A stretch of 64,000 nt of DNA from Enterococcus rotai (GTDB taxonomy: Bacteria; Bacillota; Bacilli; Lactobacillales; Enterococcaceae), in contig NZ_CP013655.1 of NCBI RefSeq assembly GCF_001465345.1, positions 3,473,091 to 3,537,090 on the forward strand. The letters run 5' to 3'. The notes under the pieces were generated by a model that saw nothing but the letters and a program-made list of their open reading frames with translations, was not told the DNA's origin and did no database searches. The position numbers and the translations under genes were made by a program. How positions within the stretch are numbered: the first letter of the stretch is position 1; each line of letters starts with the position of its first letter. Positions 1-64,000 of the stretch are shown here, piece after piece.

Positions 1-20
1 ATCAGAAAAGAGAAAATACT

Positions 21-905
21 ATGAATAAAATATTGAATACGATTACAAAAGGAGATTCTTTTGAACTAATAAATCAAGTTGATGACCACTCTATTGATTT
101 ATTATTAACTGACCCACCTTACTTTCTGAATGGTTCAGGAGGGTTTAAAGGAAAAGAATGGGATTCTTCTAAAAGTTTATTAGATGCTGCTACTATTGGA
201 AAGATAGAATCTGGTATTTTAAACAAAACACAAGCAAAAAAAGAATACTTAAAAGCAGTAGAGGCTTATTTTATTAATATGACTACTGTTCTTCTTCCTA
301 AATTAAAAAAAGACGGTACCTTGATTATATTTAATAGAAAACATAATCTAGATACCATTAACAATGTTTTATCTCAAGATAATTTTACTGCAGAAGAATG
401 GAAGCTTTCCGCACTTTCTAAAGAGCAATCTCAGCCAAATTCAAGATGGTATACTACATATCTAGAATGGAAAAAAACGAATCCTAATCAACAAATTAAT
501 ACATTAGATTGGTCAGAATATGCTTTGATTGCTAACAATATGACCATTTCTAACCCGAAGAAAATTTCGCAAATCCCACAATATTGGGATGATAATCTAA
601 ACTCGGATAATCAATACTATGCAACCTCACCATACAATTCTAAAACTATCTTTTACGATAATGCCAAACATGTATCACCTAAACCCATCTCTTTGTGGGC
701 AGATTTGGTTAAAAGGTTTACTAAACCCAATGATTTAATCCTAGATATCTACTCTGGTTCTGGTACAACAGCAATGGTAGCAGAAGATTTAAATAGAAAG
801 TATATTGCCTTTGAGTATGAAGAAGAACAAGTTATTCGTAGTTTAAAGCGCTTAAACGGTTTTAGAGACAATATGCCTCATACTGCATTTCCTTTTGAAG
901 GATAA
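21..905 (+). CDS. DNA adenine-N6 methyltransferase, beta class
   Basis: This protein should transfer a methyl group from SAM to adenine in DNA. Seen: the catalytic DPPY motif at residues 31-34, near the N-terminus, and a SAM-binding motif DIYSGSGTT near residue 243 at the C-terminus. The order catalytic motif then SAM motif is the beta class. The 294-residue length is normal for an orphan or type II enzyme. The start has only a weak purine-rich site (AGAAAAGAG). No endonuclease gene is visible downstream; the upstream side is outside the window, so it may be an orphan methyltransferase or part of a restriction system cut off by the window edge. Confident about the enzyme class, not about the target sequence. 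Confidence 0.9.
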   Translation: MNKILNTITKGDSFELINQVDDHSIDLLLTDPPYFLNGSGGFKGKEWDSSKSLLDAATIGKIESGILNKTQAKKEYLKAVEAYFINMTTVLLPKLKKDGTLIIFNRKHNLDTINNVLSQDNFTAEEWKLSALSKEQSQPNSRWYTTYLEWKKTNPNQQINTLDWSEYALIANNMTISNPKKISQIPQYWDDNLNSDNQYYATSPYNSKTIFYDNAKHVSPKPISLWADLVKRFTKPNDLILDIYSGSGTTAMVAEDLNRKYIAFEYEEEQVIRSLKRLNGFRDNMPHTAFPFEG

Positions 906-1126
906 ATTTAATAATAGATTTTCTTACATTCTAAAACTCAATTGTTTCTATGTAAAAAATTAAAAGAGAGTCTAAAGGATAATTGTACCTACACAAAATC
1001 ACTACCTCTATTTAGTGAATTACCTATTTCTACTAATACATCCATTTTAAATGAACATTCTTTCTTTTCTCGGCACGCTAACTATTTTACTTTAATATTT
1101 TATAAAGATATTAACTTTTTTCACAT

Positions 1127-1142
1127 CACAACTATTGACACT
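1127..1142. repeat. Copy a of dispersed 16-base motif
   Basis: The motif CACAACTATTGACACT occurs here and again, identically, at 8965-8980. One-mismatch copies lie at 10313-10328 and 15254-15269. All four are inside the AT-rich accessory region. The function is unknown; it contains TTGACA, so a -35 role is possible, but no convincing -10 follows at the right distance. Confidence 0.7.
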
Positions 1143-1171
1143 TTTATCTATTTTAAAATGTTCTATGTATG

Positions 1172-1200
1172 CACAAGTAGATTTTCTACTTGTGTTATTT
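1172..1200 (+). terminator. Hairpin terminator, plus strand
   Basis: A perfect 10-bp stem (1172-1181 with 1185-1194, CACAAGTAGA arm) with a 3-base loop is followed by a T-rich run. It lies between the methyltransferase and the convergent gene at 1200-1598 and probably stops transcripts from the plus side. On the minus strand no T-run follows. Confidence 0.6.
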
Positions 1201-1598
1201 TATATAAAATCTATTCTTATGTTTTTAAAACGTTCATCTTTAATTTCTTCTTTAATAATTTCTGCCACAGTATCTTTTGGATAAAATGATAAACCTTCTA
1301 GAATATCTGAAGGTATAGAAGATACAGAAATTAATAAACATTCAGTATCTGCAAACACATCTTCTAAACTCAATAAAATACGGATTCCCTCAAGTAAAGA
1401 GTCTACCCAATACTTTTCATCATACTCATCTAAATCAACAGAATTAAGCGCTACTGATAAGCTTCCACCAGTATATTCAAGAAAATTACTACCTTTATCA
1501 TACTCTTTGTAATCCATGTCCATACCTACAAAATTCTTCGCACCATAAATACACATTCCTAATACCACCATTTGTTCTTTTAAAATTTCACTATTCAT
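1200..1598 (-). CDS. Hypothetical acidic protein
   Basis: I do not recognise this 132-residue protein. The start is well supported by an ideal ribosome site (AGGAGG, 6-7 bases before ATG). It is acidic (many Asp/Glu), has no signal peptide or clear membrane segment, and carries no motif I can name. It is transcribed alone, converging on the DNA methyltransferase, with a 510-bp gene-free stretch upstream. The location among defence-type genes makes an immunity or anti-restriction role conceivable, but that is a guess. Confidence 0.6.
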   Translation of the reverse strand: MNSEILKEQMVVLGMCIYGAKNFVGMDMDYKEYDKGSNFLEYTGGSLSVALNSVDLDEYDEKYWVDSLLEGIRILLSLEDVFADTECLLISVSSIPSDILEGLSFYPKDTVAEIIKEEIKDERFKNIRIDFI

Positions 1599-2109
1599 TT
1601 TATTTCCTCCTAATTAATTTTTTTGTACATGGTATTTTTATTAATTCCTTTCTTTTAAATTTTTACTTTCCAATGAAAAAAGTAATTATGTATTATATTT
1701 AATTTAGTGAAATTTGTTATCTTATTCATCTGAGCATCACTAGTATAACTCGTTTTTTTTATTGTTCAAGTCTTTCTTTATCATTTTATCTTTTCTTTTT
1801 TCTGTGTATATTTCTTCTTGTTGTTATATACAATACGACTTATTATATACAAAGATACTAGTAACAAATCAAACTCAATTTTAACTTACATTGAAAATTT
1901 AACCATCATCTTAGTAATTCCTCAAGCCTGTTTTTATCAGCTTTTTAAAGCATAAAATTTGTACACAAAAAAATGTTAAAAGCATGTTGAATTTCTACTT
2001 TTAACATCATAACTATGACATTTTTATTCTAAATTTACAGTATTACTTTTTAAATCATTTTCTATATACAACATGTATCTCAATAATTGTTGTATGTTTC
2101 AAAATAACT
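1599..2109. other. Gene-free AT-rich stretch
   Basis: About 510 bases with no supportable gene. It holds the ribosome site and presumably the promoter of the 1200-1598 gene at one end and a minus-strand terminator (1966-2007) for the 2110-4007 genes at the other. A second small inverted repeat (ATACAACA, 2066-2073 with 2088-2095) lacks a T-run. Nothing else stands out. Confidence 0.5.
1966..2007 (-). terminator. Terminator of the HEPN-like gene pair
   Basis: Read on the minus strand, a 10-bp stem (ATGTTAAAAG arm, 1998-2007 with 1973-1982) is followed by seven T. It lies about 100 bases past the stop of the 2110-2988 gene and should end that transcript. Confidence 0.75.
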
Positions 2110-2988
2110 CTAAAGAGCAAGTCCTCTTCTAGGATTTTTCCTTTTCATAAAGCTACAAATTATTTCATCCATCTTTTCCTCATAATTTCCATCTAAAAAT
2201 AAATCGAAATCAGGCGCATCAAACTCATTCAAAAATCCAATTTCTTTTAATTCCATTATCTCATCTAAATTTTTCTTATTAATAGTTACCCAAATGTCGG
2301 TATTGTGCAATACATTAAGCTTAATACATGAATCTTGTCTATTTTGAATACCTTCATAAAGGGTTAATCCATTCTCAAAGATAACAACGTAATCAGATTT
2401 AACATTCTCATCAATCAACTTTAAATCTTCAGTATCAGAGAAGATTTTCATGAAGTTACTGCCAGTAGCTTCATTATCAAAATCAATTTCATCTTTAAAT
2501 ATTAATTGATTTATTGCTATCTTTTTCTCTACTATAGCATCTTCTTCTTTCTTTGTAATTCGGTGGATTGACCTAAATAATTCTCTATCATATGGAACAA
2601 AGTCCAATGAAAGAACATCAGGTAAATTATTAGCACATATTTTCCTGACTTGAATTACTTCATTTTGCATATCGGCAATTATATCACTCATTGAACTATA
2701 TTCTTTCGGGATATAGTCTTCATCTTTGTGAGCAGAATTTTTATCTCTCTCCTTAAATATCTTTTCAAGAATTTCATCTTTATTTTTCAAATTGCTTCTT
2801 TCTTTACGATTAGTAAAAGTTTTATCTATAACAATAGCACATTTAATATAAAAATCATCTCTTAAATCATTGATTTTCTTTCTTAAATCGATGTGTTGAA
2901 GTTCAGAATGGTTTATATTAATGAACATAATGCTATCCACACTCTTTTTAGCGTCTATCATATATCTTGCTACTTCCCATTTTTTCAT
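2110..2988 (-). CDS. HEPN-like protein of a two-gene unit
   Basis: Family not recognised as a whole. Residues 81-87 read RDKNSAH, an R-x5-H arrangement seen in HEPN-type RNases and AbiU2-like proteins (RNK/RDK..AH), inside a predicted helical N-terminal half. The C-terminal half is acidic and has no motif I know. The ATG overlaps the stop of the gene upstream (2985-3812) by 4 bases, so translation is probably coupled and the two products may act together. The placement beside methyltransferase, DUF4062 and helicase genes suggests antiphage or toxin function. The HEPN reading rests on one short motif and could be coincidence. Confidence 0.55.
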   Translation of the reverse strand: MKKWEVARYMIDAKKSVDSIMFININHSELQHIDLRKKINDLRDDFYIKCAIVIDKTFTNRKERSNLKNKDEILEKIFKERDKNSAHKDEDYIPKEYSSMSDIIADMQNEVIQVRKICANNLPDVLSLDFVPYDRELFRSIHRITKKEEDAIVEKKIAINQLIFKDEIDFDNEATGSNFMKIFSDTEDLKLIDENVKSDYVVIFENGLTLYEGIQNRQDSCIKLNVLHNTDIWVTINKKNLDEIMELKEIGFLNEFDAPDFDLFLDGNYEEKMDEIICSFMKRKNPRRGLAL

Positions 2989-3812
2989 CCTTCATCACTT
3001 TCTTCTTGTGTATTTGATATATAGCCTTTTATTAAAATAAAAAATATTTTTTCGAATTCAGAATATTCTTTCAATTCTTTTTCTTCAATTAAATCTTTAA
3101 ACACCTTCGCTGTATCAACTACATTTTTCGAGATATTAAATTGCGGAAGATTAGAATTTAGTAGCTTTAATTTTTCTAACTGTTGTATAGCAAATTCTTT
3201 CGTTATCGTACTATTCTCATATAAAACAATTATAAAGTTAAATGCTCTTTCAGGTTCTAAATTCTTCAAATACGCCATCGATAATTTATCAATGATTATT
3301 AAATCAGCAACTGTTCCGATTGGAGTTGCTTTCCAAATTTCAGTTAAAATCTTGATTCTGTTATGCGGAGGAAGATAGCTTAAAATGTGCAACGGTAACC
3401 CCTCAAAAGGATTCTTCTTGAAATAGTTAATTATCATATCTTCAAAAATGTTAGTTATTATATTAATAGCTTGTTTAATTTCTTCCATAGTCGGTTCTAC
3501 TTTACCAAAATGCGTACCTTTATTACCAATCACTCTTACCTTATGAAGTTTATTACCAATTTCTTCATCATAATAATCTCTTATGGCATTAATATTTTTA
3601 TCTAACTTATCTCTACCCCACATTGCATTTGATAAATTGTATTCTTCTTTTAATTTATCCTTAAAAAAAAGGTTAACAATACCTTCTAGATATCGTCTTA
3701 TCGTGGTAGCTCGCAAAACATTCCTTAAATCTTCATTCATATAATCGTGATAATCATCAAGTAATTCATTTGGAACTAAAACCGGCAACTCAATTTCATT
3801 AAACCTTTTCAC
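2985..3812 (-). CDS. DUF4145-like protein
   Basis: Residues 34-101 match the style of DUF4145/HEPN-superfamily proteins: an R-x-x-LEGIVN-type helix (39-47) and IRxxGNKGTH near residues 93-101. Such domains occur in restriction- or toxin-associated proteins and as stand-alone defence factors. The start is GTG at 3812, preceded by AAGG at 7 bases, which is the best supported start. It follows a possible short gene by 3 bases and overlaps the next gene by 4, so it sits in a tight operon. The C-terminal part (110-275) is helical and unassigned. Function is not known; a defence role is inferred from domain style and neighbours. Confidence 0.6.
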   Translation of the reverse strand: MKRFNEIELPVLVPNELLDDYHDYMNEDLRNVLRATTIRRYLEGIVNLFFKDKLKEEYNLSNAMWGRDKLDKNINAIRDYYDEEIGNKLHKVRVIGNKGTHFGKVEPTMEEIKQAINIITNIFEDMIINYFKKNPFEGLPLHILSYLPPHNRIKILTEIWKATPIGTVADLIIIDKLSMAYLKNLEPERAFNFIIVLYENSTITKEFAIQQLEKLKLLNSNLPQFNISKNVVDTAKVFKDLIEEKELKEYSEFEKIFFILIKGYISNTQEESDEG

Positions 3813-3815
3813 TTC

Positions 3816-3953
3816 TCAACCTTCTTTCTTTTCTAGAGATATTACTACCTTTTCTCGTTCATATTTTTTGATGTAAGTACACAATGCTTCTCTGCTTATG
3901 CTATAGTATTGTGAATTTTTAATATTTTTTATTTTTAAATTATACATTTGTTC
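3816..3953 (-). CDS. Possible short leader gene
   Basis: A 45-46 residue reading frame ends 3 bases before the GTG of the DUF4145-like gene. A longer version starting at GTG 4007 would have its first codons inside a perfect terminator hairpin (3976-4004), so a start near ATG 3953 is more plausible, though no strong ribosome site precedes it. The product is basic, with a possible helix-turn-helix-like patch (SREALCTYIKK). It could be a tiny regulator or not a gene at all. Confidence 0.3.
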   Translation of the reverse strand, partial: EQMYNLKIKNIKNSQYYSISREALCTYIKKYEREKVVISLEKKEG

Positions 3954-3967
3954 CATTTCAGGTAATT

Positions 3968-4005
3968 TAACAACAGAAGTGGGTCTTTGTAGAGACCCAC
4001 TTCTC
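3968..4005 (-). terminator. Terminator of the DUF4062 gene
   Basis: A perfect 11-bp stem (AGAAGTGGGTC arm at one side of 3975-4004) with an 8-base loop is followed on the minus strand by a T-rich run. It lies downstream of the 4148-5089 gene and separates it from the HEPN-like pair. Confidence 0.75.
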
Positions 4006-4147
4006 ACTATTTAGAGTTCAAGTCTCAAACTAATCAATTTCTTTCGTAACACATTTAACTTGTGCTATGAATATATCAATATCTTTCCCCTTAGTTTCAA
4101 TATATATTGGATATACAAGTTCAAATAAACTTTTTATTATGAGATTT

Positions 4148-5089
4148 CTAGAAAGGTAAAGAATCATCTTTAAAATCTATTATTGGTGGTCTCTTTTTCT
4201 TTAACTTAATTCCATTGACTTTCGCTACATTTTCCTTAAGAACTTTCTTAATTTCAATCCTTTGATTTCGTTCAATACTATATGAAATTATCTGACCTAC
4301 TTCTTCATTTATATCTGCTTTTAATATTCCAACCTCTTCTAATTTATCTAAAGTATCATAATATCTTTCACTAAGATATTTTTCTAAATTATTTTTATTC
4401 TCCCAATCAATAATACGATGTATTGTATGATTTGATAGTGTAAATGTTCGAACCGCCTCTTCCATTGAGAATATCAATAGTAGTCGTTCATCATCATCAA
4501 AATCCATTTCATCAAACAATTTAGAAGTTTCTAAATTTAATGGTTCTTTTAATTGAGATATCAATGGTTCTTCACAGACATCATTATCTAATAATCTATT
4601 AACTTCTTTTGTCAAAAATTGTCTTATATTATCTGGGCTATATTTAGCATATAGACCTTTATTATTTTCTTCGAGTTCTCTTTGATATGCTTCTACATTT
4701 TTAATAGTTTCACTATTGATTTTTGGAATAAATTCTGTATCTAAGAAAAAAATTCCAATTCGAGCATTCGTCTTTTTAGAAAAATAATCAATTTCGTTCA
4801 CAGTACCTGACCTACTGTTATTTATAGGTGTTCCAAGTGTGTAACCAAACAGAGCAATCATCAAATCACTATCTGAAACTATTTGACGATTAATAATTGT
4901 TTGACCTGAAGCATTTTCTCTGTACTCTGAATGAGAGTTTTTTTCCCATCTAATAGGCATTAATATGGTATTAGTCTGGTCAGTATGTTCATTATTCCAA
5001 TAATGTATTAGTTTCTCTATTTCATCTCTTTGCTGTAAAACATCCCCAGGAGAAGCTATAAAAACTTTTACTAGATTCACTTGATTCAT
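4148..5089 (-). CDS. DUF4062-domain protein
   Basis: The N-terminal ~110 residues fit DUF4062: VFIASPGDV followed by QRDEIE, then DSDLMIALFGYTLGTP and SGTVNEI. DUF4062 is related to TIR and nucleoside deoxyribosyltransferase folds, and occurs in NLR-like and other antiphage proteins; the Glu in the VNEI stretch is at the position expected for a catalytic acid. The C-terminal 200 residues are helical and unassigned and could be a sensor. The ATG at 5089 is chosen because a GTG at 5098 lies inside the ribosome site GAGGTG. It is a single-gene unit with its own terminator. A defence effector is inferred. Confidence 0.65.
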   Translation of the reverse strand: MNQVNLVKVFIASPGDVLQQRDEIEKLIHYWNNEHTDQTNTILMPIRWEKNSHSEYRENASGQTIINRQIVSDSDLMIALFGYTLGTPINNSRSGTVNEIDYFSKKTNARIGIFFLDTEFIPKINSETIKNVEAYQRELEENNKGLYAKYSPDNIRQFLTKEVNRLLDNDVCEEPLISQLKEPLNLETSKLFDEMDFDDDERLLLIFSMEEAVRTFTLSNHTIHRIIDWENKNNLEKYLSERYYDTLDKLEEVGILKADINEEVGQIISYSIERNQRIEIKKVLKENVAKVNGIKLKKKRPPIIDFKDDSLPF

Positions 5090-5230
5090 TTCAATCACCT
5101 CAGTTTCAGTATAGCAATTTTTTCTATAAAAATTAAGTTAAATCCTAAAGTTATTTACATTCTCACCCTACTTTATATCTATAATTCTTTTTATTACACT
5201 TGAAACTAATTGCTTATACAAATTAATCAA

Positions 5231-5851
5231 TTATATTTTTGCCCTTAGTCTTATTTTTTTGACAGTATTCCTACTTATACCTAATTCTTCTGCTATTTTT
5301 AACATTGGTTGGTTATTCTCTAACCGTTTTAGTACTTCAAAATATGTATTTTTGTCTTTTCTATTTTTTGTATCAGACCTGTATCTAGGTAACGTTCCTT
5401 TATATTTTCCTTCTTTCTTAGCTCTTTTGATTCCTTCAGATTGCCTTCTTAACATATCTTTTCTTTCTTGTTCAGCTTTGTACCTTGTTACAACATTAAT
5501 CACATCCCATACCATTTTTAGAACACCTTCAGTTGGAACTTCTTTTAAACCTAACATATCTAACAAATCTAAAGGAACAACAACTGCTCCCTTTATACTC
5601 AATTCCGCTGAAATACGTTCTTGGTCTACTTGATTTCTTGCTAAACGGTCTAATGCTACAACATAAATAAAATCACCTTCTCGAACATACTTTAACAATT
5701 CTTTTAGACCATTTCTTCCATCCAAACTTTTACCACTAACTGCATCATCTTCAAAATATTTTTCTATGTTATACTTTTCTAAAACTTGTCTTTGATTTTT
5801 TATACTTAAATCATCACTACTTACTCTCATATATGCTATTCTGCCCATCAT
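5231..5851 (-). CDS. Serine recombinase, resolvase/invertase family
   Basis: The N-terminal catalytic domain has the YMRVSSDD motif with the nucleophile Ser at residue 11, and VALDRLARN with the conserved Arg pair near residue 69. The C-terminus ends in a resolvase-type helix-turn-helix (AEELGISRNTVKKI, ~190-203). The length of about 206 is normal. Two tandem ATG codons follow AGGAGG; either may be used. Its relatives resolve plasmid or transposon cointegrates or invert DNA. No transposase is adjacent, so a plasmid-type resolution or integration-maintenance role is likely. A second family member is at 14364-14936. Confidence 0.9.
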   Translation of the reverse strand: MMGRIAYMRVSSDDLSIKNQRQVLEKYNIEKYFEDDAVSGKSLDGRNGLKELLKYVREGDFIYVVALDRLARNQVDQERISAELSIKGAVVVPLDLLDMLGLKEVPTEGVLKMVWDVINVVTRYKAEQERKDMLRRQSEGIKRAKKEGKYKGTLPRYRSDTKNRKDKNTYFEVLKRLENNQPMLKIAEELGISRNTVKKIRLRAKI

Positions 5852-6018
5852 CACTCCCTCCTCTGTCCTCTATTTTAAACTGACCACTTAATTTGACCAT
5901 TAACTTACTATATTTAAATGCCGTTAATACAATTGCAAGGTTTGTTTAACTAAGCCCCCCTCTGACTGACCATCCTTAAAAAGCAACTCTTTTATTTATT
6001 ATGGACAAAAATATTGGC

Positions 6019-7770
6019 CTAAAATCTTTCTAAAATACTCGTCCCTATATTGAATAGTTCCATATTGTCTACAATAACTATTGATATTTTTTTTCTTGAC
6101 CTAGTAATATTCTGGAAAAACATTTTAACTGAATGATAGTATGAATTGCTAGTTCCAGTAAAAACTTCATATTTTCCGTTAGAATTAGGTTTGTATCCAA
6201 AATTTTTATCTAATATAACTATTACATTTTCAAACTCTTGTCCAATAACTTTATGTGGTGTTTCATCATCTGTCACTAATCTATCTAATGGTTCTTTCCC
6301 ATATTGACTAGTTGCATATGTTAAAGGTTTAAAACCATTTTTTGATTTGAATGAAACATATTTTTTGGCATTATCCATATTTGAAAAATACTTTATTTCT
6401 ATATTATTATATCTATTCGGCACTGAAATATTAATTTCTTGACGTAAAGAATTGATAAATTTCACAAAATCTTTCGAAAAAGATTTCTCACTAATTTTAC
6501 CATCATAATTTTTTGCTATTCTATTTACAGTTTTGATAAAGTTAGCTAAATCATCCGAACTAAAATCAATATTCAAATCCAAAAAAGTTTCAAAACATGA
6601 ATTGACATCATCTTTCGAGAGATTTTTTGTTTGATTGATAGGAGTTTTTAAAAATAATTTAATAAAATTTGCTAATTCTTCATTTGACCTAATTTTTTCA
6701 GTAAGTTTAAATTTGTTTCCTTTGTTTGTTATGGATTCCAGCTTACTTTTCACATCATATTCTATCTCACTATTATGCAAACATTGTTCCTTGTCCAAAG
6801 AGAATATACATGGTACTTTATTTAATGTACAATAGTGAACTATCTGTTTCAATTGCTTCTCTCTAATTCTTTGACTTTCATCAACAAATATAATATTGAT
6901 ATTTTCATTTATATTTTCGTTAAGTTTATACACAGGATGTATATTAAAACCATATTCATTCCTTAATTTTAGGTGACCATCATTCAAATTACCTACATGC
7001 AAAACTAACTCATTTTCTGACATGTTTTTAATAATGTCATATAAAAGTAAAGTTTTTCCTGTTCCTGCTCCTCCTTCTAACATAAAGAAATATTCATCCA
7101 TTTCTATTTTTTTTAGTATTTCTTTCTTTATTTTTTCTTGATGATTTGTCAAAAAGTATTCGTCATTGATAAATTTATCTACTGTATTAAAAGGAGAAAT
7201 TAGATAATTACTTGGCTCAAAAAATGCATCAATATTCTCTAAAGTTAACTTTTCATACTCTTGTTTGTTAATAATTTCAGCTAGTTTTTCGACACTTATC
7301 TCTTCCAATAAGAAGTCTTGATTCAATTGAAAAAATCTATTTTGTTCGGAAGAAAAAGAGATACAGTAACTTTCCACATCTAAAGCTGAAAGATAGCTCA
7401 TTTTTCTTATTAGTTGTTTTTTCATCTTATCCAAATCCAAATCTGATTTCAATTCAATATTTATATGGTAGTTACTACCCATTTTCAATAAATCAAATTC
7501 TTCACCAATCTGCGGTATCTTATAACTTAAAAGAAACCCCTCTGTAACCCATGATATCCATTCTTCGGTGTAACTTAAACTTAAAGTATCAATTAATGAT
7601 TCTACAGATTTAATCTCATGTAATTTTAAATCAATCATCATTCGCCTATTAAATTCCTTTATCTTTTCTTCATCATTATTTTTAATAAAATACGCATACG
7701 TTAATAAGTCCACTATACTAATCTCCATTTCGCAAAATTTTTGTATAACCTCTAAAGTCTTATTATTCAT
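6019..7770 (-). CDS. DUF2075-type helicase with N-terminal nuclease-like domain
   Basis: Seen: Walker A GGAGTGKT near residue 235, Walker B IIFVDESQR near 295, and later motifs of superfamily 1-like DUF2075 (schlafen group 3-like) ATPases such as EKIRSNEELA and NITRSRKK. The N-terminal ~110 residues hold EFDLL near 93 and NIELK near 103, spaced like a PD-(D/E)xK nuclease or restriction-endonuclease core. The 583-residue length fits a nuclease-helicase fusion. The start codon lacks a good ribosome site, so it is uncertain. It is a single gene with an AT-repeat upstream. Probable antiphage function; the nuclease activity is inferred. Confidence 0.65.
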   Translation of the reverse strand: MNNKTLEVIQKFCEMEISIVDLLTYAYFIKNNDEEKIKEFNRRMMIDLKLHEIKSVESLIDTLSLSYTEEWISWVTEGFLLSYKIPQIGEEFDLLKMGSNYHINIELKSDLDLDKMKKQLIRKMSYLSALDVESYCISFSSEQNRFFQLNQDFLLEEISVEKLAEIINKQEYEKLTLENIDAFFEPSNYLISPFNTVDKFINDEYFLTNHQEKIKKEILKKIEMDEYFFMLEGGAGTGKTLLLYDIIKNMSENELVLHVGNLNDGHLKLRNEYGFNIHPVYKLNENINENINIIFVDESQRIREKQLKQIVHYCTLNKVPCIFSLDKEQCLHNSEIEYDVKSKLESITNKGNKFKLTEKIRSNEELANFIKLFLKTPINQTKNLSKDDVNSCFETFLDLNIDFSSDDLANFIKTVNRIAKNYDGKISEKSFSKDFVKFINSLRQEINISVPNRYNNIEIKYFSNMDNAKKYVSFKSKNGFKPLTYATSQYGKEPLDRLVTDDETPHKVIGQEFENVIVILDKNFGYKPNSNGKYEVFTGTSNSYYHSVKMFFQNITRSRKKISIVIVDNMELFNIGTSILERF

Positions 7771-7810
7771 TCAAATAATAATTTATTATACACTATAATT
7801 ACTTTTCCAT

Positions 7811-7829
7811 ATATATATATATACGTATA
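7811..7829. repeat. (AT)n simple repeat upstream of the helicase gene
   Basis: A short alternating AT run with a TACGTATAA tail sits about 45 bases before the 7770 start. It may be part of the promoter; no clear -35 is visible. Confidence 0.35.
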
Positions 7830-7915
7830 AATGTCTTTTATTTGAATATAGTAAAAATCATTTATCATTAGTTAATTGCTTTTCATATAACGCTTAAAAA
7901 TTCGTTTTTCACTTG

Positions 7916-8209
7916 TTATCTTTCTCTTAATTTTTTGAACTTTCGATTAACAGTTCTTTCAGATACACCTAATATTTCTGCAATTTGTTTTTGAGTTAAT
8001 GTCCCACTTAGCCATTTACCATAGGCTTTTTTTAGTGTTTCATCATCAATTTTAGAAGGTCTCCCCATTTTTTTTATTGATTGCTGCATTCCTTTTTTTA
8101 TTTTCTTTCTCCTATTCCATTCTTCTTCACTGATACTATCATATCCACAATCTTTACTTTTGACTAAATAAATTGGATTATGTGGTATTATTTTTGGCGT
8201 ATTGTTCAT
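7916..8209 (-). CDS. Small HTH protein resembling a recombinase C-terminus
   Basis: Residues ~47-97 read like the DNA-binding end of a serine recombinase: GRPSKIDDETL, then TQKQIAEILGVSERTVNRK, a clear helix-turn-helix. No catalytic recombinase domain is present, so this is a stand-alone HTH protein or the remnant of a resolvase. The start at ATG 8209 is chosen because AGGAGG lies 8 bases upstream; the GTG at 8218 overlaps that site. It probably binds DNA in the element, perhaps at the small repeats just upstream (8300-8432), but this is inference. Confidence 0.65.
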   Translation of the reverse strand: MNNTPKIIPHNPIYLVKSKDCGYDSISEEEWNRRKKIKKGMQQSIKKMGRPSKIDDETLKKAYGKWLSGTLTQKQIAEILGVSERTVNRKFKKLRER

Positions 8210-8300
8210 GTTATTCACCTCCTCCCTACTATCTTATTGTCCGTTTCAACAATGCTTTTGTTTCAGTAAATGCCCCTAGACAAAAAGAATAATTTTGCGT

Positions 8301-8314
8301 TTAAGACATTAATG
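8301..8314. repeat. 14-base direct repeat, copy 1
   Basis: TTAAGACATTAATG occurs here and at 10038-10051, each a few bases after a GCGTTTA. Both copies are in non-coding stretches of the accessory region. Confidence 0.5.
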
Positions 8315-8315
8315 T

Positions 8316-8432
8316 AAAATGTCATCTCTAAATTTTAATCATTGGTGACATTTCCGCTTTTAAGGTATAAACAGTTCCGTTTTTAGATAAAATTTTGTCT
8401 GATTTTTTATTCTTATCTAAAATGTCATCCCT
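8316..8432. repeat. Paired AAAATGTCATCyCT repeats
   Basis: AAAATGTCATCTCT at 8316-8329 and AAAATGTCATCCCT at 8419-8432 are direct repeats 103 bases apart, with an inverted GGTGACATTTC between them near 8343. A related GGTAACATTTC block is at 8940. They could be operators of the HTH protein at 7916-8209 or parts of a replication or control region. Confidence 0.45.
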
Positions 8433-8522
8433 GATATCACCTCACTAAATCGGACATATAGAATATTTTAAATAAAGAAAAAAGACACCTCTATATGACG
8501 TGTCAAATTATGTTACTATGTA

Positions 8523-8669
8523 TTATTTTAAATTTTTTAGTATTTTTTTGAATATACCAATTACAAATTTATTAATATTACGTTCTTCTAACTTTCCACT
8601 TAAATAATCTTGTTGCTCCATTTTAATTATTAACTCATACATTAATTGCTTATCTTTTTTGCTTAACAT
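8523..8669 (-). CDS. Small ORF coupled to the 8663-8863 gene
   Basis: A 48-residue frame begins at ATG 8669 behind a good ribosome site (AAGGAGG, 9 bases). Its start overlaps the stop of the upstream small gene by 7 bases, so translation is probably coupled. The product is Lys/Glu-rich and helical (ELIIKMEQQ), ending FKKILKNLK. No family recognised. Confidence 0.5.
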   Translation of the reverse strand: MLSKKDKQLMYELIIKMEQQDYLSGKLEERNINKFVIGIFKKILKNLK

Positions 8670-8863
8670 TCACCTTCCCCTCCTTGATTTAGATTTTTTG
8701 CATGTTTATCTTTGTTTTCCAACAGTTTCTTAAAAACCCTTCGAGTAAATTGATTTATAAATTCTTGTTCCATTTCTGGTATTTCTTCATTTTCAATCAC
8801 ATACATTATATATGCCATACTAATTTTTGTATCTAAACCAAACTTTATTGTATATAAATCCAT
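8663..8863 (-). CDS. Small hypothetical protein
   Basis: A 66-residue frame starting at ATG 8863, 8 bases after GGAGG; the ATG at 8869 is too close to that site. The protein is acidic to mixed, with no signal peptide and no known motif. It is coupled to the 48-residue frame that follows. Paired small genes of this kind are common in plasmid backbones; no function can be given. Confidence 0.5.
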   Translation of the reverse strand: MDLYTIKFGLDTKISMAYIMYVIENEEIPEMEQEFINQFTRRVFKKLLENKDKHAKNLNQGGEGEC

Positions 8864-8964
8864 GTTCATCCCCTCCTATATAATTTAATTACTTGTTTCA
8901 GTTTCTGTTTTGTTTCACAAAATATTTGTTGTCCATGTGGGGTAACATTTCTACTTTTTTAATG

Positions 8965-8980
8965 CACAACTATTGACACT
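8965..8980. repeat. Copy b of dispersed 16-base motif
   Basis: Identical to the copy at 1127-1142 (CACAACTATTGACACT). It lies just past a minus-strand terminator (8986-9016). Confidence 0.7.
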
Positions 8981-8985
8981 AATTC

Positions 8986-9016
8986 ATAAAAAAGGAGTCC
9001 ATTATTTTGGACTCCT
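8986..9016 (-). terminator. Terminator after the 9033-9167 frame
   Basis: On the minus strand an AGGAGTCC/GGACTCCT stem with an 8-base loop is followed by six T. It ends the transcript of the small frame at 9033-9167 and possibly the 9276-9860 gene. Confidence 0.8.
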
Positions 9017-9032
9017 AGGTTTGCTATGTATT

Positions 9033-9167
9033 TTATCTTAAATATTTTTCGACCATATTTTGTATGTACTGTATAGCCTCACGATAACCTCTTGAATCTT
9101 TGTCTGTCTCCGTTTCAACTATATCTATACATATCCTTAACATTTCTTCTTCCTTTTCTGTCATCAT
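9033..9167 (-). CDS. Small ORF, 44 residues
   Basis: This frame starts with tandem ATG codons after AGGTGG and is followed within 20 bases by a strong terminator, which supports it being real. The product is acidic (MMTEKEEEML..., ending VEKYLR) and helical. It probably shares a transcript with the 9276-9860 gene. No family recognised. Confidence 0.45.
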   Translation of the reverse strand: MMTEKEEEMLRICIDIVETETDKDSRGYREAIQYIQNMVEKYLR

Positions 9168-9275
9168 CCTTTCCACCTCTAGTTATTTTTTTATCTATAA
9201 TAAGATTACCATGCTAATAGTAATCATGTTGTAATTTGTTATCCGATTTTATTTATTTTAAAAATTAGTAGTTAC

Positions 9276-9860
9276 CTACCTATTGATTAGGTCATCATAA
9301 TTTAATTTTTTTTGCTTAAACGCAACTTTGAATTGTTCTCTTCTTGCTTCTTTTTCTTCTGATGTTGTATTTTTTGCTTGCTCAACTATATAGGACGATT
9401 TATATTTATTTGTATAGTTTTTTTGTAGTTTAAAAATATTCATATCAATCCCTGTATCGCATTTAAAATCTATACTAACTTGTTTTTTTACATAGATTTT
9501 TTGGATTATTTTCAGCCATTTTATCAGGTATTTTCTATCTTGCCCATTAGTAATAGTTTTTAGGTTACTGTATGCTGATTTACCCTGTTTTGCTTTGTTT
9601 AATATATCTAGGTAGTATTTATCGAGGGATAGATAAACCGTTACCCTATCAGTGTTTTTAATCCTATTATCTTTAACGATATCATGCTCTAAGCAATGCA
9701 ATAAATATGCCACACTATCCATTTTGATATTATCACTATGTATTTCCTTCCATCTTATTTTATGTATTAGATATTTACTATTCTTCTTCTTAACTCCCTT
9801 ATATTCAATTATGTCTTTTTCTCTGTCTTTATAATATTTTACTTGTATATGATGTTCCAT
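9276..9860 (-). CDS. Hypothetical basic protein
   Basis: A 194-residue Lys/Tyr-rich protein with a strong ribosome site (GGGAGGGAGG before ATG). No signal peptide, membrane segment or motif that I can name. The middle (residues 70-125) looks like a mixed alpha/beta unit and the C-terminus is charged. It is followed by the 44-residue frame and a terminator. It may belong to the plasmid-like part of the region; function unknown. Confidence 0.55.
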   Translation of the reverse strand: MEHHIQVKYYKDREKDIIEYKGVKKKNSKYLIHKIRWKEIHSDNIKMDSVAYLLHCLEHDIVKDNRIKNTDRVTVYLSLDKYYLDILNKAKQGKSAYSNLKTITNGQDRKYLIKWLKIIQKIYVKKQVSIDFKCDTGIDMNIFKLQKNYTNKYKSSYIVEQAKNTTSEEKEARREQFKVAFKQKKLNYDDLINR

Positions 9861-10349
9861 TTCCTCCCTCCCGTTATTTATAATCCTTAGTACATTATCT
9901 GTACTATCACATCTATGTATGTAATCTAGTATATATCCATCCCATCCGTTGACTCTAATTTTAATCTATTGGTCTATTTTTGTAAAATTTAAATAGACAT
10001 CTTTAGATATTACAAAAACAGCGTTTAGCCTTTACTTTTAAGACATTAATGATTATATCCAAAATTGGTATACATATAATTTCGTGATTATTATTAACTT
10101 TTTTAACTCTTGGGCTTAAATTGGATTTATTTCATTTTTTATTTTTTAATATTATTTCAATCTGTCCATATAGTTATTTTAAGCACCAATAAAAAGCCGC
10201 CAGATTAGTTCTAAGGGTTTTAAAATTTGATTTGGTATATTTGTACCAAAAACTTACAAAACACCCTAGAGAGCCTCCCAGAGCCTTTTGATTTTTTTGT
10301 AAAAAAAGAAGACACAAGTATTGACACTTGCACCTCCTAATTATTGATA
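9861..10349. other. Gene-free stretch with small repeats
   Basis: About 490 bases without a supportable gene. It contains copy 2 of the 14-base repeat (10038-10051), an inverted repeat TTTGGTA/TACCAAA (10231-10237 with 10244-10250), a duplicated AGAGCC block near 10269-10289 and copy d of the 16-base motif (10313-10328). Confidence 0.45.
10313..10328. repeat. Copy d of dispersed 16-base motif
   Basis: CACAAGTATTGACACT, one mismatch from copies a and b. Read on the minus strand it forms a short CAAGT/ACTTG hairpin followed by CTTCTTTTTTT, so here it may also serve as a weak terminator for the surface-protein gene. Confidence 0.6.
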
Positions 10350-13300
10350 CTATACTAGATTATTAATTGCTTGTTGTAATTTTAACACAACATTATTAAT
10401 ATCTGATTGCGAAACATCAGGGTTGTCGTATACGTATTTAGCATCGGCTAATTTAATCATTAGTGTTGACCAAGAATGTACATTATAGTTTGATTCATCT
10501 AGTGTTAATGCTAAATTGTAAGCTTCTAGCAGTTGACTTTTATTTACTGTTTCAATTTCTGATACTTGCTCCTCAACTTCTTGTTTTGCCTCAGTATCAG
10601 TAGTTTCTTCTGTTACTTCAACAGTAGTTTCAATTGTGCCCTCAGTTGCTTCTTGTTTACTACTTTCTGTTTGTTCTACTTTTGTTTCCTCAGTAGTTTC
10701 AATTTCTTGTGTTGTTTCTTTTGGCAATTCTTCTGGAATTTCTACTGTTTCTTGGATGTTGAATTTTAATTCTCTTTGTTCTTTTGGAACAGTTACGCTA
10801 CGTGTTTTTGTTGGTTTTGAGTAATTTTTAGCTCCTAAAAATACACTTCCCATTGTATATTTACCACTGCCATTTTCTTCTAAATGGATACCCACTGAAC
10901 CTTCATTGATTCCGTTTAATAGCAAGTTGGCATTATGCCCTGGACTATTAATCCATGCATTAACTACGATACTTGCACCGTTTTGGGCTAACCATTCCAA
11001 ACTACTTGGGTTGTTATACATCCCAATATTTTCGGCAAATACTACATTTTCGTAGCCATAATCATATGGTGCATCTGCTCCATCTTCTCCATTAGGGCGA
11101 GTGTGTTCGTACAAGGTAAAGATTTCCTCAGACCGTACATCTGCTCCTTGTTGTAGTGCTGACTGGTTATTAAGTCCAATTAATCCATTGCTTTGACGGT
11201 GTGCATTGATTAAACCTAATGCTTGGCTTGCAATTGCTTGTTCTACTTCTGATACGTTTTGTTCTGGTGGTGTTACCACATCTTTCTTATAAACAAATGT
11301 TACTGTTTTATCAACATCTGCTGTTACTGTTTGTGTATATTCACCTTGTACTGTATATCCTGCAAAGGTACTTGATAATGCTGTAAAACTTTTTCCTTGT
11401 TCTACTTGTACGGGTACATTCGTTCCTAATACGTTACCTTCAGTATCCACATGCTCTACATCAATTGTAACCATTGTTGGTGGAATTACTTCATCTTTCT
11501 TATATGTGAAAGTAATTGTCGTATCCCCAGTTACTGTTACTGTTTGTGTAGTTGCTCCTTGTAATGTATAACCTGTAAGTGCCATTGCATTTGCTGTAAA
11601 CTGTTTTCCTTCTTCTACTTCTACTGGTACTTCTGTTTCCAACATTTTTCCATCTGTATCTTTATGATTTACAGTTACCATAAATTTGTTTACTTCTGGT
11701 GCTTTTTCTTCTAGATTATTGTAAGCATTTTGTAAATTTGTGTTTGCTTGGTCTACCTCAGCTTGTGTTACTCCTGCATCAGATAACACACTATTAGCCA
11801 CACCTAATGCTGTTTCAAACTCTGTCCAACTATCGTTAGTATAGTTACTCTTTTGAGTATCTTTTACATTATTTACTGTTGTTTGTAGTGTTGTTTTATC
11901 TACTACTACAGGTGTTTCATCTTTTTCATACACGAATGTTAATGTTTTATCTCCATTTACAGTAATTGTTTGTGTATCTGCTCCTTGTAAAGTATATCCT
12001 GTAATTGTTTTTGCACTTGCAGTAAATGTTTTTCCTTCTTCTACTTCTACTGGTGTATCTGTATCCAATACATTTCCTTCAACATCTTTGTATTCTACTG
12101 TTACGTTAAATTTAGTTACTGGTGTTGCATCTTTTTTGTAGATAAATTTAATTGTTGTATTTCCAGTAACCGTTAGTGTTTGTGTAGTATCCCCAATTAC
12201 TGTATAACCATCAATAGTTTTTGCTGTTGCTGTAAATACTTGTCCTTTTTCGATATTTTCTGATACAGAAGTATAAGCAATATTTTCTCCATTTTCATCC
12301 AAATATTGTACTGTTACATCAAATTTTTCTACTGGTGCAGTATTTTTACTATATACAAATTTGATTGTTGTATTTTTGCTAACCACCACTGTTTGTGTAG
12401 TTTCTCCTTGTAGAGTATATCCAGTGATAGTTTCTGCAGTTGCTGTATAAGATTCTCCATCTTCTACTTTAACTGTGTTTGTATCTGCAATAGTGTTGCC
12501 ATCAGTATCCACATGCATAATTGTTACATCGAATTTTTCCGCAGGAATTGGTGTTTCTGCATTTTTCTTATACGTAAATGTAATTACTTTATCTGCATTT
12601 ACTTTTACTGTTTGTGTAGGTTGACCTTGCAACGTAAATCCTTCAAATGTTTTTGCAGTTGCTGTAAATGATTTGCCTTCTTCTACTTTCACATCCGCAT
12701 CTTTGTCCAACACATTTCCTTCAGTATCTTTGTAAATAACCGTCACATTATATTCTTTTACTTCTGGTTTTACTTCTGGTTTTACTTCTGGTTTTACTTC
12801 TGGTTTTTCAGGTTCTGTTGGTTTTTCTGGATTTACTGGTTTCTCTGGCGTTGTTGGTTTTTCTGGATTGGTTGGTTTATTGATTTCTTGACCGTTATTA
12901 TTTCCAGTATCTGTCTGATTTGAATTGCCATTCTGGTTATTTCCACTCATATTATTTTTAGAGTTTAGATTTTCATCTGAATTTTGATTCAAATTAGTTT
13001 CTACTTGTGTTTTTACATTACCATCCGTATCTGCTAATACAGGATTTTTTGGAATATCAGAATTTTGATTTGCAAATGACTTGCTGCTATCTACTTTATC
13101 ATTATCATCCAAGACTTTATCAGCTACAACGTTACCATCTTTATCTAAAATTGTTATATGATTGCCATCAAAATGGATAACTCTTCCAATTTCAAGGGCA
13201 TAATGGTCACCATTTGTTAAATTAATGTTGTTAATTTCTGCTAACGTTTCCACTTTTATGTTAGTTACTTGCGAAATTGCCCATAGAGTATCCCCACTTT

Positions 13301-13517
13301 TTAAGGTGTAGGAAGTTGCTCCTTCTTCAATTTGGATTGATTCTGGACTATTGGCAAACCATTCATCCGCATAAACATTGGTTTGAATCGACATTCCACT
13401 AACCAATAAAGTTGAGAATAACATACCTTTTATAACCCAATTTTTTTTAGATTTAACCATACGGCATTTGTATTTTTCTTCCGTTAATGCTTTTTGTAAA
13501 CGTTTTTTCTTTGTCAT
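10350..13517 (-). CDS. Secreted LysM/MucBP/CAP-domain surface protein
   Basis: A modular 1055-residue exported protein. In order: a KxYKxGKxW-like signal peptide (EEKYK..., SKKNW, hydrophobic 30-50, cleavage near A50); a LysM peptidoglycan-binding domain (~69-115); a Ser/Asn-rich and Pro-rich PEKP/PEVK linker (~150-257); four MucBP repeats; a FIVAR-type helical module; two more MucBP repeats; a CAP/SCP domain (~770-895, with HTRPNG and SPGHNANLL); a Thr/Glu-rich stretch; and a second FIVAR-like module at the C-terminus. There is no LPxTG anchor, so LysM probably holds it on the wall. MucBP suggests mucin adhesion; the CAP role is unknown. It heads toward two small genes upstream in the same direction. 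Confidence 0.85.
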   Translation of the reverse strand: MTKKKRLQKALTEEKYKCRMVKSKKNWVIKGMLFSTLLVSGMSIQTNVYADEWFANSPESIQIEEGATSYTLKSGDTLWAISQVTNIKVETLAEINNINLTNGDHYALEIGRVIHFDGNHITILDKDGNVVADKVLDDNDKVDSSKSFANQNSDIPKNPVLADTDGNVKTQVETNLNQNSDENLNSKNNMSGNNQNGNSNQTDTGNNNGQEINKPTNPEKPTTPEKPVNPEKPTEPEKPEVKPEVKPEVKPEVKEYNVTVIYKDTEGNVLDKDADVKVEEGKSFTATAKTFEGFTLQGQPTQTVKVNADKVITFTYKKNAETPIPAEKFDVTIMHVDTDGNTIADTNTVKVEDGESYTATAETITGYTLQGETTQTVVVSKNTTIKFVYSKNTAPVEKFDVTVQYLDENGENIAYTSVSENIEKGQVFTATAKTIDGYTVIGDTTQTLTVTGNTTIKFIYKKDATPVTKFNVTVEYKDVEGNVLDTDTPVEVEEGKTFTASAKTITGYTLQGADTQTITVNGDKTLTFVYEKDETPVVVDKTTLQTTVNNVKDTQKSNYTNDSWTEFETALGVANSVLSDAGVTQAEVDQANTNLQNAYNNLEEKAPEVNKFMVTVNHKDTDGKMLETEVPVEVEEGKQFTANAMALTGYTLQGATTQTVTVTGDTTITFTYKKDEVIPPTMVTIDVEHVDTEGNVLGTNVPVQVEQGKSFTALSSTFAGYTVQGEYTQTVTADVDKTVTFVYKKDVVTPPEQNVSEVEQAIASQALGLINAHRQSNGLIGLNNQSALQQGADVRSEEIFTLYEHTRPNGEDGADAPYDYGYENVVFAENIGMYNNPSSLEWLAQNGASIVVNAWINSPGHNANLLLNGINEGSVGIHLEENGSGKYTMGSVFLGAKNYSKPTKTRSVTVPKEQRELKFNIQETVEIPEELPKETTQEIETTEETKVEQTESSKQEATEGTIETTVEVTEETTDTEAKQEVEEQVSEIETVNKSQLLEAYNLALTLDESNYNVHSWSTLMIKLADAKYVYDNPDVSQSDINNVVLKLQQAINNLV

Positions 13518-13540
13518 TTTTAAAATTCTCCTCTTTTAAA

Positions 13541-13867
13541 TTATAATAGTTCTTTATTTTCATTGGCTAATTCTGCTTTTAAATTACCTGCAATTCTATT
13601 CAGAATCATCAAACTAAATAAATAATAGATATTAGTTAATACCACACATATAATAAATGCTTTTTGATTTTTATCCTCAAAATACATTCCCAAAAATGAT
13701 TTGATACAAAGGATTACAAACAAAAATATGATAAAGTAAAATCCACCATTTAATAAGACACAAGGCAACATACTAGCCACTAAAAAATACGTTGTGATGC
13801 TGTTTGTCTCTTTTCTTTTTGCCCATAACCGTAATTCTTCAATTTCTTTTAAACTTAATTCTTCCAT
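13541..13867 (-). CDS. Small membrane protein
   Basis: A 108-residue protein with about three membrane helices (roughly residues 23-40, 42-60 and 68-90) between charged ends. No family recognised. It lies 23 bases before the large surface-protein gene and 10 bases after the 13878-14117 gene, all in one direction, so the three probably share a transcript. It might help export or anchor the surface protein; that is inference from position only. Confidence 0.6.
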   Translation of the reverse strand: MEELSLKEIEELRLWAKRKETNSITTYFLVASMLPCVLLNGGFYFIIFLFVILCIKSFLGMYFEDKNQKAFIICVVLTNIYYLFSLMILNRIAGNLKAELANENKELL

Positions 13868-13877
13868 ATTTTACTCC

Positions 13878-14117
13878 TTACTTAAATTTGTCTTTTAATA
13901 TCCCATTTACTGATTTTATATGATAGATATCTTTTTTAACTTGTCTTCCTTCTGATTTAAATTCTAGAGTTTTTGCTAAAAATCCATCATTATAAGTGAT
14001 TTCAGTATCCAAATTGTATTCTTCCCTTTCCCCGAACCGATTAATTATCACTATACGCCCTTCTTCAATCACTAATTTACTCTCATTAATAGCTTGTGCA
14101 AATCCTTTAATATCCAT
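13878..14117 (-). CDS. Small hypothetical protein, first gene of the surface-protein operon
   Basis: A 79-residue, mostly beta-rich soluble protein with a clear upstream GGAG site. No motif recognised. It is the likely first gene of a three-gene unit with 13541-13867 and 10350-13517. Directly upstream is the 132-bp inverted-repeat element, which may carry or interrupt the promoter. Confidence 0.55.
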   Translation of the reverse strand: MDIKGFAQAINESKLVIEEGRIVIINRFGEREEYNLDTEITYNDGFLAKTLEFKSEGRQVKKDIYHIKSVNGILKDKFK

Positions 14118-14147
14118 ATTTAGCCTTAAGTCTCCTTACTTTTTAAT

Positions 14148-14279
14148 AGGTAATAAAAGAACGACATGAACATGCACAAAAAAACCGATTTAACGGATTT
14201 GGAAATCCATTTAAATCAGCTTTTCGATATGTATAAATTTTTTTATCTATGTAAGGTAACTATCGTTCTTTTATTACCT
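14148..14279. repeat. 132-bp element with 17-bp perfect terminal inverted repeats
   Basis: AGGTAATAAAAGAACGA at 14148-14164 is exactly inverted at 14263-14279. Between the arms lies a second, imperfect hairpin (GATTTAA...TTAAATC, ~14188-14218). No gene fits inside. It lies between a serine recombinase gene and the surface-protein operon. It could be a MITE-like element, a recombination site for the adjacent recombinase, or a structured leader. No target duplication is obvious. Confidence 0.65.
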
Positions 14280-14363
14280 GTTTACTAACTTTTTTGCGCT
14301 TTTTATTTAACCACATATTTAGTTTAACATGGACTATACTCAAATAAAAGTCCTAAATCAATT

Positions 14364-14936
14364 TCAGTTTAACAAATTGTTTCTTTTTCGTACATTGTAT
14401 ATAGTCTTAAGGCAAACATCACAATATTCTGCTATTTCTTGTAAGATATAATTCCCGCTAATATACATTTCTACTATCTTCTGCTCAGTCTCTTCATCGA
14501 TTCGTTTTTTACCTAAAATCACACCATTTTTTTTTGCTTGCTGTAATGCCGATTTTGTACGTAATGATACGTTTTCACTTTCCATCTCGGCAAATGTTGC
14601 TAAAATATTAAATATTAACCTACCCATGGCAGTACTGGTATCAATATTTTCATGGATTATTTTTAGATGGATATTTCTTTCTCTTAAATCCGCCTCTAGA
14701 TTTATTAATTGCCTTACACTTCTTGATAATCTGTCTATCCGATAAATTAAAAATGTATCACCTGTTTCCAATTTTTTCAAAGCTTTAGTTAGTTCTTCTC
14801 TATCAGTTTTTCTTCCAGATACCTGCTCAGTAAAAATTTTATCTGGTTTAAAAGGTTTAAATGCTTCTAACTGTACTTCTATTCCCAAATCCTGTTTATT
14901 AGTGCTCGTTCTTCCATATGCTATGGTTTTTGCCAT
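14364..14936 (-). CDS. Serine recombinase, Tn3/plasmid resolvase type
   Basis: The N-terminal domain has AYGRTSTNKQ with the nucleophile Ser at 11, YRIDRLSRS near 65-73, and the GRLIFNILATFAEMES region typical of small resolvases. The C-terminus has a helix-turn-helix (LQEIAEYCDVCLKTIYNV, ~165-182). The 190-residue length matches plasmid resolvases. The start has GGAG about 10 bases upstream. It lies just downstream (on the plus axis) of the 132-bp inverted-repeat element, a possible recombination site. It probably resolves multimers of, or rearranges, the plasmid-like element. Confidence 0.9.
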   Translation of the reverse strand: MAKTIAYGRTSTNKQDLGIEVQLEAFKPFKPDKIFTEQVSGRKTDREELTKALKKLETGDTFLIYRIDRLSRSVRQLINLEADLRERNIHLKIIHENIDTSTAMGRLIFNILATFAEMESENVSLRTKSALQQAKKNGVILGKKRIDEETEQKIVEMYISGNYILQEIAEYCDVCLKTIYNVRKRNNLLN

Positions 14937-15075
14937 CTTAAATCATCTCCTGTATTCTATTTATCATCTCCATTCTATAATTATTCATTTCAACATACAT
15001 ATTATTTCAGTATTTACTCTTAATTGATACTGTAAGTTTTGGTTTAATCTTTTTGTTTTTTACTTTATGACTCTT

Positions 15076-15090
15076 AACTTAAATTAAGTT
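15076..15090. promoter_or_regulatory. 15-bp palindrome upstream of the recombinase gene
   Basis: AACTTAAATTAAGTT is a perfect palindrome about 140 bases before the 14936 start. It could be a binding site for a regulator or recombinase. Nothing else is seen in 14937-15199. Confidence 0.35.
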
Positions 15091-15199
15091 TAACATCAAA
15101 ATTATGTTGTTGTCTTAAAAGTGTTATCATCTTTCTAGATTTCTTTCTCTGATGTGCAATCAAGCTATATAATATCTAGCAAAATTTGCTTTCATTTTT

Positions 15200-15400
15200 T
15201 TATAAAGTCTCTTCAAACGTTCTTTTCATAAAAAAATGTACATAATTATAATTCACAACTACTGACACTTCATATACTTTTAAACACCCTAAAAGACGTT
15301 CTATCAAGTTCAAAATGTGGTTATACAATTTTATACCTTCCTCTTGTAAAACCACCCAGAACGAAAACCTGACCTTATTTTTCTTCTTTTGTTTTCTCAT
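15200..15400 (-). CDS. Doubtful small ORF
   Basis: A 66-residue frame that overlaps the end of the 15375 gene by 26 bases and contains copy c of the 16-base motif in its C-terminal codons. There is only a weak ribosome site (GAAG) and no recognisable domain. It could be a coupled small gene, the decayed 3' end of a longer gene, or chance. Confidence 0.25.
   Translation of the reverse strand: MRKQKKKNKVRFSFWVVLQEEGIKLYNHILNLIERLLGCLKVYEVSVVVNYNYVHFFMKRTFEETL
15254..15269. repeat. Copy c of dispersed 16-base motif
   Basis: CACAACTACTGACACT, one mismatch from copies a and b. It lies close to AAACACCCTA (15282-15291); a similar AACACCCTAGAGAG stands near copy d, so the similarity may extend beyond 16 bases. 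Confidence 0.6.
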
Positions 15401-15881
15401 TCTTCAAATTGTCCGTTTTTATTATTTTTTCGGAAATTTTATCTGCTATTTTCTCTAAATCAGAATTTAATCGCTCTAATTCTTCCAAAGCCTTTCCATA
15501 TTTATCAATAATAGCTTGCTCTGATTTATTAAAAGCATAATCTTGTACCTCTAATTTGATACTTATCGCCTCTTGCAAATATTTATTGGATATACCTGCT
15601 AAATAGTTCAAGTTATTGTTGGTTAAAATAAATACATTTTTCCCTTCTACATTCTTAATAATTTTAATTCCTTCAACTGCCTTACCACCTTTTTTAATAC
15701 GAGTTTGTAATCCAACAACAATACCTTCTCTACGTTCCCCATCAAACACTAATTCTTTAGCAAGTTCTTTGTCTTCAAAAAGATAATTCCAAAATTCACT
15801 TACTGTAATTCCCTCACTTTTTTCCCCCAATACTGTATATAATTTTTTTAGTACTTTGCTAGTTGTAGACATCTCGACCAC
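15375..15881 (-). CDS. Hypothetical protein with C-terminal coiled coil
   Basis: A 168-residue protein. The first half looks like a compact winged-helix-type or mixed domain (SEGITVSEFWNYLF...), the last ~55 residues form a charged coiled coil (GKALEELERLNSDLEKIADKISEK). No family recognised. The GTG at 15881 and ATG at 15872 are both possible starts after AAAGG. It resembles small plasmid or element backbone proteins in composition, but I cannot name a function. Confidence 0.5.
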   Translation of the reverse strand: MVEMSTTSKVLKKLYTVLGEKSEGITVSEFWNYLFEDKELAKELVFDGERREGIVVGLQTRIKKGGKAVEGIKIIKNVEGKNVFILTNNNLNYLAGISNKYLQEAISIKLEVQDYAFNKSEQAIIDKYGKALEELERLNSDLEKIADKISEKIIKTDNLKNEKTKEEK

Positions 15882-16272
15882 ACACCTTTCTTTGTTTGTA
15901 TAAGGATGATACCTCTATCTACAACTGTAGTCAAATCTTTCTTAAAAAAATATACCTGCTATAATATACCTGCTCTTATAAAACTTCCTGCATCTTTCAT
16001 GCTCTCAACTGGACATCTCTTTTTCAAAAACATTATTTTATCAATGGTATTGCTCTGTTTTACTCTTCTCGTTTATCAGAAAAGAAAAATTACTATATTT
16101 TTGATAAAAAAGCAGTATTTTTGAAAAATTGCTTTCTTAGTTTTTGAAAAGAAACCATATCCGTAAACGAAAATAGAAAAGAAAAACTGCTTTTTTACTT
16201 AACCGCTCTCGTTAATTGTCACTATCAACATTTAAGAAATAGGTTAAGCCTTTAGAATCATCTACTATTTAT
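15882..16272. other. Gene-free junction of the AT-rich region with the core
   Basis: About 390 AT-rich bases without a supportable gene; short runs of AAAAGCAG/CTGCTTTT type and a duplicated ATATACCTGCT (15948-15974) are the only structure. Base composition rises after about 16,270, so the edge of the accessory region is probably here. No tRNA or clear attachment repeat was found. Confidence 0.4.
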
Positions 16273-16731
16273 TTATAATTCGCGCCTATACATCCTAGTT
16301 TTTGTAAGTTCTCCATCGCCTTGAACCATACCTATAAATTTCCAACCATACCTCTCGTAAAATGTAGAATGATCCGTTATAAGGTAAAGATAATCGTTTC
16401 CTTTGTTTTTGAAATCATCGCAAACGAATTGAAGCATGTTTCCTGCTAACCCTTGATTTCGATAAGAATCTTCAACATAGACAGCACATATGTTAGGTGT
16501 TAAATCTTTTCGATCATGAAAATCATTTTCTATGACTCCGATACCTGCTACAATTTTTTTGTCATCACAAACAATATACCATTGTGGAACAGAAGCAGTT
16601 GAATTTATGCATGCTTCCATGCTTTGAATGTACGCTTCAATTGGTATCTTCCATTTTTGATGAAACCATTCAGCTGCCTCTAGTAGAAGCTCAGGATACT
16701 CTTTTATTTTTACTATTGTAAAATCTTTCAT
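16273..16731 (-). CDS. GNAT-family N-acetyltransferase
   Basis: A 152-residue GNAT enzyme that would move an acetyl group from acetyl-CoA to a small molecule or protein amine. Seen: the beta4-alpha3 acetyl-CoA loop in the form VEDSYRNQGLAGNML (~87-101) and a late YLITDHSTFYERYGWKFIG segment with the usual Tyr. It has a good ribosome site (GGAG). It stands alone next to the accessory region edge. Substrate unknown. Confidence 0.85.
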   Translation of the reverse strand: MKDFTIVKIKEYPELLLEAAEWFHQKWKIPIEAYIQSMEACINSTASVPQWYIVCDDKKIVAGIGVIENDFHDRKDLTPNICAVYVEDSYRNQGLAGNMLQFVCDDFKNKGNDYLYLITDHSTFYERYGWKFIGMVQGDGELTKTRMYRREL

Positions 16732-16795
16732 TTTTTTCTCCGAATTCTGATTTTATTTATAGTATAACGTTATTTATACACTCTCACAATCTCTA

Positions 16796-16837
16796 ATAAA
16801 AAAACTGACAGATACACATAAGTGTTATATCTGTCAG
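16796..16837 (-). terminator. Terminator of the flavoprotein gene
   Basis: On the minus strand CTGACAGATA pairs with its complement (16805-16814 with 16828-16837) around an inner CAC/GTG stem, followed by seven T. It lies 15 bases past the stop of the 16852 gene. Confidence 0.85.
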
Positions 16838-16851
16838 CTTAATCAAACTAT

Positions 16852-18369
16852 TTATTTTTGTGCTGAAGCAAAGTTCGCTGCTTCTGTACCTGATTGACGA
16901 CCAAAGATGATAATATCCGCTACAGCGTTTCCGCCGATACGGTTTGCACCATGTAGTCCACCGGTTACTTCACCAGCGGCATACAAGCCTTTGATTGGTG
17001 CGCCATCTTCTTTCAATACTTCTGTTTTGGTATTGATTTTCACACCACCCATTGTATGATGGATTCCTGGTGCGATTTTGATTGCGTAATAAGGTCCAGT
17101 TGATAAATCGTGATCCATACCTGTTGCACGGTTATATTGAGTGTCAGATTTTGCTTGGACATCTTTGTTCCATTGCTCAATGGTTTCTTTTAGTTTTGCT
17201 TCAGGCATATCGATTTTTTTCGCTAGTTCTTCGATTGTTTCACCTTCTACAACAAAGCCTTGTTCATCATAAAAATCAATGGCTTTGGCACGTTCACGAA
17301 CACCTTGATCGAACACCAAGTATGCTGATTTTTCTGGTAAGGCAGTGATTGCAGCGGAAACTTTATCACGAGTATCCATTTCGTTAACAAAACGTGTTCC
17401 CTCTTTTGAAGCTAAAATAGCTCCTTCACCACGGACCACTTCACCGATCAAGAATGATTTATCTTGTTGAACAGTTGGATGGATTTGGATTTCTTTCATA
17501 TCGACTGTGGCACCACCAAGTTTTTCGATCATCTTGATCCCGTCACCTGTTGTTCCTTCTTGATTTGTTGTAACGTAATCTTTTAATTTTGGATCATATT
17601 TTTCTAGCATTTCTTTGTTAGCACCAAATCCACCAGTTGTTACGATTACAGCATTTGATTTGATTTCTTTGGTTTCATTATCGTTTAGTTTAACTTTGAC
17701 ACCATTAACTTGTCCGTCTTTTTCAGTGATTTCAGTTACGTTGGCATTAACGAATAGCGGAATTTTTTCTTCTTTAACATTGCGAAGTAGTCCGTCTACT
17801 AGATAACCGCCGATTGCTGATCCGTCAGCTGGACGATGAGTACGTTTTTCGCTCATACCGCCTGTGATCGTCAAGTTGCTTAGCTCGATCCCTTTTGTAT
17901 CTAACCAATCGATCGCATCTGCTGAATGGTCTACGAAAAAGCGCAATAGTTCTTTATCATTCGTGCCTTTTCCGCCTTTTAAGGTTTCTTCGAAGAATTT
18001 GTCGTTACTGTCTGTGATGCCTTCTTCTTTTTGGTATTTTGTTTCAGAAGCGTTCATACCTGATGATGATTTAATCGTGTTTCCACCAGCAACAGGCATT
18101 TTTTCTAGTATAGCTGGATTCATTCCTGCTTCTTTTGCTTGTAAAGCAGCCGTCATTCCAGCGCCACCTGCACCGATGATCACGATATCGTATTGGTCTT
18201 CTAATTCACTTAAATCTGTATAGCCATTGGCTGAAGCGCCAGAAGTCACTTCTGTGCTTTCTTTTGATTCTTTACTTTTCTTAGCTGTTTTGTCTTGATC
18301 ACTTGTACACCCTACAGCGATTCCCGCAAATAAGCTCAATGATAGTAAACTCATAATAACTTTTTTCAT
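16852..18369 (-). CDS. Lipoprotein fumarate-reductase-type flavoprotein
   Basis: A soluble fumarate-reductase/flavocytochrome c-type flavoprotein predicted to sit outside the membrane. Seen: a lipoprotein signal with Cys21 (FAGIAVGC), a Ser/Lys-rich spacer, the FAD-binding fingerprint IVIIGAGGAG at 62-71, substrate-domain THRPADG near 177, and late HHTMGG and NRIGGNAVADIIIFGRQSG. There is no FMN-binding domain. It would reduce fumarate or a similar acceptor, fed by membrane quinol or flavin-based extracellular electron transfer. It is a single gene with its own terminator and a TGTGA-N6-TCACA box upstream, suggesting anaerobic control. The exact substrate is inferred from family. Confidence 0.85.
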   Translation of the reverse strand: MKKVIMSLLSLSLFAGIAVGCTSDQDKTAKKSKESKESTEVTSGASANGYTDLSELEDQYDIVIIGAGGAGMTAALQAKEAGMNPAILEKMPVAGGNTIKSSSGMNASETKYQKEEGITDSNDKFFEETLKGGKGTNDKELLRFFVDHSADAIDWLDTKGIELSNLTITGGMSEKRTHRPADGSAIGGYLVDGLLRNVKEEKIPLFVNANVTEITEKDGQVNGVKVKLNDNETKEIKSNAVIVTTGGFGANKEMLEKYDPKLKDYVTTNQEGTTGDGIKMIEKLGGATVDMKEIQIHPTVQQDKSFLIGEVVRGEGAILASKEGTRFVNEMDTRDKVSAAITALPEKSAYLVFDQGVRERAKAIDFYDEQGFVVEGETIEELAKKIDMPEAKLKETIEQWNKDVQAKSDTQYNRATGMDHDLSTGPYYAIKIAPGIHHTMGGVKINTKTEVLKEDGAPIKGLYAAGEVTGGLHGANRIGGNAVADIIIFGRQSGTEAANFASAQK

Positions 18370-18437
18370 TTTTTCCCCACCTCAGTAATTTTTACCCATA
18401 CAATCCTGATTACACAATTTTTTTAACTCCCTTACAT

Positions 18438-18459
18438 AAATGTGATTCTATTCACATTT
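18438..18459 (-). promoter_or_regulatory. CRP/FNR-family binding site
   Basis: AAATGTGA, six bases, TCACATTT: a perfect 8-bp inverted repeat matching the TGTGA-N6-TCACA consensus of CRP/FNR-family proteins in Firmicutes. It is about 70 bases upstream of the flavoprotein start and about 35 bases upstream of a possible -10 (TGTAAT, 18409-18414 complement), a position that suits activation. Confidence 0.75.
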
Positions 18460-18630
18460 GATAAGAAGCGTAAATACCAGTTAAAAAAAAATGATTTCAC
18501 TCCTTTTTAAAAAGAATCAACATGTGAATGTTACTTCTCTCACAATTAAAATAGCATGTTCTGATTAATTTGTGCGATATTCTGGCTTTTTTTAATCAAT
18601 TTCTTATTTCTTCTAAGCATTTATTCTTTG

Positions 18631-18659
18631 TTTGCCCATCATTTATTTTCTGCTATACT
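18631..18659 (+). promoter_or_regulatory. ktrB promoter
   Basis: TTTGCC, 17 bases, TATACT (18654-18659), with a short leader to the ribosome site CAGGAGG at about 18675. The rest of the 18370-18687 gap holds the divergent flavoprotein promoter. Confidence 0.5.
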
Positions 18660-18687
18660 TGTTTTAACGATGTTCAGGAGGTCCATT

Positions 18688-20088
18688 ATGAATCGATTTC
18701 GGCTTTTATGGCTGGCACAACGCAAGGGAAGACGTTTTATTTCTACTCATTTTTCATCTATTCAAATAATTGTTTCTTATTATATTATTATGACAGTCGT
18801 TTCTTATTTATTATTTTGTTTACCGTTTTTTAGAGAACCAAATTCTCATGTTGGGTTTATTGATATGCTTTTTATGGCGATCAGTACCGTTAGTGTTACT
18901 GGTTTGTCTACCTTCGATATTAATTCTGTTTTTAATGATCGTGGTGTGATCTTACTGGAAGTCCTCTTTCAGATCGGTGGTTTAGGGATCATGATGATTT
19001 CTACCGCCTTTATCATTCTATCCAAACGAAGGATTTCTTTAAAACAACGACAATTGATCATGACCGATATGAATCAGCCTAAACTGAGTGGTATCGTTCG
19101 TTTGATTCGGATCACATTTACAATCATTTTATGGTTTCAAGTGATTTTTGGGACATTTTTCTCAATTTATTTCTATTTTTCAGGCTATTATAAAACCTGG
19201 TCAAAAGCAATTTTCTTTGGATTTTATCAATCGATCTCGGCTGTGACCAACTCTGGATTTGATGTGACTGGTGATTCGATTATTCCGTTTGCCCACGATT
19301 ATCTTTTTTTACTCGTGATCATGTTCTTGATTTTTGTCGGTGGGATTGGGTTTCCAGTATTGATGGAATTTCGTGAATGGCTTTTCTTTAAAAAGAAAAA
19401 ACGTGGTCTCCCTTTCCGCTTTTCGTTATTTAGCAAAATTGCCGTTTTAGCTTTTGTGATTTTATTTGTTGGTGGAACAATTTTGATTTATTTATTGGAA
19501 AAAGATCATTTATTTGTCGGAATGGGTGAGATTCAGCGATGGATTACTTCGATGTTCTATTCTATGACTACACGAAATGCAGGTTTGCAGATCAATGATT
19601 TAGGCGACTTTCAGGTAACAACCTTAATTGTTTTTTCTCTATTGATGTTTATCGGCTGTAGTCCTAGTTCTGTTGGCGGGGGTATCCGAACAACAACCGT
19701 TGCTATCATTGGCTTATATCTGTATGCCTTTTTAAAGAGCGAAGATAAGATCAATGTTTTTGGACGGCGGATCGATGATGATGATGTAAAAAAATCAATC
19801 GTTGTCTTTATGCTTTCCTTGATCATGTGCTTCTTCGCTGTTTTATTTTTAACAGCAACTGAAGACCATCCACTGATCGCCATTATTGTTGAAGTGGCTT
19901 CAGCTTTTGGTACGACAGGCTTATCATTAGGAATCACCTCTGATTTAACGACTGTTGGTAAGCTAATGATTGCACTATTAATGTTTATTGGGCGTATTGG
20001 TATGTTGTATACTTTAATGTTGTTTGTACCAAAAGAAACTCGGGATATTGGGTATGAATATCCATCTGAAAAAATTATTATTGGATAA
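18688..20088 (+). CDS. ktrB: KtrB/TrkH-type potassium uptake channel
   Basis: A membrane channel of the Trk/Ktr/HKT family that takes up K+ with a cytoplasmic KtrA-type gating ring, which is not in this window. The four selectivity loops are visible: VSVTGLST, AVTNSGFD, TTRNAGLQ and AFGTTGLS, each with the conserved Gly, between pairs of membrane helices. The start is ATG 18688 behind AGGAGG; earlier in-frame starts have no ribosome site. The 466-residue length is normal. It is alone on the plus strand, with its own promoter and a bidirectional terminator. K+ specificity is from family. Confidence 0.9.
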   Translation: MNRFRLLWLAQRKGRRFISTHFSSIQIIVSYYIIMTVVSYLLFCLPFFREPNSHVGFIDMLFMAISTVSVTGLSTFDINSVFNDRGVILLEVLFQIGGLGIMMISTAFIILSKRRISLKQRQLIMTDMNQPKLSGIVRLIRITFTIILWFQVIFGTFFSIYFYFSGYYKTWSKAIFFGFYQSISAVTNSGFDVTGDSIIPFAHDYLFLLVIMFLIFVGGIGFPVLMEFREWLFFKKKKRGLPFRFSLFSKIAVLAFVILFVGGTILIYLLEKDHLFVGMGEIQRWITSMFYSMTTRNAGLQINDLGDFQVTTLIVFSLLMFIGCSPSSVGGGIRTTTVAIIGLYLYAFLKSEDKINVFGRRIDDDDVKKSIVVFMLSLIMCFFAVLFLTATEDHPLIAIIVEVASAFGTTGLSLGITSDLTTVGKLMIALLMFIGRIGMLYTLMLFVPKETRDIGYEYPSEKIIIG

Positions 20089-20090
20089 AA

Positions 20091-20133
20091 AAACTTGCTT
20101 GCCACATCTGAACATGTGGTGAGCAAGTTTTTA
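20091..20133. terminator. Bidirectional terminator between ktrB and azgA-like gene
   Basis: A long stem (AAACTTGCT arm plus inner CCACAT/ATGTGG) spans 20091-20130, with A-run before and T-run after, so it can stop the two convergent transcripts. Confidence 0.85.
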
Positions 20134-20135
20134 GT

Positions 20136-21410
20136 TTAGATTAATACGTTAACAATCAAATAGATTAAGAATAATCCCGAAATCAGCCACATTGGCAGTG
20201 AAAGTTCAGATTTTTTACCAGCAATCCATTTCGTCAAAGGATATGCTACAAACCCAAAGGCCATTCCGTCAGAAATGTTCATCGTAAAAGGAATCAAGAC
20301 AATCATCAACATCGCTGGAAAGTAATCACTGAAATCGTCAAAATGCAGTGTTTTGATTTGTTGAATCATCAAGAACCCCGTAATAATGATTGCTGGCGCC
20401 AGTGCTGAGTCAGGAATATAAGAAAGGAATGGGAGCGCTAATAACGCTAAAAAGAAACAAACACCGCTGGTAATCGACGTGATTCCAGTTTTACCACCTT
20501 CTTCGATCCCAGTAGCGCTTTCCGCCGCTGCTACAGTTGGACTTGTGCCAAAGATACCAGATAACAGCGTAATAAATCCTGTCACACGATACGCTCGTAA
20601 ATATTTTTTTTCATCTGCTTCAGGCATCAAGCCTTTCAGTAATCCCATCGATTCAAAGATCAAAATCATTGATAAAGCAAACACTCCTAGTAAAAAGCTT
20701 TTAGAAAAGAATGTGCTAAAATCTAATTTTGAAAAAATTTGAGTATAATTCTTTAAACTACTCAATGAAAAATGCTCGGTTGAATCCACTAAACCCATGA
20801 GATTGGCAATGATCGTCACCACAACAATCCCGATGAAAAAACTACCTTGAATCCCTTTCAAAAAAAGACAAACAGTTAAAATCAACGAAAACAAGGTTAG
20901 TAATGTCAAACTATCACTTAATGAAGCCAATTGAGTAAAAGTATGTTCACCTCGAACAATAAGATGCCCTTTTTCTAATCCAATCAGCACTAGAAAAAAA
21001 CCAATCCCCACAGTGATTCCAGTTTTTAACGTTTCAGGAACAACTTCTGCAAACAGCTTACTTAACTTCGTGAAAGCAACCAGTAGATAGACGATACCAG
21101 CACAAAAACTAACAGCTAGAGCTTGTTGCCAAGTCAAGCCTAAAGACAGAACCAAGGTGTACGTAAAGAAAGAATTCACACCCATTCCCGTCGTTAAAAC
21201 GATTGGTGCATCTGCAATGAATCCCATCAAAATCGACCCGATAATCGAGATAAAGATCGTTCCAAAGACTGTCAGTTCTTTTGGCATGCCTGCCTCAGCT
21301 AATATCATTGTATTTACCATTATGATGTACGAAATGGCGAAAAATGACGTTGTTCCAGCCAAGATTTCACGTTTTAGGTCTGCTTTGCTAAGTTTTTTCC
21401 ATTGAAACAT
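20136..21410 (-). CDS. AzgA-type purine base permease (NCS2)
   Basis: A 424-residue polytopic transporter of the AzgA/PbuG branch of the NCS2 family, importing adenine, guanine or hypoxanthine with protons. Seen: FAISYIIMVNTMILAEAGMP near residues 24-43, the GMGVNSFFTYT motif near 75-85, the SPTVAAAESATGIEEGGKTG segment near 288-307 that is diagnostic for this branch, and 12 or more membrane helices. It is the last gene of the nucleoside-salvage set (83 bases after the nupC-like gene). In context it would handle the purine base released by the phosphorylase. Exact base preference cannot be read from sequence. Confidence 0.9.
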   Translation of the reverse strand: MFQWKKLSKADLKREILAGTTSFFAISYIIMVNTMILAEAGMPKELTVFGTIFISIIGSILMGFIADAPIVLTTGMGVNSFFTYTLVLSLGLTWQQALAVSFCAGIVYLLVAFTKLSKLFAEVVPETLKTGITVGIGFFLVLIGLEKGHLIVRGEHTFTQLASLSDSLTLLTLFSLILTVCLFLKGIQGSFFIGIVVVTIIANLMGLVDSTEHFSLSSLKNYTQIFSKLDFSTFFSKSFLLGVFALSMILIFESMGLLKGLMPEADEKKYLRAYRVTGFITLLSGIFGTSPTVAAAESATGIEEGGKTGITSITSGVCFFLALLALPFLSYIPDSALAPAIIITGFLMIQQIKTLHFDDFSDYFPAMLMIVLIPFTMNISDGMAFGFVAYPLTKWIAGKKSELSLPMWLISGLFLIYLIVNVLI

Positions 21411-21492
21411 ATAAACTCTCCTTATTGTTCAGATTCACATGCACGTGCGATTTTATTTTTTTGTCATACTGTTTCTAATCGACAAAATGTTT

Positions 21493-22692
21493 TTACCAAA
21501 TAAACAAACCGACCATGCCTGCACTTAATAATGACACTAACACTCCTGATAATAACATATAAGGAACATTTTTTGATACTTCATCTGAAACCTCTTTCTT
21601 TAAGATACCATTTAGACACCCTAAAATCATACCTATCGTAGAAAAATTCGCAAATGACACTAAAAATGTGCTTAGTACAGCAGCCATGTGTTTGCTTAAA
21701 GAGGCTAACTGCGGGTTCAATTCCGCCATTGCTACAAACTCATTTGTGACTAATTTTGTCCCCATAAATTGAGCTGCTTCAAAGGCTTCATTCAAAGGTA
21801 ACCCTAAAACAAAGGCAAAGGGTGTCATAAACACACCTAAAATTTTACTTAAAGACAGACCACCTGGAAACAGTGCTAAAATTTTATCAATCAATGCTGC
21901 TAAGGCTACGAATGAAATAATCATCGCTGTAATAATCAAAATCAGTTTCCCTGCTTCTAAAATAGAATTCCCTAAAAATGAGAAAAATGGTTCACGATCT
22001 GTTTTTTCGATTTTATAAATCGTATCTTCTTCTTCTGTAATCGTCACTGGATTTAAGACACTTGTTACGATCATCGCATTGATAATATTTAGCGGAATAG
22101 CGGTTAGCACAAATTGGGCTGGCAACATTTGAAGATAGACGCCAATCATCGCTGCAGAGACACAACTCATCGACATCATTGAGATCGTCAGAATTCGCGC
22201 ACTTTTCAGCCGTTTTAACTGACCACTAGAAACTGCTAAAGCTTCTGTGTTTCCTAAAAACATCATCTCAACAGCAAAGAAAGATTCAAATTTTGGTTGC
22301 CCGGTCAGTTTAGATAACCCTTTGCCTAGCCATTTAATGATAAATGGCAGTAGCCCAATATACGTTAAAATATCAAATAGGGGTACCACTAATAAAATCG
22401 GCATCAAAGCACTAACAACAACATCCATATTTTTGACATTCACCATACTAGAAAACGCAAAACCGATACCAGAAAATGAGGTTTCGATCAACCAATTAAA
22501 ACCATCCGCGACTTTTTCAATGGCAAAACGTCCAGCCGAAAATGAGGTTAAAAACCAGGCTAGAAAAATATTTAGCAACACTAATACAATAATCGACCGC
22601 CAGTGAATTGTTTTGCGATCTTTTGAACATAACCAAGCGAGACCCATAAATAGTATTACACCAAGTATATTGATCAATAAATAGATTGTCAT
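21493..22692 (-). CDS. nupC: Concentrative nucleoside transporter, NupC family
   Basis: A 399-residue CNT-family transporter that brings nucleosides in with an ion gradient. The conserved QPKFESFFAVEMMFLGNTEAL segment (~132-152) and the late FANFSTIGMILG segment are typical CNT substrate-site regions. It lies 15 bases downstream of mtnA, clearly in the same operon. Given the neighbours, likely cargo is 5'-methylthioadenosine, 5'-deoxyadenosine or ordinary purine nucleosides. Confidence 0.9.
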   Translation of the reverse strand: MTIYLLINILGVILFMGLAWLCSKDRKTIHWRSIIVLVLLNIFLAWFLTSFSAGRFAIEKVADGFNWLIETSFSGIGFAFSSMVNVKNMDVVVSALMPILLVVPLFDILTYIGLLPFIIKWLGKGLSKLTGQPKFESFFAVEMMFLGNTEALAVSSGQLKRLKSARILTISMMSMSCVSAAMIGVYLQMLPAQFVLTAIPLNIINAMIVTSVLNPVTITEEEDTIYKIEKTDREPFFSFLGNSILEAGKLILIITAMIISFVALAALIDKILALFPGGLSLSKILGVFMTPFAFVLGLPLNEAFEAAQFMGTKLVTNEFVAMAELNPQLASLSKHMAAVLSTFLVSFANFSTIGMILGCLNGILKKEVSDEVSKNVPYMLLSGVLVSLLSAGMVGLFIW

Positions 22693-22707
22693 CTTCTCTA
22701 ACTCCTT

Positions 22708-23757
22708 TTATTCACCAAACATCGCCCGCATTTTAGCTTCATCAGGCCGTTCGATAACCCCTTTTTCAGTAATGATCGCTGTAATTAATTCATGTGGCGT
22801 AACGTCAAATGCTGGATTGTAGACTTTTACACCATCTGGCGCCGTTTGTTTGCCAAAACCGTTTGTAATTTCAATTGCTTCACGCTCTTCGATTGGAATC
22901 TCTGAACCTGTTTTAGTGTCCATATCAATTGTTGAAGTTGGACCTGCAACGTAAAATGGAATCCCATGTTTTTCAGCTAAAACAGCAACACCGTATGTTC
23001 CAATTTTATTCGCCGCATCTCCGTTGGCCGCAATCCGATCACACCCAACAATAACGGCATCGATTTTCCCTTGCTGCATGACCATCGCCGCCATATTATC
23101 GGTAATCAATGTGACATCAATCCCAGCTTTCATCAATTCCCAAGTAGTCAAACGTGCTCCTTGTAGCAGTGGCCGTGTTTCGTCAGCATAGACTCGCAGT
23201 GTCATACCACGTTCTTTCGCTAAATAAATTGGAGCTAAAGCGGTTCCATATTGCGCCGTTGCAATGGCCCCAGCATTACAATGCGTTAGAACCGTTTGGC
23301 CATCCTCCAATAAAGTTAGCGCATGTTCCCCAATTTGTTTACACATTTGGGCATCTTCTTTTTTTATTAAATCAGCTTCTTCTATCAATTGCACTTTTAA
23401 TTGCGCTACACTTTGGTGCGAATGATCTTTAACGATCTGCTCCATTCGATTCAAGGCCCAAAATAAATTAACAGCTGTTGGTCTTGAACTAGCTAGATAA
23501 GCTGTAATTGCTTGATACTCCTGATTGAATGCTTCATAAGACGTTACATCCAACTTCTGGGCAGCCATTGCGGCTCCATAAGCTGCTGCGATACCAATCG
23601 CAGGTGCTCCGCGTACTTGTAATTTAACGATTGCTTCCCAAAGTGATTCGATTGTTGAGATAGTTAGATATTCTTCTTTTGTTGGTAATAAGGTTTGATC
23701 TAAAATAATAATTTGGTTCTCTTCTTTTAAATAACGGACTGATTCTACTTGCAACAT
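22708..23757 (-). CDS. mtnA: Methylthioribose-1-phosphate / 5-deoxyribose-1-phosphate isomerase
   Basis: An aldose-ketose isomerase that converts 5-methylthioribose-1-phosphate to the ribulose-1-phosphate, and in some bacteria does the same with 5-deoxyribose-1-phosphate. Seen: [13 protein letters not shown] near residue 49-61, catalytic Cys in [10 protein letters not shown] at about 160, and catalytic Asp in [11 protein letters not shown] at about 240, both at the positions known for B. subtilis MtnA. The 349-residue length is normal. The next gene is a class II aldolase rather than the mtnWXD genes of a full methionine salvage pathway, pointing to the shorter DHAP shunt. Confidence 0.93.
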
Positions 23758-23762
23758 GCTAT

Positions 23763-24392
23763 CTACCCCTTCATACTAGCCAACATTTGATTAATGGCTG
23801 TTTCTTTCACAATTTTCGGCTGTCCCACAGCTCGTGCATAATGATAAATCTTAGCAACATCTTCTAAATAGACAGCATTTGTATAAGCCTGTTCCATCGT
23901 TGTTCCAATGGCTAATGCACCATGACTTTCCAACAGACAAGCATTTACTTCATATTTATTCAATGTTTCCGCTACGGCAACCCCTAATTCAATTGAACCA
24001 GGCATTGCAAAGGGCGCCACCGGAATTGCGCCTCCTAACAAAGCCATTTCAATCAAAACCGTTGGAATGACTTCATTCAATACAGCGAATGCTGTTGCAA
24101 AAGGAGAATGGGTGTGGGCAATTGCCCCTGTTTTTTGCGAAGTTCGATAGATTTCTAAATGCATTTGCCATTCTGAAGACGGTTTCATTCCTGAAATCAG
24201 TAATCCTTCCAGATCAATGACACTCATATCATCTTCTTGAAGTTCTCTATAAGGAATACTGCTTGGCGTGATCACCATCACTCCAGCTTCTCGATCAATC
24301 GCACTGAAGTTGCCGCTGGTTCCTGCCATTAGTCCGTTTTCATAAGCCGTTAAAGCTGTTTCTAATACAACTTTTTTAAGTGGTGTTTTCAT
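23763..24392 (-). CDS. Class II aldolase (methylthioribulose/deoxyribulose-1-phosphate type)
   Basis: A zinc-dependent class II aldolase/adducin-family protein of 209 residues. Seen: GTSGNFSA near 24-31 (phosphate binding), catalytic acid in the SSEW region, and Zn-binding His in AHTHSPF (about 94 and 96) and ESHGALAIG (about 156). In the DHAP shunt, such an enzyme splits 5-deoxy- or 5-methylthio-ribulose-1-phosphate into dihydroxyacetone phosphate and an aldehyde. It overlaps neither neighbour but is 5 bases before mtnA, so function and coupling agree. L-fuculose-phosphate aldolase activity is the alternative. Confidence 0.85.
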
Positions 24393-24409
24393 TGATAATC
24401 CTCTTTAAA

Positions 24410-25144
24410 TTATCGGTTACGAACAAAATAAAACTGTAAGATAGTATTTGAAACGGTCGTTTTACAATAAAAAACCGGCTGATTCAAGGTATTAAAGAAG
24501 GTTTGTTCCATTATTTGAACTGCTTGATTTTCTTCAATCTCTAGCTGTTTTGCGGTTTTTTGGTCAGCATTTTCAGCATAAAGCAAACAATCAGACTTCT
24601 TGATTTTATGCTGTAAAACATGATCAAAATATTCTAACATTGATTCTTTTGACTGTACTTCCAGCAATTGCTCATCTAAATATTTTTCTGGAATATACAC
24701 ATCATCAATTGAAAAGGCAACACCGTCTGCTGTGCGGACTCGTTGAAAATAAACCAATTCTTGATCAGCTTCCAATGCTAAAGCAGAAACAATCTTTTTA
24801 TCTTGAACTGCGCGCAACGTTTCTGTAATTTTTGTGCCAATTTGATAATCACGTTCTGTCACAAATTCAGTAATACTATCGAGTTTTTCTAATCCTGAGC
24901 GTAAATTTGGTTTACTGTCTAATACGAAAGTACCAACACCATGTTTTCTCACAATGTAACCTTCCGTCTCTAGTCGTAATAAAGCTTCTCTTAAAATAGG
25001 TCTGCTTACATCTAACATTTTAGACAGTTTTAACTCTGAGGAAAGTTTTTCCCCTTCCGATAACTCTTTACTTTCTATTAATGTTTTTAATTTTTGATAC
25101 GTCGCTTGCGCTAATGTCTGTTTTTTAATTTTAAAATTTGTCAT
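24410..25144 (-). CDS. GntR/HutC-family regulator
   Basis: An N-terminal winged helix (residues ~8-78, with SSELKLSKMLDVSRPILREALLRLETEGYI split over the recognition region) is followed by a UTRA ligand-binding domain (~95-244). HutC-type regulators usually repress a neighbouring catabolic operon until a small, often phosphorylated, ligand binds. It lies inside the salvage operon between the phosphorylase and aldolase genes. The palindrome at 25958-25974 in front of the operon fits a HutC-type operator. The ligand may be a deoxy- or methylthio-ribose phosphate; inference. Confidence 0.9.
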   Translation of the reverse strand: MTNFKIKKQTLAQATYQKLKTLIESKELSEGEKLSSELKLSKMLDVSRPILREALLRLETEGYIVRKHGVGTFVLDSKPNLRSGLEKLDSITEFVTERDYQIGTKITETLRAVQDKKIVSALALEADQELVYFQRVRTADGVAFSIDDVYIPEKYLDEQLLEVQSKESMLEYFDHVLQHKIKKSDCLLYAENADQKTAKQLEIEENQAVQIMEQTFFNTLNQPVFYCKTTVSNTILQFYFVRNR

Positions 25145-25210
25145 TAGATCCTCCTGAATAATTGTCTATAAATTATAGCATATTCAGAAAAAATAATGAG
25201 TTGAAATCAA

Positions 25211-25936
25211 TTAATCATCACATAAAGCTTCTAAAGCAATCGTAATTTCAGCCTCTACTGCTTTTCCAACAACTTCAGTGTGAGGATTATAGTCATTCAT
25301 ATCAGCAAACGCATAACCATCTAAAGCAAAGATCCCTGCCGCTGCTACTCCACGCATCCTTGCTATGATATACAATGAGGCTAGCTCCATCTCAGCTCCC
25401 AGTGCTCCTGCTGCTTTGTATTCCATATGAGGAAATGTCACCGCTCCTGAATAAAAAACATCTAAGGTGACAATCGTTCCTCTTTTAAAGCGAATGTCTT
25501 TCGTTGCAGCATTTTTTTCTACTTTCTGTACTAAAGAAAGATCCCCCACAGCTGGCATTCCTCTAGGAACTAATTGGTAAGTTAAACCGTCTTCGCGAAC
25601 TGCCGAATCAGCAACAATCAGACTACCTGGTGGTAATTCCTCTACATATGAACCAGCTGTTCCTACACGAATGATTTCTTTTGCTCCCGCTTTGATCAAC
25701 TCTTCAAAACAAACTGCTGCGCCTGGGCAACCTACTCCATGACTGGCAATTGTCACGTTAGTTCCATGATAAACCCCATTAAAAATCCGATATTCCCTTG
25801 CAAATGATAGTTCTTGTGCATCATCTAATAACTCTGCAATTTGTTTAGCACGCCCTGGATCACCACAAACAATAACTTTGCTGGATATTTCTCCAGCGTG
25901 TACTTTGATATTTGGCAAAAATACTTTTTCTTCCAT
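25211..25936 (-). CDS. Nucleoside phosphorylase, PNP/UDP family
   Basis: A 241-residue nucleoside phosphorylase. Seen: phosphate-loop GDPGRAKQIAE (~25-35), RVGTAGS near 91-97, and the substrate motif EMELASLY near 185. Members cleave purine nucleosides or uridine with phosphate to the base and a ribose-1-phosphate. The partner genes (MtnA and aldolase) require a purine nucleoside giving 5-deoxy- or methylthio-ribose-1-phosphate, so purine use is more likely than uridine. It is the first gene of the operon, with operator and promoter just upstream. The purine specificity is inferred from context. Confidence 0.85.
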   Translation of the reverse strand: MEEKVFLPNIKVHAGEISSKVIVCGDPGRAKQIAELLDDAQELSFAREYRIFNGVYHGTNVTIASHGVGCPGAAVCFEELIKAGAKEIIRVGTAGSYVEELPPGSLIVADSAVREDGLTYQLVPRGMPAVGDLSLVQKVEKNAATKDIRFKRGTIVTLDVFYSGAVTFPHMEYKAAGALGAEMELASLYIIARMRGVAAAGIFALDGYAFADMNDYNPHTEVVGKAVEAEITIALEALCDD

Positions 25937-25957
25937 AATTCTCTCTCCACCCCTTCT

Positions 25958-26018
25958 AAGAGGTCAGACCTCTTTACTTATTATAATATCAGAAATGATA
26001 GCGTTATCAATTAGTAAA
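25958..26018 (-). promoter_or_regulatory. Salvage operon promoter with HutC-type operator and cre-like site
   Basis: Read on the minus strand: TTGATA as -35, TATTAT/TATAAT as -10 at 16-19 bases, then the perfect palindrome AAGAGGTCTGACCTCTT (25958-25974) between the -10 and the ribosome site. The palindrome resembles HutC/DasR-type GGTCTAGACC sites. Between -35 and -10 the sequence ATGATAGCGTTATCA (25995-26009) matches the cre consensus at all but one position. Together they suggest repression by the operon's own GntR protein and by CcpA. Confidence 0.7.
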
Positions 26019-26135
26019 TTGAACTAAGTTTCTTTTTTTTTGTTAAAAGATTTATTTATCTCCTACTACCTGATTACTTTATCAATCCTATGTAGTTAGC
26101 TGGTTTCTATCCCTCTATCTATTTTTAGCATTATC

Positions 26136-26185
26136 TAAAAAGGAGTATGAAACAAAACTAAACATTAGTTTTGTTTCATACTCCT
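26136..26185 (-). terminator. Long perfect hairpin terminator after the pyruvate oxidoreductase gene
   Basis: A 21-bp perfect stem (26141-26161 with 26165-26185) with a 3-base loop is followed on the minus strand by five T. It lies about 100 bases beyond the stop codon at 26284. The rest of the 25937-26283 gap holds the salvage promoter and no gene. Confidence 0.85.
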
Positions 26186-26283
26186 GATTTTAATAAGCAC
26201 CTAAAAGGTCGACTGTCTTTCGATTCCCTTAACTTCTTGAAGCTCTGACTTTACCTTCTAAGGTCATTTGTCCGACCCTATTT

Positions 26284-29200
26284 TTATTTCTTTATCTGAC
26301 TCACTAATTTAACATAGTTTTCAGAACGGTCTTCTGCATCATCTTTTGTTTTCGTTAAAAGATCTTCTACAACTTCTTGATTGTCTTTAATCGTATGAAG
26401 TGCAGAGAAACGAGTTTGTTTTTCAAGGAAATCACGTATTTTAGAGAAATCGGCTTTTTTGTAGTCAATGACCATTGGATCTTTGCCTTTTTCAATAAGT
26501 TGTGGATTATAACGATACAATTGCCAATAACCTGACTCAACAGCTTCTTTCGCTAATGCCAATGTTTCGATCATTCCACCTTTAACACCATGGTTAATAC
26601 AAGGTGTGTAGCCAATGATCAATGATGGTCCAGGGTAGCGTTCCGCTTCGTCAATGGCTTTGATTGTCTGCATGGAATTAGCACCTAATGCAATTTGGGC
26701 AACGTAAACATTTCCGTAAGTCATCGCCATCATGCCTAGATCTTTTTTAGATGTTTGTTTTCCACCAGCTGAGAATTTTGCGATAGCTGCCGCTGGTGTA
26801 GCTTTAGATGTTTGACCACCCGTATTAGCATAGACTTCATTATCCATAACAAAAATATTGACGTCAGCTCCACTTGCTAAAACGTGATCGATCCCACTAA
26901 AACCAATGTCATAAGCCCAACCATCACCACCGACGATCCACTGACTGGTTTTTACAAGTAAATCACTTTGTTTATAGATTTTTTCTAAAAGTGGATTGGT
27001 TTGATACTCTTCGCTCAAGGCGGCTGCAAGTTTAGTTGCCCGTTGTTGTGTACCTTCACCTTCCAAATAATGCTCTAACCAATCTTCCATTAAAGCATGA
27101 AGCTCCTCTGTTCCTAGTTTTTTATCGACTGCTTCTTGCACTTGATCCGCTAAATATTGCCGTTTTGTTTTATTGGCTACATACATGCCGTAGCCGTATT
27201 CAGCATTGTCTTCAAACAGCGAATTACTCCAAGCAGGACCTTGACCGCATTCATTGGTCGTATAAGGTGTTACTGGAGATGACCCACCCCAAATAGAAGA
27301 ACAACCTGTTGCATTGGCCATCATCATACGATCCCCAAATAACTGAGTTAGTAGTTTGATATACGGTGTTTCGCCACACCCTTCACACGCACCTGAAAAT
27401 TCCATCAATGGCTGATTGAATTGAGAGCCTTTGACCGATAATTTTCGAACTGGGTTTTCTTTTTGCTGCAAAGTCATTGCAAAGGCCCAGTTGATTGCTT
27501 GTTCTTTTTGTTCTTCATAAGGTTTCATTAGAATGGCTTTTTCTTTGACGGGACAGGCTTGAACACACAAACCACAACCTGTACAATCTTCTAATGAAAC
27601 TTGAATCCGATACATCAAACCGTCAGCACCGCGCATTTCTCTAGCAACAAATCCTTCTGGTGCTTCTTCCATCTCAGCTTCATCTGCTAAAAATGGGCGA
27701 ATCGCTGCATGTGGACAAACAAAAGCACATTCATTACACATGGTACATTTATCCATCTGCCATTCCGGCACTTCTAAAGCAATCCCACGTTTTTCATAGG
27801 CTGCTGTGCCCATTGGCATTTCACCTGTTTTCATACCATTATCGATTAAATCACCAACCGTTAATTCATTTCCTTCTTGGCGATTGATTGGTTGTAGGAT
27901 ATTCGTAACATATTTAGGTAAGTTTAAATCTTTTTTCTCAGGTTCAATGACGATCGTTGCCCATTCTGATGGTACTTCGATTTTTTGAAGTGAATCAAAA
28001 GTTCTATCAATTGCTTGGTAGTTTTTATCGACGATCTCTTTTGATTTTTTGCCATACGTTTTTTGAACTTCTGCTTTTAGTAAAGGCATGTACTCTTCCC
28101 GCGTCATAATATCCGTTACTTCAAAAAACGCAGTAGACATTACCGTATTGATTCTGCGACCCAACCCAACTTCTCGCGCTAATTCAACAGCATTGATAAT
28201 ATAAAATTGAATATTATGTTTTGCAATGTATTGTTTTAGCTTCGCTGGAAGTAATCGATAGACTTTTTCCTTGTCCCAAATCGTATTCAATAAAAACGTC
28301 CCGCCGTCTTTCAAGCCTTTTAATAAATCATAATTGTGAATATAAGAAGCATTATGACAGGCAATAAAATCTGCTTGTTCTACTAAATAAGTTGAAGTGA
28401 TCGGTTCTTCTCCAAAACGTAAATGAGAAAGAGTCAAGCCGCCTGATTTCTTAGAATCATAACTAAAATAAGCTTGAGCATATAAATCAGTGTTATCACC
28501 GATAATCTTGATTGCCTGTTTATTGGCACCAACTGTTCCGTCTGATCCAAAGCCCCAGAATTTTGCTTGGAATGTTGAATTAGGGGTTAAATCTAACACC
28601 TCGCCTTGCGGCAATGAGCGATAGGTCACATCGTCTACGATTCCGATCGTAAAACGTTGTTTCAATTCAGCAAATGGTAATAATAGATGATCATAGACCG
28701 CTTTGATTTGATTAGGTGTCACATCTTTTGAGCCTAATCCATAACGCCCACCAATTACGATCGGACGATTTTCATGTTGATATAACGCGCTTTGAACATC
28801 TAAAAGCAATGGTTCTCCGTCAGCTCCAGCTTCTTTTGTTCTATCCAGAACCGCAACTTTTTCCACTGTTTTTGGTAATTTTTCTAATAGATTTTCTGTT
28901 GGAAATGGACGATATAAATGGATATTAATTAAGCCAACTTTACGACCTTGCTCATTTAAATAATCCACCGTTTGTTGAATAACTGGTGAGGCTGATCCCA
29001 TGGAAATAATGACTTCTGTTGCATCATCCGCACCATAATAGTCTGTAAGATCATAATTCGTACCACGTAATTCATTGATTTGATTCATATACTTTTGAAC
29101 GATTCTTGGCATTGCTTCATAATTGGCATTCACTGTTTCTCTTTGTTGAAAATGAATATCTGGATTTTGAGCTGTTCCCGAAACTGTCGGATGATTTGGG

Positions 29201-29823
29201 TTCATCCCCCTTTTTCTAAAGCGGTCCACTGCATCTTGATCCAGCATTCCTTTTAAATCAGCGTAATCCAATACTTCGATTTTTTGTAATTCATGACTCG
29301 TTCTAAAGCCATCAAAGAAATTGACGAAAGGTAAGCTACCTTCGATACTAGCTAAATGTGCCACTGCGGAAAGATCCATCACTTCTTGTACACTGGATTC
29401 GGCCAACATACAAAAACCAGTTTGGCGAGTTGCCATAACATCCCCATGGTCCCCAAAAATACTCAAAGCACTTGTCGTGATCGCTCTTGCTGCTACATGG
29501 AAAACACCTGGTAAAAGTTCACCAGCTATTTTATACATATTAGGGATCATCAATAGCAAACCTTGTGAAGCTGTATAGGTTGTTGTTAGAGCACCTGTTT
29601 TTAATGAACCATGAACAACACCTGCAGCTCCAGCTTCTGATTGCATTTCAATGACTTGGACTTTTTGTCCATAGACATTTTTCAAGCCAGTTTCTGCCCA
29701 TTCATCGACTAATTCTGCCATCGTAGAACTTGGTGTGATTGGATAAATCGCTGCTACTTCAGTAAAGGCATAGGAAATATACGCTGCGGCTGTATTTCCG
29801 TCCATTGTCTTCGTTTTTTTCAT
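26284..29823 (-). CDS. nifJ: Pyruvate:flavodoxin/ferredoxin oxidoreductase
   Basis: A single-chain, ~1180-residue enzyme that oxidises pyruvate with CoA to acetyl-CoA and CO2 and reduces flavodoxin or ferredoxin. Seen in order: pyruvate-binding domain I (YPITPSSTMAE, TASQGLLLM), domain II, two 4Fe-4S motifs CTMCNECAFVCP (~690) and CTGCGLCVQACP (~755), a Cys-rich CEGCGETPY patch, and the TPP site GDGWAYDIG with NTGGQTSKATP (~970-1010). ATG 29823 is chosen over GTG 29832, which overlaps the ribosome site. It follows nfnB by 22 bases. The upstream flavodoxin gene is the probable electron acceptor. Oxygen-sensitive by family. Confidence 0.95.
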   Translation of the reverse strand: MKKTKTMDGNTAAAYISYAFTEVAAIYPITPSSTMAELVDEWAETGLKNVYGQKVQVIEMQSEAGAAGVVHGSLKTGALTTTYTASQGLLLMIPNMYKIAGELLPGVFHVAARAITTSALSIFGDHGDVMATRQTGFCMLAESSVQEVMDLSAVAHLASIEGSLPFVNFFDGFRTSHELQKIEVLDYADLKGMLDQDAVDRFRKRGMNPNHPTVSGTAQNPDIHFQQRETVNANYEAMPRIVQKYMNQINELRGTNYDLTDYYGADDATEVIISMGSASPVIQQTVDYLNEQGRKVGLINIHLYRPFPTENLLEKLPKTVEKVAVLDRTKEAGADGEPLLLDVQSALYQHENRPIVIGGRYGLGSKDVTPNQIKAVYDHLLLPFAELKQRFTIGIVDDVTYRSLPQGEVLDLTPNSTFQAKFWGFGSDGTVGANKQAIKIIGDNTDLYAQAYFSYDSKKSGGLTLSHLRFGEEPITSTYLVEQADFIACHNASYIHNYDLLKGLKDGGTFLLNTIWDKEKVYRLLPAKLKQYIAKHNIQFYIINAVELAREVGLGRRINTVMSTAFFEVTDIMTREEYMPLLKAEVQKTYGKKSKEIVDKNYQAIDRTFDSLQKIEVPSEWATIVIEPEKKDLNLPKYVTNILQPINRQEGNELTVGDLIDNGMKTGEMPMGTAAYEKRGIALEVPEWQMDKCTMCNECAFVCPHAAIRPFLADEAEMEEAPEGFVAREMRGADGLMYRIQVSLEDCTGCGLCVQACPVKEKAILMKPYEEQKEQAINWAFAMTLQQKENPVRKLSVKGSQFNQPLMEFSGACEGCGETPYIKLLTQLFGDRMMMANATGCSSIWGGSSPVTPYTTNECGQGPAWSNSLFEDNAEYGYGMYVANKTKRQYLADQVQEAVDKKLGTEELHALMEDWLEHYLEGEGTQQRATKLAAALSEEYQTNPLLEKIYKQSDLLVKTSQWIVGGDGWAYDIGFSGIDHVLASGADVNIFVMDNEVYANTGGQTSKATPAAAIAKFSAGGKQTSKKDLGMMAMTYGNVYVAQIALGANSMQTIKAIDEAERYPGPSLIIGYTPCINHGVKGGMIETLALAKEAVESGYWQLYRYNPQLIEKGKDPMVIDYKKADFSKIRDFLEKQTRFSALHTIKDNQEVVEDLLTKTKDDAEDRSENYVKLVSQIKK

Positions 29824-29845
29824 TTTTCTCACCTTTTATCTTTCC

Positions 29846-31273
29846 TCAAACTTTTGTTGTTACGGGCGTTTTCTTTTTTTCTCGTACATACTTGTCGATT
29901 TCTACAGCAGCAACTTTTCCAGCACCCATGGCTAAAATCACTGTTGCTGCACCTGTAACAATATCTCCGCCGGCAAAGACGCCGGGAATCGATGTTGCTC
30001 CCGTTTTTGGATCCGCCTCAATGTAACCCCATTTTGTTAATGTAAGTTCTGGGAAAGTGGATAATAAGACTTTATTGGACCCTTGACCGATTGCTTCGAT
30101 CACTGTGTCAGCTTCGATAATAAACTCACTATTTTTGATTGGAACAGGGCGACGTCTTCCAGACTCATCTGGTTCACCAAGTTCCATTTTGACGCATTTC
30201 ACACCAGTTAAATCACCGGTACCATTATTTATATATTCGATAGGGTTGGTCAACCAATGATACATAATATCTTCCTCAACAGAGTGGTGATATTCTTCAA
30301 TACGTGCTGGCAGCTCCTCCAGTGATCTGCGGTAGACAATGCTGACATGTTCAGCACCTAAACGTTTAGCTGAGCGTGCGGCATCCATCGCTACATTCCC
30401 ACCACCGATCACGACAACATTTTTCGATTGTTTCATCGGTGTATCATATTTGGGAAATTCATAGCTATGCATCAAATTGATCCGTGTTAAATATTCGCTA
30501 GAAGAATAGACGCCATTTAGCGCTGTACCCGGAATTCCCATAAAATTAGGTGCTCCTGCACCAACAGAAATATAACAAGCATCAAAATCGTTCATGATCT
30601 CATCCATCGTGATCGTTTTTCCAACGACAATATTTGTCTCGATCGTTACACCTAACGCTTCAATACTTTCAATCTCTTTTTTTACGATTCTTTTAGGTAA
30701 TCTAAATTCTGGAATACCATACGTCAAGACACCGCCAGAATCATGTAGTGCTTCATAAACAATGACCTCATAGTTCATTTTGGCTAAATCTCCTGCAACC
30801 GTTAAGCCCGATGGACCAGAGCCGATCACAGCGATTCGCCCGATTTTTGGTTGATCACTTTGAACCTGTTTAGAAAAATCTTGGTTTTCTAAAGCCCAGT
30901 CAGCAACCAAACGTTCAAGTTTGCCAATTGCGACTGGTTCAAAATTTTTCGCCATCCCTAATTTACAAACTTGCTCACATTGTTTTTCCTGAGGGCAAAC
31001 TCGACCGCAAATAGCTGGAAGATTTGTATATTTTCCTAATACATCAGCGGCTTCTTGCATATGACCTTCTTTGATTGCAAGGATAAATCCAGGAATATCG
31101 ATCATCACAGGACAACTGGTGATACAAGGGGCATTTTTACATTGTAAACACCTAATTGCTTCTGCTTGTCCTTCTTCGATTGTATAGCCTAAACAAACTT
31201 CAGAGAAATTTGTTTTGCGAAGAGCAGGATCTTGTTCAGTAATGGGTGTTTTTGTTCTGCTTCTTCTAGCCAT
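29846..31273 (-). CDS. nfnB: NfnB-like NAD(P)H oxidoreductase large subunit
   Basis: A 475-residue flavoprotein of the GltD/NfnB family. Seen: N-terminal 4Fe-4S ligands CLQCKNAPCITSCP (~39-52) and CGRVCPQEKQCEQVC (~90-104), FAD fingerprint GSGPSGLT near 154, NADP site GGGNVAMDAARSA near 291, and a C-terminal FAD segment FAGGDIVTGAATV. Its gene overlaps that of the NfnA-like subunit by 8 bases. NfnAB couples reduced ferredoxin and NADH to NADP+ reduction (electron bifurcation or confurcation). A glutamate synthase small subunit is the older label, but no GltB partner is here, and the NfnA neighbour argues against it. Confidence 0.88.
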   Translation of the reverse strand: MARRSRTKTPITEQDPALRKTNFSEVCLGYTIEEGQAEAIRCLQCKNAPCITSCPVMIDIPGFILAIKEGHMQEAADVLGKYTNLPAICGRVCPQEKQCEQVCKLGMAKNFEPVAIGKLERLVADWALENQDFSKQVQSDQPKIGRIAVIGSGPSGLTVAGDLAKMNYEVIVYEALHDSGGVLTYGIPEFRLPKRIVKKEIESIEALGVTIETNIVVGKTITMDEIMNDFDACYISVGAGAPNFMGIPGTALNGVYSSSEYLTRINLMHSYEFPKYDTPMKQSKNVVVIGGGNVAMDAARSAKRLGAEHVSIVYRRSLEELPARIEEYHHSVEEDIMYHWLTNPIEYINNGTGDLTGVKCVKMELGEPDESGRRRPVPIKNSEFIIEADTVIEAIGQGSNKVLLSTFPELTLTKWGYIEADPKTGATSIPGVFAGGDIVTGAATVILAMGAGKVAAVEIDKYVREKKKTPVTTKV

Positions 31274-32105
31274 GATTTCCCACCTGCGCTTTTTGGTAAT
31301 CTGTTAAACTATTTTCTTCCTCAGTCTTATATTGTTTCATACGACTGATAAACTCTTCCCAATTGACCTCAGTTCCTTTAAATTCTGGACCGTCAACACA
31401 AGCAAATTTAATACTTCCATCGATCGTTACCCGGCAACCACCACACATACCTGTTCCATCGATCATGATTGGGTTTAATGAAACGTAAATCGGTAATTCG
31501 TGATTTGTGGCAGTCATCGTACAAAATTTCATCATGATGCTAGGACCAATCGCCCAGCTACAATTGACTGTTTCTCTAGCAATCACTTGTTCCATTGCTT
31601 CAGTTACGAGTCCTTTCATACCAAGCGTGCCGTCATCTGTTGTAATGATCAACTCATCGGAATATTCACGACACTCGTCTTGAAGAATCACTAATTCTGC
31701 TGTTTTGGCACCAAGAATCGTAATAACTCGATTCCCCGCTTTTTTCAATTCTTTAACAATTGGAAAAATTGCAGCGATACCAACCCCACCGCCTACGATC
31801 ATTACGGTCCCGTAATTTTTTATTTCGGTCGGCATGCCAAGTGGTCCTGTCAAATCTAAAATAGCATCGCCAACCTTTAGAGTACCAAGTTCAGCAGTTG
31901 TTTTACCGATTACTTGAAACACCAAACGAATACTGCCGCTAGAAGGGTCTGTATCTGCAATCGTCAAAGGAATCCGTTCGCCAACTTCATTGATACGGAG
32001 AATGACAAATTGCCCTGGTTGTGCTTTTGCTGCGATTCGAGGAGCTTCGATCCAAAAATCATATTCATTTTTGGAAATATGAACCTTTTTGGTTATCTTA
32101 TACAT
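31266..32105 (-). CDS. nfnA: NfnA-like FAD/NAD and 2Fe-2S subunit
   Basis: A 279-residue ferredoxin-NADP reductase/dihydroorotate-dehydrogenase-K-type protein. Seen: FAD-binding domain with RIPLTIAD (~44-51), NAD-binding GGGVGIAAIFPIVKELK near 104-120, and the 2Fe-2S ligand motif DGTGMCGGCRV with a later Cys in KFACVDGPEF near 215-240. It forms the partner of the NfnB-like protein. The ribosome site is weak. The set of flavodoxin, NfnA, NfnB and PFOR lets the cell move electrons between pyruvate, flavodoxin, NADH and NADPH. Confidence 0.88.
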   Translation of the reverse strand: MYKITKKVHISKNEYDFWIEAPRIAAKAQPGQFVILRINEVGERIPLTIADTDPSSGSIRLVFQVIGKTTAELGTLKVGDAILDLTGPLGMPTEIKNYGTVMIVGGGVGIAAIFPIVKELKKAGNRVITILGAKTAELVILQDECREYSDELIITTDDGTLGMKGLVTEAMEQVIARETVNCSWAIGPSIMMKFCTMTATNHELPIYVSLNPIMIDGTGMCGGCRVTIDGSIKFACVDGPEFKGTEVNWEEFISRMKQYKTEEENSLTDYQKAQVGNHG

Positions 32106-32169
32106 ATGGATTACCGTTAATGAATAGCCTCATTCATTTTTCCTTCTTTCATATGATATCTGCTTATCT

Positions 32170-32613
32170 CTATAACCCAGCCGTTAGTTCCTGAACGAAT
32201 TTTTTTAATGCTTCAACATCTTCATCTTCTGCATTATTTTCAATTTCAACTGTTTCGGCAACTTTTTTTGCACCAGATTTTTCTAAAGCCGCTACAAAAT
32301 CATGGGCTGATTTGCAGAACAAATCACCATACTCACGATCTCCAGAACCAACAACGCCAAAAATTTTTCCAGTTAAATCCTTTTCCTCCAAGTCATCATA
32401 GAAATCCTCAAATTCAAATGGCAATTCACCATCGCCATAAGTATAAGTAGCAAGCACGCAAGCATCTGCATCATCAAAAAAGTCAACATCTACTTCTGAA
32501 CACTCTTCTCTTTCTACATCAAATCCCGCTTCTTGTACGGTACTTTCTATGATTTCTGAAATCTCCTCGGTGTTTCCTGTCATGCTCGCATAAATGATTT
32601 TAACCAATGCCAT
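32170..32613 (-). CDS. Flavodoxin
   Basis: A 147-residue short-chain flavodoxin. Seen: the FMN phosphate loop SMTGNTEE (residues 10-17), the TYTYGDGELPFEFEDF loop near 57-72 and the GSGDREYGDLFC loop near 90-101 that flank the FMN ring. The protein is highly acidic, as usual for an electron carrier. It is the first gene of the flavodoxin-nfnA-nfnB-nifJ transcript. Its likely promoter, 215 bases upstream, carries the same operator as the purine cluster promoters. It may feed electrons to xanthine dehydrogenase partners, YgfK or the double-cubane reductase. Confidence 0.93.
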   Translation of the reverse strand: MALVKIIYASMTGNTEEISEIIESTVQEAGFDVEREECSEVDVDFFDDADACVLATYTYGDGELPFEFEDFYDDLEEKDLTGKIFGVVGSGDREYGDLFCKSAHDFVAALEKSGAKKVAETVEIENNAEDEDVEALKKFVQELTAGL

Positions 32614-32828
32614 ATTTACTCATCCTCTCAACTTTTTTACATAATATTTTAAAGTATAAAAAGATTGATTTGTAACCCTTTTCATTCTTCTCATACTTAA
32701 TATCAATAAAACTACGCATCTGTCTTACCTGTTAAGGATCTCTTAATACAAATTACCTTTTTCACATATTAAAAAAATCGCTAAAACGCTTTCTTTTTTT
32801 AATTCAAAATCATGTAAAAACTTCACTT

Positions 32829-32890
32829 ATACTATAACATAAACTACCACTTTAAAACAATATTTTTTAGGTAAAAAAAATAATTTTTAG
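32829..32890 (-). promoter_or_regulatory. Flavodoxin operon promoter with CTAAAAA-type operator
   Basis: On the minus strand, CTAAAAA repeats start at 32890 and 32870 (20 bp apart), then TGTTATAGT gives an extended -10 (TATAGT, complement of 32831-32836). No normal -35 is seen; the repeats occupy that place. TACCTAAAAAATATT (complement of 32859-32873) is identical to a stretch at 60997-61011 before ssnA. The long leader to 32613 has a second possible promoter (TTACAA, 18 bases, TAAAAT near 32650-32680). No gene fits in 32614-32909. Confidence 0.6.
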
Positions 32891-32909
32891 CAAGTCGGTT
32901 TCATCCGTG

Positions 32910-33740
32910 CTAAAACAAGTTTTTTTCACGTCCCAACCAAAGAACTGCTTCCAAAACTGCACCACCTAACGCTCGTGCTTTATCTGATATCGTAAAGCAA
33001 TCTACTTGGTCAATAGGACGAGGATCGACATCGCCACATTTTAGTCCCGTTTGACAGGATACTTGATCTGAAATCATCCCTCTCAGAACACCATCTAATG
33101 GTGATTGTACAGCTACTTTTCCAACATAAAAAAGTACTTCGCCTTTTTTTACGACATCACCGAGTTTTTTTATGTGTTTGACAGCTCCTGAGGCTGGCGA
33201 ATGGATGACGCGTTCCGTACTCTTTCCACCAATTTCACCTGGTGTACCAGTATTCGGGATAGCACGCCCTTCAAAATACAAGCGTCCTAAATAATGTCCT
33301 CTCATCGTTTCAACTACAACATCAACCTCTTCTGATGCTGAAAAACCTGGTCCTAAAGCAATTGTTATCGGCGCCATTGTTCTGTTCGTTCCTAAATTTT
33401 TTTTAGCTAAAATTGCATCTACCAAAACGGTTGGTTGTAACTCAGATAATGAACTTGCTGTGGGATCAACCAGCATAGGGATCTGCCCGTCAGCCCAGAT
33501 TGTAGAACATTCCGAGACATCAGCTACTAAAATGGCTTCTAGGTCTTCTACCTGCTGCTTTCCTTGGAAAATAGCCGTACACAAGGCCACAGTACGGCGG
33601 ATTGCTAAAGGTTTGGCTGTTTCTAAAATGACGACTTTAAAACCGGCATGAACTAATTTTTGAATCACGCCTGTTGCCAAATCGCCACCACCTCTTACAG
33701 CTATGATTGTTTCAGAAATCGATTGTTTTATTTTTCCCAT
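32910..33740 (-). CDS. yqeB: Selenium-dependent molybdenum hydroxylase accessory protein YqeB
   Basis: A 276-residue protein of the YqeB family, found almost only with selenium-dependent molybdenum hydroxylases. Seen: an N-terminal Rossmann-like IAVRGGGDLATGVIQKL (~12-28), and a late barrel-sandwich-like half (HSPASGAVKHIKKLGDVVKKG, FYVGKVAVQSPLDGVLRG). Its biochemical step is not established; a role in maturing the labile Se-Mo cofactor is the accepted inference. It overlaps yqeC by 13 bases and is the last gene of the accessory set. No terminator hairpin is obvious after it. Confidence 0.9.
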   Translation of the reverse strand: MGKIKQSISETIIAVRGGGDLATGVIQKLVHAGFKVVILETAKPLAIRRTVALCTAIFQGKQQVEDLEAILVADVSECSTIWADGQIPMLVDPTASSLSELQPTVLVDAILAKKNLGTNRTMAPITIALGPGFSASEEVDVVVETMRGHYLGRLYFEGRAIPNTGTPGEIGGKSTERVIHSPASGAVKHIKKLGDVVKKGEVLFYVGKVAVQSPLDGVLRGMISDQVSCQTGLKCGDVDPRPIDQVDCFTISDKARALGGAVLEAVLWLGREKNLF

Positions 33741-34459
33741 AAGACAATGCCTTCTTTCGATTGAATATTGCAGGCAATCACTTTACTCAAGCGTTTTAAC
33801 AACATTTGTGGTAATAAGGATAAGACTTTTTTCGCCTGCTTTAATTGGGTTGGTGTTTCCACCTGATTGATACAAAGAATCCGTTGTCCCTGACTTTTCT
33901 CCCATAAACCTGTGGGACTAGTAATGATTTCAGCTAATGTTTCTTCATGGATTTTTGCGCCTTGAGTTGCCCCTGTAGCACGCAGAAAAAGCGGCAAACG
34001 ATGGATCGTTCTGTCATCAATAGCTTTTCCCACAACAGAGATGGGGACCAAACCGATCGTAACAGTTGTTTCAGGCACCACAACAGGCTCAAAGGTTTCC
34101 CAGCCTTTTAAGGGTAATTGCTTGGAACCATCCGCCTCTAAAAATACCTTGTCAAAATGCTCAAGTGATTGTTGGAAGACAGCATGAGGCAATGCACTCA
34201 ATTTATGACCATCGGCAGCCAAACAACCTGCTAATGTGATTCCATGTCCATCTTTACCTAGTGTTGAAAAGTCTTCACTATAAAAATAATCATACGATCG
34301 TTCAACTGGATAACCAATTTTCGTCGTTGTGCTGACTAAAATAGTTTGATCACGATAATACTCAGCAAGATACCACATCAAGCTTGTTTTTCCACCACTG
34401 CCGATCAATGAAATGACTTGTTGGCCTTGAAAATCAAAACAGTCGCTCAAGGTTTCCAT
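33728..34459 (-). CDS. yqeC: Selenium-dependent hydroxylase accessory protein YqeC
   Basis: A 243-residue P-loop protein of the YqeC family. Seen: Walker A-like SLIGSGGKTSLM at 17-28, TTTKIGYP near 44-51, FLEADGSKQLPLKGW near 115-129, and ICINQVETP near 190. It travels with yqeB and selD in genomes that use selenium as a labile cofactor of molybdenum hydroxylases. It probably hydrolyses a nucleotide during cofactor insertion, but no reaction has been proven to my knowledge. It overlaps the small DUF3343 gene upstream and yqeB downstream, by 13 bases each. Confidence 0.9.
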   Translation of the reverse strand: METLSDCFDFQGQQVISLIGSGGKTSLMWYLAEYYRDQTILVSTTTKIGYPVERSYDYFYSEDFSTLGKDGHGITLAGCLAADGHKLSALPHAVFQQSLEHFDKVFLEADGSKQLPLKGWETFEPVVVPETTVTIGLVPISVVGKAIDDRTIHRLPLFLRATGATQGAKIHEETLAEIITSPTGLWEKSQGQRILCINQVETPTQLKQAKKVLSLLPQMLLKRLSKVIACNIQSKEGIVLWEK

Positions 34460-34704
34460 GGGACATACTTCCTTTCATTGTTGTTTCCTTCAATTATAAA
34501 TATCCCTTCGATCGGTATCTTAGCATTCGTTAAATGCACTCGCCCTTGTTCAAAATCTTCTCTCGCCAATCTTAAACAAATGCCACAAAAATCACCTAAG
34601 CTTGTCGGCAGTGCCATAACTGAAACAGGTATTTTTTTATTAAGTAAGATTTTTTCACTATGAACCGCATAATGGGTATTTTGAAACGTGAAAAGATACT
34701 CCAT
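34447..34704 (-). CDS. DUF3343 protein
   Basis: An 85-residue protein of the DUF3343 type (putative Se/S carrier-like): short beta-alpha fold with FTFQNTHYAVHSEKILL at the N-terminus, then VMALPTSLGDFCGICLRL containing a CGIC pair near residues 40-43. The Cys pair may carry selenium or sulfur. It lies between yedF and yqeC and overlaps yqeC by 13 bases. The family is regularly found in selenium loci; the biochemical role is not known. Confidence 0.8.
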   Translation of the reverse strand: MEYLFTFQNTHYAVHSEKILLNKKIPVSVMALPTSLGDFCGICLRLAREDFEQGRVHLTNAKIPIEGIFIIEGNNNERKYVPWKP

Positions 34705-34719
34705 TTTTCCACCTCGTTT

Positions 34720-35310
34720 TTAGAAATTGATGACTTTTTTTGCCTGCGCCATTACTTCTGTAATCCCATACATATTTGTGATTTCACCGACCGCTAACGT
34801 TTCTTTGATTTGGTAAAAATCTAAACAGGCGCCACATGTACTGATCTGTGTGCCTTTATCTACTAATAATTTTAAGTCATTCAACGTATTGGAGCCTTGA
34901 TTCGTCAAAAATGCCCCACTATTAAAGAACAAGAGATGCTCTGGTGGTGTATCTAGTTCAGTCAAAGAATAAATATAACTTTTTAATAGCATTGCTCCTA
35001 AATCTGGATCACCGTCCCCCATAGTTTTACGTCCAAACGCAACGACTAATTCACTATCTGATGCTGTTTGATTTAATTGATCTTGATTTTTTGGAACGAC
35101 AATTTCAACTGTGAATTCATCGTTTTTAAGTGCTTGGCTAGTTGTTTTAAGCCCCAATCCCGTAGCCATTTTCTCGATATTTTTCACAGAAACTTCATTA
35201 TCCACGGTAATCTCAATAAGGCCACCATCATTTTTGATTTCCCGAATTGCTTTTTTTGCTTCAATCACTGGAATTGGACAGGGTTTGCCTAAAGCATTGA
35301 TTTTTTTCAT
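34720..35310 (-). CDS. yedF: Selenium metabolism sulfurtransferase-like protein YedF
   Basis: A 196-residue fusion: N-terminal TusA/SirA domain with the CPIP motif (Cys11) and C-terminal DsrE-like half (FGRKTMGDGDPDLGAMLLKS..., STCGACLDFY with two Cys). YedF proteins associate with selD and probably carry persulfide or perselenide. ATG 35310 is chosen because AGAAGGAGC precedes it; a TTG further upstream would overlap selD. It lies 16 bases after selD. It may pass selenium from the class V aminotransferase to SelD or to the hydroxylase. Confidence 0.9.
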   Translation of the reverse strand: MKKINALGKPCPIPVIEAKKAIREIKNDGGLIEITVDNEVSVKNIEKMATGLGLKTTSQALKNDEFTVEIVVPKNQDQLNQTASDSELVVAFGRKTMGDGDPDLGAMLLKSYIYSLTELDTPPEHLLFFNSGAFLTNQGSNTLNDLKLLVDKGTQISTCGACLDFYQIKETLAVGEITNMYGITEVMAQAKKVINF

Positions 35311-35326
35311 TGCTGCTCCTTCTTTC

Positions 35327-36349
35327 TCATACAATAATAATCGACTGATCTGATTCTTTCTGGCAAACTTCCCCGATAATCGCCGCTACTGGATCATCTT
35401 TTTGGATTGCTGCAAGACATTCCACAGCCTTATTTGCAGCGACACTGATTAGTAATCCGCCTGAGGTCTGAGGATCAAATAAAATCTCCTGAAATGCTGG
35501 CGTAGTGTTGGTCAAATCAATTTTAGTTTCCAAAAATTGACGATTTCTTTGTCCGGCCGCTGTTGCTAAAAACTCTTCTGCATAATGATAGGCGTGCGGT
35601 AAAAGTGGTAATTGTTCTGGATCAATCACAAGCGTCACATCTGCCCCCGCCATTTCAGATGCATGCACTAATAAGCCAAAACCGGTCACATCTGTACACG
35701 CATGAACAGGAAAATCACGCATCTTTTCAGCCGCATATTTATTTAGTCGTTCCATCGAAGCGATTGCTGCCTTTTCTGATGTTTTACACGCTACTCCTCC
35801 TCTAACAGCAGATTGAACTAGTCCCACCCCCAAGGCTTTGGTAAGAATCAAAATATCGCCGACTTTTGGCGTATTATTATGAATGATTTTTTTTGGGTCC
35901 ACTTGTCCTGTAACGGCTAATCCATATTTAGGTTCATGATCATAAATCGAATGCCCTCCAGCCAGTGAAGCCTGTGCTTCTTTTAATTTCTCAGCACCGC
36001 CAATCAGGATTTCCGAAAGCTTTTGTTTTGCCATTTTCTCTGGAAAACAAACTAAGTTCAATGCAAACAACACTTCTCCTCCCATTGCGTAAACATCGCT
36101 CAGTGCATTTGCTGCGGCAATCCTGCCAAAAGTGCGGGGATCTTCGACCATCGGTGAAAAAAAATCCACTGTTGATATCAGTGCAAGATCTTCTGATACT
36201 TGATAAACCGCTGCATCATCAGATGCATTAAAATCGACTAGTAACTTTTCATCAGAGAATTTGGGCACGCCTCCTAAAAAACCAGCTAATTCATTTGGTC
36301 CGATCTTTGCACCACATCCACCTGACGTACATTGTGATAAAAAATCCAT
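35327..36349 (-). CDS. selD: Selenide, water dikinase (selenophosphate synthase)
   Basis: A 340-residue SelD that makes selenophosphate from selenide and ATP. Seen: the N-terminal loop with Cys7 and Cys12 followed by Gly-Ala-Lys15 (catalytic Cys/Lys pair), DFFSPMVEDPRTFGRIAAANALSD near 62-85, and the late DPQTSGGLL. The second Cys of the E. coli CGC motif is Ala here. No TGA codon is needed. No selA, selB or selC is in the window, so selenium probably serves the hydroxylase cofactor rather than selenocysteine. It is between the aminotransferase and yedF genes. Confidence 0.96.
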   Translation of the reverse strand: MDFLSQCTSGGCGAKIGPNELAGFLGGVPKFSDEKLLVDFNASDDAAVYQVSEDLALISTVDFFSPMVEDPRTFGRIAAANALSDVYAMGGEVLFALNLVCFPEKMAKQKLSEILIGGAEKLKEAQASLAGGHSIYDHEPKYGLAVTGQVDPKKIIHNNTPKVGDILILTKALGVGLVQSAVRGGVACKTSEKAAIASMERLNKYAAEKMRDFPVHACTDVTGFGLLVHASEMAGADVTLVIDPEQLPLLPHAYHYAEEFLATAAGQRNRQFLETKIDLTNTTPAFQEILFDPQTSGGLLISVAANKAVECLAAIQKDDPVAAIIGEVCQKESDQSIIIV

Positions 36350-36367
36350 CGTCTTTCTCCTTCATCT

Positions 36368-37519
36368 CTATTCTGACAAAATTTCCTTTAAGGCTTTTAA
36401 AGTGTACTCGATTTCATCTAGGGTCGTATTCCACCCAAAACTAAAACGAACTGCTCCGGTTTTTAGCGTTCCAGCAGTTTGGTGTGCCAACGGAGAACAA
36501 TGTAATCCCGATCGTGTGACAATCTGATAGCGATCAAATAATTGCTGAGAAAGTTCTCCAGAATCAACCCTTGCTGACCTGATTGAAACAACGGGTACCC
36601 TTTGATTTGCTTCTGTACATCCTAAAATTGTTACAGGTAATTTTTTTAATCCCGTCAAAAATCGCGCGGTCAAGGCGCGCTCATGATCTGCGATTTTGTT
36701 TAGTCCAAGTGCTTTTATCGATTCAAGTGAACTCCTCAAACTTAAAATTCCTAACATATTTTGTGTGCCCGGTTCAAATTTATCTGGTAAAAAATCAGGC
36801 TGCGCAAGTGATAATGAGGCACTGCCTGTACCACCACTCATCCATGGCTTGATTTTGTGCTCCATATTTTGTGCTAGAGCAAATCCCCCAATGCCAGAAA
36901 GCCCCATTAGACTCTTGTGTCCTGTAAATGCCAAAACATCGATCAACATCTCCTCTATATCAATTGCTAAAAAACCCGCAGTTTGTGCACTATCTAAAAC
37001 TGTGAGGATACCGTGTGCTTTTGCAATTTCAAAGCATTCTTTCACAGGTAAAATCGTCCCTAATACGTTGGATGCGTGTGTCATCACTATGACTTTTGTT
37101 TCCGGACGAATCAGTGATTCAATTATCTCTGGATCAAGTCTGCCATCTGATTTACAAGGAATACGTGTCACTGAAATATTCTGTCGTTGCTCTAACAGGT
37201 ACAACGGTCTAGTCACGGCGTTATGTTCTACTTCAGTTGTTAAGACATGATCCCCTGGTTTTAACAGACCATTTAGCACCATATTTAGTGAAGTCGTTGC
37301 ATTTGCCGTAAAAATAATATGTGCTGGATCAGGTGCATGGAAAAATTCCGCCAACAATTGGCGAGCCTCAAAAACCACTTCAAGTTCATCGATATTTTGT
37401 GAACCACGATTCGTATTTATATTATTATTTTTTTCTAAGTATTGACATAATGATTGAATGGTCGCTTCAAATTTGTGATTTGAAGTGGCTGCATGATTTA
37501 GATACACAGATTGTTTCAT
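36368..37519 (-). CDS. Class V aminotransferase / selenocysteine lyase-cysteine desulfurase type
   Basis: A 383-residue PLP enzyme of the CsdB/SufS class. Seen: THASNVLGTILP near 147, the PLP Lys at 202 in FTGHKSLMG, and an active-site Cys341 in SGLHCSPLAHQ. Such proteins in selD loci are called putative selenium donors: they would release Se or S from selenocysteine or cysteine for SelD or the hydroxylase cofactor. It is 19 bases before selD in the same transcript. Discrimination between Se and S cannot be read from sequence. Confidence 0.9.
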   Translation of the reverse strand: MKQSVYLNHAATSNHKFEATIQSLCQYLEKNNNINTNRGSQNIDELEVVFEARQLLAEFFHAPDPAHIIFTANATTSLNMVLNGLLKPGDHVLTTEVEHNAVTRPLYLLEQRQNISVTRIPCKSDGRLDPEIIESLIRPETKVIVMTHASNVLGTILPVKECFEIAKAHGILTVLDSAQTAGFLAIDIEEMLIDVLAFTGHKSLMGLSGIGGFALAQNMEHKIKPWMSGGTGSASLSLAQPDFLPDKFEPGTQNMLGILSLRSSLESIKALGLNKIADHERALTARFLTGLKKLPVTILGCTEANQRVPVVSIRSARVDSGELSQQLFDRYQIVTRSGLHCSPLAHQTAGTLKTGAVRFSFGWNTTLDEIEYTLKALKEILSE

Positions 37520-37523
37520 CTTT

Positions 37524-38120
37524 CTATCCCTTCCTACCGTGACAAACGCTTTGATTGATTAAGGTCTGATATTCTGCTGGCGTATCGATATCGACCAAAC
37601 ATTCAGGCCTATCTACACGAATTTTTCGCCAAGCTTCTGGATGATTATTCCGAACAACTCGCCCACCAGAACCCCCTGTTACCTTTAGTAATTCAGAACG
37701 AAATGCTTCACCAAAAAACATAGGACTACATGGTGCTTCCCTTTGATCAATTGGAAAAACGATGCTTTCTTTAGAGTATGCTGAAAAAAGGGATTCAAGC
37801 AACGCTTGCGTTAATCGTGGTTGATCGACCGTTAAATAAAGATAGCCTTCTCCAGTAGCCGCTTTTGTTCCTAAACGAACGCTTGCACTTTGCCCTTTCT
37901 GCGCTTCTGTATTCTGAACGACCTTTAGATTAGTCGGTAGCTTTAATCCCAGCAAGTTTTCAGGTGAAATAACTAAAATCCGTTCAAAAAAAGGCATTTT
38001 TTTAGTGAGGTTTAACGTCCGCTCCAAAAAAGTCTCCCCTTGATAATCAAGAAAGAGTTTATTCGTTCCCATTCGTACAGAACATCCTGAAGCCATAATG
38101 ATTGCACTTACTTTCAGCAT
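37524..38120 (-). CDS. mocA: Molybdenum cofactor nucleotidyltransferase, MocA family
   Basis: A 198-residue MobA/MocA-like nucleotidyltransferase that would join CMP (or GMP) to molybdopterin, giving the dinucleotide cofactor of xanthine-dehydrogenase-type enzymes. Seen: the nucleotide loop ASGCSVRMGTNK (10-21), LTVDQPRL with the metal-binding Asp near 97, and GGSGGRVVRN. ATG 38120 is chosen because AAAAGGAG precedes it; upstream codons lack a ribosome site. It is 4 bases before the aminotransferase gene and starts the accessory set after the terminator behind xdh. Confidence 0.9.
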   Translation of the reverse strand: MLKVSAIIMASGCSVRMGTNKLFLDYQGETFLERTLNLTKKMPFFERILVISPENLLGLKLPTNLKVVQNTEAQKGQSASVRLGTKAATGEGYLYLTVDQPRLTQALLESLFSAYSKESIVFPIDQREAPCSPMFFGEAFRSELLKVTGGSGGRVVRNNHPEAWRKIRVDRPECLVDIDTPAEYQTLINQSVCHGRKG

Positions 38121-38156
38121 TGGTTTACTCCTTTTGATTTCATCGATCATTAAAAA

Positions 38157-38196
38157 CAAAAACGCACCCAATTGTCTTTATCGGATGCGTTTTTTG
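38157..38196 (-). terminator. Terminator between xdh and mocA
   Basis: An 11- to 13-bp stem with AAACGCAcCC and GGaTGCGTTT arms and T-runs on both strands. It lies 47 bases past the xdh stop and overlaps the mocA leader, so part of the xdh transcript should stop here. Confidence 0.7.
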
Positions 38197-38242
38197 CGCC
38201 TTTGTGTATCGTTTTTTTACAGCACCTCACAGAATCATTCAG

Positions 38243-40819
38243 TTATTTCTTTTTCTTTTGATAAAAGGTATCTTCCATAGGTAATGTGGGTCTTAGTTTT
38301 CCATCAAGTGCATAGTAAGCACCGGCCAAAGCTGGTGCTGTCGGGATCGTCGCTAATTCTCCCACACCTTTGATTCCATAAGCCAAGCCATCATGAATAT
38401 TGTCCGCTTGAACTAAAATTGTTTCGATTGGTGGCACTTGAGCAGCATTTAGCAAGCCTAGCGTAGCGTATTTTGCTTTGACATAACCATCTTCCATGAC
38501 AAATTTCTCGGTCAAAGCGTAACCCATCCCCATTACGATCCCACCTTCGATTTGCCCTTCTGCTGCCTTAGGATTGACGACTTGCCCCATATCATATGCT
38601 GCCACAAATTTTTCGACTTTGCCTTTTTCATCTAGAATCGCAACTTCTGCTGCATAACCATAGCCAGCATGACTAACAGGACTCTTCTTATCGTTAATCA
38701 AAGGATCTGTTTTAGCTGAATATTCTCCATAAAACTCTTGTCCTTCTAAATCAGACAACGCACGCCCCATATCAAGTTCATAGCGTAGTTGCATCGCTGC
38801 TCTTCTGGTTGCTTCACCTGTAAATAAGGATTGGCGAGAGGCTGTTGTTGTACCGGAATCTGGCGTTCGCCGCGTATCTGGTGCTTCGGCAATAATCATT
38901 TCTGGCGGTAGATCCAAGGTTTCACACGCAACTTGTGTTGTCACGGTCGCCATCCCTTGCCCAATACATGCCGCACTAGTTCTAACATGAACCTTACCGT
39001 CTTCAACTGAAACAATGCAACGACCAACATCTGATAATCCAACACCGATCCCGCTATTTTTAAAGAAACAAGAAATCCCAGCAATTTCAGCATTTTCATA
39101 GGCATCCTTAACAGCCAATAACGTTTCTTTCAATGCGGCATTTTTTGAAACCAATTGACCATTTGGTAAAGAATCTCCAGGTTCTACTGCATTTTTATAG
39201 CGAATAGCCCATTGAGAAATACCGACTTTTTCGGCTAAAAGATTAAGATTATTTTCAATTGCAAAAGCTGTTTGGCAAACCCCAAACCCTCTGAAGGCAC
39301 CAGCTGGTGGATTGTTTGTATACACTGCATACCCTTCGACATCGATGTCTTGGTATTTATAAGGACCTGCCGCATGTGTGCATGCTCGTTGAAGAACAGG
39401 ACCACCTAAAGAAGCATAGGCTCCCGTATCTGCATATATGACAGCTTTCATAGCCGTTAGATTTCCTTGTGCATCACAACCTGTCGTGAAGTCCATCTCC
39501 ATGCCATGACGTTTTGGATGGATCATTAAGCTTTCTTGTCGGCTAAGTAAAACTTTGACTGGTTTTTGTAAACACCAAGCCGCAAGAGCAGCATGATGCT
39601 GCACACTCATATCTTCTTTTCCGCCAAAACCGCCGCCGACTAATTTCGCTTGGACATGAATATTCTCCTTTTTCACCCCTAACATACGAGCAACTTCTCG
39701 TTGTTCATCATAGATACTTTGACCTGCACTATACAGTAAAATACCGTCCTCACCTTCAGGCATTGCAATGGCACATTCAGGTTCCATAAATGCATGCTCA
39801 TTGATCGGAACTGAATAATGTTGGGTTACAACATATCCAGATGCCGCCAACTGCTCATCCGCATTACCTCGAATAAGATGTTCATGAGATAAAATATTGC
39901 CTTTTTCATGAATCAACGGTGCATCTTCTACTAATGCGGCCTCACATGAAGTTATTGGTGTCAGTTCTTCATAGGTAACTTCTACTAATTCTTTGATTTC
40001 TTCCAAAGCTTCTCTTGTTGTAGAAACAACCAAGGCCACTGCATCCCCAACATAACGCGTAGTATCCCCAACTGATATCATAACGTCCCAATCAGAAATA
40101 AATTCTAAATGACCGATTTTATTGTTTCCAGGAACATCTTTTGCTGTCAGCACTGATACACATTCTGGATGTTCAACGGCTTTACTCGTGTCGATTTTCA
40201 ACACTTTCGCTCTTGGATAGGCACTGCGGACAGCCGATGCATGAAGCATTCCTTCAATTGTGATGTCATCTACATATTGTCCTGTTCCTAAGGTTTTTTC
40301 AACAGCATCTACTCGTTTGAAGTCTTCTCCTAACTTTCCATTTGACGGCTCTTCTGGAATGCTCAATTTTTCACGAAACATTTTAGCTGCTAGTTGAATT
40401 GCTTCAACAATTTTGACATACCCTGTACAACGGCAGATGTTCCCACGAATCGCTTTGCGAACGTCTTCATCACTAGGTTCTGTTTTTTTGTTCAATAATC
40501 CGTGAGCTGAAATAACAATACCAGGAATACAATAACCGCATTGAACAGCGCCAGTCTTAGCAAAAGCATAGGCATAAACATCTTTTTGATGTTGGTCCAA
40601 TCCTTCGATCGTGACAATTTCTTTTCCATCTACCTTTTCTAAGCTAAATAAACACGCTTTGGAAACCCTTCCATTTACTAATACTGAACAAGCACCACAA
40701 GAACCTTGATTACAACCATCTTTTGTCCCAGTCAACCTTAAATCTTCACGAAGAAAGTCCATTAACTTTTTATTCGTGTCACAGGTCTCTGTCTTACCAT
40801 TTACAACGAATGAATACAT
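38243..40819 (-). CDS. Selenium-dependent xanthine dehydrogenase (FAD-less, 2Fe-2S + Mo)
   Basis: An 858-residue molybdenum hydroxylase predicted to oxidise xanthine or a related purine. Seen: plant-type 2Fe-2S site Cys36/41/44/56 (GCNQGSCGAC), helical 2Fe-2S site Cys94/97/129/131 (CGYC, CRC), then two Mo-binding domains with VGGGFGGKED, GAFRGFG and late GIKGVGELAT, the Glu of the last being the usual catalytic base. There is no FAD domain, so electrons must leave through another protein. The selenium dependence is inferred from selD, yqeB and yqeC next door. ATG 40819 is preferred over TTG 40837. Its promoter carries the CTAAAAA operator. Confidence 0.92.
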   Translation of the reverse strand: MYSFVVNGKTETCDTNKKLMDFLREDLRLTGTKDGCNQGSCGACSVLVNGRVSKACLFSLEKVDGKEIVTIEGLDQHQKDVYAYAFAKTGAVQCGYCIPGIVISAHGLLNKKTEPSDEDVRKAIRGNICRCTGYVKIVEAIQLAAKMFREKLSIPEEPSNGKLGEDFKRVDAVEKTLGTGQYVDDITIEGMLHASAVRSAYPRAKVLKIDTSKAVEHPECVSVLTAKDVPGNNKIGHLEFISDWDVMISVGDTTRYVGDAVALVVSTTREALEEIKELVEVTYEELTPITSCEAALVEDAPLIHEKGNILSHEHLIRGNADEQLAASGYVVTQHYSVPINEHAFMEPECAIAMPEGEDGILLYSAGQSIYDEQREVARMLGVKKENIHVQAKLVGGGFGGKEDMSVQHHAALAAWCLQKPVKVLLSRQESLMIHPKRHGMEMDFTTGCDAQGNLTAMKAVIYADTGAYASLGGPVLQRACTHAAGPYKYQDIDVEGYAVYTNNPPAGAFRGFGVCQTAFAIENNLNLLAEKVGISQWAIRYKNAVEPGDSLPNGQLVSKNAALKETLLAVKDAYENAEIAGISCFFKNSGIGVGLSDVGRCIVSVEDGKVHVRTSAACIGQGMATVTTQVACETLDLPPEMIIAEAPDTRRTPDSGTTTASRQSLFTGEATRRAAMQLRYELDMGRALSDLEGQEFYGEYSAKTDPLINDKKSPVSHAGYGYAAEVAILDEKGKVEKFVAAYDMGQVVNPKAAEGQIEGGIVMGMGYALTEKFVMEDGYVKAKYATLGLLNAAQVPPIETILVQADNIHDGLAYGIKGVGELATIPTAPALAGAYYALDGKLRPTLPMEDTFYQKKKK

Positions 40820-40870
40820 TTTTTCTTTACACCTCAATTTCTGTTATAATTATAGCTTTTTATCACTATG

Positions 40871-40928
40871 ATTATACCATAAAACTTTAGTCTAAAAATT
40901 ATTATTTAGCAAAAAAAATATTTTTTAT
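40871..40928 (-). promoter_or_regulatory. xdh promoter with CTAAAAA-type operator
   Basis: On the minus strand an extended -10 TGGTATAAT (TATAAT, complement of 40871-40876) has no good -35. The -35 position is filled by the operator block 40892-40928, which on the plus strand starts CTAAAAATTATT, the same 12 bases as the flavodoxin block. An activator or repressor could act directly on polymerase here. Confidence 0.65.
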
Positions 40929-41681
40929 TCACTTTTGTTGAATACCGATCAATGCAGCCCCAATCGAGCCTGCATATTGAGATAGTTCTTGATCATAGTA
41001 TACTTCTTTTTGAGTATATTCAGCAACTAAATCTACAACTTTCTTACTATGAGACAAACCGCCAGAAAAAAAAATCGGACCTTGATCAGGATTGATCTGT
41101 CGATGTTGATTACTAATACGAGCTGCGATCGAATGCAAGACTCCTAAAGCGATATTTTCTCTTTTTTCGCCTTTTCCAATCAAGCTAATGACTTCTGATT
41201 CTGCGAATACGGTGCACATACTATTGATTTTTACTGGTTCAGCTAAGGCCACAAAGGGATCAATCAGATCGATGCTTTCCCCTAATGTCCGCATCAGTAC
41301 TTCAACAAAGCGTCCTGTTCCAGCGGCACATTTATCATTCATGTTAAAATCTAAGACATGCCCGTCAGTGTTCATTCTGATCACCTTACTATCTTGCCCA
41401 CCGATATCGATCACATTTTGAATTCCAGGACTTAGATAGGATGCCCCTTTAGCATGACAAGTGATTTCCGTAACTGCTTTATCAGCTTTTAACAGTTTGC
41501 GACCATAGCCTGTTGTAATCAATTTACAGGGTTCATTTCCACTTAGTTTTGTCACAACTTCTGCAGCTGCTCGTTTAGGGTCACCTGAAGTTAGTACCAA
41601 GTATTTTTTCACCAGATTGTTTTGTTCAAAAAGAACGCCTTTCGTTGTCGTCGATCCACTATCAAGACCAATTACTTTCAT
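40929..41681 (-). CDS. ATP-dependent activator of a double-cubane/2-hydroxyacyl-CoA-dehydratase-type reductase
   Basis: A 250-residue ASKHA-fold ATPase (HgdC/DCCP-reductase family). Seen: phosphate loop DSGSTTTKG (7-15), IGGQDSKV near 93-100, and Cys118 (NDKCAAGTGRF) and Cys156 (MCTVFAESE), the two ligands by which each monomer of a dimer holds one bridging 4Fe-4S cluster. It would use ATP to push a very low-potential electron onto its partner, whose gene overlaps by 4 bases. It probably takes electrons from flavodoxin. Confidence 0.9.
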   Translation of the reverse strand: MKVIGLDSGSTTTKGVLFEQNNLVKKYLVLTSGDPKRAAAEVVTKLSGNEPCKLITTGYGRKLLKADKAVTEITCHAKGASYLSPGIQNVIDIGGQDSKVIRMNTDGHVLDFNMNDKCAAGTGRFVEVLMRTLGESIDLIDPFVALAEPVKINSMCTVFAESEVISLIGKGEKRENIALGVLHSIAARISNQHRQINPDQGPIFFSGGLSHSKKVVDLVAEYTQKEVYYDQELSQYAGSIGAALIGIQQK

Positions 41682-42847
41682 GATGAGCGTGCCTCTAACA
41701 TTTCGATAAAAGCTGTCACTCGCGTATTGATTTGCTCGATATCTGCTGTAGAATAGTCTGTTTCTAAATATAAATACGGTACATTTTTTTCAGATTGGCA
41801 AAAACGCCGAACCTTCAATGCTTCGATCGAATATGGATGGCAGGATTGTAGCACCATATCTAAAACCCCATCCACTTGATAGTCATCGATCATTTGGCTT
41901 AATAAATCAAAGCGACTGGTATTATTAGACATACAGGCACACCCAATATCGATATATTTCTCTGCTAGGGCTTCATAAACGTCTTCATTCTCTTCATCGA
42001 CTAGCCGTTCAACAGCCTTAGCTACTGTACAATTTTCAAATCCTACGATGGTTCCACCATTTTCTTCGACTGCACGAATCACTTTTTCCGTTACACCCCC
42101 CATTGGTGAACCAGTGATTAAAATTCTAGGTTTTCCATTTGGCTGATGGTTTTCGGGATATTGTGCGATGATTTTTGCAGTTGTATCCTCTAATTTTTGG
42201 ATCAGACTTTCCTTTTCAAAAGTATAATTTGCGCCATACATCACTTTAAAAATTTCTGAGCCTTCAATTGCAGGCGGATTTAGTTTCCCCAGTCCATAAA
42301 ACTTTTTTCTAGCTGCTCGTTCTCTATTTTTTAGACGAACCGCTTCTTGAATGCGTTCTTCTGTGATCTCCACATCAAGAAATGACTCTAATTTTTCTTT
42401 AAAGCGAATGATTTCATCTTTCCATAAGCCAAACGCTGCCTCTGAATTTCGTGCGTTTGGTAAATTCATTAAATACAGTGGTTTGAATTCTTCCATGTAT
42501 TCATACATTTTTTTCTTTCCATCACAAGTTGTTTCCCCTACAACTAAATCGGAAAAATAGAAAAATGGGCATTTATCCGTTTTCCCAAAACCATAACTGG
42601 ATTTGATCAACGGACAAAGATTTCTAGGTAGATCCTCTTCTGCAGCTGAAATCGTTTCATCTGATGTCGAACAGAGGCTGATTTGGACAGCATCAGCTGC
42701 TAAGACGATTTCTTCTGGCATGAAAGTACAATACACACCAACAACCGGTACTCCTTGTTCTTTTAGTTCTTTTACTTGAATAAAACCTTGACGTCTAGCA
42801 TCATCGAACTCCGCAACTATTTCTGGTAATTCTGTTTTGATTTGCAT
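41678..42847 (-). CDS. Double-cubane-cluster-type reductase (HgdB/DCCP family)
   Basis: A 389-residue 2-hydroxyacyl-CoA dehydratase D-component family protein without a second dehydratase subunit. Seen: conserved Cys at 59 (SLCSTSDE), 78 (NLCPLIKSSYG), 108 (GETTCDGKKKMYE) and later CACMSNN and QSCHPYS. The GETTCDGKKKMYE stretch is a family signature. The stand-alone pairing with its activator matches double-cubane cluster proteins, which reduce small molecules such as acetylene or hydrazine in vitro but have no known natural substrate. In this setting a purine-pathway intermediate or a Se/Mo maturation step is possible; inference. Confidence 0.85.
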   Translation of the reverse strand: MQIKTELPEIVAEFDDARRQGFIQVKELKEQGVPVVGVYCTFMPEEIVLAADAVQISLCSTSDETISAAEEDLPRNLCPLIKSSYGFGKTDKCPFFYFSDLVVGETTCDGKKKMYEYMEEFKPLYLMNLPNARNSEAAFGLWKDEIIRFKEKLESFLDVEITEERIQEAVRLKNRERAARKKFYGLGKLNPPAIEGSEIFKVMYGANYTFEKESLIQKLEDTTAKIIAQYPENHQPNGKPRILITGSPMGGVTEKVIRAVEENGGTIVGFENCTVAKAVERLVDEENEDVYEALAEKYIDIGCACMSNNTSRFDLLSQMIDDYQVDGVLDMVLQSCHPYSIEALKVRRFCQSEKNVPYLYLETDYSTADIEQINTRVTAFIEMLEARSS

Positions 42848-42873
42848 AAAATCCCTCCCAGTACTTTGTCTCT

Positions 42874-43986
42874 TTATTGTGCATTTGTCAGAATCATTTT
42901 GACTTGTTCTGCTGTCGGTTCAACATGGTAGAATAGCTTGTAAAACTCGTTAACGGTCTCTTCCATATTTAGTTTGTATTGTTCAGGGTAAACTAACGCC
43001 CCCAACCACTGAATGCCAATGATCCGATTGACAGACGGCGGTGAACTAATGAAGTTATAGGGTGCAGTTGGTACTTGATAAACCTTGCCTGCTTTGACCG
43101 CTGTTAATTCTTGCCAAGACTCATCCGTTTTGATTTGATCATAGACAGCTTTTGTCTCAGCTAAAATATAATCTGGTTGCCATTGAATTAGCTGTTCCAT
43201 CGAAATAACGGTTCCGCCACCTTTTGACACAACATCAACACCTGTTGCCGCATTTTTTGCGCCAATCTCATCAATTACTTGAGCATGAAATGACCCTTCA
43301 GCATTTGTGTTTAGTCCAGCATTTCCGGCTGCATAATAGATACTTTTTTGCTCTGATTCTTTTAGTGAAGAACGAACACTATCAGCTTTTTCTATAACCT
43401 GTTGACAATAGGAAGCAAGTTTTTCTGTTGTTTGTGTGTTTCCTAATAATTCACCTAATTTCTGGTAGGTTTCTGGCATATTTTTTAAATTTGCTTCAAT
43501 GAAAAGCGTGGGAATATTGATTTGCTCTTGCAATTTATCCATATCTTCTTTGACTGTTTTTTTTGCCTCACCGATATCGATAATGACATCTGGTTCAGCA
43601 GCACTCAAAGCTTCCATATTTAAGCTAGCATTTTTTCCGTAAAATTGTCCAAATTCTGGTAATTTCTGATATTTTTTATCAATAAATTCTTTCGCTTCTG
43701 ACGAAAAAGGGCTGGCTAAACCAACAAGTAAATCAGGGGAGCTAGTATACAATACAATTTGAGCCAGTGGTCCAGAAGGGGCTATTTTATTGATCTGTGT
43801 TGGGATGATTACCTCACGCCCAGCAGAATCAACAAAAGTGCGTGTCCCATCTGACTGTTTGTTTTCGGAACGAATAGCTGTTTGCGTTTTTTCAGTTTCA
43901 TTGGCTTTTTTTTCGTTAGTAGTGCAACCAATCGTTGTAACTAGTGCTAATCCTAATACTAAAAGCAAATTTATCTTTCTTTTCAT
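42874..43986 (-). CDS. ABC transporter substrate-binding lipoprotein, FepB/BtuF type
   Basis: A 370-residue lipoprotein with signal and Cys21 (VTTIGC), followed by a two-lobe binding domain of the type used for siderophores, cobalamin, haem and, in the MolBCA system, molybdate or tungstate. Seen: RTFVDSAGREVIIP (~49-62), DVIIDIGEAK, and YNFISSPPSVNRIIGIQWLG near the C-terminus. It is followed by the double-cubane gene and preceded by the ATPase and permease genes. Since it is embedded in a molybdenum enzyme locus downstream of a ModE-like gene, molybdate or tungstate is a good guess for the substrate. Confidence 0.85.
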   Translation of the reverse strand: MKRKINLLLVLGLALVTTIGCTTNEKKANETEKTQTAIRSENKQSDGTRTFVDSAGREVIIPTQINKIAPSGPLAQIVLYTSSPDLLVGLASPFSSEAKEFIDKKYQKLPEFGQFYGKNASLNMEALSAAEPDVIIDIGEAKKTVKEDMDKLQEQINIPTLFIEANLKNMPETYQKLGELLGNTQTTEKLASYCQQVIEKADSVRSSLKESEQKSIYYAAGNAGLNTNAEGSFHAQVIDEIGAKNAATGVDVVSKGGGTVISMEQLIQWQPDYILAETKAVYDQIKTDESWQELTAVKAGKVYQVPTAPYNFISSPPSVNRIIGIQWLGALVYPEQYKLNMEETVNEFYKLFYHVEPTAEQVKMILTNAQ

Positions 43987-44016
43987 TAAAATTCTATCCT
44001 TTCTATTTCAATCGAT

Positions 44017-44784
44017 TTATTTTTTTGTTGGCAAACAGATTCTTTTTTCAGTTGAAGCTATTGTATGTACAGTGATCGGTACACGATAAATGGCCTCTAA
44101 CTGTTGGCTCGTTAAAATCGTTTTGGGTATTCCTTGTAATAGTTGACCCTCTTGTAAAACTAAGACATAGTCAGCATATTGAAGTGCGTGATTGGGATCA
44201 TGGGTCGATTGAATAATCAAATAACCTTGCGTTGCTAGTGTTTGAATCATTTCTAAGACCATTATCTGATTGCCGTAATCAAGATTAGCACAAGGCTCAT
44301 CCATAATAATGATTTTACTCTGCTGAGCCACTGAACGAGCAATGATCACAAGTTGTTGCTCTCCTCCACTTATTTCTGAAAAAATACGATTCTTTAAATG
44401 CGTGATATTGAGTGCGACTAAGGCCGCTTCTGCCAACTCATTTTCAGCTGTTCCAGGTTGCTGATAATTTTTTAATCTAGCAGTTGTGCCCATTAAGACC
44501 ATTTCAAATACAGTAAAATGAAAAATACCTCGTTGTTTTTGCGGAATATATGAAATCAACTGAGAAAGCTCGTTTCTTGAGCACTGTTGAATCGAACGAT
44601 CATTGATTTTAACACTTCCCAAACTTGGCTCCAACACTCTTAGCAAACATTTAAATAACGTACTTTTCCCCACACCATTTTTTCCTAATAAACAAACTGA
44701 TTGTCCATAATCTAAAGTAAATGAAATGTCGTTCAATATTTTTTGCTGTTTATAGGCAAATGCTAAATCAATAACTTCAAGCAT
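44017..44784 (-). CDS. ABC transporter ATPase, FepC/BtuD type
   Basis: A 255-residue ABC ATPase that powers the importer. Seen: Walker A GKNGVGKST (34-42), a Q-loop IPQKQRG, signature ISGGEQQ near 138, Walker B IIIMDEPCANLD near 160, and the switch His in STHD near 195. It is 30 bases before the binding-protein gene and 12 bases after the permease gene. Substrate specificity is set by the other subunits. Confidence 0.93.
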   Translation of the reverse strand: MLEVIDLAFAYKQQKILNDISFTLDYGQSVCLLGKNGVGKSTLFKCLLRVLEPSLGSVKINDRSIQQCSRNELSQLISYIPQKQRGIFHFTVFEMVLMGTTARLKNYQQPGTAENELAEAALVALNITHLKNRIFSEISGGEQQLVIIARSVAQQSKIIIMDEPCANLDYGNQIMVLEMIQTLATQGYLIIQSTHDPNHALQYADYVLVLQEGQLLQGIPKTILTSQQLEAIYRVPITVHTIASTEKRICLPTKK

Positions 44785-44796
44785 TGAAATTCCTCC

Positions 44797-45828
44797 TCAC
44801 TGTCTAACTGAACGATTATTTTTAGCAATCAATAAAAGAAAAATCGGTGCACCGATAAATGAAGTTAAAATTCCGATCGGTATCTCACTAGTTGTAATCA
44901 AGCGTGAAAAATCATCTACAAATAACAGAAAAGTACCGCCTAATATAGCAGTCATCGGAATACTATAGCGATAATCATTGCCAACTAACATCCTTGAAAA
45001 ATGCGGTACAACCAACCCTACCCAACCAATCAGTCCGCTAACCGATACTGCACTTGCTGTAATCAAGGTCGCAGCCAGAATCAAAATCACGCGTAAAACA
45101 CGACTGTTTACTCCTAAACTCAACGCTTCTTCTTCTCCCAGAGAAATCACATTTAAGCGCCAGCGTAATAAAAAAATGGGCATCATTCCTACTAAAATCA
45201 AAGGGGCAGCAAATACAACATTTTGCTTATTGATCGAAGATAAGCTGCCCATTAACCAATAGGTTATTGCCGGTAAAGTATTTGTCGGATCCCCTACCAA
45301 TTTCAAAAAGGAAACAGCTGAAGAAAAAAGTGAGCCAATCATCATACCAATCAAAACCATGTTTAAAACCGAATCAGTGCGCAAAAAACGACTCATTAAA
45401 AGAACCGCACCTACAGCTAATAATCCAAAAATGAAAGACAACGAAATCACCTGTTCATAGGTCAATGAAAAAAACAATCCTATAGCCGCACCAAAAGCAG
45501 CACCTTGTGAAGCACCTAAAATATCTTGTGAGACCATTGGATTTTGAAACAAAGCTTGATAAGTTGCCCCAGCTACAGAAATACCGCCACCGATCACCAC
45601 TGCCATAATAATTCTAGGAAAACGAATCTTAAACAAAATCGTCTCAACTTGACTGCTCCAAGTTTGCTCTAAAGGGATTATTTTATTCAAAACAACCTTA
45701 AAAAAATCGTCCATCGCAATCGGAAACTTCCCTAAAAAAAAGGAAATTATAAAGACCAGTAGAAAAAGCAAGAAGGAAGCTAAAAGAATGATTTTTTTCT
45801 GTTTCGTTGTCGACTGTTTGTTTTCCAC
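44797..45828 (-). CDS. FecCD-family ABC permease
   Basis: A permease with about ten membrane helices, of the FecCD/BtuC family; the importer would act as a homodimer with two ATPases. Seen: LFKIRFPRIIMAVVIGGGISVAGATYQA split across residues 64-91, LGASQGAAFG, and GLIGWVGLVVPHF near the coupling helix. GTG 45828 is the likely start because GGGGTG lies 6 bases upstream; a GTG at 45837 lies inside that site. Normal substrates of the family are metal chelates, but molybdate/tungstate importers (MolB) share it, and the locus favours this. Confidence 0.9.
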   Translation of the reverse strand: MENKQSTTKQKKIILLASFLLFLLVFIISFFLGKFPIAMDDFFKVVLNKIIPLEQTWSSQVETILFKIRFPRIIMAVVIGGGISVAGATYQALFQNPMVSQDILGASQGAAFGAAIGLFFSLTYEQVISLSFIFGLLAVGAVLLMSRFLRTDSVLNMVLIGMMIGSLFSSAVSFLKLVGDPTNTLPAITYWLMGSLSSINKQNVVFAAPLILVGMMPIFLLRWRLNVISLGEEEALSLGVNSRVLRVILILAATLITASAVSVSGLIGWVGLVVPHFSRMLVGNDYRYSIPMTAILGGTFLLFVDDFSRLITTSEIPIGILTSFIGAPIFLLLIAKNNRSVRQ

Positions 45829-45852
45829 TAAATTCACCCCTATTGTTGACCG

Positions 45853-46872
45853 CTATCCCTTTGGTCTTTCCGCCCTTTTTTCAATCAACTCACCGGCAAC
45901 ACTAATTGCCAGTTCAGCGGGTGTCTCTGATTTTATTTTTAGGCCGATCGGCATATTGATTCGTTCAATGTCTTCCATTGAAAAGCCGCTTTCTTTTAAT
46001 TTTTTGACTTGGACCGCGATCTTTTGCTTACTGCCCATGACACCGATGTAATGTGCTGGTGTTTCTAATAACTGTTTCGCTATTAGAAAATCAAATTGAT
46101 GGCCTCGTGTCATCACGATGGCATAATCTGCCTCTGTAATTTGGATCGATGCGTCAATATTACTCAAATCAACGACCATTCGCTGATCGGCATCTGGAAA
46201 AACTGCTTCGGTTAAAAATTGTTCCCGATCATCTAAAACAACACAATAAAAATCTATTGTTTTTAAAATAGGAAGCAACGCCTGAGCAACATGACCACTA
46301 CCAAAAACGTAAACTTTTCCAAGTTGTAGCAATGCTTCCACTGAATAAATCCGTTCATTCAATTTTACTTCTGATAAACCAGATTTAAACTTCTCTTCTT
46401 TTAATTTAGCTGGTATATTTCCGATTAATCCTGTTTCTACGCTATACACCCCAAAACCATTTTCTCTTTCAGCATTGATTTCAGTGATCAGCCAACATTG
46501 CTGATTACGGTTAAAATGCTGGATAACTTCTTCGCAAATAGCTTGAACAGAAGCATTTTGCCAACTAAGATATTGAAAAAACAGCGCCACATTACCACCA
46601 CAAATCATACCCAGATCTACAACATCATTTGGTGCTAAAATAAAGGTTTCTGCTCGAGATCGTTGTGCTTTCAGAACCTCTTTCGCAATTTTTTCTGCGC
46701 GAAACTCTACTGCACCACCGCCAATCGTGCCATTTATCCGACCAGATTTATCAACTAGCATACGAGCACCAGCGGCTCTAGGTGTCGATCCTGAACTTTC
46801 AGTAACCGTAACTAAAACCGTATCTTCTCTTTGTTTGATTGCTTCATTTATTCGTAGAAAAAGTTCTTTCAT
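45853..46872 (-). CDS. xdhC: XdhC/CoxI-family molybdenum hydroxylase maturation factor
   Basis: A 339-residue XdhC-type protein that binds the molybdenum cofactor and helps sulfurate (here possibly selenate) and insert it into the hydroxylase. Seen: N-terminal XdhC_CoxI domain with SSGSTPRAAGARMLV and IGGGAVE (~26-55), MICGGNVALFF near 89-99, then a C-terminal Rossmann domain with VFGSGHVAQAL near 192 and the GVMGSKQK segment near 270. It overlaps the ModE-like gene by 4 bases and precedes the importer genes. Confidence 0.93.
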   Translation of the reverse strand: MKELFLRINEAIKQREDTVLVTVTESSGSTPRAAGARMLVDKSGRINGTIGGGAVEFRAEKIAKEVLKAQRSRAETFILAPNDVVDLGMICGGNVALFFQYLSWQNASVQAICEEVIQHFNRNQQCWLITEINAERENGFGVYSVETGLIGNIPAKLKEEKFKSGLSEVKLNERIYSVEALLQLGKVYVFGSGHVAQALLPILKTIDFYCVVLDDREQFLTEAVFPDADQRMVVDLSNIDASIQITEADYAIVMTRGHQFDFLIAKQLLETPAHYIGVMGSKQKIAVQVKKLKESGFSMEDIERINMPIGLKIKSETPAELAISVAGELIEKRAERPKG

Positions 46873-47255
46873 TCTCTTTCCTCCAACTCTACTGATTCTA
46901 AATCTAATTCATCACTAAAAATCTCTGCAAAATATTGATTGGTGATTTGATACGTTTTCTTTTGAAAAAGCAAAAACTTTGCTGTTAATTTTTTTCCTTG
47001 GCTCGTTACGGTGGAACCGCCGCCGTTATTCCCACCTACACTTTTATTGACTAGCGGATAGCCTAGTTCTTCCTCAGCTTTTTGGATCATCCGCCAAGCT
47101 TTGTTATAAGACATTCGCATCTGTTTAGCGGCAGTATTTAGTGAACCTGTTTGAGAAATCCGTTGGAGTAGTTCAACGACGCCAGGTCCAAAAAAAATGC
47201 GATTTGTCCGTAATTTCAAATTGAGCGTATAATTAAAGGCTTCTTGCTCCTTCAT
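46869..47255 (-). CDS. ModE-like molybdate-type DNA-binding protein
   Basis: A 128-residue protein matching the N-terminal winged helix of ModE: ISQTGSLNTAAKQMRMSYNKAWRMIQKAEEELG is spread over residues 33-65, followed by PLVNKSVGGNNGGGS. There is no molybdate-binding TOBE domain, so it senses metal in another way or is a short ModE-type regulator. Its ATG is right behind an ideal ribosome site. The inverted repeat at 47271-47293 directly in front of it resembles a ModE box, so it may control its own operon with xdhC and the importer. Confidence 0.85.
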   Translation of the reverse strand: MKEQEAFNYTLNLKLRTNRIFFGPGVVELLQRISQTGSLNTAAKQMRMSYNKAWRMIQKAEEELGYPLVNKSVGGNNGGGSTVTSQGKKLTAKFLLFQKKTYQITNQYFAEIFSDELDLESVELEERE

Positions 47256-47270
47256 TACAAAACCTCCTTT

Positions 47271-47293
47271 CGTTATACTCTAAAAAGATAACG
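47271..47293. promoter_or_regulatory. ModE-box-like inverted repeat
   Basis: CGTTAT, 11 bases, ATAACG directly upstream of the ModE-like gene ribosome site. Known E. coli ModE sites have CGnTAT and ATAACG arms at 12 bases, so the match is close. A role as self-operator is inferred. Confidence 0.5.
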
Positions 47294-47307
47294 ACCATCA
47301 AAAAAAA

Positions 47308-47895
47308 TTATCTCTTTAAAAATTCAGACAGTTGCTTTTTGATTTCAGCAAAATTATGCTCATTTAATGCTAAAATCTGCCCTTCATTTTTGAGAATAGT
47401 TTGTTTTAGCTGTGCTCGTTGTCTTCCTATCTCTAACGCTTCAACTGTATGCTTCTTTTGTCTTTGATAATTTATGTCTGACTTAAATACCCCAACTATT
47501 TTTTGCGGTTGTTGTAGCGTTGTTAAAAGCTCGTTTGTGAACTTTTGTGATAGTAATTCGATCCCTCCGATTTCATCTAATAAAATAAAATCAGTTGGAT
47601 TGGTTTTCGCTTCTTCCAATAAAGCCATACCCCATGTTTCAAACACTTGCAGATTTCTTATTCGTTTGCCGCTTTCAGTTTGAATAAAACAATGTTCATC
47701 AATCGGCTCTAAATTGGCTTCTTTTTGAAGTAATTCTTTTGCAGCCCTCAGTTCAAACCCAACAATCTGACCTTGTTCATCCATTCTGCGTTTCACATAA
47801 AAACCACTGATGGCTTTCCCAACAGCTCTGATTACCTCTTGTAATAATGTGGACTTGCCGACGAATTTGTCTCCTTCTAGAAAAAAATTCTTCAT
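47308..47895 (-). CDS. P-loop NTPase of nucleoside-triphosphatase (THEP1-like) type
   Basis: A 195-residue P-loop protein. Seen: Walker A EGDKFVGKST (7-16), Walker B FILLDEIGGIELLS near 98-111 and a later RQRAQLKQ helix; this arrangement fits the THEP1/NTPase_1 family. Its place between the purine permease and ModE-like genes suggests a role tied to the molybdenum or purine system, for example cofactor nucleotide handling, but none is known to me. The ribosome site is weak (AAGG). The gap to the ModE-like gene is 52 bases and contains the ModE box. Confidence 0.75.
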   Translation of the reverse strand: MKNFFLEGDKFVGKSTLLQEVIRAVGKAISGFYVKRRMDEQGQIVGFELRAAKELLQKEANLEPIDEHCFIQTESGKRIRNLQVFETWGMALLEEAKTNPTDFILLDEIGGIELLSQKFTNELLTTLQQPQKIVGVFKSDINYQRQKKHTVEALEIGRQRAQLKQTILKNEGQILALNEHNFAEIKKQLSEFLKR

Positions 47896-47930
47896 TCTGC
47901 ATTTTCCTTTACTAAATCGATGCCTTCATA

Positions 47931-47976
47931 AAAACAATGCAAAAGACAAATTAAGTTATTCATTTATCTTTTGCAT
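47931..47976 (-). terminator. Terminator after the xanthine/urate permease gene
   Basis: On the minus strand ATGCAAAAGA pairs with TCTTTTGCAT (47967-47976 with 47937-47946) around a 20-base loop and is followed by TGTTTTT. It lies 27 bases past the permease stop. Confidence 0.7.
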
Positions 47977-48002
47977 CTTTTTTAAGGAGAAAATCTTCAT
48001 TG

Positions 48003-49322
48003 TTATTCGATTGCTAGCTGCTTTTCCTCTTTAAGTAAAACATTTAAAATAACTGCAACAATCGTTGTCAAAATAACTTCTGAGTTACCAAAAATAGTCG
48101 TTACCCAAGGTGGAAATCCACTTAAACAACCAACTGATAATGTTACTCCGATACCAAAAGCTAACGCAATTCCCACAACTCCCGTATTTCTAGGAGTTAA
48201 TTCTTGCGTTGCGATCATCCGAACGCCAGTCATTGAAATTGATGCAAACACAGAGACCGTTGCACCGCCAATCACAGCATAAGGAATTGTCGTCAAAATC
48301 GATGCAACTTTTGGAACAAAACCTGCCACCAGCAAAATAACAGAGGCAAAAACCATGACATATTTATTGATTACTCTCGTCACCGTAACTAACCCTACAT
48401 TTTGACCAAATGTTGCAACAGGTACAGAACCAAAGAAGCTTCCTATAAAATTGGAGAAACCGCTTCCTATAATCCCGCCAGAAAGTTCCTGATCCGTTGG
48501 TTCCCGATCCATTGCTCCAACTGTTGTGGCAGTGAACTGCCCGATTGCTTGAACGGCATCAACGATAAACATCACTACTAAAGTTAAAATCGGTACGATT
48601 TGAAAGTCTAAACCAAAGTATAACGGAGTGATCATTTGAAAAACAGAAGCTTCCTTGACTGGAGCAAAATTGACCATTCCTAAAATCAATGAAACAACAT
48701 ACCCAATGATCATCCCATTTAGAATAGAGGATAGCTTAAGAAACCCTTTTGAAAAATAGTTAAAATAAAAAACTACTGCAAAAGTTAGTAATGCCACTAG
48801 CCAATTTTGAGCTGAGCCAAAATCTGGGCTGCCAGCTCCCCCAGCCATGTATTTGATTGCAACTGGAAATAGCGATAATCCAATACTCAAGATGACCGTA
48901 CCAGTAACGAGCGGCGGAAACAATATTCGGATCTTTTTGATAGAGAGTCCAACTAAAATAACTAAAATACTGCCAACCAACTGAGCACCAAAAATTGCGG
49001 CAATCCCAAAGTCTCCACCAATGGCCATTAAAATCGGTACATAAGCAAAACTCGCACCCATCATAACAGGTAACCTAGAGCCGACTTTTCCAAAAATCGG
49101 AAAAAGCTGAATCAGAGTTGCTACGGCAGAGAAAATCAGTGACGTTTGAATCATGATCGTCGTATCTCCAGAACTTAGATTGCAGACTTTAGCAATCATA
49201 ATTCCAGGTGTGACGATCCCAACAACTGCTGCTACTACGTGCTGTAAGCCCATTGGAACAGCTTCTTTGATCGATAACTTGGCATCATAATCAAACAATG
49301 CCTTTTCTTCTTTTTCACTCAT
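48003..49322 (-). CDS. Xanthine/uric acid permease (NCS2, nucleobase-ascorbate family)
   Basis: A 439-residue NCS2 permease of the XanP/UacT/PbuX branch. Seen: GLQHVVAAVVGIVTPGIM near the N-terminus, GSVPVATFGQNVGLVTVTRV (~300-320), and the substrate motif with QAIGQFTATT near 259-268. It would import xanthine or urate with protons as substrate of the purine cluster. ATG 49322 is chosen over TTG 49328. It is separated from ridA by 100 bases and ends at a terminator. Xanthine versus urate cannot be decided from sequence alone. Confidence 0.9.
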   Translation of the reverse strand: MSEKEEKALFDYDAKLSIKEAVPMGLQHVVAAVVGIVTPGIMIAKVCNLSSGDTTIMIQTSLIFSAVATLIQLFPIFGKVGSRLPVMMGASFAYVPILMAIGGDFGIAAIFGAQLVGSILVILVGLSIKKIRILFPPLVTGTVILSIGLSLFPVAIKYMAGGAGSPDFGSAQNWLVALLTFAVVFYFNYFSKGFLKLSSILNGMIIGYVVSLILGMVNFAPVKEASVFQMITPLYFGLDFQIVPILTLVVMFIVDAVQAIGQFTATTVGAMDREPTDQELSGGIIGSGFSNFIGSFFGSVPVATFGQNVGLVTVTRVINKYVMVFASVILLVAGFVPKVASILTTIPYAVIGGATVSVFASISMTGVRMIATQELTPRNTGVVGIALAFGIGVTLSVGCLSGFPPWVTTIFGNSEVILTTIVAVILNVLLKEEKQLAIE

Positions 49323-49422
49323 AGGCAAGTTTCCTTCTTTACTTTTTATTTTAAAAAGGACTGCACTTATCCGAGTATTGAAATCCGCAACCCTTTTTCT
49401 TGAATCAGAAACTTCTCAGAAA

Positions 49423-49803
49423 TTAATTTTTAACGGCAATTGCTTCGACTTCAAAAAGTCCATTCTTAGGTAATTCGCATACTTCTACACAAGAACGGGC
49501 AGGAAGTGTTTTTGAGAAGTATTTACCATAAATGTCATTGATTTTGGCAAAATCTGACATATTTTTTAGAAATACGGTTGTTTTTACAACATTATCATAA
49601 GTCATATCTGTTTCTTTTAAGATGGCCCCTAAATTGATCAATGCTTGTTCTGCTTGCTGCTCAACAGTTTCTTTCATTTCACCACTAACAGGATCTAATC
49701 CCAATTGGCCAGAGATATACTGTGTCTGTCCCGCTAAAACTGAGTGGGAATAAGGTCCTACAGCTGCTGGTGCATTTGTTGAATTTACCATTTTGTTTGT
49801 CAT
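49423..49803 (-). CDS. ridA: RidA-family enamine/imine deaminase
   Basis: A 126-residue RidA (YjgF/UK114) protein that hydrolyses reactive enamines and imines such as 2-aminoacrylate. Seen: APAAVGPYSHSV, ISGQLGLDP, and the catalytic Arg in LPARSCVEVCELPK near 104. In this operon it would detoxify the 2-aminoacrylate released by the YgeX-type diaminopropionate lyase. ATG 49803 sits behind AAGGAG. It follows carbamate kinase by 34 bases. Confidence 0.92.
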   Translation of the reverse strand: MTNKMVNSTNAPAAVGPYSHSVLAGQTQYISGQLGLDPVSGEMKETVEQQAEQALINLGAILKETDMTYDNVVKTTVFLKNMSDFAKINDIYGKYFSKTLPARSCVEVCELPKNGLFEVEAIAVKN

Positions 49804-49837
49804 CAACTCACTCCTTCTCCTACGTATTTTGCTTCAT

Positions 49838-50776
49838 TTATTGCTCAATGATCGTACCCGTTTTCCCAACGATTCCATCTTTGGCTTTTTCTAATAAGGT
49901 AATCAATGTTTTACGACCCGGTTTTGATTCAGCAAATTGGATTGCCGCTTCTACTTTCGGTAACATTGAACCTGGTGCAAACTGTCCGTCTGCTGCATGC
50001 TTTTTCATTTCGCTTGTAGATACTTGACTCAATTCCTTTTGTGTTGGTTTTCCAAAATCGATACAAACTTTTTCTACGGCTGTCAAAATGATCAGTAGAT
50101 CAGCATCTACCATTTCAGCTAATAGTTCGCTACAGAAATCTTTATCGATTACAGCTGCAGCGCCACTTAAATGATTGCCTTCTTTCACAACTGGAATACC
50201 ACCACCACCACAAGCAATCACGGTTTGACCTGAATTGATCAGAGACGTGATCGTTTTGATTTCAACGATTTCTTTTGGTTTTGGTGAGGCCACAACTTGA
50301 CGATAGCCTCGTCCTGAATCTTCAACGACTGTCACTTGTTTTTCTTTCACAAGTGCATCTGCTTCTTCTTTTGACATAAAGCGACCAATCGGCTTAGCAG
50401 GGTGAGCAAATGCTGGATCTTTCGGATCGACAGCTACTTGTGTGATCACAGTTCCAACCGGTTGCTCTAAGTTACGACTCAATAATTCTTCCCGTAAAGC
50501 ATTTTGCAAATCATAGCCGATATAGCTTTGACTCATCGCCACACAAACGGACAGTGGGATCGTCGGGTATTTGCTTGGATCACTTAACGACAGTTCTTCC
50601 ATCGCTAACTGGATCATCCCAACTTGAGGACCATTACCATGAGACAAAATCACTTCGTATCCTGCCTCGATCAAATCTGCAATGGCTTTAGATGTTTCTT
50701 TCACTGCTGTCATTTGTTCTGTTAAATTATCCCCTAATGCGTTTCCGCCAAGTGCAACTACAACTCTTTTTACCAT
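49838..50776 (-). CDS. arcC: Carbamate kinase
   Basis: A 312-residue carbamate kinase that makes ATP from carbamoyl phosphate and ADP. Seen: VVALGGNALGDN (6-17), SHGNGPQVGMI near 45-55, and IACGGGGIPVVKEG near 203-216. The usual arginine deiminase partners are absent; YgeW, an ornithine-carbamoyltransferase-like protein, is the upstream neighbour, so carbamoyl phosphate likely comes from purine breakdown. A promoter may lie in the 315-base gap upstream, as no terminator is obvious. Confidence 0.95.
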   Translation of the reverse strand: MVKRVVVALGGNALGDNLTEQMTAVKETSKAIADLIEAGYEVILSHGNGPQVGMIQLAMEELSLSDPSKYPTIPLSVCVAMSQSYIGYDLQNALREELLSRNLEQPVGTVITQVAVDPKDPAFAHPAKPIGRFMSKEEADALVKEKQVTVVEDSGRGYRQVVASPKPKEIVEIKTITSLINSGQTVIACGGGGIPVVKEGNHLSGAAAVIDKDFCSELLAEMVDADLLIILTAVEKVCIDFGKPTQKELSQVSTSEMKKHAADGQFAPGSMLPKVEAAIQFAESKPGRKTLITLLEKAKDGIVGKTGTIIEQ

Positions 50777-51091
50777 TCAGCCATTCACCTCGTGTTCTGT
50801 TTTATAATGATTCTTTTAATTGATTATTTTAAAAGTAAGATGCTTTCTCCCAATAAATCACATCAATGATTGTTAAGTAAAAACTGAATTTTGCATGAAG
50901 TGGTCAGAATCTGTGGACAGCAGATTCATTTTAAGACAGTTTTATCCTTAACTGATAGTATTCATAAATGGACTTGGAAAGGTCTTAAAATCAGTTCATT
51001 TGTCTTTTTGAAAAGAGAACAAATTATTTTACTTACGACTATCATCATCAATAAAGAAAGCATCTCACTTCATGCCTAGTTCAATAAAGTG
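50777..51091. other. Structured gene-free leader between ygeW and arcC
   Basis: No gene is supported in these 315 bases. GATGCTTTCT (50839-50848) is inverted at 51055-51064 and GCATGAAGTG (50893-50902) is inverted at 51066-51075. The two pairings cross each other, and an inner hairpin GAATCTG/CAGATTC lies at 50907-50927. The pattern could be a structured RNA or the scar of an inserted element. Confidence 0.45.
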
Positions 51092-52285
51092 TTATTTGAC
51101 TTCTCTTGGAGTTGCTTTTTTCTCAAGTTCTTTTAATGTTGCTTGTGGGCTTTTCACTTTACTTAAGAAAATCATTGCTGCAATAATATATGGTTTGTAG
51201 CTTGCTTCTTTGTACAGTTCCACACGATAACGATCAAAGACAGAAGCTTCAACTTCGCCTTCATCACAGCTCACACCAGTAATATCGGCAGGTAAGCAAT
51301 GCATGTATAGTGCTTTGCCATCTTTTGTTGTTTTCATTAGTTCTTCTGTACATTCCCAATCTTTATGGTTGGTATTTTGAGCAAGTAGTTCTTTTTCTAA
51401 TTTATCGATACCCGCTTGATCGCCTTCACCATATAATTGTGTCCGTTTTTCCATAGCCGCAAAGGGAGCCCAGCTCTTAGGATATACAACATCGGCATCT
51501 TTAAAAGCTTCTGCCATACTGTTTGTTTTAGTAAATGAACCGCCAGCTTCTGCTGCATTTTTCTTCGCAACTTCTTCAACTTCCGGCATGATTTCATAGC
51601 CTTCTGGATGAGCTAAAACAACATCCATACCAAGACGTGTCATCAAACCTACGATTCCTTGAGGAACAGATAATGGTTTACCATATGAAGGTGAATAAGC
51701 CCAAGTCATCGCAACTTTTTTACCTTTCAAGTTTTCAACGCCGCCGAATTCATGGATCAAATGCAAAGCATCTGCCATCGCTTGAGTTGGATGATCGATA
51801 TCACATTGCAAGTTGACTAATGTTGGACGTTGTTCTAACACGCCATCTTTATGCCCTTCTTGTACAGATTCAGAAACCTCACGCATATACGTATTTCCTT
51901 TACCGATATACATATCATCACGAATCCCGATAATATCAGCCATAAATGAAATCATGTTCGCTGTTTCACGAACTGTTTCCCCGTGAGAAATTTGGCTTTT
52001 TCCTTCATCTAAATCTTGAACTTCTAGCCCTAAAAGATTACAAGCTGAAGCAAAACTAAAACGAGTTCTTGTTGAATTATCACGGAATAATGAAATACCT
52101 AAACCGCTATCGAAGATTTTTGTTGAAATATTATTTTCACGTAAATAACGTAAAGTATCAGCTACTGTAAAAACAGCTTCCAATTCATCACGGGTTTTTT
52201 CCCATGTTAAGAAAAAGTCGTTTTCATACATTTTATCAAATTCTAATTTGTCCAATTTTGCAATATAATCGTTAAAAGTTTCCAT
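51092..52285 (-). CDS. ygeW: Knotted carbamoyltransferase YgeW
   Basis: A 397-residue aspartate/ornithine carbamoyltransferase-family protein of the YgeW branch. Seen: the carbamoyl-phosphate motif NSTRTRFSF (70-78), CDIDHPTQAMAD near 160-171, and the HCLPADITGVSCDEGEV region near 330. YgeW lacks ordinary OTC/ATC activity and is a marker gene of the anaerobic purine/urate cluster, where it is thought to act on a ureido intermediate, giving carbamoyl phosphate for ArcC. It lies 117 bases after ygeY, a gap with an imperfect CGATGC/GCATCG hairpin. Confidence 0.93.
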   Translation of the reverse strand: METFNDYIAKLDKLEFDKMYENDFFLTWEKTRDELEAVFTVADTLRYLRENNISTKIFDSGLGISLFRDNSTRTRFSFASACNLLGLEVQDLDEGKSQISHGETVRETANMISFMADIIGIRDDMYIGKGNTYMREVSESVQEGHKDGVLEQRPTLVNLQCDIDHPTQAMADALHLIHEFGGVENLKGKKVAMTWAYSPSYGKPLSVPQGIVGLMTRLGMDVVLAHPEGYEIMPEVEEVAKKNAAEAGGSFTKTNSMAEAFKDADVVYPKSWAPFAAMEKRTQLYGEGDQAGIDKLEKELLAQNTNHKDWECTEELMKTTKDGKALYMHCLPADITGVSCDEGEVEASVFDRYRVELYKEASYKPYIIAAMIFLSKVKSPQATLKELEKKATPREVK

Positions 52286-52402
52286 GTCATTTCTCCCTTA
52301 AAGTTTATTAATACGATCCCTACGATGCAAATGACCTTTACTCATTCGCATCGCAGTTCGTTTTTCCCTTTGATCATTCACTATAACTAGTCAAAATAAT
52401 GA

Positions 52403-53719
52403 TTAGTTATTTTCGCAATAGACAGTTGGTAATGCGGCATAAACAGCTGCACAGCGAACTAAATCATCTTTCCAAGTTTTTTCGTTTGGCGCATGTGCTT
52501 GTGCTTCAGCACCTGGTCCAAAGCCAATACAAGGAATGCCGTTACGACCCATGATGGATACTCCGTTTGTTGAGAATGTCCATTTGTCTAACAACGGACG
52601 CGCTTTACGCATGTCGATCGTTTCTTTTGATCCCTTACGTTCTTCACCGTAAAGATTTCTGTGTGTTTCCATCAGGGCTTTTGTTACGCCATGTTCTTCT
52701 GGAATGACCCAAGTTGGGAAGTAACATTCGATTGGATAGGTTAAACCAGTATATGATGAACGATCGTAGTCATACATTGAAACGACAACATCATCTCCGT
52801 ATTTTTTAACTGCAGGTAAGTTGCGGATTTCTTCTAAACAACTTTCCCATGTTTCACCAGCAGTCATACGACGGTCTAATGACACTGTACAGCCATCTGC
52901 CACCGCACAACGACTTGGTGATGAATGGAAGATTTGTGAAGCTGTAACAGTTCCTTTGCCTAAGAAACGTGCTTCTTTCCATTCAGGATTGTATTTTTCA
53001 TCAAGCATACGGACTAAGCCTCTGATAACAGTGCTTTCTGTGTCCCCATTATTGTTTAAGGCACGAACGTCTTGTAAAATGTCAGCCATTTTATAAATTG
53101 CATTATCGCCACGTTCTGGAGCTGATCCGTGACATGAAACACCTTTGACTTCTACTTTAATTTCCATTCGGCCGCGTTGACCACGATAAATCCCGCCATC
53201 GGTTGGTTCAGTTGACACAACGAATTCTGGACGGATGCCATCTTCTTTGATGATATATTGCCAGCATAAACCATCACAATCTTCTTCTTGAACAGTTACG
53301 GTTACTAAAGCTGTATATTTTTCGGTTAATAGTCCCAAATCTTTCATGATTTTGACACCATAAATAGCTGAAACAATTCCGCCTTCTTGGTCAGAAGTAC
53401 CACGTCCGCCAATTTCTGTATCTGTTTCATACCCATCATATGGATCAAATTCCCAGTTACTCATTTCACCGATACCAACCGTATCCATATGACCGTCAAA
53501 TGCGATCAATTTTTTCCCTGTTCCCATATAACCTAGTAAATTACCTTGAGGATCTACTTCGATTTTATCAAAACCTAATTTTGTCATTTCGGCTTTCGCA
53601 CGATCCATTTTAGCGCCTTCTTCAGCACTTTCTCCTGGAATTTTAACTAGATCACGTAAAAACTTGATCATGTCCTCTCTGTAACCTTCTGCTGCTTTGT
53701 TAATTTCGTTGAAATCCAT
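52403..53719 (-). CDS. ygeY: M20-family hydrolase YgeY
   Basis: A 438-residue M20/M28-fold metallohydrolase. Seen: [12 protein letters not shown] with metal ligands H77 and D79, [10 protein letters not shown] near 109-118, QEEDCDGLC with the catalytic Glu pair near 150, and a final [14 protein letters not shown]. YgeY is a marker gene of selenium-linked purine clusters; it probably removes a carbamoyl or acyl group from a ring-opened intermediate before the YgeX step. It is 5 bases downstream of ygeX. Confidence 0.93.
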
Positions 53720-53724
53720 TTATA

Positions 53725-54918
53725 TTACCTCCATAAGATTTTTTTATAGTTATCTGGATCTGTGTCGCCTTCTGTTGAGAACATTAAAACAGTTGAATTT
53801 TCGTCTAGTTCTAACGTATCACGTAATTCTTTATATTCAGGATCTTGCATCGCGGTTGCTACTAAGCCCATTGCGACCGCTCCTGATTCTCCAGAGATGA
53901 CTTGAGGATCATCTTTTAGTGGCGCACCTAGCATTCTCATCCCTTTTTCTGAAACCCAGTCTGGTGCTGAAACAAAGACTGAAGTATGATTTTCTAAAAT
54001 ATCGAATGAGATCGTATTTGGTTCACCACAGGCTAAGCCTGCCATAATGGTTTGTAAATCACCTTCTAAAAAACGAATTTGGCCATCTTTTTCGATTGCT
54101 GATTTATATAAACAATCTGCTACTTGCGCTTCGACTACAATCATTTTAGGTGGATTATCGGGATAAAGATTAGCAAAATAGCCAACAACTGCTCCCGCTA
54201 AACTACCAACACCCGCTTGCACAAACACATGTGTTGGGCGCTTGTTTCCAGCTTCTTCTAATTGTTTAGATGCTTCTAACGCCATCGTGCCATATCCTTG
54301 CATGATCCAAGTTGGAATTTTTTCATAACCATCCCAAGCAGTATCTTGTACCATGACACCGTTTTCAGTTTCTTCTGCCATCTTGTTAGCCATCCGCACA
54401 CATTCGTCGTAATTGACTTCTTCAATGGTCACCTTAGCGCCTTCTTTTTCAATATTTTCTTTTCGGGTTTGTGTTGAGCCTTTAGGCATCAAAACGACTG
54501 ATTTCTGTCTCAATTTATTTGCTGCCCAAGCAACGCCGCGTCCATGATTTCCATCTGTCGCAGTGAAGAACGTCGCTTGCCCAAATTCTTCCCGTAGTTT
54601 ATCGGATGTTAAAACATCATACGTCAAATCTGCTACGTCTTTCCCCAGTTTTTCAGCAATATAGTTTGCCATAGCGAACGAGCCGCCGAGCACTTTGAAG
54701 GCATTTAAACCGAAACGATAGGATTCATCCTTAACAAAAAAATCCTTTAATCCTAAATGTTGAGCCATCTGTTTTAATTCAGCCAATGGCGTCTGATTGT
54801 ATTGAGGGAAACTACGATGAAAAGCTAAGGCTTTTTCGATTGCTTCCTTTGACATCAGTGATAAATACTGATCATCTGTTTTGGGCATTTCATTTGCCGT
54901 CCATTTTATTTTTTCCAA
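53725..54918 (-). CDS. ygeX: Diaminopropionate ammonia-lyase YgeX
   Basis: A 397-residue fold-type II PLP enzyme that splits 2,3-diaminopropionate to pyruvate and ammonia. Seen: PLP Lys75 in NAFKVLGG, the FTATDGNHGRGVAWAA segment near 116-131, the Gly loop VQAGVGSLAGAV near 209-220 and SGESGAVAMG near the C-terminus. The start is TTG at 54918, 8 bases after GGAGGGG, with no better ATG in range. In the purine cluster it releases pyruvate and ammonia at the end of the path; RidA clears its aminoacrylate. Confidence 0.95.
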   Translation of the reverse strand: MEKIKWTANEMPKTDDQYLSLMSKEAIEKALAFHRSFPQYNQTPLAELKQMAQHLGLKDFFVKDESYRFGLNAFKVLGGSFAMANYIAEKLGKDVADLTYDVLTSDKLREEFGQATFFTATDGNHGRGVAWAANKLRQKSVVLMPKGSTQTRKENIEKEGAKVTIEEVNYDECVRMANKMAEETENGVMVQDTAWDGYEKIPTWIMQGYGTMALEASKQLEEAGNKRPTHVFVQAGVGSLAGAVVGYFANLYPDNPPKMIVVEAQVADCLYKSAIEKDGQIRFLEGDLQTIMAGLACGEPNTISFDILENHTSVFVSAPDWVSEKGMRMLGAPLKDDPQVISGESGAVAMGLVATAMQDPEYKELRDTLELDENSTVLMFSTEGDTDPDNYKKILWR

Positions 54919-54971
54919 AAAATTTTCCCCTCCATCTATTTATTTAAATCAACACAGGTTGATTGATTCCC

Positions 54972-56354
54972 TTAGTTATTTTTGGAGATGTTCCGGAAAA
55001 TAAATTTTCCTTGTTTTTCTGCGATCACTTGACCATTTTCAGCCACTTTTTGCCCTCTTAGATAAACGGCTTTCGCGCTGCCTTTTGTTTGCATCCCGTC
55101 ATAAGGAGTGTAATCTACATTTTGCAGTTGAGTTGTAGCTGAAATAACGCCTGTGGTTTTGGGATCCCAAATGACGATATCTGCATCGCTGCCAGCTTGG
55201 ATAATGCCTTTTTGTGGATATAAGGCAAACTGTTTGGCAATGTCTTCTGAAATCAGACCAACCATCCGCTCTAAACTGATTTTCCCAGTCGTTACACCAT
55301 ACGTATAGATCAACTCAGGACGAGTTTCGACACCCGGCATCCCGTTAGGAATTTTACTGAAATCTTCTTTGCCAATCGTCTTTTGTCCCTCAAAATTAAA
55401 ACTGCAATGATCCGTTGAAATCGTATTGACTTGACCATCGATCACACCATCCCATAAAGCCTGTTGATCACCAATACTACGTAATGGTGGTGAACACACA
55501 TACTTCGCTCCTTCAAAGTCAGGACCATCATATAAATGTTCATCCAATACTAAATATTGCGGACATGTTTCCACAAAGACTTTTTGATTTCGTGCTCTCG
55601 CTCGTTTTACAGCTTCTAAAGATCGTTTTGTGCTTAAATGAACAATGTTAACGGGCAAATTTGCTAAATCTGCAATCATTAAGTACCGTTCTACAGCTTC
55701 TGCTTCAACTGAATCAGGTCTTGTTAAAGGGTGATAATGAGGTGATAATTTCCCTTCCGCTACAAATTGAGCGATCATTTCATTGACCATATCACCATTT
55801 TCACAATGAATACCTAACATTCCTTGGTACTTATGAATCTCATTCATTGCTTCAAATATTTCAGCATCTGTTGTCCTTAAATTGTCATAGGCCATATACA
55901 TTTTAAATGAAGTAATCCCAGCATCGATCATTGCTTTGACTTCTGCCTTGATAGCGGGATTCCACTCAATGATTGACATATGATAGGTATAATCACAAGA
56001 ACTATTTCCCTTTGCCAATTGATCCCAAGCAGCTAGGCAGTCTTTTAATGAACTGCCTTTGCTTGGTGTCGCCATATCAATCACTGCAGTGGTTCCTTTA
56101 GCAACAGCTGCCTTACTTCCCGTATAAAAATTATCTGCAGTCCCCATTGAGCCTTTCCCATTGTTTAATTCTAAATGAGTATGGGCGTCGATAAATCCCG
56201 GCAGTAAAAAACATTCTGTCACGTCTTCGACTGTAGAATTTTCTGTTTTTAAATGGGTACCCATTTCAACGATTTTTTCACCGTCGATTCGTACATCTAA
56301 TTGACGGCGACCCTTAGCGGAAACTACGATTCCGCCCTTTAAAAGAATAGACAT
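54972..56354 (-). CDS. hyuA: Hydantoinase/dihydropyrimidinase-type amidohydrolase
   Basis: A 460-residue cyclic amidohydrolase. Seen: metal ligands H58 and H60 in DAHTHLE, a Lys in TSFKMYMAY near 150 that would be carbamylated to bridge the two metals, later metal-binding His in IHCENGD and IVHLSTK, and Asp in STDHCSFN. It opens hydantoin- or dihydropyrimidine-like rings, here a ring intermediate of purine breakdown. It is 50 bases after ygfK and 53 before ygeX. Confidence 0.93.
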   Translation of the reverse strand: MSILLKGGIVVSAKGRRQLDVRIDGEKIVEMGTHLKTENSTVEDVTECFLLPGFIDAHTHLELNNGKGSMGTADNFYTGSKAAVAKGTTAVIDMATPSKGSSLKDCLAAWDQLAKGNSSCDYTYHMSIIEWNPAIKAEVKAMIDAGITSFKMYMAYDNLRTTDAEIFEAMNEIHKYQGMLGIHCENGDMVNEMIAQFVAEGKLSPHYHPLTRPDSVEAEAVERYLMIADLANLPVNIVHLSTKRSLEAVKRARARNQKVFVETCPQYLVLDEHLYDGPDFEGAKYVCSPPLRSIGDQQALWDGVIDGQVNTISTDHCSFNFEGQKTIGKEDFSKIPNGMPGVETRPELIYTYGVTTGKISLERMVGLISEDIAKQFALYPQKGIIQAGSDADIVIWDPKTTGVISATTQLQNVDYTPYDGMQTKGSAKAVYLRGQKVAENGQVIAEKQGKFIFRNISKNN

Positions 56355-56403
56355 TTTTTAACCTCCATTTTTCAGAAGTTGGTTTTGCGCAACTCATGTC
56401 TTT

Positions 56404-59400
56404 TTACATTTGCATACAGTATTCGTATTCTTCGATCATCGTATCCATCAATTCGATGATATCTGCAGGAATAGCAGCTCCTTGTGCCGTTAAATGAACC
56501 GTTGATGTATTGCCCCATAAACGAACCAGGCAAATTTTTTCTCTTGGGTCAATAACGTAAAAACCTGAATTCGTACTATTTTGAAAATCAGCTTCCGTAT
56601 TGAATAGCGTAAATTTATCTTTGTATGGTGCACTTGCATAAGGACAAAACGTTTCACAGTTGCCGCATTCATTACACATGCGATCAACATGGACAATTTG
56701 TGGTTGCCCTTTGACTGTTACAACAATGTTGGCTCTATTTGGACAAACATCCATACAAGATTCGCAGATCGTTGAACATTCTAAACAATTGCTTGCTTGG
56801 CCGCACAATGCTTCATTTGTTTCTAGTAGGCCTCGTTTATTACGCACAGCTGTAAAATCATCGTTTAGATTTGTTTGTTCATAATGATCATTATGGATTT
56901 GACAAATATTTCCTGCAGCTTTCGTTGCGTCAGCAATGGCTTCCACAATGGTTGCCGGCCCTAGATTAGCATCCCCAATCACATAAACATCTTTTAAGTT
57001 TGTTTCTAACGTTGCTGGATTTGACACGACTTTCCCATATTGATCAGTTGTAATCCCAATTGATTGATAGAAGTCTGTATCAACTTTTTCACCTACAGCA
57101 GCAACAACCGTATCTGCTGGAACTTCCTTATATTCGCCCGTAGCAACAGGTTTACGACGACCAGAGCTGTCACGTTCACCTAAGCGCATCTTTTCACAAG
57201 TTAACAGCCCATTATCCAATTTAATTGGTGACAATAGCTCTAAGAATTCCACACCATCTTCTAACGCGAAGTACAATTCTTCCTCATCAGCAGGCATATT
57301 ACGTTTGTCTCGACGATAAACAACAGAAACCTTCTTCACTCCAGGCAAAGTAGTCGCAGCTCTAGCACAATCCATCGCAGTATTTCCACCGCCAACCACT
57401 ACGATTTGTTCACCATATGGATTAACTTGAGGATTTTCGCGATTGGCTTTTAAAAATTCTAACGAGTTTAACGTTTCACCTGCTTCTAATCTTAGCTTCC
57501 CATGTTTCCATGCACCGATTGCATAAATAACATTGGTATAGCCTTGTTCACGTAATGCTTCAATACTCGGTGCAGCTTTCCCAGTCTTAAATTCTGCTCC
57601 CATAAATTTAGCCATTTCAACATCGTTTTGAACAGATTTCATTGAAATTCTAAATTCTGGTACGATTTGACTACAAACTCCGCCGATCGTATCTGCTTTT
57701 TCAAATATAGTAACTGGCATTCCTTCACGAGCAAGTAAGAATCCAGCAGAGATTCCAGCTGGTCCACCACCTACAACCGCCGTTTTAGGCGCATTTTCCT
57801 TTCGAACTGGTTTTTCCATCGTCGCCATTAATTCGTCATAAGCATGTTCAGCCGCTTCCAGTTTTGCCTCACGAATTTTGATCGATCCTTCATAGAACTG
57901 ACGGGTACATTTTGTCATACAAGGATGAGCACAAATTGTTCCCGTTATGAAAGGCAACGGATTTTTATCCACGATCACTTTCAAGGCCTCCAAATAGTTG
58001 CCTTCGCTAACGTAACGAAGATAGGCTGGAATATCTTGATCGATTGGACAACCACCGTCACTGCGACAAGGAGCTGTGTAGCAATTGGTTAATGGAACGG
58101 TTGTACGTAGCTTAGGACTTTCAGGTAATTTGATTGATTTTTTGTAGCGACCTTGTGTTTTTGCTTTTTCAACGATTGCTGTCAGTTTATCTAAATCAAC
58201 ACGTACTTGCGTTGGATATTCTGATTCACTTAACAGATTCGCTACTTGGTTCATGCGTTGATATCCACCTGGTTTCAATAATGTTGTAGCCATCGTAATC
58301 GGCCAAATCCCCGCATCAAAAATGTCTTTAATATTGAAAATATCTGCACCGCCAGAATAAGAAATTTGTAGTTTCCCATCGAATGCATCCGACAATTTTT
58401 TAGCTAAGGAAATACTCAATGGGAATAATGAACGTCCTGACATATACATTTCATCCCCAGGCAATTCATCTTCAGCAATCCCAACAGGAAAAGTATTCGT
58501 GATTTTCACGCCAAAGTTTAACCTTTTCTTGTTTGCTAAAGTCTGTAGTCGTTTTAGCATCGGAACCGCATCTTCAAATTGTAGATCTGCTACAAAATGA
58601 TGATCATCAAAAACCATATAATCAAAACCTAGTTCATCCATTGTTTGACGTGTGTACTCATAACCAAGCATAGTTGGATTACACTTAATAAATGAATTCA
58701 ACCCTTTTTCTTCTAATAAATACGTTGTGATTCGCTCGATTTCGTCTGATGGACAGCCATGGAGCGTAGAAAGTGTGATCGAACGACATACATTTGGACT
58801 GATTCCTTCGATAAATTCTTTGTCGATAGAGTTGAATTGAGGTAGGTATTTATAAGCAGCTGCTTTACATTCTTGCCAAATCGGTGTATTTTCAGCATCT
58901 TGCATATCTGTAATATATTTATCAACTTTTGGCGACTGAATACCAGCTAAGTCATACCCAACACTCATGTTGAAAATAAAACCATCTGGGTCTCCTAAAC
59001 CAAGTTCTTTACTAAGTAGTTTTAAAACAAACCACCCTTTGACATATTCGTCGTAAGCTTGAGGAACACGCAATTCAGTTGACCATTCTACGTTGTAACA
59101 TTCATCTGCTGCTGTAATACATGGCTTGCTTACTGGTAAATCTTCTCCATCAATGACTTGAACTGTTTTAACTTCAAAAAAACGTGAACCGGTCAAATAA
59201 GAGGCAATAATATTTTGAGATAACTGGGTATGTGGTCCTGCAGCAGGGCCACAAGGTGTCTCCATTTTTTCACCAAATAAAGGCATTGTCTTACTGGGAT
59301 CAGCTTTATAAAACTTTCTTACACCAAAAATTGTTGATTCATTTTTATATTCGTTTAAGATCCAGTTCAATAACCCATCGATCGAAATCGGGTGCATGAT

Positions 59401-59409
59401 GTCACTCAT
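56404..59409 (-). CDS. ygfK: YgfK-type flavin/Fe-S reductase
   Basis: A 1001-residue multidomain oxidoreductase, formerly called putative selenate reductase subunit. In order: a dihydroorotate-dehydrogenase-like barrel (~1-430), an Fe-S-rich linker CRSDGGCPIDQDIPAYL (~450), a GltD-like flavoprotein half with FAD fingerprint VGGGPAGISAG near 546 and a second nucleotide site VVVGGGNTAMDCARAA, then ferredoxin-type clusters CLECSTICESCMDVCP and CNECGNCETFCP near 875-920. YgfK is needed for anaerobic urate use in gut bacteria and probably reduces the purine ring. ATG 59409 lies 8 bases after AAGGAG. Confidence 0.93.
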   Translation of the reverse strand: MSDIMHPISIDGLLNWILNEYKNESTIFGVRKFYKADPSKTMPLFGEKMETPCGPAAGPHTQLSQNIIASYLTGSRFFEVKTVQVIDGEDLPVSKPCITAADECYNVEWSTELRVPQAYDEYVKGWFVLKLLSKELGLGDPDGFIFNMSVGYDLAGIQSPKVDKYITDMQDAENTPIWQECKAAAYKYLPQFNSIDKEFIEGISPNVCRSITLSTLHGCPSDEIERITTYLLEEKGLNSFIKCNPTMLGYEYTRQTMDELGFDYMVFDDHHFVADLQFEDAVPMLKRLQTLANKKRLNFGVKITNTFPVGIAEDELPGDEMYMSGRSLFPLSISLAKKLSDAFDGKLQISYSGGADIFNIKDIFDAGIWPITMATTLLKPGGYQRMNQVANLLSESEYPTQVRVDLDKLTAIVEKAKTQGRYKKSIKLPESPKLRTTVPLTNCYTAPCRSDGGCPIDQDIPAYLRYVSEGNYLEALKVIVDKNPLPFITGTICAHPCMTKCTRQFYEGSIKIREAKLEAAEHAYDELMATMEKPVRKENAPKTAVVGGGPAGISAGFLLAREGMPVTIFEKADTIGGVCSQIVPEFRISMKSVQNDVEMAKFMGAEFKTGKAAPSIEALREQGYTNVIYAIGAWKHGKLRLEAGETLNSLEFLKANRENPQVNPYGEQIVVVGGGNTAMDCARAATTLPGVKKVSVVYRRDKRNMPADEEELYFALEDGVEFLELLSPIKLDNGLLTCEKMRLGERDSSGRRKPVATGEYKEVPADTVVAAVGEKVDTDFYQSIGITTDQYGKVVSNPATLETNLKDVYVIGDANLGPATIVEAIADATKAAGNICQIHNDHYEQTNLNDDFTAVRNKRGLLETNEALCGQASNCLECSTICESCMDVCPNRANIVVTVKGQPQIVHVDRMCNECGNCETFCPYASAPYKDKFTLFNTEADFQNSTNSGFYVIDPREKICLVRLWGNTSTVHLTAQGAAIPADIIELMDTMIEEYEYCMQM

Positions 59410-59448
59410 GTTTGTCACTCCTTTTTTATTTTTCTAAGCTAGTAATCA

Positions 59449-60786
59449 CTAGCTATTGATTCTTGTCCAAAGCGATTGTGCTTGTACTTGCGCATCATGC
59501 CAGATTTTTTCTTCATCAACGCCCTGTACTTCTCTATTTTTCATACGAATTTCGCCATTGATAATCGTATCGGTAACGGCTCCACCATTCATGCCAAATA
59601 GAATATGAGCATTATAGTTGTCTTTTGTCATTGGTGTTGGTCCATTATAGTCCAATACAATCACATCTGCTGCTGCCTCTGCTTCTAAAACGCCAAGTTT
59701 TTTTTCAAAATAGCGATTTGCCATTTGTGGATTATTATTGAATAACATCTGTGGAATTTCCGCCCAAGCAGCATTCGGATCTGCTAAATGATGTTTATGA
59801 ATGATATTTCCTACCTTGTATGATTCTGTAAGATCATTCGTATAACCATCCGTTCCCAGTCCCATTAAAATGCCATACTCATTAAGCATCCGCATTGCTG
59901 GCGGACAGCCTACAGCATTTCCCATATTTGATTCTGGATTTGTTACAACCATTGTATTGGTATCTCGCAATAGTTCCATTTCATGAGGATTGATATGAAT
60001 ACAGTGCCCCGCCATTGTTTGTTTCCCTAAAATACCCAAGTCATATAAACGATTTACGATTGGTTTTCCATATTTTGCAAGTGAATCGTATACATCAGCG
60101 ATGTCTTCTGCAATATGGATATGATAGCCAACTCCTTCTGGCGTATAAGCAGCACAATGTTCTAACGATTTGTCTGATAACGTAAAGGCTGCATGCATCC
60201 CCATCATCGCTTTTTGCATATCATCACGGCGTTCACCACTTGTCTTGATAAAATCAGCATTTTCTTTAACTGCTGCTTTCATTTTCGCTTCGCCATCTCG
60301 ATCGGATACTTCATAACATAAACAAGTACGAACTCCCAGTTCATCGGCGGCATTAGAAAGTTGCGTTAAACTGCCTTCAATCGCTCCATAACTCGCATGA
60401 TGATCAAAAACCGTCGTTACGCCATTTTTGATGCTGTCTAGATAAGCAATTTTTGCACTATGATAAGAATCTTCTAAATTCAAGGTTCGATCGATACGCC
60501 ACCATTGTCCCTCTAAAATATCCATAAAATTTTTAGGATGATAGTTATTGATACTTAATCCTCTAGCGAATGTACTATAGATATGATTGTGCATATTGAT
60601 AAATCCTGGCATGATCACGCCGCCTTTGGCATCAATAAATTCAGCTTTGGGAAACTCTTTGCGTAAATCTGTTGTTGCTCCTACTGCTTTGATTTTCTGA
60701 CCCTCAATCGCTACACAACCGTTCTCAAAAAATGTCCCTTCCTTGTCTCGTGTGATCAGCCGTCCATTTCCAATTAATAACATCAT
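59449..60786 (-). CDS. ssnA: SsnA-type aminohydrolase
   Basis: A 445-residue amidohydrolase-superfamily protein of the SsnA/chlorohydrolase group. Seen: metal ligands H66 and H68 in NMHNHIYS, YHIHIAED near 220, GHCIHI near 258 and the Asp in GLGTDGYTND near 318. It would hydrolyse an amine or ring amide of a purine intermediate and, by relatives, uses Zn, Fe or Mn. It is the first gene of the ssnA-ygfK-hyuA-ygeX-ygeY-ygeW group. ATG 60786 or 60783 follows AGGAGG. Promoter, operator and cre sites lie upstream. Confidence 0.93.
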   Translation of the reverse strand: MMLLIGNGRLITRDKEGTFFENGCVAIEGQKIKAVGATTDLRKEFPKAEFIDAKGGVIMPGFINMHNHIYSTFARGLSINNYHPKNFMDILEGQWWRIDRTLNLEDSYHSAKIAYLDSIKNGVTTVFDHHASYGAIEGSLTQLSNAADELGVRTCLCYEVSDRDGEAKMKAAVKENADFIKTSGERRDDMQKAMMGMHAAFTLSDKSLEHCAAYTPEGVGYHIHIAEDIADVYDSLAKYGKPIVNRLYDLGILGKQTMAGHCIHINPHEMELLRDTNTMVVTNPESNMGNAVGCPPAMRMLNEYGILMGLGTDGYTNDLTESYKVGNIIHKHHLADPNAAWAEIPQMLFNNNPQMANRYFEKKLGVLEAEAAADVIVLDYNGPTPMTKDNYNAHILFGMNGGAVTDTIINGEIRMKNREVQGVDEEKIWHDAQVQAQSLWTRINS

Positions 60787-60824
60787 TGCCCTCCTATAGT
60801 TTCCTTTTATTTTTTGCCGACAAT

Positions 60825-60839
60825 AGAAATCGCTTACAT
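60825..60839 (-). promoter_or_regulatory. cre site 1 in the ssnA leader
   Basis: On the minus strand ATGTAAGCGATTTCT fits all fixed positions of the cre consensus WTGNAANCGNWNNCW. It lies between the ssnA promoter and start codon, where CcpA binding would block elongation. Confidence 0.7.
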
Positions 60840-60913
60840 AAAGGATAGTTCAAACATTCACGAACGACTCGTTATCTGAGTAACAATTTACATATTCTGA
60901 TCTCACGTTAAAA

Positions 60914-60928
60914 AAAGCGCTTGCAATC
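60914..60928 (-). promoter_or_regulatory. cre site 2 in the ssnA leader
   Basis: On the minus strand TTGCAAGCGCTTTTT fits the cre consensus at all but one fixed position. It lies about 35-45 bases after the expected transcription start, so it should add to carbon catabolite repression. Confidence 0.65.
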
Positions 60929-60964
60929 GTACTCATAATGAACTATTTCCCCTAACTCGATTAA

Positions 60965-61017
60965 ATTATACCACCTTACCTAAAAAAAAACAATGCTACC
61001 TAAAAAATATTTTTTAG
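60965..61017 (-). promoter_or_regulatory. ssnA promoter with CTAAAAA-type operator
   Basis: Extended -10 TGGTATAAT (complement of 60965-60970 for TATAAT), identical to that of xdh. No good -35. CTAAAAA begins at 60980 and 61000 (20 bp apart), and the second is part of the perfect palindrome CTAAAAAATATTTTTTAG (61000-61017). The divergent regulator gene starts at 61223, so the same block may affect both. The gap 60787-61222 holds no gene. Confidence 0.7.
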
Positions 61018-61222
61018 TGCAAAACGCCCATTGTCTTGTATTATGATTTACTGCATGATATTATTACACACGAAGCGAATTATAGATAACCATTTTTCTC
61101 TAAAAATGTCTATATATATATCTGTTATTTTCTTAAAATTGTAAAAACAAGCGAAACCAAGCCTAAAGTATCATTTAATTTACTTAAAAGATAAACTCTG
61201 TAAGATAGAAAGGAGTGACATT

Positions 61223-61861
61223 ATGCTTTCCGATGAAAAATTAAATTTTCTGACTCAAGTTGCTAAAGCTTTGGCTGGTCAATTTGGTGAAAATTGTGAA
61301 ATCGTTATTCATAAAATCAATGAAAACAATGTTAACAATACCATCGTCTCTATTGAAAATGGTCATGTTTCTTCACGTCAGCTTGGAGATGGACCTTCTC
61401 AAGTTGTTTTAGAGGCGTTAAAAAAAGATCCAGCTGATTTGATCGATCACGTCAATTATTTGACGCGAACACATGATGGTCGTATTTTAAAGTCAAGCAC
61501 CGTTTATTTCAAAGATAAATCTGGTAGCTTAGATGGAATTTTTGCTATCAATTATGACATCACCGCTTTGATTGCGGCCGAATCAACGTTAAAATCACTT
61601 GTTTCAATCGATGAAAAAGAGGATGAGAAAGAACCAGATTATATTCCTCAAGATATCAATGAACTCTTAGATGATTTGATTGATGAATCAGTGAAATTAG
61701 TTGGCAAACCTGTTCCATTGATGACAAAAGATGATAAAATCAAATGCATCCAGTTTTTAAATAGCAAAGGAGCCTTTTTGGTAACAAAATCAGGCGACAA
61801 AGTAGCTGGATTTTTCAATATTTCAAAATATACATTGTATAGCTATATTGATGCGAAGTAA
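61223..61861 (+). CDS. YheO-type PAS/HTH transcription regulator
   Basis: A 212-residue protein of the YheO family: a PAS-like ligand domain (residues ~8-120, NCEIVIHKI, SSTVYFKDKSGSLDGIFAINYDITAL) and a C-terminal helix-turn-helix (~165-212, IKCIQFLNSKGAFLVTKSGDKVAGFFNISKYTLYSYI spread over this part). Relatives (for example DauR) control neighbouring amino-acid or small-molecule catabolic genes. It is divergent from the whole purine cluster, shares its 436-base control region, and is the best candidate to bind the CTAAAAA operators. The ligand is unknown; a purine intermediate is plausible. Confidence 0.88.
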   Translation: MLSDEKLNFLTQVAKALAGQFGENCEIVIHKINENNVNNTIVSIENGHVSSRQLGDGPSQVVLEALKKDPADLIDHVNYLTRTHDGRILKSSTVYFKDKSGSLDGIFAINYDITALIAAESTLKSLVSIDEKEDEKEPDYIPQDINELLDDLIDESVKLVGKPVPLMTKDDKIKCIQFLNSKGAFLVTKSGDKVAGFFNISKYTLYSYIDAK

Positions 61862-61875
61862 CTAGCAGCGATTTA

Positions 61876-61917
61876 TTAGGCAGTTGTGTTCTTTTTGAAC
61901 CTAACTGCCTAATTTTT
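61876..61917 (+). terminator. Terminator of the YheO-type regulator gene
   Basis: TTAGGCAGTT pairs with AACTGCCTAA (61876-61885 with 61903-61912) followed by five T, 15 bases past the stop codon. Confidence 0.9.
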
Positions 61918-62045
61918 ATTTTCCCCTAATAATAGTAAGAAAGAGTAAAAGCAATTAATTTTTTTTTTTAATTGTGGTATTATAGATTGAGTTTATTATT
62001 GAATTTAATTTTTGATTGTTGATATAAATTGGAGGGCACTACTTT

Positions 62046-63380
62046 ATGGGAATTAGAAGTCATGTAGCGATAGCCGCTGGAAAAACTTCTCAATGGGTTT
62101 TACAAACTTTTTTCAAAGGCGGCAGCAGCTATCCTGGAAAACTAGCACTAAAAATCGATCCAAAAATTTTGGATACCTTAGCAAAAGATTATGAAATCGT
62201 CGTTGTTACTGGTACGAATGGAAAAACATTGACCACTGCTTTAACGGTAAATATTTTAAGACAAGAATTTGATCATGTATTGACGAATCCAACAGGTGCG
62301 AATATGGAACAAGGAATCGTTTCAACCTTCTTATCTGCCAAAAATAAAAAAGCAAAAAAGAAATTTGCCGTTTTAGAAATCGACGAGGCTAGTTTGAGTC
62401 GTGTTACAAAATATATCGAACCAAAACTATTCTTATTTACAAATATTTTTCGAGATCAAATGGACCGCTACGGTGAAATTTACACTACTTACAAATTGAT
62501 TGTAGATGGTGCAGCGGCTGCTCCTAATGCTCCAATCCTATGTAACGGTGATTCACCGATCTTCAACTCAGTTGAAACGATCAATCCGAGAAAATACTAT
62601 GGGTTTAATCATGAGCCAGATAAAGAGCAAATGGCTCATTACAATACAGATGGACTACTTTGCCCAAAATGTCACCATATTTTACATTATAAAATGATTA
62701 CTTATGCTAATCTTGGAAAATATTATTGTCCAAACTGTGGTTTCCATCGTCCTGAACTAGATGTTCAACTTACCGAGATGGTTGCAATGGATAATACTTC
62801 CGCTGATTTTGTCATTGATGGTTCTGAATATAGCATTGCTGTTGGGGGAATGTACAATGTCTACAATGCCTTGGCTGCTACGGCTGTTGCAGAGTATTAC
62901 GGTGTTGCGCCGGAAAAAATCAAAGCAGGACTAAGCTATGATGAAAAAGTATTTGGTCGCCAAGAAACCATTAATATTGATGGTAAATTATGCACGTTGA
63001 TTTTAGTTAAAAACCCAGTTGGTTTAAATCAAGTGATCGACATGATGGGCCTTGCTCCTTATTCTTTCTCACTTGTCTCATTATTAAATGCGAATTATGC
63101 AGACGGTATCGATGTTAGCTGGATCTGGGACGGTGACCATGAGTCGTTTGCTCAAATGGACATTCCCGAAGTGATTGCTGGTGGTGACCGCCATACAGAT
63201 ATGGCTTTAAGACTAAAAGTTGCTGGAATTTCTGAAGATAATTTAAAAGAAATCCCTAATCTTGAGGATGTGATCATGGCAATCAAAGAATTGCCGACAG
63301 AACGTGTTTATATTTTAGCTACGTATACGGCAGTTTTACAGTTACGAAAACTACTAACTGCTCAAGGTTATATTAAATAG
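62046..63380 (+). CDS. murT: Lipid II isoglutaminyl synthase subunit MurT
   Basis: A 444-residue Mur-ligase-family protein that, with GatD, amidates the D-Glu of lipid II stem peptide to isoglutamine, as in staphylococci and streptococci. Seen: ATP loop [10 protein letters not shown] (52-61), a Zn-ribbon inserted near 205-230 (CPKCHH and CPNCGFH), and a C-terminal DUF1727 domain that contacts GatD. GGAGG lies 11 bases upstream. gatD follows after 71 bases. This is core cell-wall biology, not part of the purine cluster. Confidence 0.95.
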
Positions 63381-63451
63381 TTGTGCAGCGGTGTGAAACA
63401 CTTTTGTCTTATGATCTTCTGAAAAAATAAAATACGAATGAGGTAAAAACA

Positions 63452-64000
63452 ATGACTAAAGAATTAGTTGTATGCCATTTATATGGAAATCTACTAAATA
63501 CTTATGGTGACAATGGTAATTTACTAATGTTAAAATACCTTGCTGAAAAAATGAATGTCACCTTTCGTTCTGAGATTATCAGTATTTATGAACCTTTTGA
63601 CCCGAATAAATATGATTTAGTTTTCGTTGGTGGTGGTCAAGATTTTGAGCAACTGATCATTTCTGAAGATATCCAAACTAAAAAAGAAGATTTGACTGAG
63701 TATATTGAAAATGATGGCGTAATGTTAGCAATTTGTGGTGGTTTTCAATTGTTAGGTCACTATTACATGGGGGCTAAAGGTGAAAAAATCCATGGAATCG
63801 GTGCTTTGGATCACTATACGTTAAGCCAAGATAATAACCGCTACATTGGTGATATTGTCATTCATAATGAAGAATTCAATGAAACGTATTACGGCTTTGA
63901 AAATCATAATGGCCGAACTTTTCTCGGAAAAGGTGAGCGTCCTTTAGGGAATGTAATCAAGGGAAAAGGCAATAATAGTGAAGACGGTTCTGAAGGTGTG
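63452..64000 (+). CDS. gatD: Lipid II glutamine amidotransferase GatD, cut by window end
   Basis: The frame opens at ATG 63452 and runs through 183 codons to the last base of the window without a stop, so the gene is incomplete here. Seen: CobB/CobQ-like type I glutamine amidotransferase fold, [11 protein letters not shown] near 58-68, the nucleophile Cys95 in [11 protein letters not shown], and [10 protein letters not shown] near 112-121. It supplies ammonia from glutamine to MurT. The ribosome site is ATGAGG, 8 bases upstream. Confidence 0.93.

Follow-up and report, generated by a model that had tools for sequence, protein, structure and literature searches.

Three promoters in the window, a stretch of 64,000 nucleotides from Enterococcus rotai at G000:C1:3473091-3537090, carry copies of an 18-bp palindrome, CTAAAAAATATTTTTTAG, whose exact copies are confined, among 105 genomes of the family, to the promoters of a purine operon (ssnA) and of a molybdenum operon (mobA). 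The palindrome is probably bound by a single-domain ModE-type protein encoded in the purine cluster itself (46869-47255), which would couple molybdenum supply to purine breakdown. An initial annotation of the window had proposed one operator and one regulator for the flavodoxin/pyruvate:flavodoxin oxidoreductase (PFOR) operon and the purine cluster. The first part holds, as the operator is both shared and conserved; the second is probable, since the two sets of genes share it. The palindrome, the opposite orientation of the words shared between promoters, the fourth promoter and the ModE-type protein are all absent from that annotation.

The purine cluster begins with ssnA, ygfK, a hydantoinase gene, dpaL, ygeY, ygeW, and genes for carbamate kinase and xanthine permease. 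It continues with the ModE-type helix-turn-helix (HTH) gene, xdhC, an ABC transporter of the B12/siderophore family, a double-cubane reductase with its activase and the selenium-dependent xanthine dehydrogenase (xdh), and ends with mocA, sclA, selD, yedF, yqeC and yqeB, followed by the genes for flavodoxin, SudB-like and GltA-like proteins and PFOR. The ABC transporter (binding protein, ATPase and permease, window 42874-45837), flanked by xdhC on one side and the double-cubane reductase genes on the other, could be a MolBCA-like molybdate importer. The double-cubane-cluster reductase and activase occupy 40929-42847, and the reductase is a possible low-potential electron donor. The features of concern here are as follows.

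26284-32613, reverse strand: probable target operon 1, flavodoxin, SudB-like, GltA-like and pyruvate:flavodoxin oxidoreductase genes, an operon judged from gene order
32831-32839, reverse strand: extended -10 TGTTATAGT of the flavodoxin-PFOR operon, read by eye and kept in the alignment
32853-32890, reverse strand: flavodoxin operator, distal box 32873-32890 and promoter-proximal box 32853-32870, starts 20 bp apart
38243-40837, reverse strand: probable target gene 2, selenium-dependent xanthine dehydrogenase, then mocA-sclA-selD-yedF-carrier-yqeC-yqeB
40871-40879, reverse strand: extended -10 TGGTATAAT of xdh, read by eye and in the genus alignment
40892-40928, reverse strand: xdh operator, stronger palindrome 40892-40909 and weak distal box 40911-40928
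46869-47255, reverse strand: single-domain ModE-type HTH protein of 128 aa, the proposed regulator, assigned from TIGR00637 and structure matches
51092-60786, reverse strand: probable target operon 3, ssnA-ygfK-hydantoinase-dpaL-ygeY-ygeW, for purine ring opening, an operon judged from gene order
60965-60973, reverse strand: extended -10 TGGTATAAT of ssnA, read by eye and in the genus alignment
60980-61017, reverse strand: ssnA operator, palindrome 61000-61017 and weak box 60980-60997
61223-61861, forward strand: YheO-type PAS/HTH protein of 212 aa (PF08348, PF13309), divergent from ssnA

The initial annotation had described blocks of CTAAAAA units about 20 bp apart at flavodoxin, xdh and ssnA. 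All three blocks are where it had placed them and have that spacing, but the units are the half-sites of the palindrome, which in most cases has a weaker companion box at a distance of 19-20 bp. The ssnA box at 61000-61017 is an exact palindrome, and its weak partner, 20 bp away, has TTTTTTAG at its end. Both flavodoxin boxes differ from the palindrome at 3 positions, and the two xdh boxes, spaced 19 bp apart, have 2 (40892-40909) and 3 mismatches (40911-40928). The words said to be shared between blocks were also located: the 15-mer TACCTAAAAAATATT common to flavodoxin and ssnA has a single copy on each strand of the window, at 60997 (+) and 32859 (-), and CTAAAAATTATT, common to flavodoxin and xdh, lies at 40892 (+) and 32879 (-). 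Each word is oriented oppositely, relative to the promoter, in the two promoters that share it because the element is a palindrome.

Reading the sequence by eye also bears out an extended -10 at all three promoters and finds no convincing -35 at the normal distance in any of them, again as had been claimed. The distance from the end of the block to the -10 hexamer is 16 bp for flavodoxin, 15 bp for xdh and 9 bp for ssnA, so that the ssnA block is rotated by roughly half a turn of the helix relative to the flavodoxin and xdh blocks. The cre-like words AAGCGTTTT, TGTAAGCGATTTCTAT and TGCAAGCGCTTTTTT (about 32780-32795, 60824-60840 and 60910-60925), which follow the operators of flavodoxin and ssnA on their downstream side and are mostly kept in the genus alignment, are probable CcpA sites.

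At up to 3 mismatches the window holds 6 matches to the palindrome, while 100 shuffled sequences gave a mean of 0.38 and a maximum of 3, none of them reaching 6; five of the six are the blocks described above and the sixth (3037) lies in a coding frame. Counting weak matches over the whole genome was rejected as evidence, as the palindrome has 39 sites when up to 3 mismatches are allowed and the reversed pattern has 41. With weak matches at the genome background, the signal is carried by exact copies, tandem pairs and conservation. The initial annotation had named many equal matches in unrelated regions as grounds against the operator, and this is true of the weak matches but false of the exact ones: the 3.75-Mb genome contains two exact palindromes, one at ssnA and the other at mobA. 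Genome-wide there are two tandem pairs spaced 19-20 bp apart (flavodoxin and xdh), whereas random placement of the sites would give about 0.002, a figure that ignores AT-rich clustering. Three of the four remaining 2-mismatch sites in the genome fall within long open frames and one (928223) lies between frames.

A motif search of the genome, as had been proposed, was made with a sequence-only profile built from 24 sites and run on 22 genomes of the genus, scoring 150 of about 10,000-17,000 first-look candidates per genome. All matches better than E 0.0105 fell at the four promoters, in genomes that encode the ModE-type protein; the training sites score by construction and match places were compared by eye. 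The four promoters stand out in the E. rotai genome, with nothing else up to E 0.189. One genome with the ModE-type protein, G013, has its best match (E 0.019) away from the four promoters.

The exact palindrome at mobA, G000:C1:2251884-2251901, lies outside the window, ahead of an operon whose genes were read in G000 and encode, in order, a MobA-like protein, a channel of the formate/nitrite family, MobB-like, NuoE-like and NuoF-like proteins, formate dehydrogenase alpha, a MoeA-like protein, MoaC, MoaA, a MOSC-type protein, a MogA-like protein, a second MoeA-like protein, ModA, ModB and a ModC-like protein. The operon serves the molybdenum cofactor, molybdate uptake and formate dehydrogenase. 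Formate dehydrogenase alpha, MoaC, MoaA and ModB passed their curated cut-offs and MobA, the channel and ModC did not; the match to MobB is weak, and sequence alone gave the second MoeA its name. The promoter consists of TTGACT, a spacer and TATAAT, and the palindrome begins 16 bp past the hexamer, at about +11 to +28 for an assumed transcription start. No Rfam family reached its gathering score in the window or at the mobA locus, and hence no molybdenum-cofactor riboswitch was found at that threshold. Homology to MobA extends upstream of the first ATG (L054 4952, G000:C1:2251951); the likely start codon of mobA in E. rotai is an ATT, at whose place the aligned genome G018 has an ATG.

Among the 13 genomes of the genus with mobA, the box at this promoter is exact in ten, differs at 3 positions in G013 and G018, and at 5 in G021. 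Beyond these, it has 1 mismatch in G022 and 4-7 in G060, G062, G094 and G096-G098, with G104 left out of the count for its 64 bp of upstream sequence. The genus alignment has 11 of 18 columns invariant in the block compared with 19/155 elsewhere, and the promoter is also well kept, with 20 of the 40 columns ahead of the box invariant.

Conservation of the blocks in other enterococci had been suggested as a check; at flavodoxin, xdh and ssnA alike, the block can be aligned across all 13 genomes of the genus that have the cluster, E. rotai included. The flavodoxin boxes have 2-4 mismatches each and the xdh palindrome 1-2 throughout, while the ssnA palindrome is exact in 10/13, has 1 mismatch in G014 and is degenerate in G003 and G013. 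Across these 13 genomes the invariant columns number 29/38 (flavodoxin), 19/35 (xdh) and 29/38 (ssnA) within the blocks, and 47/226, 7/40 and 62/193, respectively, elsewhere upstream. Within the blocks conservation is lowest in the distal box of xdh, and at ssnA 15 of the 40 columns ahead of the block, towards the YheO gene, are likewise invariant.

The 105 family genomes contain 22 exact copies of the palindrome, 12 at ssnA and 10 at mobA promoters by comparison of positions by eye and none elsewhere, and the reversed control pattern occurs in one genome. An exact copy is present in 14 of the 22 family genomes with a clear ModE-type match (E below 1e-29) and in none of the other 83. Over 395 genomes of the order, a set that overlaps that of the family, the exact copy occurs in 12/21 genomes with the protein and 2/374 without it (Fisher 1e-15, a figure in which related species are not independent). 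In both exceptions the copy lies within a coding frame; the reversed pattern is found in four of these genomes.

The ssnA-YheO intergenic box extends beyond the genus, with no mismatch in Vagococcus acidifermentans, 1 in V. allomyrinae, and 2 each in V. elongatus and Loigolactobacillus rennini. At xdh, V. allomyrinae and V. elongatus each have a box that differs at 3 positions, and no box at up to 4 mismatches was found at xdh of V. acidifermentans. A 40-kb stretch of Enterococcus faecalis has, at up to 3 mismatches, three matches in all, at ssnA, xdh and flavodoxin, where 0.16 are expected. An E. faecalis record labelled as a plasmid (NZ_CP142821.1) carries the whole purine cluster together with prfA, manA and thymidine kinase, and is probably a piece of chromosome. 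In six genomes with a ModE-type protein of just 44-48% identity (G023, G040, G060, G062, G096 and G098) the layout at ssnA is kept with 3-5 mismatches, the CTA of the distal half being altered. The boxes that could be read at xdh and flavodoxin of these genomes also have 3-5 mismatches; this count leaves aside xdh of G096, because the gene is interrupted, and flavodoxin of G060, G062 and G096, which falls beyond the stretches read. In G092 flavodoxin comes after gltA and the best match there has 4 mismatches.

Among 61 more distant ModE-like loci (L188-L248), the 14-bp core occurs within 1 mismatch in two, and both were set aside: the core at L209, upstream of a ModE-like gene, lies in a G+C-rich inverted repeat that resembles a terminator, and that at L242 is inside a MoaA-like frame. 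Twelve loci were scanned whole at up to 4 mismatches; L201 (29% GC) gave two matches, L209 one, and L180, L197, L217, L218, L233, L240 and L244 none.

The identity of the ModE-type protein rests on its N-terminal winged HTH, which matches TIGR00637 (E 1.5e-20, 73.1 bits, under the curated cut-off of 98.5 bits); a profile of 18 homologues matches the structures 2ijl, 1b9m and 1o7l with E 3.7e-18 to 1.3e-14. HTH_1 was the sole domain found, with no molybdate-binding Mop/TOBE domain in the protein. Among the observations that count for this protein as the binder are that the fourth target, marked by the exact operator, is a molybdenum operon and that the gene sits in the purine cluster itself; a site at molybdate transport and cofactor genes, as at mobA in ten of the 13 genus genomes, is what a ModE would be expected to have. 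Against it count the score below the ModE cut-off, the missing molybdate domain, an operator unlike that of E. coli ModE, the degenerate mobA boxes of G013, G018, G021, G060, G062 and G096-G098, and the xdh of V. acidifermentans that has no box.

Escherichia coli ModE senses molybdate and acts as both repressor and activator. The present system resembles it in a homologous winged HTH (1b9m, 1o7l, E about 1e-14), in a palindromic, AT-rich operator and in its targets, which in E. coli are molybdate transport, cofactor synthesis and molybdoenzymes. It differs in having no molybdate-binding domain and in that CTAAAAAATATTTTTTAG has other letters and another length than the E. coli consensus, ATCGNTATATA-N6-TATATANCGAT (given in the portion of PMC545781 available); comparison of the two by eye finds no E. 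coli-type operator here. Another parallel in the same portion of that paper is the single-domain ModE of Desulfovibrio, which consists of the DNA-binding domain alone and has its own divergent predicted operator, CGGTCACG-N14-CGTGACCG, upstream of molybdate transport operons (PMC545781). Both systems have a DNA-binding domain only and a divergent box of their own, predicted in each case, but the box in E. rotai is a palindrome of A-tracts and stands before purine, flavodoxin and mob-fdh-mod genes.

A search of the E. rotai genome for PF03459, the TOBE domain that binds molybdate, gave no match (controls match in 12 of 14 genomes), so molybdate sensing in the style of E. coli cannot operate here in the same way. 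The same genome has modABC and several molybdoenzymes. A more specific version of the ModE reading, which we hold tentatively, is that the HTH lost its sensor domain, recognises an A-tract palindrome of its own and works as a two-way switch blind to free molybdate. It might then repress mobA-type genes from the downstream site and activate xdh, purine and flavodoxin-PFOR genes from the tandem sites. Conceivable signals are the supply of cofactor or of selenium, or a partner protein.

The YheO-type protein was the binder favoured by the initial annotation. We consider it an unlikely one, as the exact operator marks a molybdenum operon and the genomes that separate the two proteins favour ModE. 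The proposal would make this PAS-HTH protein, a regulator of the YheO/DauR type (PF08348, PF13309), a PAS-like purine sensor for the purine, flavodoxin and molybdenum operons. Its gene, divergent from ssnA, adjoins the strongest site, and is found in all 14 family genomes with the exact site. Within the genus, intact YheO and ModE genes occur in the identical 13 of 22 genomes, with a YheO fragment also in G016. Across the family, ModE is present in 22 genomes, a YheO orthologue (50% identity or more) in 24 and the two together in 21, so that the separating cases are one against two.

The one is G094, a metagenome-assembled genome (95% complete) with ModE (61% identity), xdh and mobA and no YheO match, in which the xdh box has 3 mismatches and is the sole such match in 18.5 kb (0.01 expected), while the mobA box is weaker (5 mismatches). 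The two are G099 and G103, where YheO (58% and 50%) is divergent from flavodoxin; neither ModE nor mobA gave a match in them, and no purine genes were found in the 20-kb stretches read. A YheO operator would be expected where the gene diverges from its presumed target, yet the flavodoxin-YheO interval of these genomes has no match at up to 4 mismatches. The adjacency makes a link of YheO to flavodoxin/PFOR likely and suggests that the protein acts on flavodoxin through another, separate site; this role may be the older one (L125 from G099, L126 from G103). A further genome, G097, has the purine cluster, YheO and boxes as in its sister G098 but no ModE match, which speaks for YheO; the frame ahead of its xdh (L124) reads as both ends of ModE with the middle, including the HTH, missing. 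On these few cases the distribution of the operator departs from that of the YheO gene and favours ModE.

Less likely again is a third regulator, encoded elsewhere in these genomes. It gains some ground in that both ModE and YheO are put forward from neighbourhood and co-occurrence, but it would need the same patchy spread over Enterococcus, Vagococcus and Loigolactobacillus. A last reading needs no specific regulator and takes the blocks for AT-rich UP elements, or for curved A-tracts, belonging to strong promoters. It would agree with the A- and T-tracts that precede the extended -10 elements but is very improbable given the symmetry with conserved CTA/TAG ends, the position of the mobA site downstream of its promoter, a profile scan that singles out four promoters of the genome, and matches that stand out even at loci of 42% and 48% GC.

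If the ModE-type protein is the regulator, it would occupy the palindrome as a dimer, and the promoters in the window would take up one more dimer at the weaker box, two helical turns away. These sites stand in for a -35 upstream of the extended -10, an arrangement that could serve activation or the occlusion of RNA polymerase. At mobA, where a consensus promoter is closely followed by the site, a block to transcription, and so repression, would be expected. The regulator would in this way couple the supply of molybdenum cofactor, molybdate and formate to selenium-dependent xdh, the purine-opening operon and electrons from flavodoxin/PFOR.

Related selenium- and molybdenum-dependent purine genes have predicted or neighbouring regulators of the sigma54 type, DioR in Clostridioides difficile and YgeV in E. 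coli (PMC11448449 and PMC2276186, in the parts available). The promoters here are, unlike those, sigma70-like with an extended -10, and no enhancer-binding protein was found among the purine-cluster proteins scanned. In E. faecalis, EF2572 is listed as ModE within EF2556-EF2577 around selD (PMC2432076), and a transposon screen indicates that genes of both clusters, EF2572 included, contribute to growth (PMC7701990); the available parts of these two papers make no mention of a shared operator. The initial annotation knew of no description of this operator, and we likewise found no such shared site in the accessible open-licence literature, nor a paper there on the regulation of these genes.

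The anaerobic breakdown of uric acid in gut bacteria is relevant to gout. In Enterococcus termitis UAD1, formate serves as co-substrate for the degradation of urate, which is incomplete without it (PMC12507026, in the portion available). The proposed regulon fits this physiology, because UAD1 uses formate with urate and the fourth operon encodes formate dehydrogenase. If the proposal is true, a regulon of four promoters that takes in purine opening, flavodoxin/PFOR, formate dehydrogenase and the supply of molybdenum would explain the link between formate and urate, and control of the pathway would be testable in E. faecalis, which has the three cluster sites.
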